From a virus, in the IMG/VR virus record IMGVR_UViG_3300034642_000216, positions 1 through 38,339 of that record: DNA of 38,339 nucleotides. The stretch is one strand, 5' to 3'. Positions 1-38,339 of the stretch are shown in pieces. Position numbers and translations under genes: made by a program. Each line of letters opens with the position of its first letter. Positions within the stretch are counted from its first letter, which is position 1. Under the pieces are notes generated by a model, which did no database searches, was not told where the DNA came from, and saw only the letters and a program-made list of their open reading frames with translations.

Positions 1-470
1 GGTTGTATTCTTGTGCCATCAATAAACTCTGTATAACCACCATTTTTAATATCATTTAGGTAAAAGATAAAGGTGTAGTGTCTTGTTGATTTAGCATCAT
101 CTGAGTGCCAATGATAAAAACCATTAGGATGAGTTCTTTGTATTTGATAACCAGTATCATGCAGTTCCTTATATACCCACCAATCAAATTTATTTTTAAA
201 TTCGACAGCAAAATTATTTAGGTTTTTACTGAGTTGAGTTGCTACTTGATTATCTTCTTTATTCCAACGATTGTACTTTGAGATCATTAGATCATCAGAT
301 TGCTTTGTGTCTACTGCATGTCCTCTTCCTGTGACTCCGCTTTCAATACATGGGTCACTTTCAAATTTATCAATACATGCTTTACAAAACTCAGGAGACA
401 GTTGTTTATCGGCTATATAAATTTGATCTCTAAATGATGGGACTGGTTTGATTGTTTTTAAAAAGTTCAT
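1..470 (-). CDS. 2OG-Fe(II) oxygenase, C-terminally cut by the window edge
   Basis: Reading from the ATG at 470, about 156 codons stay open to the window edge. Near residues 119-150 is a dioxygenase core: H122 and D124 form the HxD iron-binding pair, followed by a strand with YTFIFYLND and GGYTEF, typical of prolyl-4-hydroxylase-like 2OG-Fe(II) enzymes. The distal His and the Arg that binds 2-oxoglutarate would lie beyond the edge. Its start overlaps the stop of the previous oxygenase gene as ATGA, so the two are translationally coupled. The substrate is unknown; such proteins are common next to cyanophage tail genes. The fold call is good, the function open. Confidence 0.85.
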   Translation of the reverse strand, partial: MNFLKTIKPVPSFRDQIYIADKQLSPEFCKACIDKFESDPCIESGVTGRGHAVDTKQSDDLMISKYNRWNKEDNQVATQLSKNLNNFAVEFKNKFDWWVYKELHDTGYQIQRTHPNGFYHWHSDDAKSTRHYTFIFYLNDIKNGGYTEFIDGTRIQ

Positions 471-949
471 GGGTGTATGTTTAGTTTGTATGCAAGGGAA
501 ATTCGTTTGTTATGTGTACAGGCGTATCCTTTATGAAATAGATGTGATGGAAAACAAATTAAAGTATTTTGTACGGGAGGTATAACCACAATTTTATTAC
601 TCATAATTTGTGTAAATCCCCCTAATTCTGGATTCCAAGGAGTTACATATAATAAGGCGGTATATTGACAATAATCTTGATGCAATGATCCATGTTGATT
701 TGGGTATTGCAAGTTAAAATAAACTCTTTCTAATGAGCAATTAACCTTTAATATTTTTTTTAATTTATTAAATAAAGTCTCATTGAAAAATTTTATGTTA
801 GTTAAGTCAAGCATGAAGAACTCAGATGAGTCGCCTGTTGTACTTGTTTGAATTGACCAATTTTTATCGTATGTATATTTTAGTATTGTCTCTAATTCTT
901 GTTTAGTACAAAAGTTAGTTACAGACAAGATTTGCGTCTGTTGATCCAT
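467..949 (-). CDS. 2OG-Fe(II) oxygenase family protein
   Basis: This 160-residue protein has the 2OG-Fe(II) oxygenase signature. H90 and D92 form HxD inside LHQDYCQYT, a GG turn follows (ELGGF), the distal His is H139 in FPSHLFHKG, and R149 fits the 2-oxoglutarate salt bridge. It is short, essentially only the jelly-roll core. It starts inside the 3' end of the kinase-like gene (31-nt overlap) and ends in an ATGA overlap with a second oxygenase. The tandem arrangement after the fibre genes suggests a role in virion-protein or host-surface modification, but that is inference; substrate residues cannot be read from sequence. Confidence 0.85.
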   Translation of the reverse strand: MDQQTQILSVTNFCTKQELETILKYTYDKNWSIQTSTTGDSSEFFMLDLTNIKFFNETLFNKLKKILKVNCSLERVYFNLQYPNQHGSLHQDYCQYTALLYVTPWNPELGGFTQIMSNKIVVIPPVQNTLICFPSHLFHKGYACTHNKRISLAYKLNIHP

Positions 950-1359
950 AGGGTGTTTCTTAAATATTGGTCTGGAAAGTAGCCATAAGAACTAAAATCT
1001 ACGGCATATAAATCGTTATTATTTACTATAAAATTACTGTGGTGATAGTCGGAAAAGGTATATTCGTCTTCTCTACACACAAGTTCGGTATGAATTATAT
1101 TTTCTTTTTCTGGGTGACATACTAATGCACATCCTTTTATAAATTCACAAGTTTCTATAATAGTTAGATCAGAAATTTTGTAAGAAAAATGTGGGATCTT
1201 GATTGTCTTAAACTTAGCTTTTTTTAAATGTTCTAAGTTATGTACTACAAGATCTACCACTTCTAAATCCTTACACTTAATTTCTTTTATAATCGTATAT
1301 TTAGTATTTATATGAGTACCGCTGACAGCTACTTGGCTTATGTCTTCATTATGTAGCAT
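919..1359 (-). CDS. Hypothetical protein with a kinase-like catalytic-loop motif
   Basis: This 146-residue protein starts inside the end of the collar-fibre gene (22-nt overlap) and overlaps the next oxygenase by 31 nt, as expected for a packed phage operon. Around residues 103-122 the text FSDYHHSNFIVNNN followed by LYAVDFSSYG resembles the HxDxxxxN loop and DFx metal motif of aminoglycoside-phosphotransferase or choline-kinase-like folds. It lacks a clear N-lobe glycine loop, so it may be a reduced or inactive kinase-like domain. The identification is tentative; calling it a conserved hypothetical would also be fair. Confidence 0.6.
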   Translation of the reverse strand: MLHNEDISQVAVSGTHINTKYTIIKEIKCKDLEVVDLVVHNLEHLKKAKFKTIKIPHFSYKISDLTIIETCEFIKGCALVCHPEKENIIHTELVCREDEYTFSDYHHSNFIVNNNDLYAVDFSSYGYFPDQYLRNTLWINRRKSCL

Positions 1360-2918
1360 AAAGCGTAGTAAGGGTTAAGCACTGAAACTGTTGATCCAGA
1401 TCCGCTATTACCTGTGTTAGATGCTCCAGCAGAAGTTGTGTTTCCGTTATGTCCATCAGTAGCACCTGACCCAGTAGTTGTTGTGTTTCCGTTATTTGCT
1501 CCAGTATTGGATGCTCCAGAAGACGATGTATTAGGAGCTGAGTTACCAGAGTTACCACTGAAACTACCAGAGAAACTATGGTTATGGTTTCCAGAGTTAC
1601 CAGTACCGTGGTTGAAGTTACTATTACCATCGTGTTCGGCTCTTAATCTACCCTGTGTACCTTGAGTAGAATCGTTATTCCAAGCTGAAATGTTATGGCT
1701 GTGTCCACCTGTGTTGTTTGTGTTTCCACTTACACTTCCACTAATACTGTGAGTATGGTTGTTAACTGAGTGACTATGGTTAGGAGTATTGTGTGTATGC
1801 CCATTTAATCCATGATGGTGGTTAGGAGTAGTGTGTGTATGTCCATTCAAACCGTGGGTATGGTTTGGAGTACTGTGGCTGTGGGTGACGTTACTATTAA
1901 TAGTTGTCGATCCACCTGTAGCATCAACAGAATAACTGTTACCAGCACCAATAACGAACCTATCTCTTAAGTCAGGAGTACTGTTTGAACCATTACATAA
2001 GACCCAGCCAGAAGGTATAGCGTTTGCAGCTCCGGACCAGATAAGAATCATACCCGAAACAAATGCCTGGATATTACCTATGGCTGTTCTTACATAGGCA
2101 GTAGTAGCAACTGCATTACCATTATTAGATTGAGGTTTTGTAGTAGCCTGTACGCCATCTACAAGTGTTCCATTAGTTGTTGATAAGCTATCTTTTGCTG
2201 TTTTTAAAGCAGCTACGTCTACACCGTCAACTGTTCCTGATACTGTGATGTTTCCAGTTATGACATGACTTCCAGTAGTAAAAGTTCCAGTGGCAGTAAT
2301 GTTTCCAGAAGAATCTATAGCAAATCTGTCATTGTCGTCTGTAGTATCAACAATTTTAAAACTACCACTATTAACTTTGATAGCAAAATCATCATTATTA
2401 TTTGTATCAACAAAACTTATTTTTGGCGCACCATCTGTGATTGTTATGTTGTTACTTGCGATTGTTCCAGTTGCAGTAATATTTCCTGTTACGTCAATAC
2501 CACTAGCGAAATCATGGTTAGCGTTAGATGTAATAGCACCGTTGTTTGCTACGGATACGCTTGACGAACCATTCGCAATAGTTGTGCTGTCAATCGCAGT
2601 TGTTGAAGCTGCTGTTACTAGACCTTGAGCGTCAACTGTGACGATAGGAATAGCAGAGCTAGAACCATATTGACCAGCAGTTACGCCAGAGTTTTCTAAT
2701 TGTGTGCCTTGTATAGCACCTGAGCCTAATCTTCCAGCAATGGAAGCTGAAGATACGTTAGACATATCTTCTCTTGCTAGTGGTCTACCACCAGCTTGTG
2801 AGCCGTCATGTACGACGGCTGTATCTTTGGTGGTATCTATAGTTACTTCGCCTTCAGCACCAGTAAATGATGCGTGTTGCGATGTAGTACCACGCCTTAA
2901 TTTTAATAATTTTGCCAT
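1338..2918 (-). CDS. Tail collar/fibre protein with Mtd-like N-terminus and His-rich tip
   Basis: This 526-residue structural protein begins directly after the stop of the main tail fibre gene (TAAATG). Residues 1-50 (KLLKLRRGTTSQHASFTGAEGE, then VVHDGSQAGGRPL) resemble the N-terminal domain of phage major-tropism-determinant proteins. The middle is a low-complexity Ser/Thr/Asn shaft. Around residues 285-335 is a phage tail-collar domain (GMILIWSG, PSGWVLCNG, TPDLRDRFVIGAG). It is followed by a run of HxH motifs and a Gly/Asn/Ser-rich C-terminus ending in LNPYYALCYIMK, typical of collar-domain receptor-binding proteins. It is probably a secondary fibre or receptor-binding tip; the host receptor is unknown. 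Confidence 0.85.
   Translation of the reverse strand: MAKLLKLRRGTTSQHASFTGAEGEVTIDTTKDTAVVHDGSQAGGRPLAREDMSNVSSASIAGRLGSGAIQGTQLENSGVTAGQYGSSSAIPIVTVDAQGLVTAASTTAIDSTTIANGSSSVSVANNGAITSNANHDFASGIDVTGNITATGTIASNNITITDGAPKISFVDTNNNDDFAIKVNSGSFKIVDTTDDNDRFAIDSSGNITATGTFTTGSHVITGNITVSGTVDGVDVAALKTAKDSLSTTNGTLVDGVQATTKPQSNNGNAVATTAYVRTAIGNIQAFVSGMILIWSGAANAIPSGWVLCNGSNSTPDLRDRFVIGAGNSYSVDATGGSTTINSNVTHSHSTPNHTHGLNGHTHTTPNHHHGLNGHTHNTPNHSHSVNNHTHSISGSVSGNTNNTGGHSHNISAWNNDSTQGTQGRLRAEHDGNSNFNHGTGNSGNHNHSFSGSFSGNSGNSAPNTSSSGASNTGANNGNTTTTGSGATDGHNGNTTSAGASNTGNSGSGSTVSVLNPYYALCYIMKT
1735..1880 (-). repeat. Imperfect 42-bp tandem repeats encoding HxH-rich units
   Basis: About three copies of a roughly 42-bp unit encode TPNHTHGLNGHTHT-like 14-residue blocks. 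Each block supplies paired HxH motifs. In other phage long-fibre tips, stacked HxH motifs of a trimer hold iron ions octahedrally. Repeat number is likely to vary by slippage. Confidence 0.8.
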
Positions 2919-5672
2919 TTATAAAGCACCGAAATCGAGTTGTAAGTTATTGCCAGCAGCTCCGTCTATAGTTGTTGCTGTCATTAGTCCAGTTATTGTT
3001 GCTCCCGTATTTGTAGTTTCTATACGCTTTGTGTTGTTGAAATATAACGACACTGGTCCATCAGGTTCAAATGTAGCTAGTGCTTCTTGTCCAGTACCTT
3101 TATAAAATCCGCTAGTTCCTGTACCAGAGACTCCAAGTATTAAACCTCCAGTTCCATTATCAACAATTAACGAGTCATTCCCATTATGATAAATTTCTAA
3201 ATCTGAGCTTGTACCAAACTTAGCTTTTACGTTGTCGTTATATACGTTATCGGCAGTAAAAGTGTTTCCAGTTGTAGTTGCAAAGTTACCTGTAGCTGTT
3301 ACACCACCCTGCCATTGTGAACCTGTATAAACTTTTAGTTCGTTAGCAGAAGTGTTGAAGTATAAGTCTCCAGCAGCTAGTGCATTACCACCACCATCTG
3401 TTGATGGGTCAGAGGATGCAATCTGGTACTTATCAGTGAAGTTATTTACGTTTGATATGTTTGAAGCAGTTGTATTAATACTTGCAATATTTGTGGCTGC
3501 TGTGTTTACGTTTGATATAGAACCAGCAACTGTTGTCACGTTCGCATTGTTTCCAGCAACCGTTGTAATATTGGATGCGTTAGAAACCGCAGCATTAATA
3601 TTGGATGCGTTGCTTACAGCAGAGTTTATATTGCTTGCGTTAGCGACAGCAGCATTAATGTTTGTCGCATTGTTATGAACAGCATTAACGTTAGAAATAT
3701 TATTTCCAACACTATTTACGTTTGCGATGTTGGTTGCAACTGTATCTATTTCAGATGTTGTCTCGTTTAAGTCATCAGCAACAGTTTGAATTTTTGCAAT
3801 GTTCGTTGCAGTTGTATTGACGTTTGCAATATTTGCACCAACTGTATTTATTGAGTTATTTCCAGATCCTGTATTAACTGCATTAGTTATAAGACCTAAG
3901 TCTTCTTGGAAAGTAATGTGACCAGAAACACTATTAATAGCTGTGATAGTTGCTTGGTCAGGTGTGATAGGTGAGAAGCCGTCTCCTGAGGAGCCGTCAT
4001 AAACCATCATCACTTGGTTAGAACTACTATCAAACCACAAGTCACCAACTGTTAGTGATGTACCGTCAGCTCTTGTTGTAGGTGCTGAAGTACTTATCTG
4101 ATATAAATCAGCAAAGTTTTCAATATCAGCTAAGTTTTGACCACAGTTAATAACGTTAGTGATATTAGTAGCAACAGTACTAACTTCAGTTGCTTTTGCT
4201 TGTAATCTGTGGAAAGCGTAGGTATGTAATGTACTTGTTGTTTCAAGTATCATTCCAAAGCCTTGAGGTATTACACTTGTTACTCCTGTAATAGTGACAG
4301 TGTTACCAGTTCCTGCACCGTTTGCAATGGTGACGGTTCCGGAGCTGGGGGTAAGATTTGTTGATACAGCTTTAACAGACACCACAGTGCCAGGACCGTT
4401 GTTAACATCCGGATTAGCTGTAGGGAATGAAGTTTCATTTGCTAAAGGTACAAATCCACCAACGTCATCAACAAGGTCAATTATTCTTGCATCAATAGCA
4501 GCTGTAGTAGCTACTTTCGAGTCATTACTAGACCATGTAACTCCACTAGCAATAGTTTCTGAAGAATCCTGTCTAAGAAATAAAGCTTCAGCTTCTGTTT
4601 CTGTGTAGTATCTGTTATCTAATTGTCCAGCATTAAGTTCGGTCTCTGTGTAATATCTATTGTCTAACTGACCAGCATTTAGCTCAGTCTCTGTGTAGTA
4701 TCTGCCGTCAGCAGCTCCACCAGTTATCTCAGCTTCTGTAAAATATAAACTATTTAATTGACCACCGTTTAGTTCGGCCTCTGTGTAGTATCTATTATCT
4801 AAAGTCCCAGTAACTATTTCGTTAGTAGTTAATTTATCTGACTGTAAAAGTGTTTTTATTTCTGCCGCTGTCTGATCAGCAGTAGCTGCCGTCTCTATAC
4901 CAGATAGCTTTGTTTTCTCCGCGTCAGTAAATGCATTGGTATTTGAGTTTGCCTCGTAAAGAGTTTTTATCTCACTACCTGTCTGGTCATCCTTAGCATT
5001 GCTTTCAATAGTATCGAGTTTTGTACCATCAGCTGCTACATCTCTACCATCTACAGTCCCACCTACAACAATGTTTCCACTTGTCTGTACAACTTGTGAA
5101 CCAAAGTCAGGAGAAATCTTTGTACCGGCTATAGCTGCTGAGTTATTAATATCATCGTTAACTATTGACCCATCAACTATGTTTGCTGAATTAACAGTTA
5201 TGCCACTAGGTAATAGACCAGTAGCAATCTTGCTTTGTGCTATAGCAGCACTTCCGCTAATGTCAGCATCAACAATAGTTGCGTCTTTAATTTTTGCTGA
5301 AGTTACAGCCTGATCTTTTATATCAGGAGTTCTTTGTAATTGATGTTGTTCTTGACTTGCAAGCCTAACCATATCGTGGCAAGCGTTTAAGTCCGCAGCT
5401 CTGATAGACGAACCAGCAGCAAATACGGCAGCTGCTGTGTCTAAATCAGTTTCTCTAAATATATGAACATTCCCCGAACCGGCTGCTGCTGCTGCGCCTA
5501 GTGTAACTGTCGTACTAACTACTTTGTACTGACCAGATGATGGGTTTGTATTTGTTGTAAATGTAAGCGGAGTTCCATCAATTTCTACTTTGATGTCACT
5601 CGCCTTTAAGTATTCAATTGAAAACGAGTAGGAGGTACTCCCACCGTTTTTAAATTCTTCAGTTGTCGCCAT
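2919..5672 (-). CDS. Tail fibre protein (T7 gp17-like N-terminus)
   Basis: This 917-residue protein has AAAGGA about 5 nt before its ATG. Its first 150 residues match the T7-type fibre anchor: a short beta-rich head (FSIEYLKASDIKVEIDG) and a DLNACHDMVRLASQEQHQLQ segment that attaches to the tail. The rest is shaft: YYTETE repeats near residues 291-364 and a long N/I/V-rich repeat near 606-745. The C-terminal part (EIYHNGNDSLIVDNGTG and similar) resembles repeats of marine phage fibres. The protein lies directly after the internal core genes, as in T7. It should determine host adsorption. T7 gp17 is much shorter, so the shaft is extended here. Confidence 0.92.
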   Translation of the reverse strand: MATTEEFKNGGSTSYSFSIEYLKASDIKVEIDGTPLTFTTNTNPSSGQYKVVSTTVTLGAAAAAGSGNVHIFRETDLDTAAAVFAAGSSIRAADLNACHDMVRLASQEQHQLQRTPDIKDQAVTSAKIKDATIVDADISGSAAIAQSKIATGLLPSGITVNSANIVDGSIVNDDINNSAAIAGTKISPDFGSQVVQTSGNIVVGGTVDGRDVAADGTKLDTIESNAKDDQTGSEIKTLYEANSNTNAFTDAEKTKLSGIETAATADQTAAEIKTLLQSDKLTTNEIVTGTLDNRYYTEAELNGGQLNSLYFTEAEITGGAADGRYYTETELNAGQLDNRYYTETELNAGQLDNRYYTETEAEALFLRQDSSETIASGVTWSSNDSKVATTAAIDARIIDLVDDVGGFVPLANETSFPTANPDVNNGPGTVVSVKAVSTNLTPSSGTVTIANGAGTGNTVTITGVTSVIPQGFGMILETTSTLHTYAFHRLQAKATEVSTVATNITNVINCGQNLADIENFADLYQISTSAPTTRADGTSLTVGDLWFDSSSNQVMMVYDGSSGDGFSPITPDQATITAINSVSGHITFQEDLGLITNAVNTGSGNNSINTVGANIANVNTTATNIAKIQTVADDLNETTSEIDTVATNIANVNSVGNNISNVNAVHNNATNINAAVANASNINSAVSNASNINAAVSNASNITTVAGNNANVTTVAGSISNVNTAATNIASINTTASNISNVNNFTDKYQIASSDPSTDGGGNALAAGDLYFNTSANELKVYTGSQWQGGVTATGNFATTTGNTFTADNVYNDNVKAKFGTSSDLEIYHNGNDSLIVDNGTGGLILGVSGTGTSGFYKGTGQEALATFEPDGPVSLYFNNTKRIETTNTGATITGLMTATTIDGAAGNNLQLDFGAL
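3438..3855 (-). repeat. Tandem ~30-bp repeats coding an NINxAxxNAS shaft
   Basis: The fibre gene carries about a dozen degenerate 30-bp (10-residue) repeats with units such as VSNASNINAA and AGNNANVTTV. The regular spacing of Asn and Ile/Val suggests a beta-helical or triple-beta-spiral shaft. Copies differ by several bases, so the array is old. Confidence 0.8.
4581..4802 (-). repeat. 45-bp repeats coding LDNRYYTETELNAGQ units
   Basis: Five copies of a YYTE-type unit lie in the fibre gene, two of them nearly identical at the DNA level (LDNRYYTETELNAGQ, 15 residues). YYTE repeats are common in phage fibre shafts. The near-identity of neighbouring copies suggests recent duplication. Confidence 0.85.
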
Positions 5673-5700
5673 CGTTATCCTTTAGGAATTGATGGGTGGA

Positions 5701-8700
5701 TTAGTTTAGTCTTCTAACTTCTTTCTGAAGTCTGATTATTTCTTCAATATTTCCTTTGCGTGTTGCTTCCTCTATTGCTTTGTTGTAGTACTGTTTCTTA
5801 TCTACTATTCCTTTTTCTGCAATTCTCTGTTCTGCAACTCTCTGAGATTTTCTCAAAGCTCTTCTTAACATTCTATGAATATCTTTAAACTGACTTGCAT
5901 CTAATTCAACTCCATTAGCTATAGCTTTTTTAAATTCTTTTCTAAAGTTTTTACCTTCTGGAGTATTCATTATTCTCTGAACTTCTCTAGCAAAAATCTT
6001 ATCCTTACCCATAAGCTGTGTTACTTGTGAGCGTTGTGCAGGAGAGTATTCCACTCCATTACCATTTGTACTTAGTTGAGGTCTACCATCAAACTCAATA
6101 TCAATAAGAAATTGTTTTATGTCTGAAATGTCATCACCGCGTTTAAATGTAGGAGAATATGTATTTACTAATCTTTGCCAAAAGTTTTCTGGTGCTCTAA
6201 TAAGTCCACCATCTACCCAGTCATAAGCATTAGGTAAAGATTCTTTTGAGAAAGGATTTCTATTAGCTATTAACTGTGAAAGTTCTTGCTCTACTTCTTT
6301 TAATTGTGGTGTTAAAAGTCTACCAAATTCATTTCTGAGTCCACTTCCAGGCACAAAGCTACTTGCAAAACTAGCAAGCCATCTATTCATAGCTGCTGGG
6401 TTTCCGGATAACACGTCATTCATCGGTTCAAGACCAGCTAGGAATGATTTGTTAGTGATATTTGCACTTAAGATAAAACCCATTTTATTCATCATCAACT
6501 CTAAAGTTGGTGTGTCTAACGTATCGAAGTTATCCATTACGTCAGCAGTTAAAGCAATCCAATCACTTATTGCACCAAGACCGTCATAGCTGTACCATCT
6601 ACCATCCCAACCTTTATAGGAGCGAGGTGCCCAGCCAAGTTGTCTTCTAGTTTTTTGTACAGTTTTGTCGTAATGACCATTGCCATGAAGACGATCCATA
6701 CTAAACAAACCGAATGCACTAGCTACTGAAAGAGCACCTATAGCTTTTCTACCTTTTAATTCAGCACGAATAGTTTCATAAGCAGCTTCAATATTGACAG
6801 AATCAACATCAACCTCATTAGCTCTTAATAGTCTCTCTACTTCACTACCATCCATTTGTGCAAATGGCTTTTTAAATGCATCTAACTTTTTAGTAAAGAG
6901 TCCTACTGGATTATGACTACCAGCAAAACGCAACATGTTTACAGCTGTTCGTGGGAACATGAGAAATGGTTTAAGAACAGGCATATACATCAAGAGAGTG
7001 TTAAGACCATCAACCGCAGGATTATCTAGGTTCATAGCTATTTCTCTACTTGCGTACTCCACACCTTTATCAGTAATCATTCCGTTCTCATCGAACATTT
7101 CCTTATATATTGTGTCGCTTACATCTTGCAAACTTTTATTTGTAAGTTTTTGACCTTTATCAAATAATGCATCATATGCTCTACCTCTAGCTTCGACACT
7201 GGCAATAAAGGATCTGGTAAATCCGTCAAATGCTGTCATGGAGTTAGCTCCAAATCTTAGCCAAGGATGTTCAGCAAGGTCATTCATAGCTTTGACTCTT
7301 TCCAACATTGCTGCTGGACCATCAAAACCTTCAGCAGATTTAGCATCAGCAAAAGCTTGTAATGATTCCAAAGTTTTTTGATTTTTAATTTGGAAATCTT
7401 TACGCATTACATACTCAACAGAACTAGGGTCTCTAGAAGCTTGTCTAAAAACTACGTTCATATGTTGAGTAGCTTTCTGCAAAGTATCAACCATACCTAC
7501 TGTGTACATATAGCTTGCTCTTCTTAAAGTTTTTATATCTCCATTTCTCATGGCTCCAGCCATGGTAGCTATCGGTCTCTCAATCATCAATGCCAAGTTA
7601 GACATCGCAGCTTTGAGTGGAGTACCAATAGCAGATAGAACAGAGTTATAGATATTAGCCCAAGCACCCTGTACAACTACTGAAGGTAAATCTGGTCTTG
7701 TATCAATAAAAGCTTTTTTCCAAACACCAGTTGATTGTTTAAAATACTCGTTTAGTTTTGCAATAGTATTTACATTTCCATCAGTAGTTTCATAAGCCAA
7801 CATTAGTGGTTTTAACATTGATGGCTTTTCCGCGTTTAGCATGCGGATTAAATCTATTGCTTCTTTAGATTCGAGGGTAATTTTCCTTAAACTTTCAATA
7901 GTTTCTTCTTTTTCTCTTTTTACATATTCAAAAGCATTATTTAAAATATCTTTTTTTTTACCAAGATTTCTAAAATTTAAGGTTTTTATACGATTAAATA
8001 TATTAGTCATATTTAAAGCTCTACCTCTTGCATAAGAAGTTTGCGCTTTAATATTCATTAAGTATTGAAGTCTATCTAATATTTGTTCTTGTGCTCTTTG
8101 TACAGCTTGTGGAGCATCTTCCATAAGTCTTGCACCTTCAGCTAAATCAGAAACCTGACCACCTAAAGATGAACTTATATATGCCTGAGCACGTGCTAGG
8201 TCCATATTCATATAGTCATCAAAGTATTTCTTTATTGCATTAAATACTCCGACATATCCTTCTGAACTAAGAACTCTAATACCTGAATCAGCGTCAACAC
8301 CAGTTAAGAAAGTTTCGATAATTCTCTTCATTTCTGTGACATCCATTTCATACAGAGCTGCTGCAAGGTCTTCTCCTACTTCAACAACTTCTTTATGTGT
8401 TATCACTTTTCCAGTCTGACCATGCCATTCAACATCTAACTGTAAATCTTTAGATAATTGACGCATAGTATCTAGTCCTGCGTCATCAAGGTTTAGTCCA
8501 TCTTTTAATGCATTTTCAGTAAATACACTTCCAACTCTTCCTTGGACACTATCTATATTTTTAGTAATACGTACAGCGTCAAATGATGCTGATACTATGT
8601 CCGCATCTTGAGTTCTAAAACCTAATTCGTAGTCATCGTAAATATCATGGACATATTTTACAGGTTGATCTAAATCTATATCTTCAGCAATTTCAATATT

Positions 8701-9702
8701 TCGTTTACCTATCTCAGTAAACTCTGCTTTACGCTTTTCACTGTTGACGACTATTTCATTTTCAACTGTGTTAGCTACTCTTGTTTTTTTTGCATTCTTT
8801 TTATCAACCCATATCTTAGCCTGTTCAGATTTAGGAACCCATTGAGTTGCATCATCTATACCCTTTAGTTCTCTAAGTAGTTTTGTGCCACCTAGCAAAA
8901 TATCTCCGAAGAAACTTAACCCAATTCCTTCATTGATATTCTTCATTCTCTTAACTTCTGGAGAATCACTATCTAATGTGGCAATATTATCTGGTATCCA
9001 GCCGTAAGTCTGTGGCCACGCTGCTTTTAGAGATCCAGCAGCGTTATGATCTGTTTCGTTTACTGTGTTAATTCTATCGACAATACCGCCAGCTAAAGCA
9101 TCAACTCCGGAATTACCGAAAAATTTCATTAAAGGATTATTTCCAATAGCCCAATTTACTTTTGCATGAGCTGTTCTTCCTAGTGATTTTAACCAACCTC
9201 CCATATACAATGCAGGAATTACAATACCAGATATTTCTCTAAGACCTTGTAAAGTTGCACTTTCGTACTTAGGTAATTTTGGAAGTTTGACGCCAGGAAT
9301 CAGGTTGACTGTATCAATACCAAAGTCAACAAGACCAGCTCCCATAGCTGCTGGGTAGTTAGCCCAGTTAAGAGGATTTCTTAAATCTGCTCTGTTATGA
9401 GCAAAGGTATCAGCAAAGGTTACTCTCTCACCTTTTCTGATTTTGTTTTCGATTCTTATTCGATTATCTTTTGGAGATAAAGCCTGACCCTCTATCTGGG
9501 TAGGCAAACCGCTTTGTTCCGTAGAACCGGATAAGTTGTTATTTTGTACCGTTTGGCCTTGGCCTGTTTCGTCACCGGCTAATGCTTCATTAAGTTCTAC
9601 ACGAGCTTTTGATTGTTCATTCCACTCGGTAACTTGTTTCAACGCATCTTCCGCTAAACGAGGTACAACCTCATTCAACTCATCCATTATTTCATCGTTC
9701 AT
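5701..9702 (-). CDS. Internal virion (core) protein, T7 gp16-like
   Basis: This 1333-residue protein lies between the gp15-like core gene and the fibre gene, the position of T7 gene 16. It should form part of the inner core that is ejected and builds the DNA channel through the envelope. Hydrophobic stretches near residues 145-185 and around 1005 could be membrane-active. I see no soluble lytic transglycosylase domain at the N-terminus, unlike T7 gp16; the N-terminus is acidic and then polar (QNNNLSGSTEQSG). Start choice: ATG at 9702, seven bases after the previous gene; the in-frame ATG at 9687 is an alternative. Confidence 0.85.
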   Translation of the reverse strand: MNDEIMDELNEVVPRLAEDALKQVTEWNEQSKARVELNEALAGDETGQGQTVQNNNLSGSTEQSGLPTQIEGQALSPKDNRIRIENKIRKGERVTFADTFAHNRADLRNPLNWANYPAAMGAGLVDFGIDTVNLIPGVKLPKLPKYESATLQGLREISGIVIPALYMGGWLKSLGRTAHAKVNWAIGNNPLMKFFGNSGVDALAGGIVDRINTVNETDHNAAGSLKAAWPQTYGWIPDNIATLDSDSPEVKRMKNINEGIGLSFFGDILLGGTKLLRELKGIDDATQWVPKSEQAKIWVDKKNAKKTRVANTVENEIVVNSEKRKAEFTEIGKRNIEIAEDIDLDQPVKYVHDIYDDYELGFRTQDADIVSASFDAVRITKNIDSVQGRVGSVFTENALKDGLNLDDAGLDTMRQLSKDLQLDVEWHGQTGKVITHKEVVEVGEDLAAALYEMDVTEMKRIIETFLTGVDADSGIRVLSSEGYVGVFNAIKKYFDDYMNMDLARAQAYISSSLGGQVSDLAEGARLMEDAPQAVQRAQEQILDRLQYLMNIKAQTSYARGRALNMTNIFNRIKTLNFRNLGKKKDILNNAFEYVKREKEETIESLRKITLESKEAIDLIRMLNAEKPSMLKPLMLAYETTDGNVNTIAKLNEYFKQSTGVWKKAFIDTRPDLPSVVVQGAWANIYNSVLSAIGTPLKAAMSNLALMIERPIATMAGAMRNGDIKTLRRASYMYTVGMVDTLQKATQHMNVVFRQASRDPSSVEYVMRKDFQIKNQKTLESLQAFADAKSAEGFDGPAAMLERVKAMNDLAEHPWLRFGANSMTAFDGFTRSFIASVEARGRAYDALFDKGQKLTNKSLQDVSDTIYKEMFDENGMITDKGVEYASREIAMNLDNPAVDGLNTLLMYMPVLKPFLMFPRTAVNMLRFAGSHNPVGLFTKKLDAFKKPFAQMDGSEVERLLRANEVDVDSVNIEAAYETIRAELKGRKAIGALSVASAFGLFSMDRLHGNGHYDKTVQKTRRQLGWAPRSYKGWDGRWYSYDGLGAISDWIALTADVMDNFDTLDTPTLELMMNKMGFILSANITNKSFLAGLEPMNDVLSGNPAAMNRWLASFASSFVPGSGLRNEFGRLLTPQLKEVEQELSQLIANRNPFSKESLPNAYDWVDGGLIRAPENFWQRLVNTYSPTFKRGDDISDIKQFLIDIEFDGRPQLSTNGNGVEYSPAQRSQVTQLMGKDKIFAREVQRIMNTPEGKNFRKEFKKAIANGVELDASQFKDIHRMLRRALRKSQRVAEQRIAEKGIVDKKQYYNKAIEEATRKGNIEEIIRLQKEVRRLN

Positions 9703-9708
9703 TTCTCG

Positions 9709-12225
9709 TTAAGTATTAGGAACGTTTCTATTTTTTGGATCTAAAAAGTTTATTTTATCTTGATAAATTTTTATTTCTTTTTTGTTTTTAATTTTAAAAT
9801 TTCTGTCACGCCAAGCTAAAACATCTTGTCTATACTCTTCATAGTTTTTGTATTTTTTACTGTCCCACTTAGGTCTTGGTTCTTCGACATCTTGATTTAC
9901 TAATTTCTTTGCATCTACAAGTGGTTTTAAATCTTCATGTACTAAGAAATTTAAAGATTCTAGATCTGTTCCACCAGAATATTTGAATACATTTCTGTGA
10001 AAGTCTTTTTGTTCTTCCTTATCTAAATTTTCAAAAATAAGTTCAGATACGGTTTTGCCATTAGTAAAATCAAAATCAACTTTAAATTTAGAATTAAGAT
10101 CTATACCCTCAAAAGACATTTTCAAACCTGATTCGTAGGTCGCCATCTTGAAACCAAAATCAAGATCATCCTTAAATAAATTTAAAACTAATGGATATTC
10201 ATTTAATGCTGTATTGTCTTCTCCTGTAGTAGCCCATGCACGTGCAGAGGTCATACCAGTCACTGAGTAATTAAGTAATAATTTAGATTCACTAGGTAAA
10301 CCATCAAATGCTTTTAATGAATTACTTGTAAGTGGTTCCATACCTAATGCTGCACGTTGTCTGTTAATGACATCGATCGCATTTATGTTGTCGTATAGTT
10401 TTGCAATTCTTTTAGCTTTTTCTGGTATTACTAAAATCCCTAACTTTGCAGATTCATTCTGCATATCAATTAGTTCCTTTTCACTAAAGAACATTCTTTT
10501 AACGTCTAATGCATCAGGAATTTCTAGTATTGCTTTTTTTTCTTTTGCAATTGAATCATGTACTGCACGTGAAGTTTCAGCTATTTCTGTTTTTTTGAGT
10601 AAGTTAGGAGGGCGATAGTTATTATCGTCATCTGTATAAGGATTTTGTGAAGGACCTAATTTTTGTCCTTCCATAAACTTATTTTTTATCTCTTCAAAAG
10701 CCATCTTTCCGGCTAAATGTTTTTGATCCTCAGGAAGTGTTGCATGTAGTTCGATAGCTCTCGCTTTCCATTCGGCTTGAAAATATCTAGTAAGTTGATT
10801 AGCTCCATCGTCATATCCACCAACTGTTACTTGAGCTGCTTTTTTGACCATGGCTTCTAGGTCCTCTAAATAAAATGCACCATCAACAATTACAGTATCG
10901 CCAGCTTTCGCTTTCTTCTGTATTTCAGTATCTAACTGAACCATTATTGGATATTCTTTTAGAGTTTCTGAATTTAACTCTCCATCAAGAAAAGCTTTCT
11001 CTGCATCTAATTTCCTGGATTTTATGATGTTCTTATCATTGCGAAGACTTTCAATCATTGTGGTGAGATACGGGTCAGAGTAACCGTTGTATTTCATCTT
11101 TTGTTTATGAATTAATTCCTGTGCTTGTTTGATAATTGTTAGGTCGTAACCTTTTTCGGTAATCTTGTCAGCAGGAATACTTTTAATAAATGCTTGAGTT
11201 TCGTTGTGAGCATTTAGTTGATGTTCAGTTTGATCCTTGTTGTATTTGTTAACTTCATAATCAATAACAGCATCTTCTAGCTCATTAGCTTCAACTTTAT
11301 ATTGTTTTCTATAAGTAGTTACGTGACCATCATCATGTACGTACTCAGTGTCCAACAATTGGTCAACATGACCATCCTTTAAGACACCACCGTCAACAAG
11401 TGTTTTTAGATGAGATAAGGCTTCTCTTCTAGCTTTACCTCTTATACCTCCATATAAACCAGAATAATTATTAACGTAATTCATTATGCAGTTAACACCA
11501 TCAACACCTGTAAGAGCACAAGACTCAAGAGTTTTTTTGGCTTCAATTATTTCTTCTTCTTTAATTGCTGTTTCTCTTTCTGTATACCAATTGTTATACG
11601 CAATTTCTTCTTTCTTTCTTTGTCCTTCAAACAAATGTTTGTTAACAAGAGCTGGGTTGATATCACCAAGTTCTCTATACAATTGCAATCTTGCTACTGA
11701 TTCAGCTGCTTTGTACTCTTCGTATGAAGTTGCATTCTGCATAGCTGCATTAGTAGAAGGACTGTATTGCTGAAGTTTGCTTTCAACAAATGCAACTACA
11801 ACGCCATGCTGTTCAGCTTTATTTAATTCCTTAAATCCAACAGAGTTCCATATATCTCCACCTGACGCCTCCCATTGAGTACGCATGTCGTTAATAAGAC
11901 GACCTTCTTCGTATAACTCTTTAGTTCCTTCTTCGTATGCTTGCATTGCTGTATCTGGTACTCCATTCTCGAAGAACCACATATAACCCTTTGCAAAATC
12001 TTCTTGTTTTTTCTTCTCTTCTCTTTCTTTTAAAATCCCACTGACAGTCTCGGACATTTCTCCAAGCTTTTTTAAAGAATCACCAGCGAAAGAAGCTGCA
12101 TAATTATAGTTATCAATTTCTTGATCCCAGTAATTAGCCATTCCTTCGTTGATCTGTTTATAACCAGTTACGAGTTCGGGGACATAATCTCGTGAGGTAA
12201 CTGGATCAAATTTTGGTTCTGACAT
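9709..12225 (-). CDS. Internal virion (core) protein, T7 gp15-like
   Basis: This 838-residue protein has little recognisable sequence similarity but holds the gp15 position between gp14-like and gp16-like genes and has a similar length (T7 gp15 is 747). It is charged, largely helical and has no signal or clear membrane segment. I start it at the ATG at 12225 because this forms a TAATG stop-start overlap with the preceding gene; an in-frame ATG three codons earlier is less likely. Its expected role is a ring of the ejected internal core. Confidence 0.82.
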   Translation of the reverse strand: MSEPKFDPVTSRDYVPELVTGYKQINEGMANYWDQEIDNYNYAASFAGDSLKKLGEMSETVSGILKEREEKKKQEDFAKGYMWFFENGVPDTAMQAYEEGTKELYEEGRLINDMRTQWEASGGDIWNSVGFKELNKAEQHGVVVAFVESKLQQYSPSTNAAMQNATSYEEYKAAESVARLQLYRELGDINPALVNKHLFEGQRKKEEIAYNNWYTERETAIKEEEIIEAKKTLESCALTGVDGVNCIMNYVNNYSGLYGGIRGKARREALSHLKTLVDGGVLKDGHVDQLLDTEYVHDDGHVTTYRKQYKVEANELEDAVIDYEVNKYNKDQTEHQLNAHNETQAFIKSIPADKITEKGYDLTIIKQAQELIHKQKMKYNGYSDPYLTTMIESLRNDKNIIKSRKLDAEKAFLDGELNSETLKEYPIMVQLDTEIQKKAKAGDTVIVDGAFYLEDLEAMVKKAAQVTVGGYDDGANQLTRYFQAEWKARAIELHATLPEDQKHLAGKMAFEEIKNKFMEGQKLGPSQNPYTDDDNNYRPPNLLKKTEIAETSRAVHDSIAKEKKAILEIPDALDVKRMFFSEKELIDMQNESAKLGILVIPEKAKRIAKLYDNINAIDVINRQRAALGMEPLTSNSLKAFDGLPSESKLLLNYSVTGMTSARAWATTGEDNTALNEYPLVLNLFKDDLDFGFKMATYESGLKMSFEGIDLNSKFKVDFDFTNGKTVSELIFENLDKEEQKDFHRNVFKYSGGTDLESLNFLVHEDLKPLVDAKKLVNQDVEEPRPKWDSKKYKNYEEYRQDVLAWRDRNFKIKNKKEIKIYQDKINFLDPKNRNVPNT

Positions 12226-12962
12226 TAGCTCCACCCCTGCGGACTATAAATGTAATTACTTCCAGCTCCGTAATCTCCTGCATCAAAATCTCTTTCTAAT
12301 AAGTCACCATCCATTCTGTCATTACTAAATAAATTATTTTCATCACTACCAGCTTCACTAAATGCACCAGCTGCCGCACCAAGGATTCCCTGGAAAATAG
12401 GCAATGATGAGTTCTGCATTGGAGGATAGTTAGGAGCCAATGTAGGTACTGGTACCAATGGTTCTGTTAATTTATTTCTTGCACTTAATGCTTGTCTTCT
12501 TGTGGACTGGATACTTTCTCTATAAGCTTCTTGACCACGGACTAAACCAAACATTCTCTTACCAACTTCTCTTCCATAAGCTGCTGCTACCATAGTTTCG
12601 TAGCGTTGAGCTGATCTACCAGTAATACCGGCAGCTGCTCTCTTACCAACTTTTTCTCTAACCATTTTCATAAATGAACCCATATTCTGATTCAAAGCTT
12701 TTGAACGGGTTGCATTTAGATTTGCTCTAGCTTTTTCGTAAGCACGATTTGCTGCTAAATCATTTTCATTAATATCGATGGCACGTTTAGTTGTCTTAGC
12801 CTGATATAAGGTTCTATCTTGTAGCCACTTTCTACGGCGAATCTCCATCTGACGTTCCCATGCCCGTCTTTTGGCTGTATTCTGTGCCTTGATTGCTTGG
12901 CTCTGACCTATTCCGCTAAGTATCTTTGACGCTCCACCGAGGGCTGCACTAGGACTGCACAC
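12225..12962 (-). CDS. Internal virion protein, T7 gp14-like
   Basis: This 245-residue protein begins with a GTG (MCSPSAALGGASKILSGIGQ). Such an MC-x-P start and glycine-rich helix is typical of gp14-like internal proteins, which enter the outer membrane during ejection. It is followed by a strongly basic, helical region (residues 30-150). Its start lies 14 nt inside the end of the gp13-like gene, and its stop overlaps the next start as TAATG. Confidence 0.82.
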   Translation of the reverse strand: MCSPSAALGGASKILSGIGQSQAIKAQNTAKRRAWERQMEIRRRKWLQDRTLYQAKTTKRAIDINENDLAANRAYEKARANLNATRSKALNQNMGSFMKMVREKVGKRAAAGITGRSAQRYETMVAAAYGREVGKRMFGLVRGQEAYRESIQSTRRQALSARNKLTEPLVPVPTLAPNYPPMQNSSLPIFQGILGAAAGAFSEAGSDENNLFSNDRMDGDLLERDFDAGDYGAGSNYIYSPQGWS

Positions 12963-13386
12963 GGCAAAATTCTATAAAGGATAAATTATTAGGTCCATGT
13001 TTTAGTTCCCTTAAAAATTTGAACCCAAGGAACTTAAGAAGTTTTAAGTGAACTCTGTTTCGTTTATCAACGATATTCCAGAGCAACTTCTCTTTTCTAC
13101 TTTTCACAAATCTCTTAGCTTCTCTAGCAAAGGTATGTGGATATTTAAGGATCGCTGGTGTACAGAGCATCCAGATCTGCCCATCTTTATATACGCCAGC
13201 TAGTCCAGCTATTTCACCATTCGGCACTTTGAAATACACAGAGTCACAGTTATTAATTCCTACGACTATTGCATTCTCAGGATCATGTCCATGACCCTCA
13301 GCTACTTCCGAACGATCCTCTGGTAACAAATTAGAAGCTACATAAAGAGCAGCTTCCAATGTTGCAGGGTGAATGTATTTAGACAC
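12949..13386 (-). CDS. T7 gp13-like protein with GNAT-like fold
   Basis: This 145-residue protein lies directly after the tail tube B gene, overlapping it by 8 nt, with a GTG start. The second half (IWMLCTPAILKYPHTFAREA, then LLWNIVDKRNRVHLKLLKFLGFKF) matches the T7 gp13 pattern. That pattern is acetyltransferase-like, with an LWNYV/HIRFLK-type segment near the C-terminus. In T7, gp13 helps internal core assembly and is not abundant in virions. No catalytic activity can be claimed. Position and length both agree with gp13. Confidence 0.8.
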   Translation of the reverse strand: MSKYIHPATLEAALYVASNLLPEDRSEVAEGHGHDPENAIVVGINNCDSVYFKVPNGEIAGLAGVYKDGQIWMLCTPAILKYPHTFAREAKRFVKSRKEKLLWNIVDKRNRVHLKLLKFLGFKFLRELKHGPNNLSFIEFCRVQS

Positions 13387-16285
13387 GTTTATATGATTTG
13401 TTTGTATATTGTCCTTCCCACTGATACGACAGCATTGTTGCTGGTGATGGGTGTTCTGAGGACACAGTAATCTTTAAGGTTTTATTTCTTTCGTAAGTCG
13501 GTATAGTTTCTACATCTTCAGCTAAGAAAGTAGGAGAGTTAGCTGTTTGTTGGTTAGCCCTGTTAACTTCTCTTACCTCGGCATACTGTGGTTTACCATC
13601 TCTATCCAAAGTAAGTTTATAAATACCAATATCACCAAAGTTAAACTTGACTCTATGGACTATCAGATCAGCTCTTGTATCAGATCTAAACTTATCACCA
13701 TCTTTATAACCAAAAAATATTGTAGGAATTTCAACTTGCATATTAAACAAGTAACCAACAATAAATGTTTCTCCTGACCAATTACCATCGATCACTAAGT
13801 TCGATCCACTAACTGTTATTTCTGCATATCTACCTAAGTTGTTATTTGCAGTATCAACATCGTAAGCAACTAATTGTTTTGTACTCTCTAAGCCATCAGG
13901 TTTAGGGAATGTGGTTTTATTTGTAGCGGAATCATAGGTATTGCCAGCAGTAGTTACCGACATTGCATGATCTAAGTGAATAGTAAATGTCTCTCCAGAA
14001 GTTACATAATTACCGTCAGTATCCTGTTTTATTGAATATTTTAGTAATTGATCTTTGTTGTTATTTCTCACTACTACATGTAATGCATCATCAAGCATGC
14101 AGTGATAGATGATAGTACCAGTAACAGTCCAGCTAAACCATGCTGCTAAAACTCTTTTATTTCCTGAGTCAAAATATCTGTATGCAAATAACTTGTCAGT
14201 ACCAACCTCGCTGAAGAAAATAACATTATTCTCTCTAGATGATGAAATTAAAGTTAGATTTTTATCTAATAATTGAGATACTACCTGACTCTGGTTAACA
14301 ACAATAGGTTCTCCCTCACGCCTAATATTAGACATTTCAAAAAATCTACTGTTTTTACCAGCATTATCTAAGAAACCTATGGTTGTACCTAAAGATATTG
14401 GATTTGTTTTATGGTTAAAGTTATAAGCTGCTAATGCGTTAATCTTTGCAGTATTAGGGTTTAATACGTCACTATCTGTTGTCAGCATAAATTGCTGATT
14501 TTTAGTAAATATGACTAATCCTGAGTTAACTTGTATAGCATCAAAAACAATAGCTGGAAATGTAGAACTACAGGATAAATCTATTGGATCTATATTGGAA
14601 AATGTGGTTGCAGTTTTTGCCCAAAAATTAAAAAAATCTCCAGGTCTGGACATGATTATGTTTGCACCACTAAGCATTACTAAACGGTTTCTGAAGAAAA
14701 CCATCTTGTTAATTGATGCATCAACAAAACTTGGACGAGGGTTTGTACCATCAACAGCTGTATCTCCTACAAGTGCCTGATCCCAGTTGACTGTGCCTAA
14801 AGTAAATGTAGTAGCGTTAGTTCTAACTAACTGGAGTGGCATTGTATTTGCATCAAACTCGATTTCTACATCTGGTTTGGCACACTCTTCCCATACACCA
14901 TTTCCATCTCTACCGTTATTTCCTTCAAATCTTACGTAGTAATCATCTTTTTCATCTGCACTATTTCTAACTAGCAATACCATTCCATGTTTACACTGTC
15001 TTGGTAAGTCATCTACTACCAGTACACTTCCAGCTGCAACATTCATCAGCTCTGAGTTAGGAGCTGTCATATTGAAACTTCCCGAAGGTCTAGTTATATA
15101 GATTCCATTACCTATGATCTGTACATTTGCGCTGGTGAAATTACCTGTAGCTATGATCTCAGATCTTAAAGTACCAAGAATAGATTCAGCTGTAACAGTA
15201 GTCTTAGTATCGAAAGATGTAGGGTTAGGTCTGATTAAACCAAGGTTTGCTTGTACACTCGCAGTACTGGTTTCGTCGATAGTTATCTTGTAATAACCAT
15301 CTTTCATATAGACATAGAAATAATCTCCTGTCTGCCAACCTTCTCCTCCATACAACAAATCTACATTGCTGGTGTATCTAGTTCTGTACTCAACGTTAGA
15401 GCCAGAACCTACCGGTGTGGACTGACCAGTTGTAGTAATTCTGAAATATAAATTAGATCTACCAGTCTGTCCTGATTGATTAGATGAATTATAAATATTT
15501 ACTTGATATGAAAAATCAGTACCTCCATCTGTAGATACCGCATCATTATCAACTAAGGTGCCTCCACTAGCTACTTCAAATATTCTAGTACCAACGTTAG
15601 GAGCTACATCATCATCGTTCGGTGAAGCTGTTGAAGCATCACATCTGGTTGTGTTATTAACTCTGGCTGTATGACTTGCTATTGTTCCATCACTATTACA
15701 GTAGTTGTTACTAGATCTAACTAGCTCACCACTTATTCTTGTGGCTGTACTGACATCTTGAAAGTTTGTATTGTCAAATATATTTAATGAATATTGAGTA
15801 GCATATTTAATTTGATCTAACTCTAGAAACACTTCCGGCGGTCTGACGGGTGCCTTAGTAGATGACATGGTTACAGTCTTCAACCTATTAGTTATGAACG
15901 TAAAATCATTGATAGTTAAAGTCTGTATATCTTCGTCATCACTGTGAGTTAGATAAGAAGCCATTGCTGTAGTAGAGCCAACAACATTCATCTCTGAACC
16001 GTCGCTGCATTTCCACATATTGATATCGCCAGTTCTACTAACTTGACCTATATATTGTTCAGCTTCATCTCTGTAATAATGAAACCATTTTCCATTTGTT
16101 TGGGAATTATTAGTCCCATCACTAAGTGATTTTATAAATTGACCAGAGGGACGTTTAAGCAAACCATGTGTTACATCAGGTAATACATTGTCTGCAACAT
16201 TAACCTGTCCTGGAATTTTGAGTTCATCAGGCTGCTGCGAGATTCCCCCTGTTAATGTTGGTACTAATTGTGTAACACTTGCCAT
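13379..16285 (-). CDS. Tail tubular protein B (T7 gp12-like nozzle)
   Basis: This 968-residue protein starts with SVTQLVPTLTGGISQQPDEL, very close to the T7 gp12 start (gp12 forms the tail nozzle). VNVADNVLPDVTHGLLKRPSG is the next hallmark. The C-terminal half contains FRNRLVMLSG and similar segments common to podoviral nozzles. It starts in a TAATG overlap with the gp11-like gene. It is longer than T7 gp12 (794 residues), with extra beta-rich insertions near residues 180-380. Confidence 0.93.
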   Translation of the reverse strand: MASVTQLVPTLTGGISQQPDELKIPGQVNVADNVLPDVTHGLLKRPSGQFIKSLSDGTNNSQTNGKWFHYYRDEAEQYIGQVSRTGDINMWKCSDGSEMNVVGSTTAMASYLTHSDDEDIQTLTINDFTFITNRLKTVTMSSTKAPVRPPEVFLELDQIKYATQYSLNIFDNTNFQDVSTATRISGELVRSSNNYCNSDGTIASHTARVNNTTRCDASTASPNDDDVAPNVGTRIFEVASGGTLVDNDAVSTDGGTDFSYQVNIYNSSNQSGQTGRSNLYFRITTTGQSTPVGSGSNVEYRTRYTSNVDLLYGGEGWQTGDYFYVYMKDGYYKITIDETSTASVQANLGLIRPNPTSFDTKTTVTAESILGTLRSEIIATGNFTSANVQIIGNGIYITRPSGSFNMTAPNSELMNVAAGSVLVVDDLPRQCKHGMVLLVRNSADEKDDYYVRFEGNNGRDGNGVWEECAKPDVEIEFDANTMPLQLVRTNATTFTLGTVNWDQALVGDTAVDGTNPRPSFVDASINKMVFFRNRLVMLSGANIIMSRPGDFFNFWAKTATTFSNIDPIDLSCSSTFPAIVFDAIQVNSGLVIFTKNQQFMLTTDSDVLNPNTAKINALAAYNFNHKTNPISLGTTIGFLDNAGKNSRFFEMSNIRREGEPIVVNQSQVVSQLLDKNLTLISSSRENNVIFFSEVGTDKLFAYRYFDSGNKRVLAAWFSWTVTGTIIYHCMLDDALHVVVRNNNKDQLLKYSIKQDTDGNYVTSGETFTIHLDHAMSVTTAGNTYDSATNKTTFPKPDGLESTKQLVAYDVDTANNNLGRYAEITVSGSNLVIDGNWSGETFIVGYLFNMQVEIPTIFFGYKDGDKFRSDTRADLIVHRVKFNFGDIGIYKLTLDRDGKPQYAEVREVNRANQQTANSPTFLAEDVETIPTYERNKTLKITVSSEHPSPATMLSYQWEGQYTNKSYKRV

Positions 16286-16893
16286 TATCTAATTAAGGAT
16301 TTGTATGGTTGATAAGATCTATAGACACTATTCTTTGGCCAACCAAGGAAGGAGTGATCACCTTGCTGTGTTTCGTATTCCATTAAGGAAGCACGACATA
16401 AGGCTTCTTGCTGTTGTAATAGTTTTACTAGGTCTGCATTTGTAACTAGCTGAGTAGCTGCTCTGGTAGAGGAGCGAGCAATGATATATCTCTGAAAAAC
16501 TGAAGGTACATCTTCAAAGTTATATAGATAAACAACATCTAATTCCAAGTCATGGTCAAAGACATCTGTGTGATTTACCTTGTCATATAATTTGCCGTTT
16601 CTTTTTACTACATCCATATGTCTATCAACTTGACCTTCATTAATGTCGTAGCGTAGATAGTCTTTTGGTATGGTTATATTTCCGTTTGCATCTGGACTAA
16701 CTTTTACATGTTCTTCTGTATTAAAGTGCCAGCCTTCGTTTAAACAATCCTTAGTTACTTCAGATAAAATATTATAAATAAATGAAATTTCTGGATTTTG
16801 AAAATTAAGAGTGGTTATAGGTGATTGACCTATGCTACCCAAGATAGAATTAACTGCGGATAGTTCGGTATCGGTTGCTATTGGAGTAGTCAT
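16285..16893 (-). CDS. Tail tubular protein A (T7 gp11-like gatekeeper)
   Basis: This 202-residue protein, starting at the ATG at 16893, reads ATDTELSAVNSILGSIGQSP at its N-terminus, a common start for gp11-like adaptor proteins. The length agrees with T7 gp11 (196). The frame stays open far upstream into the capsid gene, but the ATG at 16893 lies immediately after the Tphi-like terminator and gives the conserved N-terminus, so I choose it. The protein should sit under the portal and join the nozzle protein encoded next. Confidence 0.92.
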   Translation of the reverse strand: MTTPIATDTELSAVNSILGSIGQSPITTLNFQNPEISFIYNILSEVTKDCLNEGWHFNTEEHVKVSPDANGNITIPKDYLRYDINEGQVDRHMDVVKRNGKLYDKVNHTDVFDHDLELDVVYLYNFEDVPSVFQRYIIARSSTRAATQLVTNADLVKLLQQQEALCRASLMEYETQQGDHSFLGWPKNSVYRSYQPYKSLIR

Positions 16894-16897
16894 AGAT

Positions 16898-16922
16898 AAA
16901 AAAAAAGGGACCCGAAGGTCCC
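16898..16922 (-). terminator. Intrinsic terminator after the capsid gene (T7 Tphi-like)
   Basis: On the minus strand a perfect stem GGGACC-UUCG-GGUCCC is followed by nine U residues. It sits 15 nt after the capsid stop and just before the gp11-like ATG, the same place as the Tphi terminator of T7. It should raise capsid mRNA relative to the downstream genes. Confidence 0.95.
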
Positions 16923-16937
16923 GATAAAATGAATAAA

Positions 16938-18062
16938 TTAGAATGCAGAAGGAGCTGTTGCACCAACATATAATTCTACAGCAGCAGCTGGGTTTAGATA
17001 GTCTGCGCCCATAGCTAGTCTGCCAAGGATAACATCGCCTTGGTATACCACTGAGATGTCTCCAGATGTAACCTGTACCTGAGGACCGATTGCTTCTACC
17101 ACACCAGCAGCTTCCTTCTGGAAGATTAATCCACAAGACTTAGCTCCTACTTCAGCAGTAGTACCGTAGTCATTGTTGATTCCTGTTGATGCACCAGATG
17201 CGTTCTCAAGTGCGTTACCGATTCTGTCACCCATGTTAGATGGTGAAGTCTTACCTGTAGTTCCGCCAAATGCAGTACCATATTTGCCTAAGAAAGGAAT
17301 ATTCATAGACTTATAAATGTGAATACCAGCGATCTCTACAACTCCATTACCACCTTGTAGTGCAGTACCTTGCACGTCTCTATTAACTAGACCATTATTA
17401 CCAATATCAGTTATGAGGGAATAATATTGCCTAGGGTTCAATACCGCGCATCTACCTTGGGAACTCACTCCTTTTTCGTCTAGAGCAGCAGCTGCATCAT
17501 AGAATGCATTTACTAGGTTGCTCGCAACGTAAGCGTCAGAATCATTAGTTGTAGAACCAACTCTGATCTGTGTTCCGCCAGGTTCTTTGAAGTTATTCTT
17601 TGTGATTGGAGAAGCACTTCTAGCTCCTCTTGTGATTGCTCTAAAGATTAGGCGATCATACTTCTCTGCAAGAGCGTAACCAATCTTACGAGAAATCTCA
17701 CCCCTCAATTCAAAATGTGCAAGTGTTTCATCTAGTTCATAAACGAATGCACTTGAAATGAGTAGGTCGTCTACAGTTATAGTTTTTTCTGCGACTGGAG
17801 GTGCGCCGTCACTATTACCTAAGATTGAATTTCCAGGGGTATGGAACTCAGCAGTTGTACTACCGGTGTAGATGAACTGAAGACTCTTACCGTTCTTCAA
17901 TGTTCTCTTCATAACCAAGTCACGAGCGATTGCTTCGTGCTGGAAACCCTTAAACATCTCGCCTGAGAACAGACGAAGGTAAAGTGCTCTAGCGTCACCT
18001 GTTGAGTTTGACTGACCTTGACGTGTAAGTGAGGTAGTCAAATCTGATGACTGATGAGCCAT
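16938..18062 (-). CDS. Major capsid protein (T7 gp10-like)
   Basis: This 374-residue protein follows the T7 gp10 pattern: ARALYLRLFSGEMFKGF near the N-terminus, then the loop with GKSLQFIYTG and AEFHTPGNSILG, then TITVDDLLISSAFVYELDE. It has the HK97 fold expected of this family. No obvious slippery site or readthrough extension like T7 10B is visible at the end (ATAPSAF). It has a long structured leader and is followed at once by a strong terminator, as expected for the most abundant virion protein. Confidence 0.96.
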   Translation of the reverse strand: MAHQSSDLTTSLTRQGQSNSTGDARALYLRLFSGEMFKGFQHEAIARDLVMKRTLKNGKSLQFIYTGSTTAEFHTPGNSILGNSDGAPPVAEKTITVDDLLISSAFVYELDETLAHFELRGEISRKIGYALAEKYDRLIFRAITRGARSASPITKNNFKEPGGTQIRVGSTTNDSDAYVASNLVNAFYDAAAALDEKGVSSQGRCAVLNPRQYYSLITDIGNNGLVNRDVQGTALQGGNGVVEIAGIHIYKSMNIPFLGKYGTAFGGTTGKTSPSNMGDRIGNALENASGASTGINNDYGTTAEVGAKSCGLIFQKEAAGVVEAIGPQVQVTSGDISVVYQGDVILGRLAMGADYLNPAAAVELYVGATAPSAF

Positions 18063-18204
18063 GATATTTGCTTAAAATGTAAAGGTATATTTGCTTGTCT
18101 CTTCGATCGAAAAGTTGTGAGTCTTAATTGGACTCGTTTATATTGTGGTCTATCCCACCGTCTAGACGGCTGATGAGTATCCGCGTACGGGTCAAAAGCC
18201 AAAT

Positions 18205-18251
18205 TGAATAGGGAGGACTTGCACCTCCCAGATCGCTTAACCGATTATTCT
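18205..18251 (-). ncRNA. T-arm minihelix-like element (weak copy)
   Basis: The minus strand has a 5-bp T-stem GGAGG/CCTCC (6 bp if extended) around a 7-nt loop TGCAAGT that keeps T54, C56 and A58 of a tRNA T-loop. The flanking 7-nt strands AGAATAA and CTATTCA pair at five inner positions, and a 16-nt connector lies on the 5' side. The 5' part overlaps the end of the tiny ORF. No D arm or anticodon arm is visible. It is the least certain of four such elements because no hairpin with an ACTGA loop follows. Confidence 0.4.
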
Positions 18252-18293
18252 TGTGTAAGCAACGCCACGATATACGAAAGTAACTTTCTTCAT
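18237..18293 (-). CDS. Tiny 18-residue YRG-motif peptide
   Basis: The ATG at 18293 has GGAG seven bases upstream, a strong ribosome-binding site. It encodes MKKVTFVYRGVAYTRIIG and then TAA. The VTFVYRGVAY core matches the short YRGxxY motif of DUF4278-type cyanobacterial and cyanophage proteins. That match and the good ribosome-binding site are why I think this is translated despite its size. It could be a functional micro-peptide, or a leader peptide that controls the capsid message. Function is unknown. Confidence 0.55.
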   Translation of the reverse strand: MKKVTFVYRGVAYTRIIG

Positions 18294-18308
18294 GGTTATC
18301 TCCATATA

Positions 18309-18356
18309 CCTAAGCCCCGTTCCATGCTTAGGAGTCATGCGTCCCCGAAGGGATGA
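18309..18356 (-). promoter_or_regulatory. Two tandem RNA hairpins upstream of the capsid leader ORF
   Basis: The first hairpin (18342-18353) is UCCC-UUCG-GGGA, a stable UUCG tetraloop, extended by TCAT/ATGA arms. The second (18309-18332) is CCTAAGC/GCTTAGG around a 10-nt loop. Neither has a U-tract, so these are probably not terminators. Processing or stability elements are more likely. Confidence 0.6.
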
Positions 18357-18368
18357 ACGGACGTAGCG

Positions 18369-18617
18369 TTAGTAAGAAGGATCACCCTCGGGTTCTTTTA
18401 GTTCCTGTTTAGGTTCCTCTTCTTTTGTTTCTTTAGTTTCTGGCTCAGGAGTAAACCAAGTTACTGATGCCTGAGCTTTATTAGTTTGATGTGGCATGTT
18501 GTTCCAATGTCTTATCACCCCAGAACAAATAAATAAGTTGGTTAAAAAAGTTAAATAAATTAAAATTTTTTCAACCAATTTCTGGGGAGGTAAGGGCAAT
18601 TTGCGAGGATCCAACAT
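18369..18617 (-). CDS. Possible small membrane protein after psbA
   Basis: An 82-codon frame begins inside the last codons of psbA. It encodes one hydrophobic segment ([15 protein letters not shown], about residues 20-35) and then a Pro/Glu/Lys-rich tail ([20 protein letters not shown]). An internal ATG at 18497, preceded by GGAAC, would remove the hydrophobic part and give a 42-residue acidic protein. I cannot decide between these starts, and the first part may simply be the psbA 3' untranslated hairpin. A single-span protein here could be holin-like, but nothing specific supports that. Confidence 0.4.
18538..18578 (-). terminator. AT-rich hairpin overlapping the psbA stop codon
   Basis: The arms TTGGTT-AAAAAA and TTTTTT-AACCAA pair over about 12 bp with one bulged base, around a 16-nt AT-rich loop. 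The psbA stop lies in the 5' arm, and a U-rich stretch follows the 3' arm. It may end or stabilise the psbA transcript. It is not GC-rich, so termination is uncertain. Confidence 0.45.
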
Positions 18618-19650
18618 TTGCTAAATCAAGTGGAAAGTTATGTGCGTTTCTTTCGTGCATTACTTCAAAGCCAAGGTTCTGTCTGTTAACAATGTCAGCC
18701 CATGTAGGGATAACTTTTCCATTAACGTCTACAACAGACTGGTTAAAGTTAAATCCATTAAGGTTGAATGCCATTGTGCAGATACCCATGGATGTTAGCC
18801 ATATGCCAACAACCGGCCAAGTACCAAGAAAGAAATGTAGAGCACGAGAATTATTGAAAGATGCATACTGAAAAATCAATCTACCGAAATAGCCATGAGC
18901 TGCAACGATGTTATATGTCTCTTCGTCTTGACCAAATTTATAGCCATAGTTCTGTGATACCTCGTCCGTTGTCTCTTTAACAATCGAGGAAGTAACAAGA
19001 CTTCCGTGCATAGCAGCGAACAAAGCTCCACCGAATACCCCAGCAACACCGAGCATGTGGAACGGATGCATAAGGATATTGTGTTCTGCTTGGAATACGA
19101 ACATGAAGTTAAAAGTACCAGAAATACCAAGAGGCATACCATCACTGAAACTTCCTTGTCCGAAAGGGTATACAAGAAAAACCGCTAGAGCTGCTGACAA
19201 TGGAGCTGTGTATGCTACAAAGATCCAAGGTCTCATACCTAGTCGGTAAGATAGTTCCCACTGTCTGCCAGCGTATGCTGCTACTCCTATTAAGAAGTGG
19301 AAGACAATAAGTTGATATGGTCCGCCGTTGTATAACCACTCATCTAAAGAGCCGGCTTCCCAGATCGGGTAAAAGTGCAGTCCTATTGCATTGGAGCTTG
19401 GAACTACTGCTCCAGATATAATATTGTTCCCGTACATTAACGAGCCGGAAACTGGCTCACGTATGCCATCTATATCTACAGGCGGTGCTGCGATGAAGGC
19501 GAGTATAAAACATGTTGTTGCAGTGAGTAAGCAAGGGATCATAAGCACACCGAACCATCCCACATAGAGACGGTTGTTGGTGCTTGTTACCCATTCGCAA
19601 AACTTCTGCCAGTTACTAGATGCTTCTCTTGTTACTGAGATTGCTGCCAT
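18571..19650 (-). CDS. psbA: Photosystem II reaction-centre protein D1
   Basis: This 359-residue protein is a full D1. It has five transmembrane helices and the C-terminal manganese ligands in [16 protein letters not shown] (His and Glu of MHE, Asp of LDLA). The processing site follows that Ala, leaving a short C-terminal extension ending ALTSPEIG. Cyanophages use it to keep photosystem II repaired during infection, maintaining energy and nucleotide supply. It starts in a TAATG overlap with hli and is placed between scaffold and capsid genes, so it is expressed with virion genes. No intron or truncation is seen. Confidence 0.99.
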
Positions 19651-19865
19651 TAGAATAATCCTGGAATTATTTGGCCAGTTGTTGCGTAAGCTCCTAGAGC
19701 TGCAACGATACCGAGCATTGCTGCCCAGCCATTAAATCTTTCTGCTTCTGGTGTCATTAGTTTTTGTTTTGGAATAAGTTGTATGGGTGGTTCGTAAGGA
19801 TATTCGTTATAAAGTAAATTGTCTAAGTCTCTGGTCTTCACGGTCCGACCATTAACTGTACGCAT
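19650..19865 (-). CDS. hli: High-light-inducible protein (Hli/Scp)
   Basis: This 71-residue protein ends in one transmembrane helix with the chlorophyll-binding motif [20 protein letters not shown] (the ExxNGxxAMxG pattern) and then TTGQIIPG. The N-terminal half is soluble and Pro/Tyr-rich. Hli proteins bind chlorophyll and protect photosystems under stress; cyanophages carry them beside psbA. The ATG lies 28 nt inside the preceding 38-codon frame, and the stop overlaps the psbA start. Confidence 0.97.
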
Positions 19866-19954
19866 CTACCTGTCTTGGGGTCCCTAGCGAATCCACTAGG
19901 GCATGGACGTAAGTGTTTAGTCTTTTTCCCCAAGGAAGAATTTTTCTTTCTCAT
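19838..19954 (-). CDS. Small two-cysteine (2C-adaptor-like) protein
   Basis: A 38-codon frame starts at 19954 in an ATGA overlap with the lysine-tailed small gene and ends 28 nt inside hli. The basic N-terminus (MRKKNSSLGKKTKHLR) is followed by [16 protein letters not shown]. This matches the CPxGxxRdPxTGxC pattern known from viral two-cysteine adaptor motifs. The stop-start coupling and the motif both argue for a real gene. The role may be protein binding or packaging; function is unknown. It is below usual gene-finder length limits. Confidence 0.6.
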   Translation of the reverse strand: MRKKNSSLGKKTKHLRPCPSGFARDPKTGRCVQLMVGP

Positions 19955-20094
19955 TTTTTCTTTTTTTTCTTCTTTTTTTTAAGAATTTTTAATTTTTCTA
20001 GAAGTCCTTCTGCTTTAGATCTGTCTATTTTTTTAGCAGCTCCAGCATCTTCATACATTTCTCTTCTAGCTTTTAATTTTTCTGCTAAGTTCAT
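19951..20094 (-). CDS. Small basic protein ending in a polylysine tail
   Basis: A 47-codon frame starts at the ATG at 20094 in a TAATG overlap with the scaffold stop. It reads MNLAEKLKARREMYEDAGAA, continues as a charged helix (DRSKAEGLLEKLKIL) and ends with nine lysines. The tail is coded by A-rich DNA prone to slippage, so its length may vary or be misread. The predicted helix and tight coupling to the scaffold gene suggest a head-assembly or DNA-binding accessory. No family is recognised. Confidence 0.65.
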   Translation of the reverse strand: MNLAEKLKARREMYEDAGAAKKIDRSKAEGLLEKLKILKKKKKKKKK

Positions 20095-20888
20095 TAGAAA
20101 TCTAAATCTGATCTGTCTAATTTTGCTATGACATCATCCCTGTATGCAGGGTCAGCCTCATAACGTGGGTCTCCAATAGCAGCTACTAATTCAGCTTGAC
20201 TACGGAAAGTATCTCCTCCAGATCTAGCTGGCTTACCTTGTAAGGTTGTGCCTTCAAATCCATTGGCATCGGAGTATTGAGATTTCAAACCAGCTATTGC
20301 CAACTTGATCATCTCTACATTTCCTGTTTGTACAACACCATCGAATGCTTCGATCTGTGATCTACCTAAGTTTTGACCAGCCCATGAAACTATCTCGTTG
20401 TATTGTTTCTCTCCACCTACATAGTTTTGTACTTGGTTAACTTGTGCGTCAGTCATCTCTACACTTTGAGGCTGTTGAGCTGGAGCATTTTTTAATGACT
20501 CGACATACGCATTAACTAAATCCTTACTACTCATAGATGAAAACTTCTCAATAGTTTCATCAGACAAAGTATTGTCATTGGCATAGTACTCAGCAGATGC
20601 ATCAGATATTAATGCCATCGCTGGATTGTCTGTAGCTTCTGGTTCTTCTACTTCTTGGGTTTCGTCCCCTTGCCCTTCTTCTTGTACGGCATCGTTATCT
20701 CCTAGTTTCTTTTGTAATTCGAGGTAAGCATTTTCTAAGTCTTTTGTATCTTTATACTTACCAGCTAGAAGCCCTTCATGTTCTGCTTCTAATTGCTCAC
20801 CAACCTTCAGAGAGTCCTGTTCCTCTGGGGTAAGGACTTCTGTTTCTGGTTGGGCATCTGTAATGGTAATTGTTTGTTCGTCTGCCAT
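20094..20888 (-). CDS. Scaffolding protein (T7 gp9-like)
   Basis: This 264-residue, highly acidic and helical protein lies between portal and capsid genes. The first half is Glu/Gln-rich (TPEEQDSLKVGEQLEAEHEG, then GDETQEVEEPEATD). The second half contains FRSQAELVAAIGDPRYEADP and PAYRDDVIAKLDRSD, a typical C-terminal signature of podoviral scaffolds that contact the capsid. It ends in LDF. It would be released during capsid maturation. Start at the ATG at 20888, directly adjoining the portal stop. Confidence 0.92.
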   Translation of the reverse strand: MADEQTITITDAQPETEVLTPEEQDSLKVGEQLEAEHEGLLAGKYKDTKDLENAYLELQKKLGDNDAVQEEGQGDETQEVEEPEATDNPAMALISDASAEYYANDNTLSDETIEKFSSMSSKDLVNAYVESLKNAPAQQPQSVEMTDAQVNQVQNYVGGEKQYNEIVSWAGQNLGRSQIEAFDGVVQTGNVEMIKLAIAGLKSQYSDANGFEGTTLQGKPARSGGDTFRSQAELVAAIGDPRYEADPAYRDDVIAKLDRSDLDF

Positions 20889-22490
20889 TTATTCTTCTGG
20901 TGGTGGTGCCTGTTGTTCGCCAGCTATTTGTTGTTGCATCTCAGCAGCAAGCTGTGGATTCTTCTGTGGGTCCATCATCGGAGTACCAGCTAATTGTCCA
21001 GCTTGATCTACTAGAGATTTCTGAGTAGCTTGCTGTTGTGCTTGTTGCATCTCTTGAGCCATCTGCTCTTGAGTCTTAACAAGGTTCAAGATATCAATAC
21101 CTTGAGCAGCAGCTAACCTCTTGATTGCTTCTAGTGGCTGTACATATTTCATCAAAGCTTCTGGTCCAAGGGTCTGTGCAATAGTCCCTATGAACTGGGT
21201 CAATGATTCTCTATCTTGTCCTCTACCCAAAGCATTAATACCAGCTACGATTGTAGGTCTGACTATATCTTTAGGTAACTTAGGTATCTGATTACTTCTT
21301 TGTAGTACTAATAAAATTCTACTTAAATATGGTTTCAATAGGTCATCCGTTAACAAGCTGAAGATTCCTCCAAGCTGTTGTTCTAGTTCTAACTGAGTAA
21401 GGCGTACCTCCTCTGCTGTAACTCTTTCGGCATTTCTTATATTCATAACTAAGAATGCTTCTTTCAATCTTCTTTCGATAGAGACAGTCATTCTTTCTGC
21501 TGTTGCAAAATCTGCTGTCTTGCCTACTTGGACGACCTGTACGTCTTCTGCCCTTCCTTGCACGATTGCTCCGGAACCAGCCTTTGCAATTGTTTGAGGT
21601 TTCGTGGTTGAAGATGGACTGACGAGAAAGATTACTTTAGCTGCGGCTGCACTGCCTTCGACTAAAGCTTGGGATAAACCTTCTAAAGTTTTAAGGTCCC
21701 CAAGAAACTCTTCTACTCTGCCACGACCGTAGTCTTCTCCGTCCACAGTATTGAAGCGTAAAACGAGCCAGGGACTGGCGTCTTTAGGTGCAGTGCTACG
21801 GCTTTTAGGTAGTACTTTATTGAATACTTCCTGATGCCATTGCCACCTACCGTCAACTAATTTGACATAGGTGTAGACCTCGACGTCATCCTTATCGCTG
21901 TTCTGTGTTTCATCAACAACTGTGTTGGGAACTTCTTCTGGGATATCAAACTCTAATACCTTTCTACTAATTAATTCTTTAGTGACTATTTCTAAAACGT
22001 TACCGTTACCATCTCGGTTAACGACATACCTTGAAAGGGGAAATGTTTTTAGACCATCTTTACCCATAAAGATTAATGCATTGCCACTAACAATTAAATG
22101 TTTAAGTGCTTGATGAACAGTCACCCTGTCACTTGATGCAGCAATGTAGTCCATGATCATCTTCTCAATCTTAGAGAAGGACAAATCAAGTTCTCCTTTT
22201 ACTTGTGGGTTATTAAATTCTTCGCCTAATTTATCTTCTCTTACTTGGAGTTTGAAGAAGCTTGTCTGCGGAGGTAGGACTGCGAGCATAAGCTTCGCAG
22301 CCAAAGTCACAGTGCAGGAAGCTCCTACTGATTGCCAAGGTACCTTTAAGGATTCGTGGTTTGGTTTTGAATTTGTGTCGTCTTGTATAAGGTAAGGCAA
22401 CGTGAGTTCGGAACACTCAATAGCTTTATCTAAGAACTGTCTTCGATCTCTGCTTAATTGATTGTACCTTTCACGTGCTGTTGTCTTCAA
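20889..22490 (-). CDS. Portal (head-tail connector) protein, T7 gp8-like
   Basis: This 533-residue protein has the T7-type portal N-terminus (RERYNQLSRDRRQFLDKAIE, then LPYLI and LKVPWQSVGASCTVTLAAKL), the wing/stem region (PWLVLRFNTVDGEDYGRGRVEEFLGDLKTLE) and a Gln-rich crown end. The start is a TTG at 22490, preceded by GGAGGAA eight or nine bases upstream, and it overlaps the previous stop as TTGA. It forms the dodecameric DNA channel. Confidence 0.96.
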   Translation of the reverse strand: MKTTARERYNQLSRDRRQFLDKAIECSELTLPYLIQDDTNSKPNHESLKVPWQSVGASCTVTLAAKLMLAVLPPQTSFFKLQVREDKLGEEFNNPQVKGELDLSFSKIEKMIMDYIAASSDRVTVHQALKHLIVSGNALIFMGKDGLKTFPLSRYVVNRDGNGNVLEIVTKELISRKVLEFDIPEEVPNTVVDETQNSDKDDVEVYTYVKLVDGRWQWHQEVFNKVLPKSRSTAPKDASPWLVLRFNTVDGEDYGRGRVEEFLGDLKTLEGLSQALVEGSAAAAKVIFLVSPSSTTKPQTIAKAGSGAIVQGRAEDVQVVQVGKTADFATAERMTVSIERRLKEAFLVMNIRNAERVTAEEVRLTQLELEQQLGGIFSLLTDDLLKPYLSRILLVLQRSNQIPKLPKDIVRPTIVAGINALGRGQDRESLTQFIGTIAQTLGPEALMKYVQPLEAIKRLAAAQGIDILNLVKTQEQMAQEMQQAQQQATQKSLVDQAGQLAGTPMMDPQKNPQLAAEMQQQIAGEQQAPPPEE

Positions 22491-22747
22491 TTATTTATTC
22501 CTCCGCCCTGCCCTTGGTTGGCAGTGTTATTAGTCTGTGGTTGTAAAGGTATCATTAGCTGACTTGAACCAGTTGCGTTTTCGCCCTGTGCTCTCTTGTT
22601 ACTAGCTTGTTGTACCTGTGGGTTTACTTCCTTCTCAACTGGCTCCGGTGTTGGTATTGGAGCTGGAGGAGCAGGAGGTACTGGTGGGGGTGGTGGTAAT
22701 GGAGCTGGTGGTGGTGGTGCTGGGTTGCCCCCTCCAAAAATACACAT
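22487..22747 (-). CDS. Proline-rich virion assembly protein, T7 gp7.3-like
   Basis: This 86-residue protein has a long polyproline segment (residues 10-40), a basic NKRAQGE stretch and a C-terminus ending GQGGGINN. The pattern RA-G...SLxI...GGGIN at the end resembles T7 gp7.3, a small tail-assembly and host-adsorption protein also encoded just before the portal. Similarity is limited to the C-terminal third. It begins in a TAATG overlap and ends in a TTGA overlap with the portal gene. Confidence 0.7.
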   Translation of the reverse strand: MCIFGGGNPAPPPPAPLPPPPPVPPAPPAPIPTPEPVEKEVNPQVQQASNKRAQGENATGSSQLMIPLQPQTNNTANQGQGGGINN

Positions 22748-22938
22748 TAGATTTCTTCCTCCATGATGGATCTTATATATTCAATGACGCTGGCCTGTCC
22801 AGCTCGGTACATTATTGTCTGTACATCTTCTTTAGGATGGATCGGCTTCCATCCAAAATTTTCCTCAAGATTATTTATAAGCTTGTCTAACCTATCGTTA
22901 TGAAGCCTAAGCGTATTGAGGGAGATTTCGGTTGTCAT
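22747..22938 (-). CDS. Small conserved hypothetical protein
   Basis: This 63-residue protein starts at the ATG at 22938, inside the 3' end of nrdB; an upstream in-frame TTG is less likely. It is predicted helical (TLRLHNDRLDKLINNLEENF, then IMYRAGQASVIEYIRSIMEE), with no known domain. The overlaps on both sides (32 nt with nrdB, TAATG with the gp7.3-like gene) support translation. It links the nucleotide and head modules. Confidence 0.75.
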   Translation of the reverse strand: MTTEISLNTLRLHNDRLDKLINNLEENFGWKPIHPKEDVQTIMYRAGQASVIEYIRSIMEEEI

Positions 22939-23620
22939 GCTCAAAGAACGCCGGCATTCTGCCAGCCTTAGTTTCGTTTAATTGTGGTGCTTTGCCTTCA
23001 TACATAAGGCGGTCGCTTGCATCGAGCCAAAATTTTTTGCTCAAATATTTATCCTCATTGTGCATAGCCAGTGGCTGCATGATCCAATTGATCGTAGCCT
23101 TCCTTAGTTTGTCTAGAGATGGACTAGGTGTTAGCCCTAACTCTAGTGATACCAGGGAGTTTGTTGCCACATGGACTTGTTCGTCACGGGAGATGTCTGC
23201 CGAAACAGTCATCAATCCAGAGTCTCCATTGAATCTGAAGAATGGTAAGAGAACAAAGAATATAGCTCGCTCTATAACAAGAGCTTTTAATATTGTGTGA
23301 TCAGCATGTTGCATCCAAGCATCTCTTAGGCGTAGTGCCTCAGCTTCAGCTTGATCATTTACGCCGTGGGCGTTGGTGATGTATCCGAGTGCGAGGTCAT
23401 GCTTGATCTCATCTTTCACGTTTGATTCCAGAAGTTCTCTAGCCTTCTCAGGAATTTCATCGAGTGCTTCTGATATGAAGTCGCCAACTGGTAGTTCCAT
23501 GTGGCGTACTGCAAGAGCACGGTAGATGGTTTCTTCTGCTCCATCTTTAAATTTTCCTTTGGTGGTTTGGACCGGTGTCCAAGTTCTTTTTCTTTTTAAT
23601 AATTTTTCGTAAGGGTTCAT
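22907..23620 (-). CDS. nrdB: Class I ribonucleotide reductase small subunit (NrdB, cyanophage type)
   Basis: This 237-residue helical protein has the ferritin-like diiron pattern: E71-x-x-H74 (DEIKHD), E117 (VIERA) and E147-x-x-H150 (DEQVH), with E42 a candidate first ligand. The position seven residues after E71, where E. coli NrdB has its radical tyrosine, is L78, so a stable tyrosyl radical there is not expected. It starts in ATGA overlap with nrdA. The protein is much shorter than typical NrdB. Cyanopodovirus reductases were once called class II; the presence of this subunit supports class I. Confidence 0.85.
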   Translation of the reverse strand: MNPYEKLLKRKRTWTPVQTTKGKFKDGAEETIYRALAVRHMELPVGDFISEALDEIPEKARELLESNVKDEIKHDLALGYITNAHGVNDQAEAEALRLRDAWMQHADHTILKALVIERAIFFVLLPFFRFNGDSGLMTVSADISRDEQVHVATNSLVSLELGLTPSPSLDKLRKATINWIMQPLAMHNEDKYLSKKFWLDASDRLMYEGKAPQLNETKAGRMPAFFEHDNRNLPQYA

Positions 23621-25062
23621 TGTTGACAGTCACAACTCATTTCGTCTGGTTTGTTGCTCATTATGTCTGCCAAGTAACTTTCTATCTCTGACTCATCCAG
23701 TGCTGCGTAGGCATCTGACTTATCTTGCGTATCTGAAATAACTTGAAGTGCATAATAAAGAGAAGTCTGTGGTGATTTCATCCACTCTTCTATAAATGCC
23801 TCATCGTAAGTCACCATGTCGCTCCAAGAATTGAAGCTATAGCCATGAAGCAAGCCTGTTTTATCTAGCATCAACATGATGTTGTCAGCTACTTTTTTGT
23901 ATGCATCCCAGCCTACTTCGCTGGCAATTTCTACGTCTCCGTATTCGTATCTGGTAACGCCAAACTCTCCTGAGTCTCGGTCGACTACACGACTGATGGG
24001 TGGGGCAATTTCTGGTGTAGAAGTGAACCCTTCTAGATCCTTACTTCTATATGAACATGATGCAGTAGGAGCTATGGCAAATGCTCTTACCATATTATTT
24101 TTTCTGGCTATGTTCGCTGCATCTTCAATTGCAAAAGATAATTCTCTTGCTGCATAGCCGGCTGGTGAAAACTCAAACGGGACGCCTGAGTTTATTTTTT
24201 CTAGTTCGTTTCCGAATTGTTTGTAGGTGATGTGGTTTTGTCTGAGGAAGTTGGCCAAGCCAAGCATTCCGAACCCGACTTGCCTATCGATACTCGAGGG
24301 TAAGTATTCTCCAGACCCTCCAACACCTGTTCTGCCATGAAGATCGCACAGCTCGGACATACCTTTAGAGAAAGTTTCTCTGAGGTCGCGCACACTACAG
24401 GCACCGAGATTGGCATGCTGGAGCAAGCAAGTTCCACGTGAGGGCAAGTAAACTTCCAAGCAAACGTTTGAGAAGATTCTGTTGTTTTTGTCATCGTATT
24501 TTACTTTGTTGAGCCAAATGTCCCCTGCTGCAATTCCTCTAAGTATTGCTTCCTTTGTTCCAGCTTCTGTATTAGCCCACCACTCTGGGGTGACGTCAAC
24601 ACATCGCTTAACCCATGGGAGTTCTGATCTTTTTGCGAGCACGAACTCAAGAATATCGGGGTGATTAATATCAAGGTGCAAGACACAGGCACCATTGCGG
24701 TACGTACCGCCTCTTCTAAGTATTTCATTTAATGTTGAGTAGATTTTTCCGAAGGACACTGGGCCGCTTGCAACAAGCGTGTCAGGTCCCTTATTTGTTT
24801 CTGTTCCTTTGGGTCGCAGTTTCGACAGGTGGACTGCAACTCCTGCTCCAAAGCGCAGAGCATGCGATACAAATCGCCAGCTGCTTTCGATTCCATTTGG
24901 TCCTTCCATTGAATCTTCAACTACGAAGATTGTGCATGATACGGGTAGACGTGAGGTGGGATTATCAATCCATTGCTGGACCCTTCCGGTCCTAGCTATT
25001 GTTTCTGGTTCGGTATTCAATTTCGTTCTGTAGGTAGTGGACGGCTTTTTGTAAATCTTCAA
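23617..25062 (-). CDS. nrdA: Ribonucleotide reductase large subunit (short cyanophage NrdA)
   Basis: This 481-residue protein reduces ribonucleotides for phage DNA synthesis. C43 (PVSCTIF) and C212 fit the active-site redox pair. N199-x-C201-x-E203 in SNVCLEV is the catalytic triad. Y436-Y437 (TSLYYA) fits the class I radical-transfer pair, and C477/C479 form the C-terminal shuttle. It lacks the N-terminal ATP cone. The start is uncertain: no ATG precedes the conserved core, and TTG at 25062 (or 25020) must be used; both lie inside the previous gene. It is paired with nrdB by ATGA overlap. Confidence 0.92.
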   Translation of the reverse strand: MKIYKKPSTTYRTKLNTEPETIARTGRVQQWIDNPTSRLPVSCTIFVVEDSMEGPNGIESSWRFVSHALRFGAGVAVHLSKLRPKGTETNKGPDTLVASGPVSFGKIYSTLNEILRRGGTYRNGACVLHLDINHPDILEFVLAKRSELPWVKRCVDVTPEWWANTEAGTKEAILRGIAAGDIWLNKVKYDDKNNRIFSNVCLEVYLPSRGTCLLQHANLGACSVRDLRETFSKGMSELCDLHGRTGVGGSGEYLPSSIDRQVGFGMLGLANFLRQNHITYKQFGNELEKINSGVPFEFSPAGYAARELSFAIEDAANIARKNNMVRAFAIAPTASCSYRSKDLEGFTSTPEIAPPISRVVDRDSGEFGVTRYEYGDVEIASEVGWDAYKKVADNIMLMLDKTGLLHGYSFNSWSDMVTYDEAFIEEWMKSPQTSLYYALQVISDTQDKSDAYAALDESEIESYLADIMSNKPDEMSCDCQQ

Positions 25063-25210
25063 TATCGTTATGTTTATATCCGGCTCTGCATATGTATTTG
25101 ATTACGTTTCCGAGGTGGAATCCAAGTCCTTGGTCTCTAATAAAATCCCAAACATCAATGGAACCTCGTCTGTAGTACGACGGTCCGTGGTCGTTGGTGG
25201 TTTTGGCCAT
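24992..25210 (-). CDS. DUF3310 / SaV-like protein (T7 gp1.7 family region)
   Basis: This 72-residue protein (ATG at 25210; a TTG at 25234 is possible) contains the DUF3310 core VWDFIRDQGLGFHLGNVIKY, then ICRAGYKHNDIEDLQKAVHYL. The same domain occurs in T7 gp1.7, described as a nucleotide kinase, and in many phages. Placement next to ribonucleotide reductase fits a nucleotide-metabolism role, but activity for this minimal form is not shown. It overlaps nrdA by about 70 nt. Confidence 0.88.
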   Translation of the reverse strand: MAKTTNDHGPSYYRRGSIDVWDFIRDQGLGFHLGNVIKYICRAGYKHNDIEDLQKAVHYLQNEIEYRTRNNS

Positions 25211-25419
25211 TTTTCTATAAGGTTTTTTACACAATTTCCCAAGACAAATGCTTGCTCCTGTAGAGCTAGAAGGACAACAGTTATGTCCTCCTTTTTTGTC
25301 TCAGGTTTTGAGCATTGGATTTCAAGCTGGCGTAGCTTCAAGTCTTGCTCCATCGTTAATTCTGTAACCGGTCGTGGGGGTCCAGAGTATGGGTTCTTTT
25401 TTTTCTGAGTCATAATCAT
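25102..25419 (-). CDS. Conserved hypothetical protein overlapping the exonuclease gene
   Basis: This 105-residue frame starts inside the exonuclease gene (98-nt overlap) and ends 109 nt inside the DUF3310 gene. The central 60 residues (VTELTMEQDLKLRQLEIQ, then DITVVLLALQEQAFVLGNCV) are helical and protein-like, and the stretch 25321-25211 is covered by no other gene. The N-terminal MIMTQKKKNPYSGPP and the Thr-rich C-terminus lie in overlaps and may be poorly constrained. No family is recognised. Confidence 0.7.
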   Translation of the reverse strand: MIMTQKKKNPYSGPPRPVTELTMEQDLKLRQLEIQCSKPETKKEDITVVLLALQEQAFVLGNCVKNLIEKWPKPPTTTDRRTTDEVPLMFGILLETKDLDSTSET

Positions 25420-26086
25420 CGACAGTTAATATCCGAGCGAGTCTTGCATTAACTAATGCATCCTCTTCTGTCATGCCTTTCTCTTCAAACGTCTCGACTA
25501 CAGCTTTCCATGTGTAGCCTTTTAATTTAAAGATTTGTTCGGCACGTTTTATCCCAATTCCTGGCACACCGCTGTAGCCATCAGTGTTGTCGCCACTCAT
25601 AGTTTGTATGAGATGCCACTTAGCACCCTCTTCTGGAGTAATGTCTACGGTTTCTTTGAAGTCATATAACTTGCCAGCTATCTGCCTCATGTCCTTATCG
25701 GGAGAGACTATAACGTTGTCTGGGAACTTGGTTGCGTAGATACCTAATGCATCGTCAGCTTCTAATCCTTCCCGAACTATGACCTTATAATCTTGTTTAA
25801 GTTTGTTTACTACCCTTTTGAATCCACAGGGCTTTTTTCTATTTCGATGCCCTTTGTATTCGGGAAAAATTTTTTTCCTAAAATTATTAGGGCTTGTAAA
25901 AAATAGAATAATTTCAGAAAATTCGCCAAATTCTTGTTTTATTTTGTCTAACTCTCTTTGAACACATTTGTATGCTTCGCTGAAGCTAGAACTAACAACA
26001 ATTACGTCATCTCCGTAATCAATCTCTGTTTCTGTAGCTGCACAACATTTATAAACAATGTAATCGCAATCAATCAGTAATTTCAT
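25322..26086 (-). CDS. 5'-3' exonuclease (T7 gp6-like, FEN family)
   Basis: This 254-residue protein starts at the ATG at 26086, chosen because it has GGAGGAG about 8 nt upstream and an ATGA overlap with the previous gene. The acidic metal sites appear in LLIDCDYIVYKC, REGLEADDALGIYA and VIVSPDKDMRQIAG. The helix-hairpin-helix DNA-binding motif is SGDNTDGYSGVPGIGIKRAE. T7 gp6 removes primers and degrades host DNA to recycle nucleotides. The C-terminal MTEEDALVNARLARIL also matches the T7 protein. Confidence 0.94.
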   Translation of the reverse strand: MKLLIDCDYIVYKCCAATETEIDYGDDVIVVSSSFSEAYKCVQRELDKIKQEFGEFSEIILFFTSPNNFRKKIFPEYKGHRNRKKPCGFKRVVNKLKQDYKVIVREGLEADDALGIYATKFPDNVIVSPDKDMRQIAGKLYDFKETVDITPEEGAKWHLIQTMSGDNTDGYSGVPGIGIKRAEQIFKLKGYTWKAVVETFEEKGMTEEDALVNARLARILTVDDYDSEKKEPILWTPTTGYRINDGARLEATPA

Positions 26087-26394
26087 TCCCAAAACTCCTC
26101 CAATCCAACTGGTACTTTCTTTGAATGCCAATAAACTCTTTCAGTTATTGGATTTACGCAAATCATGTAAACATCGTCAGGAAGTTTGCTTAATCTGGGA
26201 TTTGGGTAGTAATTATCCTTATATCTTTTAGTGTCAACTTTTACATCGCACTTATAGGACTTTCCATTGATGTGGAGGATCAAATCATAAGGTCCTACTT
26301 TGTAGGCATTCCTCGAAACTTCACATTCTTTTCTACTGGCTTTATATAGGACTAAATATTCCCATGAGTCGCCATTTCTATCTATTTTTTTCAT
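26083..26394 (-). CDS. PD-(D/E)XK-like nuclease domain protein
   Basis: This 103-residue protein looks like a single restriction-endonuclease-fold domain. SWEYLVLYKASRKECEVSR supplies a helix, VGPYDLILHINGKSYKCDVKV holds the Asp and D-x-K catalytic pair (YDL ... DVK), and a last strand/helix segment contains DDVYMICVNP. The layout is like phage intron-type or resolvase-like PD-(D/E)XK proteins. It sits between polymerase and exonuclease genes, three bases from the polymerase stop, so it may be a free-standing homing endonuclease or a repair nuclease. It is not confirmed experimentally. Confidence 0.7.
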   Translation of the reverse strand: MKKIDRNGDSWEYLVLYKASRKECEVSRNAYKVGPYDLILHINGKSYKCDVKVDTKRYKDNYYPNPRLSKLPDDVYMICVNPITERVYWHSKKVPVGLEEFWE

Positions 26395-26397
26395 AAA

Positions 26398-27669
26398 TTA
26401 ATGTACGTCTGCCCATGTCTCTCCATGCTTCGCATCAGCGGCGATTGGGCATCTTAGGTTGTAGTATTCTCCAGCTAGAGTTGCTGACGCTTCTAGTCCA
26501 TACCTTGTGGAGATGATATCTTTTGGTTCGCATTCAAACTGCAATTCATCGTGGATGAAGGCTAGTTGATGTGTGTGAACATTATTTTTTTTGAATAAAT
26601 CGTTAGCTATTACCATCCAACGTTTTGCGATGACTCCTGCGGAGCACTGCAAAAGGTAGTTAAGACTCTTGTGAGTTGAGTCAACTGGTACACGCCTTCC
26701 ATCGATAGCTTTCAACCATCCACCTGATCCCTTCTTTACGACGGCATCCTGTAGTTCAGCTAATCCATCAATTGCTTCGACGTATGCTTTGCGAATTTCT
26801 TTTCCTTTCTTCTTAGCCTGATCTGAGTTCAAGGTGCTGTCGTACGACAAACCTAGTCGCTCATTGCCCGAACCATATAAGTAGGCATAGGTTACAGTCT
26901 TGACTTGTCTTCTCGAGATGCCAATCTTATCAGCGTTTATCTGATGAATGTCATCGTTAAGTAGAAGGTCGGCATATCTGCCACCGTCATATCTCGCTAA
27001 ATAATGAGCGAGTAATCGTAACTCAATTTGAGCTAAGTCAGATCCCACCATTACCAGTCCTGGACTGGCTTTGAAGAGTTCTCTAAATTCTTTGGAAGCA
27101 GGAACCTGTGCGAGATTCGGCTTACGATGGGCACATCTAAAAGTATTAGTTGCCATAGAGCAATGGTGATGTAATCTTCCATTACCAGTAACAAGCCTGT
27201 TGTAGGCGTTCACGCCGTCGGATATCATTCCAAGCTGCTTCTTTATCGTCAAACATTTCGCACATTGAAGCGAGAAGGGAATATTTATCTCCGTCAATGT
27301 AGTCTCGTCGATAATTGGTTTCCCAGTCGCTGTGGTCTTGGTCAGTTTGACATTCAAACGATTCGTCAGAATCCATGCTATGTGATCTCTTGATGTTGGG
27401 TTAAATTCTTTTAGTCTTTGGAGCTGTGCTCCTTCTCTGTATCCTTGGGATGAGTTATCTCGTTTAGGAGTGAACAACGCTCCTCCAATGAGAGGGAATT
27501 GTTTTTGAAGTATTTCAACAAGCTCTTCCATCTCTCCTCGGAGATGTGATTCAAGTTGCTGACTTTTCTGTTCATTAAATGACCATCCATGTATTTCCTG
27601 ATCTGTCAGTATCTGTGCGACTCGATGTTCTAATTCACACGAGTCATCAAGGGGCGGAAGTGCTCGCAT
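26398..27669 (-). CDS. DNA polymerase A, polymerase domain (T7 gp5-like, second reading frame)
   Basis: The frame carries the palm/fingers motifs of family A: VGSDLAQIELRLLAHYLARY (motif A), RRQVKTVTYAYLYGSGNERL (motif B) and AFIHDELQFECEP (motif C, HDE). It continues the exonuclease domain encoded just upstream but in the -1 frame. The frame is open from 27735, but the ATG at 27669 is the nearest start. It has no Shine-Dalgarno and lies three bases after an A AAA AAA heptamer, so a frameshift fusion with the exonuclease is a serious alternative. The thumb/palm region CELEHRVAQIL aligns with T7 DIEHRAAWLL. Confidence 0.9.
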   Translation of the reverse strand: MRALPPLDDSCELEHRVAQILTDQEIHGWSFNEQKSQQLESHLRGEMEELVEILQKQFPLIGGALFTPKRDNSSQGYREGAQLQRLKEFNPTSRDHIAWILTNRLNVKLTKTTATGKPIIDETTLTEINIPFSLQCAKCLTIKKQLGMISDGVNAYNRLVTGNGRLHHHCSMATNTFRCAHRKPNLAQVPASKEFRELFKASPGLVMVGSDLAQIELRLLAHYLARYDGGRYADLLLNDDIHQINADKIGISRRQVKTVTYAYLYGSGNERLGLSYDSTLNSDQAKKKGKEIRKAYVEAIDGLAELQDAVVKKGSGGWLKAIDGRRVPVDSTHKSLNYLLQCSAGVIAKRWMVIANDLFKKNNVHTHQLAFIHDELQFECEPKDIISTRYGLEASATLAGEYYNLRCPIAADAKHGETWADVH

Positions 27670-28163
27670 AATTTTTTTGTAACTTGTACGTCTTGTACGC
27701 AATAATCTTGCATTTCTTGTGACCACTCTTTCCAATCTGTGGTCTTACCAAACTCTCCTTTATATTCGCCAAGGCGATAGCCATAGCTTTCTAAACTATG
27801 TCTTCCATAAAGTTGTAGTGGCATTCTTGGTATATTCCTTCTCTTGTCTATATCCATCATGTTTGGATGGTACAGCCTAGATAGAGTAAGAGTATCAATA
27901 ACAGTCCCACGAGGCTCAAACCAAGAGTAACTTTTCCGAAGAACAGGTAGATCAAAAGAAATAATATTATGGCCGACAATAACATCAGCTTCGGATAACC
28001 AATGACAAGCTTCCGTGATCGGTCCGCATTGATCACCCTGATGATTAAATACGAATGTTTCTTCTTTCTGGGCGTCATAGATGGCGATGCAATGTATCGT
28101 AGAAAAGTCATGTAATAGTCCGTCAGTTTCGCAGTCAAATATCAGCATCTGTTTTTCTGACAT
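27630..28163 (-). CDS. DNA polymerase A, 3'-5' proofreading exonuclease domain (T7 gp5-like)
   Basis: This 177-residue frame is the proofreading domain: Exo I FDCETDGLL, Exo II VGHNIISFDLPVLRK, Exo III YCVQDVQVTKKL. IDTLTLSRLYHP and HSLESYGYRLGEYKGEF match T7 gp5. It stops at 27630, only about 15 codons after Exo III, just where the polymerase domain should begin. The next domain is in the -1 frame across seven A residues. The gene is therefore either truly split, joined by frameshifting, or broken by one missing base in a homopolymer. Confidence 0.92.
   Translation of the reverse strand: MSEKQMLIFDCETDGLLHDFSTIHCIAIYDAQKEETFVFNHQGDQCGPITEACHWLSEADVIVGHNIISFDLPVLRKSYSWFEPRGTVIDTLTLSRLYHPNMMDIDKRRNIPRMPLQLYGRHSLESYGYRLGEYKGEFGKTTDWKEWSQEMQDYCVQDVQVTKKLCEHFRPLMTRVN
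27672..27678 (-). promoter_or_regulatory. A AAA AAA slippery heptamer joining exonuclease and polymerase frames
   Basis: In the exonuclease frame the seven A residues read (ac)A AAA AAA, the exact X XXY YYZ layout for -1 slippage. After the slip, translation goes on in the polymerase frame without a stop. Downstream, CGAG and CTCG could pair as a weak stimulatory stem. Confidence 0.55.
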
Positions 28164-28192
28164 TCTTTTTCTTTTTAGGTTTTTCTTTTTTT

Positions 28193-29761
28193 TCAGAAGT
28201 CTGTACTGGGACAGAAAACTGGGTCCGTAGTTTCATTGAATTTACAGGTAGATTTATCGTATTTAAGTGATGCAGCTATACCTGTCTCCCCTGAGTATCT
28301 ATTCTTTAGAACTCTCAGAGTTGAGACGTCAGTATCTGCTTGTTGGTCACGCTCTAAAGCGACGACGGTATCAGATAACTGGCTTATACTTGCTGATCCT
28401 CTCAGCATTCCGATGCTGACTTTCTGGCCATCTTCTATGGCTTTATCTCCTTGTGCTCTACGTAAGTGAGAAACTAGAAATAATTTAATTTTTGTACGTT
28501 CAACCAGACTTCTTAAATCAGTCATGGTTTTATCTATGGTGCGTCTCTCATCCATACTCCCGTCCATGCCGGACAATAATATTGATAAGTGATCAAGGAA
28601 AACTACTTTTGTATCTAGGCCCAGAGCCATATATTCAATGCGACTGTAGATAGTATCCGAAGATAAGCTACCAAAATGGTCGTATAGATAAAGGTTCCAA
28701 CCAGCGATAGTGGAATCGTAGGCATTTTTCAAAGTGGAATAATCATGTTCGCCAAGGTGCAGGGCTTTACCCACAGCCACTGACATAAGTCCTAAAGCTG
28801 TTCGCCTGTTGGATTCCTCCAATGCGATGTACCCGACTTTTTCTCCCGAGTTGAGTAACTCAGTTGCCAGCTGTCTACAGAATGTAGATTTGCCTTGACC
28901 AGTTCCAGCTGTAATCGTTGTCAGTTCTCCATAGCGTATGCCATGGGTCATAGATTGCAGTCCAGGAAACGGATATTGGTGATCACAAGGTGGACTAGGT
29001 GTGGTTACTTCTTCTAATAAAGACTTACCATCAACTATGCCGTCGGGCTGATATTCCTTAGCATCCCAGATAGCTCTTCTAATAGCATCTTTGTCGTCCG
29101 CTTGCAGTGCGTCGGATGCATCTTTGTACTGTTCGAGTCGTGCGATCTTGACCTTCCCCAGAGGGAGGATCGATGCAGCTTCCTCGCATGCTTTTCTTCC
29201 TGCATCATCGTTATCAAAAAATAGAACTATTTCCTCATAGCCTTGTAGTAAAGGTATTTGTTTCTGAAGGTCCTTTTTGGCTGCCGCTGCCCCATGTGGT
29301 AGCGAAACCATCGGCCAGTTTTCCATCGCTTCATAACAACTAGCGGCGTCCAGTTCGCCTTCAGTAATGACGATACGCTTACCGCTGCTAGGGAAAAGAT
29401 GTTGACCAAATAAGGTATCAGTGGAAACTCCTTCATATTTAAAGTCTTTCTGTTTACTCTTTACTTTGAATCCTTTAAGACATCCAGAGCTGTCGTAATA
29501 AGGGAATCGTAGGTATGCCTCGTCTCTGTATATTTTGTAAAATTGGCATACTTTCTCGCTAATTCGTCGTTTTTGCAGCCTTTGGGCTGATCCTTTGAAT
29601 TGAACATTTGGGTGCATTGTATGTGTGTGATTATCGTTGTCACCAGCCACGTAGGTCTGGCAAGCAAAGCAGAAGCTGTGACCATCTGAGTAAATGCTGT
29701 TAGCGTCAGATGATCCACAGTTGCTGCAAGGTTCGTGTCTTATAAATTCGCTTTCTGTCAT
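28193..29761 (-). CDS. Primase-helicase (T7 gp4-like)
   Basis: The ATG at 29761 is chosen because it overlaps the endonuclease stop as ATGA; the frame is open 13 codons further. The order is: zinc-binding primase module (PCSNCGSS ... FCFACQTY), TOPRIM domain (IVITEGELDAASCYEAM, then VLFFDNDDAGRKACEEA), then the RecA-like helicase with Walker A TAGTGQGKSTFCRQL, Walker B VVFLDHLSILL and sensor FLVSHLRRAQG. It unwinds DNA and primes lagging strands. At about 522 residues it is near the T7 length (566) and lacks nothing essential. Confidence 0.96.
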   Translation of the reverse strand: MTESEFIRHEPCSNCGSSDANSIYSDGHSFCFACQTYVAGDNDNHTHTMHPNVQFKGSAQRLQKRRISEKVCQFYKIYRDEAYLRFPYYDSSGCLKGFKVKSKQKDFKYEGVSTDTLFGQHLFPSSGKRIVITEGELDAASCYEAMENWPMVSLPHGAAAAKKDLQKQIPLLQGYEEIVLFFDNDDAGRKACEEAASILPLGKVKIARLEQYKDASDALQADDKDAIRRAIWDAKEYQPDGIVDGKSLLEEVTTPSPPCDHQYPFPGLQSMTHGIRYGELTTITAGTGQGKSTFCRQLATELLNSGEKVGYIALEESNRRTALGLMSVAVGKALHLGEHDYSTLKNAYDSTIAGWNLYLYDHFGSLSSDTIYSRIEYMALGLDTKVVFLDHLSILLSGMDGSMDERRTIDKTMTDLRSLVERTKIKLFLVSHLRRAQGDKAIEDGQKVSIGMLRGSASISQLSDTVVALERDQQADTDVSTLRVLKNRYSGETGIAASLKYDKSTCKFNETTDPVFCPSTDF

Positions 29762-30108
29762 GTCAGCCAATCTATGGGTATCGCATGAAAGGCGCACCAT
29801 TTAATTCCATATCTGGTACACCACTTCGCGTAGGTGGTTTTCGATTTTTTTGAAATCTTTTTATAGGGATCTTGAAACACGATCCTCAAATCTATATCCG
29901 GATTCTCGAGCATTACTTGTTTTATTTTGCGTCGATCTTCTGGTCTCCAATATCCTTTAGTCTCTAGTATTACGCCGTTGGGCAGTACGAAATCTGGTGT
30001 ATAAAGGTGCTGAATTGTATATGCCAAACTTACGCTTTCATATTCATAATCAACACCTAGTTCACATAAGAGATCAGAGACTTTCTCCTCTAATCCTGAT
30101 TTGAACAT
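29758..30108 (-). CDS. Endonuclease I, Holliday-junction resolvase (T7 gp3-like)
   Basis: This 116-residue protein matches T7 endonuclease I along its length: FKSGLEEKVSDLLCELG at the start, then YTPDFVLPNGVILETKGYW with the catalytic Asp, Glu and Lys, and DIDLRIVFQDP. It resolves branched replication intermediates and cuts host DNA. It is shorter than T7 gp3 (149), trimmed at both ends. It is packed between SSB (TAATG overlap) and primase-helicase (ATGA overlap). Confidence 0.96.
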   Translation of the reverse strand: MFKSGLEEKVSDLLCELGVDYEYESVSLAYTIQHLYTPDFVLPNGVILETKGYWRPEDRRKIKQVMLENPDIDLRIVFQDPYKKISKKSKTTYAKWCTRYGIKWCAFHAIPIDWLT

Positions 30109-30683
30109 TAGAAATCATCATCCTCGACAGAGCTAGGTGCCAGGTCTGGACTGACGTTTGGGTCTTCTGCTTTGAATCCAGCAGTCTTACCAAACAATTC
30201 AGCTACGCCATCTTCGTCTAAGTCACCGGTGTCTACACCAGCTCCTGCCTGTATGGATACAACTTGTATTCCAGATAGCTTGAGTGATGTGCCATAGGTT
30301 ACGCCGTCTCTAAGTATGTATGGCTTCTGATGAAATCCAATCTTAACTTTTGATCCTTCATAAACTGGTGTATCTAGATCTTTTATGAGAACGCCTTCTG
30401 TATCTACAACAGGTGGTTTCTTATCTTCGGCCCATGAAAACTTAACTATGTACTTTCCTTTCTCTACCTCTTCCCATGGTTCGGGACGGCATGTGGCTCT
30501 CTTTGGATTCTTTAACTTTGACTCTGCCCATTTAAGACAGTCAGTTCTTTCAGTCTCAAGTGCGTCAACTACTTCCTGACCGACAACAGCCTTCAAGGAG
30601 TAACCAAACTTACTTGGTTTTAATATCGCCTGATAGCCCTCAAGGGTTACAGGATCTTTCGTGATGTGTATTGTTCTTGGCAT
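30108..30683 (-). CDS. Single-stranded DNA-binding protein (T7 gp2.5-like)
   Basis: This 191-residue protein occupies the gp2.5 position after RNA polymerase. The OB-fold-like core (about residues 70-150) is followed by an acidic tail ending SSVEDDDF. A C-terminal acidic tail with final Phe is the feature by which gp2.5 contacts polymerase and primase-helicase. The start overlaps the RNA polymerase stop as TAATG. Confidence 0.92.
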   Translation of the reverse strand: MPRTIHITKDPVTLEGYQAILKPSKFGYSLKAVVGQEVVDALETERTDCLKWAESKLKNPKRATCRPEPWEEVEKGKYIVKFSWAEDKKPPVVDTEGVLIKDLDTPVYEGSKVKIGFHQKPYILRDGVTYGTSLKLSGIQVVSIQAGAGVDTGDLDEDGVAELFGKTAGFKAEDPNVSPDLAPSSVEDDDF

Positions 30684-33025
30684 TAACAGAAAAAATAAGT
30701 GGAATCAATTACTTCGGACGGTTCAAGGTCTCCAATAATCGGTGGTTCAGACTCAGCTCCAATAGCTTGGGCAAAGTCACGTAGGTAGTCATGCTCTGCG
30801 AATAGATGCATGTATGTATTTCTTACAAGAGTGGAGAGATGGGTCATATCAGTTGCCCTACATAGAACGGAATCATGTATCAAAGCAATTGGTGCATGAA
30901 ACTGTATGGCACTGAGTGCTAATAGACTTCCATCCATGGAATGAATCAGGTTTGGTGCTGTGGCGTTCCTGTGATGTCGTATGTCAACACCATCTTCACC
31001 GTCAGCTACCTTAATTTGTACTCGACCCAGTAACTTCAGCTCTATCGTTTTACGATTAGATTTCATCAATCGCTGGGTAACTTCAAATCCTGATGGGGTG
31101 GTCCATGATATCTCTTCAGCTCCTTTTCTTATGGCGTTTGCAACTTCAGTTTCTATCCATCGCATTGCCCTCATAGGCCCTGGCAGCACTAGCTCCATGG
31201 CTTCTCGGACAGCTTTGACCATCTGGGTCAGCTCGTCCTTTTCGACCTCGATGCCGACATCCTTAAAAGAATCTCTTATGTACTGCCTGTTGCTAAAAGG
31301 TTTAGCATTGTAGGGTATTGTCATAATTGTTCTTTTCACCCGACTCCTATCCCAGTGAGGGCGTAGTCTTTCGGGTATCTTATGTCTGCATTTATCAGCT
31401 ATAACCTGATAGGCATCTTGAGGTTTATCACTAGGTAAAACATTTACTAAAGATGCTGCTGATTTATCTCTGCACAATCCAGCAAGTATCTGTATTCCTG
31501 AGCACGTGGCGTCAGTTGCTACACATAGACCTGTGGTCGTCCTTGATTTGGCAATGACTACAGCGTAGTATTCCTCGCATGCAGCTAAAAATTGCCATGG
31601 CTCGTCAGCAGTTTCCCAGTCTCCAATTGAATTTATTGGATCAGTTGCTACCCTAATAATTCTTTGTATATTCTCCTCTTCTTCTACCCAAGCCAGTCGA
31701 TCACAAATGGTAGCTTTATCCAGACCAAACGTAGTGGCAACTTGGAATGCTAACCAGTGCTTACCTTCTTCAGTTATGGGAGCTTCGTCAGCAAATCTAA
31801 CTAGGCTCTTCCCGAAGTCAGTGTCCTGACAAGTTAAGAATGAGGGTATGGGATATACTCGTCCCCGATAATCGAACGACATGGGCACGTAGTAGTCAAT
31901 TCCTTTGAACTGCTTGACACAGTTCATAGTCATTCTTGTTCTACAACTAGCTCGAAATTCATTTTTATTTTTATTATGAAAAACGGCTTTTTTCTTTCGC
32001 CATTCTTTTCGTGCTTGCTCATTCGTATCTATATCAAACGGCTTCGGAGGTTCCGGATGATGGATGATTGGTCGGAACTTTCCAACCTCAATTCCTCTTT
32101 CCTCTAGTACCTCTGCAACCTCTACAGTGAAGTCATTTAATCTATATTTGACTTTCTGTATCAGGTTTAAAAATTCATAGATTTTTCTCCCCTGTATAAC
32201 GTAGGGTACCCCCCTCCGAACCATCTCATGGCAATTGATTAGCTCGTTTAAATAGTAACCGCCATCTGCAAATTCATGCCAATCTCTAGGAGGAATCAAC
32301 ATCGGTAAAGATTGCGGAGAAAATAACTCAGTTATTCGTTTAATTTCCTCTGCATGTATTAAGAATGATTCGGTTGGAACTATTATCCAAGTTTGTCTTT
32401 TGCCTTCTATTTTTTTACTTTTATCGAACCAGCCGGAGGACCTACAGAAACAATCAAGAAACCAAGTTCCGATCTGTATCTTATGGTTTTGTCCCCATGC
32501 TTTCCATGGTTCGATTTCACTCTTGTTCATAAGAGTGGTCATTGATTTACGTTTGTAGTCAGTGCCCTTGGCTTGATGCCAGTAATTCTTTTTAAGAACG
32601 GCGAACAATCCTGGCGCAACCCTTTCGTAGTAACGCATCTGGGACTCTGCCTCCAATGCCGTACCAACAGCTAGAGCTATGTTGGTCAGCTGATCACTCT
32701 TTTTCTTGGGTGAGAATACTTTGTCAAATGTAAGCTTGGCTGTGATTGCAGCCTGTGATTCAGTATCGATGTCAAATATGAAAGGGAGTAGCTCGATAAG
32801 ATGTCCAGCTCCTCCCGTTGCAATTTTCTTTCTTTTTTCCTTTTTTTCATTTATTTCTTTAATAAAATATGGCAGCAGTGAGTCAATTGATGACGAGCCG
32901 AAAACTGTGGCTGATGCATAATCCTTCTCTATTAACTTTTTAGTATCAGATCGAATCTTTTCTAGTCCACCTCGTATTTGCTTTCGCTCGAACTCCTGCT
33001 GTCTCTTCAGATCAGCTGCTTGCAT
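30683..33025 (-). CDS. Single-subunit T7-type RNA polymerase
   Basis: This 780-residue enzyme transcribes middle and late phage genes. Motif A is VATDATCSGIQILAGL (catalytic Asp), motif B is VKRTIMTIPYNAKPFSNR (K, R and Y as in T7; Gly after Tyr is Asn here), and motif C is ALIHDSVLCR. FDYRGRVYPIPSF matches the T7 palm region. It is about 100 residues shorter than T7 RNAP, mainly in the N-terminal domain that binds promoter DNA and T7 lysozyme. It starts with ATG at 33025 without an evident Shine-Dalgarno. The leader holds a hairpin terminator and a TCACACACAT motif. Confidence 0.97.
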   Translation of the reverse strand: MQAADLKRQQEFERKQIRGGLEKIRSDTKKLIEKDYASATVFGSSSIDSLLPYFIKEINEKKEKRKKIATGGAGHLIELLPFIFDIDTESQAAITAKLTFDKVFSPKKKSDQLTNIALAVGTALEAESQMRYYERVAPGLFAVLKKNYWHQAKGTDYKRKSMTTLMNKSEIEPWKAWGQNHKIQIGTWFLDCFCRSSGWFDKSKKIEGKRQTWIIVPTESFLIHAEEIKRITELFSPQSLPMLIPPRDWHEFADGGYYLNELINCHEMVRRGVPYVIQGRKIYEFLNLIQKVKYRLNDFTVEVAEVLEERGIEVGKFRPIIHHPEPPKPFDIDTNEQARKEWRKKKAVFHNKNKNEFRASCRTRMTMNCVKQFKGIDYYVPMSFDYRGRVYPIPSFLTCQDTDFGKSLVRFADEAPITEEGKHWLAFQVATTFGLDKATICDRLAWVEEEENIQRIIRVATDPINSIGDWETADEPWQFLAACEEYYAVVIAKSRTTTGLCVATDATCSGIQILAGLCRDKSAASLVNVLPSDKPQDAYQVIADKCRHKIPERLRPHWDRSRVKRTIMTIPYNAKPFSNRQYIRDSFKDVGIEVEKDELTQMVKAVREAMELVLPGPMRAMRWIETEVANAIRKGAEEISWTTPSGFEVTQRLMKSNRKTIELKLLGRVQIKVADGEDGVDIRHHRNATAPNLIHSMDGSLLALSAIQFHAPIALIHDSVLCRATDMTHLSTLVRNTYMHLFAEHDYLRDFAQAIGAESEPPIIGDLEPSEVIDSTYFFC

Positions 33026-33104
33026 TAATGTGTGTGATAGGTGTATTTACACGTCCGCTTATTCCATCCGACTGTTGCCTAAGTGGAGGAATAACTAATA
33101 AGAA

Positions 33105-33131
33105 AGGGACTGGGTTTTTGGCCCAATCCCT
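33105..33131 (-). terminator. Hairpin terminator between integrase/attP and RNA polymerase
   Basis: On the minus strand AGGGATTGGG and CCCAGTCCCT pair over ten positions with one mismatch around a 7-nt loop. TTCTTATTAG follows, a modest U-rich tail. It would separate early integrase transcription from the RNA polymerase gene. The lack of a long U-run makes it weaker than the capsid terminator. Confidence 0.7.
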
Positions 33132-33151
33132 AAATATATGCAATTGTTCCA

Positions 33152-33197
33152 CGTACGCTCCTTAGACGTGCGCGTCTACCAATTCCGCCACGTCCGC
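33152..33197 (-). other. Putative attP: 5' half of a tRNA-Leu gene
   Basis: The minus strand reads like tRNA-Leu from base 1 into the anticodon arm: acceptor strand GCGGACG, D-arm with GGCGGAATTGGTAGACGC, then an anticodon-like loop CTAAGGA (read as AAG). No T-arm follows, so it is a tRNA fragment, not a gene. It overlaps the end of the integrase gene. P-SSP7 is reported to have a similar tRNA-Leu-identical stretch downstream of its integrase gene, taken as its attachment site. Confidence 0.85.
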
Positions 33198-34250
33198 AAA
33201 GGGTTTTCGAGCATCGGCGGATGTGAAAACCTCATTATTATACGACGTGGAAGGCTGAAATTGGGGGTCTGCCGACACATACGCTGATGTGTTGTGAACC
33301 CTTGCCATTGCATATTTATCTTCCTCGGTTAAAACTTTTTGCATCTTTTGCAGCTCGCCTGTGTGGTAAGCCTTTGCGAGATTAACCAAGTCTCTGCTCT
33401 TCTGTTTGCCCAACGCTCTAGCATAACGTCTCGTAACTTCAACGGAACTGTGGCACATGATGTCACATACTCTGTCGATTGGGGTATCGATCATTAACAA
33501 CGCACTACAGAATGTGTGGCGCAGCTGCTTCAATGGATACTGTTTGTCTTGAGGTAATGCGTAAGAACGATTCTTGTTAAACCAATAAGCAAGTTGATCT
33601 ACAGTTTCCCAGTCGTCTCCAAAAACTAGAGCATCTTTATGCTTGTTTCTGATACGTGGCTCAAGTACTTCCTGTAGCTTGGGCATTATTGGTATAGGTA
33701 CTATCTTGGAAGCTTTGTTTTGAAAACTTCTACCTATGTATAGCCAGCCGTGCTCGAGATCGACGTCCCTGGCTTTGATCTTAAGGATTTCACCACGTCT
33801 AGCACCTGACCATGCGAGAGCCAATATGATATCGGCCAGATCATCTCTGCCCATAAACTCATAAGATCTTGCATACTTAACCATTGCATCTACCTCGTCA
33901 AAGGTATAAACAATCGGTGTTTGCTGCGGTTCATGCTGACGTGCTCCTACAAAGCATGTAGGGAACTCCGGAATTAAGTGACGTTGAGCACAAAACAATA
34001 AGGCTGTCTTCACAGCGGATATCGACTTGTTGATTGTGGAAGGTGAACGGCCATTATGCTTCATCGTATTGATGAGCTTGTCCATTGCCATCCAGTCAAT
34101 CATGCTGACGGCACAATTACCCCAGACCTTCTGCGGCCATGCGAGGTTATTGATGATAGTTTGACGCGACCTTGAGTGAACCCATTGAGGTCTACTCTTA
34201 AGGGCGTAGTCAATACACTGATTCAGTGTTTTAAACTGTTTGTTCGCCAT
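33162..34250 (-). CDS. int: Tyrosine-family site-specific integrase
   Basis: This 362-residue recombinase has a SAM-like core-binding N-domain (LAWPQKVWGN to AVKTALLF) and the catalytic set: Arg in LAWSGARRGEILK, Lys in the beta-hairpin FQNKASKIVPI, KQLRHTF (Lys replacing the first His of box II), His in MCHSSVEVT and the nucleophile Tyr in RRYAR. The last nine residues, VAELVDAHV, are the translated tRNA-Leu attachment site. It overlaps the MarR-like gene by 20 nt. It implies capacity for integration at a tRNA-Leu gene, though cyanopodoviruses with int have mostly been seen as lytic. Confidence 0.95.
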   Translation of the reverse strand: MANKQFKTLNQCIDYALKSRPQWVHSRSRQTIINNLAWPQKVWGNCAVSMIDWMAMDKLINTMKHNGRSPSTINKSISAVKTALLFCAQRHLIPEFPTCFVGARQHEPQQTPIVYTFDEVDAMVKYARSYEFMGRDDLADIILALAWSGARRGEILKIKARDVDLEHGWLYIGRSFQNKASKIVPIPIMPKLQEVLEPRIRNKHKDALVFGDDWETVDQLAYWFNKNRSYALPQDKQYPLKQLRHTFCSALLMIDTPIDRVCDIMCHSSVEVTRRYARALGKQKSRDLVNLAKAYHTGELQKMQKVLTEEDKYAMARVHNTSAYVSADPQFQPSTSYNNEVFTSADARKPFADVAELVDAHV

Positions 34251-34614
34251 AAAGAATTTGTTTCATGGTGTTTGCAAGTTGTCGACCTTTGGCTGTCAAT
34301 TGAAGTATTTGTCTACGACGATTTGTCCTATCCCGATACTTGACAATCAAGCCCAGACCTGGTTTTCCTAGCCTATGTTGATCACTCAACCAATCAGTAT
34401 TCCTGCTTCCGCTTGCACTAGATAATTCTAATTCTCTTTCCATATCGATTTTATTGCAGTCATCGTGACTAGCTACGTATAAGAAAGTGGCGATTACTTG
34501 AGCAGGAATTTCTTTGGAGTATGCGTTCTCAGAATTTCTAAAGGCTTCGATCGCTCGGGCCAACTTCTCCATCTGAGTGCATGTCACCGCCCTGCTTGGG
34601 TTGAGGTCTGACAT
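34231..34614 (-). CDS. MarR-like winged-helix regulator
   Basis: This 127-residue protein has a winged-helix layout: an N-terminal helix (MEKLARAIEAFRNSE), helices with FLYVASHDDCNKIDMERELE, a recognition-helix segment (SSASGSRNTDWLSD) and a wing (LIVKYRDRTNRRRQILQLTAKG). The LTAKGRQL end is typical for MarR. MarR-like genes sit before int and RNA polymerase in marine picocyanobacterial podoviruses. It may control the early operon or integration. The start at 34614 has no clear ribosome-binding site; an internal ATG at 34566 would still keep the domain. Confidence 0.85.
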   Translation of the reverse strand: MSDLNPSRAVTCTQMEKLARAIEAFRNSENAYSKEIPAQVIATFLYVASHDDCNKIDMERELELSSASGSRNTDWLSDQHRLGKPGLGLIVKYRDRTNRRRQILQLTAKGRQLANTMKQILYGEQTV

Positions 34615-34735
34615 TGGTGGTAGGAAGGGGTCTTGGTCTGTATTCTAAGTGAAGTCTTCCTATGTGGATAGAAAAATCAATAAAACTGTCATTTTCCAAG
34701 CCTACATATATGGAGCCAATACTGAAAAGGTTCAT
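34538..34735 (-). CDS. Possible small ORF before the MarR-like gene
   Basis: A 65-codon frame fills the 130-nt space between the 47-residue gene and the MarR-like gene, then runs 77 nt into the latter. Only its first 40 residues (NLFSIGSIYVGLENDSFIDF) lie outside known genes. No family, no clear ribosome-binding site. It could equally be the untranslated leader of the regulator. Confidence 0.3.
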   Translation of the reverse strand: MNLFSIGSIYVGLENDSFIDFSIHIGRLHLEYRPRPLPTTNVRPQPKQGGDMHSDGEVGPSDRSL

Positions 34736-34744
34736 AAAGTCTTT

Positions 34745-34888
34745 TTAGTAGTTATTTGTCATAACAGGTAACTTAGAGTCTGATTGTATTTGTTGCAACA
34801 TTATTTTTTGCAACTCCTCTTTATGTGGATGAGTTGACAATTCTTGTAACAATTGTTGCATCCGTTTGGTATATGTTTTGCTGTTCAT
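34745..34888 (-). CDS. Small early hypothetical protein
   Basis: From the ATG at 34888 a 47-residue protein reads NSKTYTKRMQQLLQELSTHP, then a Gln-rich helix (EELQKIMLQQIQSD). An earlier in-frame start lies inside the preceding gene and is less likely. It looks like a compact helical early protein, the kind T7-like phages use to alter host enzymes. No family is recognised. Confidence 0.55.
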   Translation of the reverse strand: MNSKTYTKRMQQLLQELSTHPHKEELQKIMLQQIQSDSKLPVMTNNY

Positions 34889-34907
34889 AATAAAAATGGT
34901 TATCGTT

Positions 34908-35234
34908 TTATATCCAATCTGTAGGCGGTTCGGGGCTGAGGTGATACATCCCATCCATCGTAGCCATAGTTATAGACTTGTTTTCCCTCATCGCTTGAGT
35001 GATGCAAGCCTCGGCTCCGCGCTTGGTGTTGTAATATTTCTCAACGTACTTGCCAGTGTTGTTATCTCTGATTCTGATGATACCGAAGACAGAATCTGGA
35101 ATGACATATTGATGACATTTCCACTCCTTCAGCTCTTCATAAGAAAGACTAGGCAAAAACTCTTCGGGTAGATCTCTTACGGCTCTCCAATTATTAGGAA
35201 AGTATTTTTGTCCTCTATTAGGTTTCTTTTTCAT
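34908..35234 (-). CDS. Early hypothetical protein
   Basis: This 108-residue protein starts in an ATGA overlap with the 57-residue gene and has GGAG about 10 nt upstream. The sequence is mixed alpha/beta: YFPNNWRAVRDLPEEFLPSL, then VFGIIRIRDNNTGKYVEKYY and a basic repeat-like segment RGAEACITQAM. The IRIRDNNTGKYVEKYY strand pair could bind nucleic acid or protein. No family is recognised. Coupling and codon pattern support a real gene. Confidence 0.8.
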   Translation of the reverse strand: MKKKPNRGQKYFPNNWRAVRDLPEEFLPSLSYEELKEWKCHQYVIPDSVFGIIRIRDNNTGKYVEKYYNTKRGAEACITQAMRENKSITMATMDGMYHLSPEPPTDWI

Positions 35235-35404
35235 AATGGATATACTCCGGTTATATGTTTAACATCAATTAGCTCATATCCCCTGGTATCACACCAGTCT
35301 TGTGCTTTCCACGCTGCGTCTTCGTGATCGATAGCTTCCATTAGATGCCATCGCCAGTCTGACCAGTGAGGTAATACTTTAAATTCAACTTGATAAGAGT
35401 TCAT
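35231..35404 (-). CDS. Small early hypothetical protein (57 residues)
   Basis: A 57-codon frame starts at the ATG at 35404 and ends in an ATGA overlap with the next gene. It reads NSYQVEFKVLPHWSDWRWHL, then MEAIDHEDAAWKAQDWCDT and ends ITGVYPL. The beta-strand plus helix pattern with many Trp looks like a small globular protein. Upstream AGGCG may be its ribosome-binding site, but it lies in a leader stem. It is too short for many gene finders. Confidence 0.7.
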   Translation of the reverse strand: MNSYQVEFKVLPHWSDWRWHLMEAIDHEDAAWKAQDWCDTRGYELIDVKHITGVYPL

Positions 35405-35482
35405 AGTGACGCCTATAGATGTGTGTGAAGCCTGTCCTTGTTCAAGGGGGGTTTATTGACTGTCAGGCGTAGTCACAAAATC
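35405..35482 (-). promoter_or_regulatory. Leader with long-range stem before the 57-residue gene
   Basis: CGCCT near the 5' side and AGGCG just before the ATG can pair, extended by GTGA/TCAC, with a small CCTTG-AA-CAAGG hairpin inside. The AGGCG arm is the only Shine-Dalgarno-like sequence, so the fold could hide it. The TCACACACAT motif also lies here. Confidence 0.4.
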
Positions 35483-35692
35483 TTATTTGCAAATAAAGTG
35501 TCCAGTGCATTGAAACTGCCACTTAAATTCAAATAAGTCACCGTATTCCTGAGCGACTCTACAGTCGATGATACGGGCAATAGTCTGTCGGTCTGCGTCC
35601 GTGAGCACGTCGCAAACGTTAAAGTCTTTCGTGCGGCAAAGTTTCTTGTTATGCTCGTCCGCTTGTTTGATCAAGTCGTTGTACTCGGTCAT
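35483..35692 (-). CDS. Early hypothetical protein (69 residues)
   Basis: This protein reads TEYNDLIKQADEHNKKLCRT, then a helix LTDADRQTIARIIDCRVAQE and a C-terminal FQCTGHFIC. It starts in ATGA overlap with the 54-residue gene. The DADRQTIARIID segment looks like a compact helical motif, but no family is recognised. Four cysteines are spread through the protein, without a clear metal site. Confidence 0.8.
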   Translation of the reverse strand: MTEYNDLIKQADEHNKKLCRTKDFNVCDVLTDADRQTIARIIDCRVAQEYGDLFEFKWQFQCTGHFICK

Positions 35693-35853
35693 AACTCTTT
35701 TGAATAATCAACCTTTTTCTTGTCATGGATGCAGTCAATACGTCCAATCTTTCCAAAGGTCAACGCCATTTGTTCAGCATGTTCTTTGCTGTCGGCTTCA
35801 AACCTGTAATAGTTAAAAACTGTTTTACTGGTTCTTACTTCGTATGTAGTCAT
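35689..35853 (-). CDS. Small early hypothetical protein (54 residues)
   Basis: A 54-codon frame starts at the ATG at 35853 and overlaps both neighbours as ATGA. The text TTYEVRTSKTVFNYYRFEAD, then SKEHAEQMALTFGKIGRI, suggests a beta-hairpin and a helix, as in many small phage proteins that bind host enzymes. It is too short for common gene-finding limits, but the double coupling argues strongly that it is translated. Confidence 0.75.
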   Translation of the reverse strand: MTTYEVRTSKTVFNYYRFEADSKEHAEQMALTFGKIGRIDCIHDKKKVDYSKEL

Positions 35854-36056
35854 AGCTGCCCTTGTCTCCTATCTTTAATGGGAAACAATTCTGGCTCAGG
35901 TTTAAAAGAGTCGATGATGATCTCCCACCTTAACGCCTTGTCCTTGAGAGATCCCAGTTCCTGGAGTACTTCTTGGAAAGTCGAAGACTGATTAAGATCC
36001 GGATTACTTGCCCATGCAATTGCATAGACTTCCGAAATAAACTTTGACTGATTCAT
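35850..36056 (-). CDS. Early hypothetical protein (68 residues)
   Basis: This is the first gene of the early operon: MNQSKFISEVYAIAWASNPD, then a helical segment FQEVLQELGSLKDKALRWEI. It starts 13 bases after the ACTGA-loop hairpin and has no Shine-Dalgarno, so its translation start may use the upstream RNA structure. No family is recognised. It ends in ATGA overlap with the 54-residue gene. Confidence 0.8.
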   Translation of the reverse strand: MNQSKFISEVYAIAWASNPDLNQSSTFQEVLQELGSLKDKALRWEIIIDSFKPEPELFPIKDRRQGQL

Positions 36057-36069
36057 AAATTGTCAATAA

Positions 36070-36088
36070 ACCCAGCTCAGTGCTGGGC
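36070..36088 (-). promoter_or_regulatory. 7-bp hairpin with ACTGA loop
   Basis: GCCCAGC pairs with GCTGGGT (one G-U) around ACTGA. It starts exactly three bases (ATT) after the minihelix. The stem differs from the hairpin at 37647-37665 but the loop is identical, so loop and shape appear selected rather than copied. TTTATT follows, so weak termination is possible. Confidence 0.65.
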
Positions 36089-36091
36089 AAT

Positions 36092-36131
36092 CGGACGGGA
36101 TGGAGTCGAACCATCTATAACCCTGCGTCCA
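36092..36131 (-). ncRNA. T-arm minihelix element, copy before the early operon
   Basis: On the minus strand TGGACGC (acceptor-like 5' strand), a 9-nt connector, T-stem GATGG, T-loop TTCGACT, CCATC and then CCGTCCG form a tRNA-like acceptor/T-arm helix. Six of seven acceptor pairs form (one G-U), and the innermost is a mismatch. The T-loop keeps all consensus positions. There is no D arm, anticodon arm or encoded CCA. It lies between the tandem terminators and the first early gene. Confidence 0.6.
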
Positions 36132-36152
36132 TGTCTGCGTCCCTGTGCGTCC
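36124..36152 (-). repeat. Three GGACGCA direct repeats
   Basis: GGACGCA occurs three times with spacings of 12 and 10 bp, about one helical turn. Such phasing suits a protein-binding operator near the early promoter. The copy closest to the gene also forms the acceptor strand of the minihelix. Confidence 0.55.
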
Positions 36153-36175
36153 TTGAGATTCCAGGTTCTGACTAG

Positions 36176-36219
36176 AAAAAAATAAAAAAAAATAAAAAAC
36201 GCCCTTAAAATGTGGGCGT
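36176..36219 (-). terminator. Second tandem intrinsic terminator
   Basis: The stem ACGCCC/GGGCGT with a 9-nt loop is followed on the minus strand by a long U-rich run (TTTTTTATTTTTTTTTATTTTTTT). It isolates the early operon from the accessory module. Confidence 0.9.
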
Positions 36220-36252
36220 CCATGTGTGTGAAAGCGGCTTAAGCGAAAATTT

Positions 36253-36290
36253 TAGAAAAATAAAAAATCCGCTCAAAATTTGGGCGGATT
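36253..36290 (-). terminator. First tandem intrinsic terminator, after the methyltransferase gene
   Basis: AATCCGC pairs with GCGGATT around an 11-nt loop that can pair further (CAAA/TTTG). TTTTTTATTTTT follows on the minus strand. It begins 10 nt after the methyltransferase stop. Confidence 0.92.
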
Positions 36291-36300
36291 CTGTAAAAAA

Positions 36301-36888
36301 TTAGGGGCGAATTGCGCCCCATTGCTCGGCCATCGCGTCGGCGATTCCTTGATAAGTTTTACTGCGTAATTTCCAGCGGTCCGGTGACGGCGGAAGATAG
36401 TGCAAACGCTGGCGGATTTTATTAGGTAAACCGGAAACATCTATAAATTTAGTGCCTTTTAATTTCGGTAAACCTTTTAACCATAAGCCGGTGCGCTTTT
36501 GTTCAGCGTGGCCGAACTGGTAAGGCTGTATATATTGCGACGGCTTGCCCATACTTGAGCGGCTGGACAATGCGCCGACAGGATTCTCAACCGCTATGCG
36601 CTGGCACTTATTGTTAAATATGCGCTCAACAAATTTAATGGCGGCTTGCTGTTTACCAGTGCGGACCAGCTCGGCCCAGTTTTTAGCATTTGATACTGTC
36701 AAATATGTACAGGGCGGGTGAGCAATTATAAGGTCATAATCGTCATCGATAATATCGAATATGTCGCCCTGATAGTGTGGGCCGGCTTTGTCAGTCGGCA
36801 AAAGGTCACAACTTATAGCGTCGTGACCACGTTTTATAAAAGCATCGCGGACAGTGCCGGAATACTCGCAAGCAATTAATACTTTCAT
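36301..36888 (-). CDS. DNA cytosine methyltransferase-like protein
   Basis: This 195-residue protein belongs to the short phage family resembling C5-methyltransferases: KVLIACEYSGTVRDAF (SAM-binding motif I), ISCDLLPTD (motif II), AHPPCTYLT with the Pro-Cys pair (P59-C60, motif IV) and AVENPVGALSS (motif VI, ENP rather than ENV). It is much shorter than active C5 enzymes and lacks an obvious large target-recognition domain, so catalysis on DNA is uncertain. G+C is higher than in the core genes and codon choice differs (many GCC, GGC), suggesting recent gain. It ends in a terminator. Confidence 0.85.
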   Translation of the reverse strand: MKVLIACEYSGTVRDAFIKRGHDAISCDLLPTDKAGPHYQGDIFDIIDDDYDLIIAHPPCTYLTVSNAKNWAELVRTGKQQAAIKFVERIFNNKCQRIAVENPVGALSSRSSMGKPSQYIQPYQFGHAEQKRTGLWLKGLPKLKGTKFIDVSGLPNKIRQRLHYLPPSPDRWKLRSKTYQGIADAMAEQWGAIRP

Positions 36889-36902
36889 AGTGCAAAGGCT
36901 GT

Positions 36903-37634
36903 CTAAGTGGATTGATTAAGTAATTGATTTAATTTCTTTTTATTATTTCCATGAGCTACAAACGCTATCGCGTAGTCTCTCGGCTTAGAACATAAAAGGC
37001 AAGTTTCGCACTTTGTAGGCTGGCAAGTCTGGGCCGGACATACAACAACGCGGCGACCCTTAGGCGTTTTAATTGGCTTATCTACTTTGTAATAAGTTTT
37101 TTTATCTTTTAAAGAAGAATAAGCAATTAAATTGGGATTGTCCGAGCTGATAATTGAGCAAGCATTTAAGCTTTTATCAATTGCGGCGTCGGCTTCGCTT
37201 AATGATTCTGTGCTGGCGTTGATTGTGAAACCCTGAGCCGTTGCGGTTTTAATTGCTTCGGTGTTGTGGGTGTTCAATATGTGATGACTATATGTCCAGC
37301 CTTTGCGCCCTTTGTTAGCGTCTATTAATTGTCTTAATAGATCTAATCTAATTAAGCCGTCAAAGTGTGGGATATCGCCGGACGTATTCATTCGCCAAGG
37401 CTGGCCGGCTGGCAATGCTTTTATATTGCGAGCTAATCCGGCCCAGTCGGTTAAATTCTTGCCGGCGGTTCCTTTGTCTACCTTTGCCCAGATCCACGAT
37501 TGCGGACCTGTCTTCGCGTAGCAATTGCCGTTGATATGTGGGCATGTCTTCGGACAGCTGGCCGATTCAGTAATTGTGACCGGTAGCCGTCCCACTTTGC
37601 TGTTGGATGATTTCTTAATAAATAAGACTTTCAT
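36903..37634 (-). CDS. Cysteine-rich phage protein (gp88-like, possible Fe-S enzyme)
   Basis: This 243-residue protein has ESASCPKTCPHINGNCYAKT (C27, C31, C38), RMNTSGDIPHFDGL, WTYSHH and a C-terminal cluster CPAQTCQPTKCETCLLCSKP with six cysteines. Such proteins are found in many phages (gp88-like). The CxxxC...CYA pattern and the TIM-barrel-like spacing recall radical-SAM-like phage enzymes, but the standard CxxxCxxC is not present. It probably binds iron-sulphur or zinc. The ATG lies 12 bases after an ACTGA-loop hairpin and has no Shine-Dalgarno. Confidence 0.75.
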   Translation of the reverse strand: MKVLFIKKSSNSKVGRLPVTITESASCPKTCPHINGNCYAKTGPQSWIWAKVDKGTAGKNLTDWAGLARNIKALPAGQPWRMNTSGDIPHFDGLIRLDLLRQLIDANKGRKGWTYSHHILNTHNTEAIKTATAQGFTINASTESLSEADAAIDKSLNACSIISSDNPNLIAYSSLKDKKTYYKVDKPIKTPKGRRVVVCPAQTCQPTKCETCLLCSKPRDYAIAFVAHGNNKKKLNQLLNQST

Positions 37635-37646
37635 TTTTTAGTGTTG

Positions 37647-37665
37647 GCTACTCTCAGTGAGTAGC
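37647..37665 (-). promoter_or_regulatory. 7-bp hairpin with ACTGA loop
   Basis: GCTACTC and GAGTAGC form seven Watson-Crick pairs around ACTGA. It starts exactly three bases (ATT) after the minihelix, the same spacing as at 36070-36088. The gp88-like gene starts 12 nt later. Confidence 0.7.
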
Positions 37666-37668
37666 AAT

Positions 37669-37711
37669 TGCTAAGGGCGGAATCGAACCGCCCATAAAAA
37701 ACCATTTAGCG
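37669..37711 (-). ncRNA. T-arm minihelix element, copy before the gp88-like gene
   Basis: The minus strand has CGCTAAA, a 12-nt T-rich connector, T-stem GGCGG, T-loop TTCGATT, CCGCC and CTTAGCA. Five of seven acceptor pairs form (GCTAA/TTAGC). The stop codon of the 64-residue gene lies in the acceptor 5' strand. It looks like a tRNA without D and anticodon arms. No CCA is encoded. Confidence 0.65.
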
Positions 37712-37900
37712 TGTTAATAGTGAGCTCTCAGGGTCCAGCACGATTGTGAAAGTGTGGCCGAGTCTCTCAAGTGCTCGCATATCCCAGCGAGTAAGCGTCT
37801 TTTTTTTAGTGAGAGTTAGGATTGCGTCTCTTATGTCATCGTCCGCAATGTATGTGCGCTCTTGTCCGAAGTCGCGGCGTGTATAAACTTTGATTTCCAT
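37706..37900 (-). CDS. Hypothetical protein (64 residues)
   Basis: The protein reads EIKVYTRRDFGQERTYIADD, then a helix DIRDAILTLTKKKTLTRWDM and a strand FTIVLDPESS. It begins in a TAATG overlap with the KTSC-like gene and its stop codon lies in the following minihelix. No family is recognised. Its G+C and codon use are like the rest of the accessory module. Confidence 0.7.
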   Translation of the reverse strand: MEIKVYTRRDFGQERTYIADDDIRDAILTLTKKKTLTRWDMRALERLGHTFTIVLDPESSLLTR

Positions 37901-38163
37901 TAGTTTTTAACCCCTAATAAAGAGTGACTAAATAAAGCAAAGCCGGTGCGCTTACAAGTAACGCCCTTAAGTCTTTTAATCTTGTTGACCCAAAAGCCAA
38001 GAGATACCGAACCATTAATAAATAAATTAATAATTGCAAGACTTGGGACGTTGCTGTATGTGTACTCTCTGCCGCCGACATAGCGAACAATTGCAACACG
38101 TCTAAAAGGACACGCGGCGATAGTCTCAACGCATGTTGATGTTCTGTCTTCTATGTAATACAT
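37900..38163 (-). CDS. KTSC-like domain protein
   Basis: Starting at the ATG at 38163, the 87-residue protein contains RRVAIVRYVGGREYTYSNVP, then SVSLGFWVNKIKR. This matches the KTSC domain layout (strand, YxYxNVP, S-x-G-x-x-x-N-x-I). KTSC domains occur in phages and in some RNA-related proteins; function is unclear. An upstream in-frame TTG at 38265 is rejected because that region forms the minihelix and hairpin. It has no Shine-Dalgarno. Confidence 0.7.
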   Translation of the reverse strand: MYYIEDRTSTCVETIAACPFRRVAIVRYVGGREYTYSNVPSLAIINLFINGSVSLGFWVNKIKRLKGVTCKRTGFALFSHSLLGVKN

Positions 38164-38185
38164 AAAATTAAGTAATAAGTGGAAA

Positions 38186-38205
38186 TACTGTCTAAGTGGA
38201 CAGTA
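38186..38205 (-). promoter_or_regulatory. 7-bp hairpin after the third minihelix
   Basis: TACTGTC and GACAGTA pair perfectly around a CACTTA loop. It starts one base after the minihelix. The loop differs from ACTGA but keeps ACT and the final A. The KTSC-like gene starts 22 nt later. The 13-mer TCCACTTAGACAG in this hairpin recurs at 36899-36911. Confidence 0.6.
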
Positions 38206-38206
38206 A

Positions 38207-38253
38207 TGCAATTTATAGAATCGAACTATATAAAAGGGCCGGCCCCTATTGCA
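38207..38253 (-). ncRNA. T-arm minihelix element, copy before the KTSC-like gene
   Basis: TGCAATA and AATTGCA pair at six of seven positions, with the innermost mismatched. T-stem TATAG/CTATA encloses TTCGATT. The 16-nt connector contains the self-complementary GGGCCGGCCC. The stems have completely different sequences from the other copies while the T-loop stays the same, which is what compensatory change would give. Confidence 0.6.
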
Positions 38254-38285
38254 TGCATACTTCAAACGCTTGCGAGCGGTTGCAA

Positions 38286-38339
38286 TTACTCAAGACAGTT
38301 GCAAAGCCTAGTATTTATTGCCCATTGCGTGGGCTGGTC
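38286..38339 (-). CDS. Possible C-terminal end of an upstream gene
   Basis: From the window edge one minus-strand frame is open for 17 codons (ending TRLCNCLE) and stops with TAA at 38286. It could be the end of a gene that continues outside the window. The evidence is only an open frame of small length. Confidence 0.2.
   Translation of the reverse strand, partial: DQPTQWAINTRLCNCLE

Follow-up and report, generated by a model that had tools for sequence, protein, structure and literature searches.

Short tRNA-like minihelices, reduced to an acceptor stem, a connector and a T-arm, mark the boundaries between early genes of T7-like cyanophages, always on the coding strand, and they form a covarying RNA family that is new to Rfam and to tRNA finders. 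Judging from sequence and placement, it is probable (roughly two chances in three) that they are cis-acting, tRNA-derived processing signals at which the early polycistronic RNA of these phages would be cut into separate mRNAs. A literature search, incomplete in its coverage, found no prior report of phage minihelices, of phage tRNA punctuation or of phage mRNA cut by RNase Z.

The stretch of DNA analysed, here called the window, is the 38,339-nt record IMGVR_UViG_3300034642_000216, a T7-like cyanopodovirus related to P-SSP7. Its genome carries an integrase gene.

An earlier reading of the window, made from its sequence only, had proposed three elements with a common layout of acceptor stem, connector and T-arm, and all three are indeed found on the minus strand (Table 1). 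Each has a GG-containing connector (8-16 nt), and the three are the only perfect T-arms (5-bp stem with a TTCRANN loop) in the 38-kb window. The 5-bp stems beneath the T-loops are mutually unrelated. The acceptor strands, described as complementary over 7 nt, do pair, but over 5-6 positions rather than 7. The mismatch noted at the innermost acceptor position is real and conserved, this position being unpaired in 25 of 32 alignment rows, and no CCA follows the discriminator, as had also been stated. What the sequence-only reading overlooked is the trailer hairpin, the near-fixed distance to the start codon and the stop codon within the acceptor of copy 2.

Table 1. Features of the three minihelices and their neighbouring genes (window positions)
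Feature	Position	Strand	Details
Copy 1 minihelix	38207..38253	minus	acceptor 5' strand 38247-38253, acceptor 3' strand 38207-38213
Copy 1 connector	38231-38246	minus	forms a small hairpin of its own
Copy 1 T-arm	T-stem 38226-38230/38214-38218; T-loop 38219-38225	minus	T-loop TTCGATT
Copy 1 discriminator	38206	minus	T
Copy 1 trailer hairpin	38186..38205	minus	TACTGTCCACTTAGACAGTA; abuts discriminator
Gene after copy 1	37900..38163	minus	87 aa; ATG 38163-38161
Gene upstream of copy 2	37706..37900	minus	64 aa; stop TAA (37708-37706) within copy 2 5' acceptor strand
Copy 2 minihelix	37670..37710	minus	acceptor GCTAA(A) 37705-37710 pairs with (C)TTAGC 37670-37675
Copy 2 connector		minus	TGGTTTTTTATG
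Copy 2 T-arm	T-loop 37681-37687	minus	T-stem GGCGG/CCGCC, T-loop TTCGATT
Copy 2 discriminator	37669	minus	A
Copy 2 trailer hairpin	37647..37665	minus	GCTACTC-ACTGA-GAGTAGC; 7 bp, loop ACTGA; then ATG at 37634
Gene after copy 2	36903..37634	minus	DUF7227 protein (Pfam PF23872)
Copy 3 minihelix	36092..36130	minus	acceptor GGACG(CA) 36124-36130 with CCGTCC 36093-36098
Copy 3 connector		minus	GGGTTATA
Copy 3 T-arm	T-loop 36104-36110	minus	T-stem GATGG/CCATC, T-loop TTCGACT
Copy 3 discriminator	36092	minus	G
Copy 3 trailer hairpin	36070..36088	minus	GCCCAGC-ACTGA-GCTGGGT
Gene after copy 3	35850..36056	minus	68 aa; ATG at 36056

The MFE fold of copy 1 has z = -3.08, and the folds of copies 2 and 3 have z = -3.75 and -1.35, respectively. 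Homologues of the gene after copy 1 also lie behind elements in P-SSP7, P-SSP10 and locus L154. The DUF7227 gene after copy 2 is a homologue of PSSP7_001, which likewise follows an element, as do homologues of the gene after copy 3 in L003, L008, L135, L151, L157 and L390. The gene preceding copy 3 lies some 140-170 nt upstream, with terminator-like hairpins in between, so this copy may act on a leader instead of between two cistrons.

A covarying family in cyanopodoviruses

A covariance-model search, the check proposed for these elements at the outset, finds the element throughout cyanopodoviruses, in every case on the coding strand and ahead of the RNA polymerase gene. Models R1 and R2, built without any window sequence, recover copy 2 (E = 4.7e-6 and 4.8e-13, respectively) and copy 3 (E = 1.6e-4 and 3.7e-7). 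Copy 1 itself is too divergent and is missed by both; its orthologue (L003:4352-4399) is matched by R1 with E = 0.0016. A genome holds several differing copies, whose stem sequences are wholly different from one another. Covariation is strong in all three helices. It involves both acceptor strands and the T-stem, which together with the GG connector behave as a single RNA structure, and the trailer hairpin covaries as well: 194 double-sided changes are seen versus 55.6 in shuffles, and the covariation score is 0.648 versus 0.153 in shuffles and at most 0.101 with the partners slid. The T-loop is the most conserved portion of the element.

In 1.05 Mb of relatives, picked by their RNA polymerase and not by the T-arm motif, the stem of GTTCRAYTC is fully paired at 32 of 60 sites on the coding strand versus 0 of 13 on the opposite strand, 1.9% being expected. 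A non-circular pattern, which imposes no pairing, matched 81 sites. The T-stem is fully paired at 71 of these, 58 have a hairpin of 6 bp or more without interruption, and at 68 the distance between the TTGC motif and the first ATG past the hairpin is 31-35 nt. Five of the 81 (L352, L354, L371, L376 and L405) seem to have been matched by chance, since their stems are unpaired or their geometry is unlike that of the element, and a near-identical pair (L353 and L383) has a paired T-arm without trailer hairpin or nearby ATG.

Within the loci selected by RNA polymerase, all 21 matches precede the polymerase gene by 1.1-4.9 kb, and there is no match in the 501 kb downstream of it. Since many cyanopodoviruses show none (Syn5, SS120-1, S-CBP1, S-CBP4, S-TIP28 and S-TIP37 among them), the element is not essential for the cyanopodovirus life style. 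None was found in coliphage T7 itself.

At the Rfam gathering score, no family matches the element in the window or in eight relatives, the glutamine-II riboswitch being the only match and lying elsewhere. A permissive search returns glutamine-II and unrelated weak matches, the tRNA model being absent up to E = 10 in the element region. ARAGORN reports no tRNA at the elements, which lack the anticodon arm and D arm of a canonical tRNA, and neither ARAGORN nor Rfam matches a tmRNA in the window. A host-encoded family was rejected on searches of 20 Prochlorococcus and Synechococcus genomes, where the best E-values of R1 and R2 are 0.04 and 0.097.

Gene junctions and intact tRNA-Asp

A strong hairpin begins 0-3 nt past the 3' acceptor strand and is followed by an ATG, usually 31-35 nt downstream. 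This trailer hairpin carries a conserved AMYGA loop, lies about 11 nt ahead of the ATG with no obvious Shine-Dalgarno sequence between the two, and is nearly always accompanied by the T-arm. Terminator or promoter elements were considered and rejected, the scan leaving the trailer hairpins unflagged, with no excess over shuffles. The discriminator is A in 45 of 57 elements. Of 55 minihelices, 21 hold the stop codon of the upstream gene within their 5' acceptor strand, versus 0 of 17 tRNA slots (Fisher p = 0.0016). The seven aberrant sites named above are left out of this count, and L368, L370 and L372, called minihelices in one detector pass, are counted as tRNA slots because ARAGORN shows intact tRNAs there.

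At least 15 related phages have an intact tRNA-Asp(GUC) in the equivalent slot, and in several of them this tRNA precedes a homologous gene and shares the trailer hairpin. The next genes are homologous between phages with the minihelix and phages with tRNA-Asp(GUC) (L389 versus L181, E = 5e-13; L075 versus L166, E = 4e-9), and most tRNA slots share the trailer of TT, hairpin and ATG. The link between minihelix and tRNA is seen at this level of slot and trailer, not as sequence-level descent. A tRNA can work only once RNase P and a 3' endonuclease have cut it out. The complete tRNA found in the same place in relatives suggests that host tRNA-trimming enzymes cut the viral message there. Function is also indicated by the occurrence of the stop codon in the acceptor strand of minihelices only, taken together with the tRNA-Asp that fills the same slots.

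Proposed processing by host enzymes and competing readings

The elements had been taken for intergenic RNA-processing marks, which is still the best-supported reading in view of the covariation, the fixed junction geometry and the tRNA-Asp in the slots. The part of that proposal which fits poorly is a 5' cut by RNase P, because the upstream stop codon would be lost in those 21 of 55 minihelices. Host RNase Z is proposed to bind the folded acceptor/T-arm stack and to cut past the discriminator, which in copy 3 means at 36092/36091. This would give the upstream mRNA the minihelix as its 3' end, allowing CCA addition and resisting 3' exonucleases; the downstream mRNA would start 2-3 nt ahead of the trailer hairpin, which would protect its 5' end from RNase E. 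Since many copies would otherwise lose the upstream stop codon, RNase P cleavage of the minihelix form is probably weak or absent. The elements would in this way replace the RNase III sites of T7 in role, by means of the host tRNA-maturation machinery. Host RNase E rises during P-SSP7 infection (PMC9692554), so protected mRNA ends would pay. Cyanobacterial RNase Z might reject the element, whose acceptor often has just 5-6 pairs and whose elbow is without a full D arm.

If cleavage does occur, phages that abound in the ocean, the model phage P-SSP7 among them, would part their early mRNAs with host tRNA-maturation enzymes, whereas such tRNA punctuation is otherwise familiar from organelles. 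This would account for stable early mRNAs despite the phage-raised host RNase E, supply RNase Z and RNase P with a minimal substrate of natural origin, and show that one genomic slot can be filled by either a tRNA gene or a minihelix lacking the anticodon. A fuller version is put forward only tentatively. It envisages a widespread phage RNA family of minimal tRNA-like mRNA ends, made by host RNase Z and CCA-tailed, with the upstream stop codon built into the 5' acceptor strand; terminating ribosomes would compete with folding and cutting, thus coupling upstream translation to release of the next mRNA.

The near-fixed spacing from hairpin to ATG could equally serve translation. It is conceivable, but unlikely, that the element is never cut, and that the minihelix at the stop codon and the hairpin before the ATG govern termination, re-initiation or 30S recruitment in place of a Shine-Dalgarno sequence. 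The stop codons in acceptor strands, the regular distance to the ATG and the position of the AMYGA hairpin would all suit such a role. However, it leaves unexplained why intact tRNA-Asp stands before homologous genes and why the T-loop is the best conserved part, and a lone hairpin would suffice, yet the T-arm is nearly always there too.

It is improbable that the element binds a phage or host protein to control transcription, by antitermination or by attenuation at the early/middle switch, its tRNA-like shape then being incidental. The conserved pentaloop, free stem sequence and repetition in the early region recall nut/boxB, as a resemblance only, but the geometry follows the start codon and not promoters or terminators, the minihelix can be replaced by a whole tRNA, and the terminator scan passes over these hairpins. 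We hold in similarly low regard the idea of trans-acting small RNAs, released as tRNA mimics that would occupy CCA-adding enzymes, EF-Tu, synthetases or tRNA-attacking defence nucleases. Although the tRNA-like fold, the common A discriminator and the missing anticodon would befit a mimic, every copy is anchored at a junction between genes and to a start codon, stems differ completely within a genome, and gene stop codons fall inside the structure.

The integrase gene and the intact tRNA-Asp of relatives could be held to favour scars of tRNA-targeting integration, the alternative offered by the sequence-only reading, or functionless decaying tRNA pseudogenes. Such an origin is very improbable, since the T-arm and 3' acceptor of copies 2 and 3 are not matched in any of 18 host genomes even when 3 mismatches are allowed, neutral decay would not produce the covariation seen in both acceptor strands and the T-stem, and one genome holds multiple different copies. 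Moreover, a tycheposon-like scar comprises the 3' part of a tRNA only and no paired 5' acceptor strand, whereas here the 5' strand is present and covaries. Chance T-arms do arise, rarely (1.7 detector matches per 2.03 Mb in Markov controls), but a chance origin of the elements has a negligible probability and is refuted by the comparative tests: the strand asymmetry, the pairing of T-stems where the pattern demands none, the recovery of window copies by cross-genome models, and the presence of both covariation and homologues, the absence of which had been named beforehand as the mark of chance.

Relation to known RNA systems

The early mRNA of coliphage T7 is cut between cistrons at RNase III sites. 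The cyanophage elements, too, are RNA structures that lie between early cistrons in T7-like phages, but the enzyme expected is RNase Z or RNase P, not RNase III, and the conserved fold is the acceptor/T-arm stack with a hairpin of 5-7 bp instead of a long imperfect duplex. In mitochondrial tRNA punctuation, tRNAs between genes mark the cuts in polycistronic RNA. Some of these phages similarly have an intact tRNA-Asp in the slot, whereas most slots hold a structure devoid of an anticodon arm and unable to decode. The tRNA-like domain of tmRNA resembles the elements in its acceptor and T-arm, its D-loop-like GG segment and its lack of an anticodon arm; unlike tmRNA, the elements have no tag reading frame, are far shorter, and occur several per genome between protein genes.

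M3 RNA and C4 antisense RNA are phage-derived RNase P substrates (PMC11143913). Compared by description only, they too are non-tRNA phage RNAs for tRNA-processing enzymes (cutting of the elements being predicted), but they are single RNAs, whereas the elements recur as a family at gene junctions. In plant mitochondria, t-elements are cut by RNase P and RNase Z and receive a CCA tail, but are not aminoacylated (PMC11658184). Like them, the phage elements are putatively tRNA-derived, have a tRNA-like secondary structure, lie beside protein genes on the coding strand, where a tRNA could mark processing, and encode no CCA. Unlike t-elements, they belong to DNA phages, consist of about 40 nt of acceptor, T-arm and GG connector with predicted cleavage, and come with a trailer hairpin and a start codon; many also hold the upstream stop codon.

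Three elements upstream of the phage RNA polymerase gene

The window is a T7-like cyanopodovirus, classed as a virus record. Its RNA polymerase shares 69.5% identity with the enzyme of Prochlorococcus phage P-SSP7, primase-helicase, head-tail connector and integrase genes were found, and all major genes are coded on the minus strand. The three elements that the sequence-only reading described as minus-strand minihelices all lie in the early region, ahead of the polymerase; they are confirmed at those positions, and nothing else in the window matches a T-arm perfectly. The acceptor is open at its innermost position, as that reading held, but pairs over 5-6 bp and not over the full 7-nt complementarity ascribed to it. 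A second hairpin, which had been missed, directly follows the 3' acceptor strand in each copy.

Positions of window features and of relatives with variant T-loops
Feature	Sequence	Position	Strand	Trailer hairpin	Element end to next start codon
Copy 1 minihelix	window	38253-38207	minus	TACTGTC-CACTTA-GACAGTA	43 nt
Copy 2 minihelix	window	37711-37669	minus	GCTACTC-ACTGA-GAGTAGC	33 nt
Copy 3 minihelix	window	36131-36092	minus	GCCCAGC-ACTGA-GCTGGGT	35 nt
Integrase	window	33162-34250			
RNA polymerase	window	30683-33025	minus		
Glutamine-II riboswitch	window	18309-18362	minus		
Glutamine-II riboswitch	P-SSP7	20522-20575			
Variant T-loop element	L226 (S-CBP2)	1041-1102			
Variant T-loop element	L226 (S-CBP2)	1277-1345			
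Variant T-loop element	L227 (S-CBP42)	3273-3329			
Variant T-loop element	L224 (relative)	4234-4261	minus		

Energy folding predicts minihelix plus hairpin for all three copies, with z-scores against shuffles of -3.08 (copy 1), -3.75 (copy 2) and -1.35 (copy 3), so that energy alone does not set copy 3 apart. tRNA and RNA-family tools run on the window do not detect the elements. Canonical tRNA identity is rejected for the minihelices, as is tmRNA identity, and the element is not in Rfam. No earlier report of such elements was found in the open-access literature searched.

Copy 3 is immediately preceded by two to three repeats of its 5' acceptor sequence, GGACGCA (about 36124-36165, minus strand). 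Such repeats also precede its orthologues in the relatives L008, L011, L147 and L157; those of L147 read GGACACA, changed in step with an altered 3' strand. They are possibly alternative 5' strands or the product of slippage. Copy 3 is separated from the 195-aa gene by three consecutive terminator-like hairpins (about 36196-36320, minus strand), one flagged by a tool and two seen by eye, so that its transcript may start nearby. Elsewhere, the psbA/capsid gap of both the window and P-SSP7 contains a Glutamine-II riboswitch above the Rfam gathering score.

Homologues and covariation

In a polymerase-selected set of 1.05 Mb, chosen independently of the motif, GTTCRAYTC forms a fully paired stem at 32 of 60 sites on the coding strand and at 0 of 13 on the opposite strand (expected, 1.9%). 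The view of the elements as a family held: covariance models found homologues with the same layout in other cyanophages, and their alignment covaries. With E-values that are to be taken as rough, R1 (minihelix only, six non-window seeds) recovers copies 2 and 3 at 4.7e-6 and 1.6e-4, and R2 (minihelix plus hairpin, eight non-window seeds) at 4.8e-13 and 3.7e-7. Copy 1, with its longer connector, is matched by neither; it is supported by an orthologue in L003, a relative (E=0.0016), and by a homologous downstream gene. All 43 R2 matches up to E=1 lie on the coding strand. At the polymerase loci, 21 matches precede the polymerase gene by 1.1-4.9 kb, and the 501 kb on its downstream side yielded none.

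Pairing holds in 90.3% of the cells of the R2 alignment, and two-sided changes number 194 cells against 55.6 in shuffled alignments (sd 6.8). The covariation score is 0.648, compared with 0.153 after shuffling and at most 0.101 with slid partners; acceptor, T-stem and trailer hairpin each add to it. Because this alignment was fitted to the structure, which favours covariation, a second test imposed no pairing. A complete scan of IMG/VR with GTTCRAYTC-N-TTGC-N-CAMTGAG gave 81 distinct sites, of which 71 have a perfectly paired T-stem and 58 an unbroken hairpin stem of 6 bp or more; at 68 the TTGC motif lies 31-35 nt from the first ATG past the hairpin. GG occurs near the connector start in 42 of 57 cases versus 23 when shuffled (maximum 34 in 500 shuffles). 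It resembles the GG of the tRNA D-loop, and may plausibly touch the T-loop as an elbow contact.

The alternative that the elements are scars of integration at host tRNA genes is not borne out: in 18 host genomes, some of them partial single-cell assemblies, no tRNA 3' end matches copy 2 or 3 when up to 3 mismatches are allowed. The family was not found in 20 host genomes, a small sample.

A slot shared with tRNA-Asp, and its possible processing

The same kind of slot is filled by an intact tRNA-Asp(GUC) in the relatives L166, L181, L208, L351, L362, L365, L368, L370, L372, L374, L379, L381, L391, L394 and others, most of which have the TT, hairpin and ATG trailer of the minihelix form. Homology of the next gene links the two states (minihelix L389 versus tRNA L181, E=5e-13; minihelix L075 versus tRNA L166, E=4e-9). 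What an anticodon-less minihelix and a working tRNA have in common, and what counts at a gene junction, is the acceptor/T-arm stack offered to tRNA-processing enzymes. ARAGORN calls the slot tRNAs in L351-L404 tRNA-Asp(GUC) in all cases.

Of 55 minihelices, 21 have the stop codon of the upstream gene within the 5' acceptor strand, mostly in a single register (AGC[TGA], GC[TAG]); in copy 2 this is the TAA (37708-37706) of a 64-aa gene. None of 17 tRNA slots has such a stop (Fisher p=0.0016, indicative since the elements are related and not fully independent). An RNase P cut of the minihelix would deprive these genes of their stop codon, and the simplest reading is that a 3' cut alone suffices.

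Beyond folding, all the steps proposed here are inferred. Host RNase Z would cut after the discriminator; the upstream mRNA would then end in the minihelix, and the downstream mRNA would start 2-3 nt before a 5' hairpin. In E. coli, a hairpin at the 5' terminus shields RNA from RNase E. Cyanobacteria possess RNases Z, P and E (PMC10989914). P-SSP7 raises host RNase E (PMC9692554), which would select for structured mRNA ends. The t-elements of plant mitochondria, tRNA mimics accepted by RNase Z and CCA-adding enzymes, are cut and CCA-tailed there but stay uncharged (PMC11658184).

Distribution and related forms

Loci were collected through adjacent proteins, RNA polymerase, the DNA pattern and isolate genomes. 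The element is present in P-SSP7, P-SSP2, P-SSP3, P-SSP10, NATL2A-133 and P-GSP1, and probably in S-RIP2, S-SBP1 and S-CBP3. Dozens of contigs of marine or freshwater origin also carry it, and no copy turned up in T7, Syn5, SS120-1, S-CBP1, S-CBP4, S-TIP28 or S-TIP37. Variant T-loops (TCGATT, TGCAATC, ATCGAAT, TTCGTAA), as in S-CBP2 and S-CBP42, leave trailer hairpin and ATG unchanged.

Two other cyanophage contigs (L045:1276-1315, L057:4828-4867) have a minihelix about 65 nt upstream of psbA; the downstream gene is confirmed as photosystem II D1 in L057 and is of similar size in L045. An intermediate form (L133, L147, L157, L011:8605) pairs acceptor and T-arm, lacks a D arm, and adds an anticodon-arm-like hairpin with a changing stem and the constant loop ACTCCGAA. 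L089 (IMG/VR 2529292852, 180 kb) has DNA resembling Ligilactobacillus salivarius plasmids. Its minus strand bears, at 369-3600 and 10871-12852, arrays made up of some 20 acceptor/T-arm minihelices (TGGCACG..AGTGCCA), many with a hairpin behind them, together with forms that have a D arm and no anticodon arm; these are a separate family, possibly a larger one.
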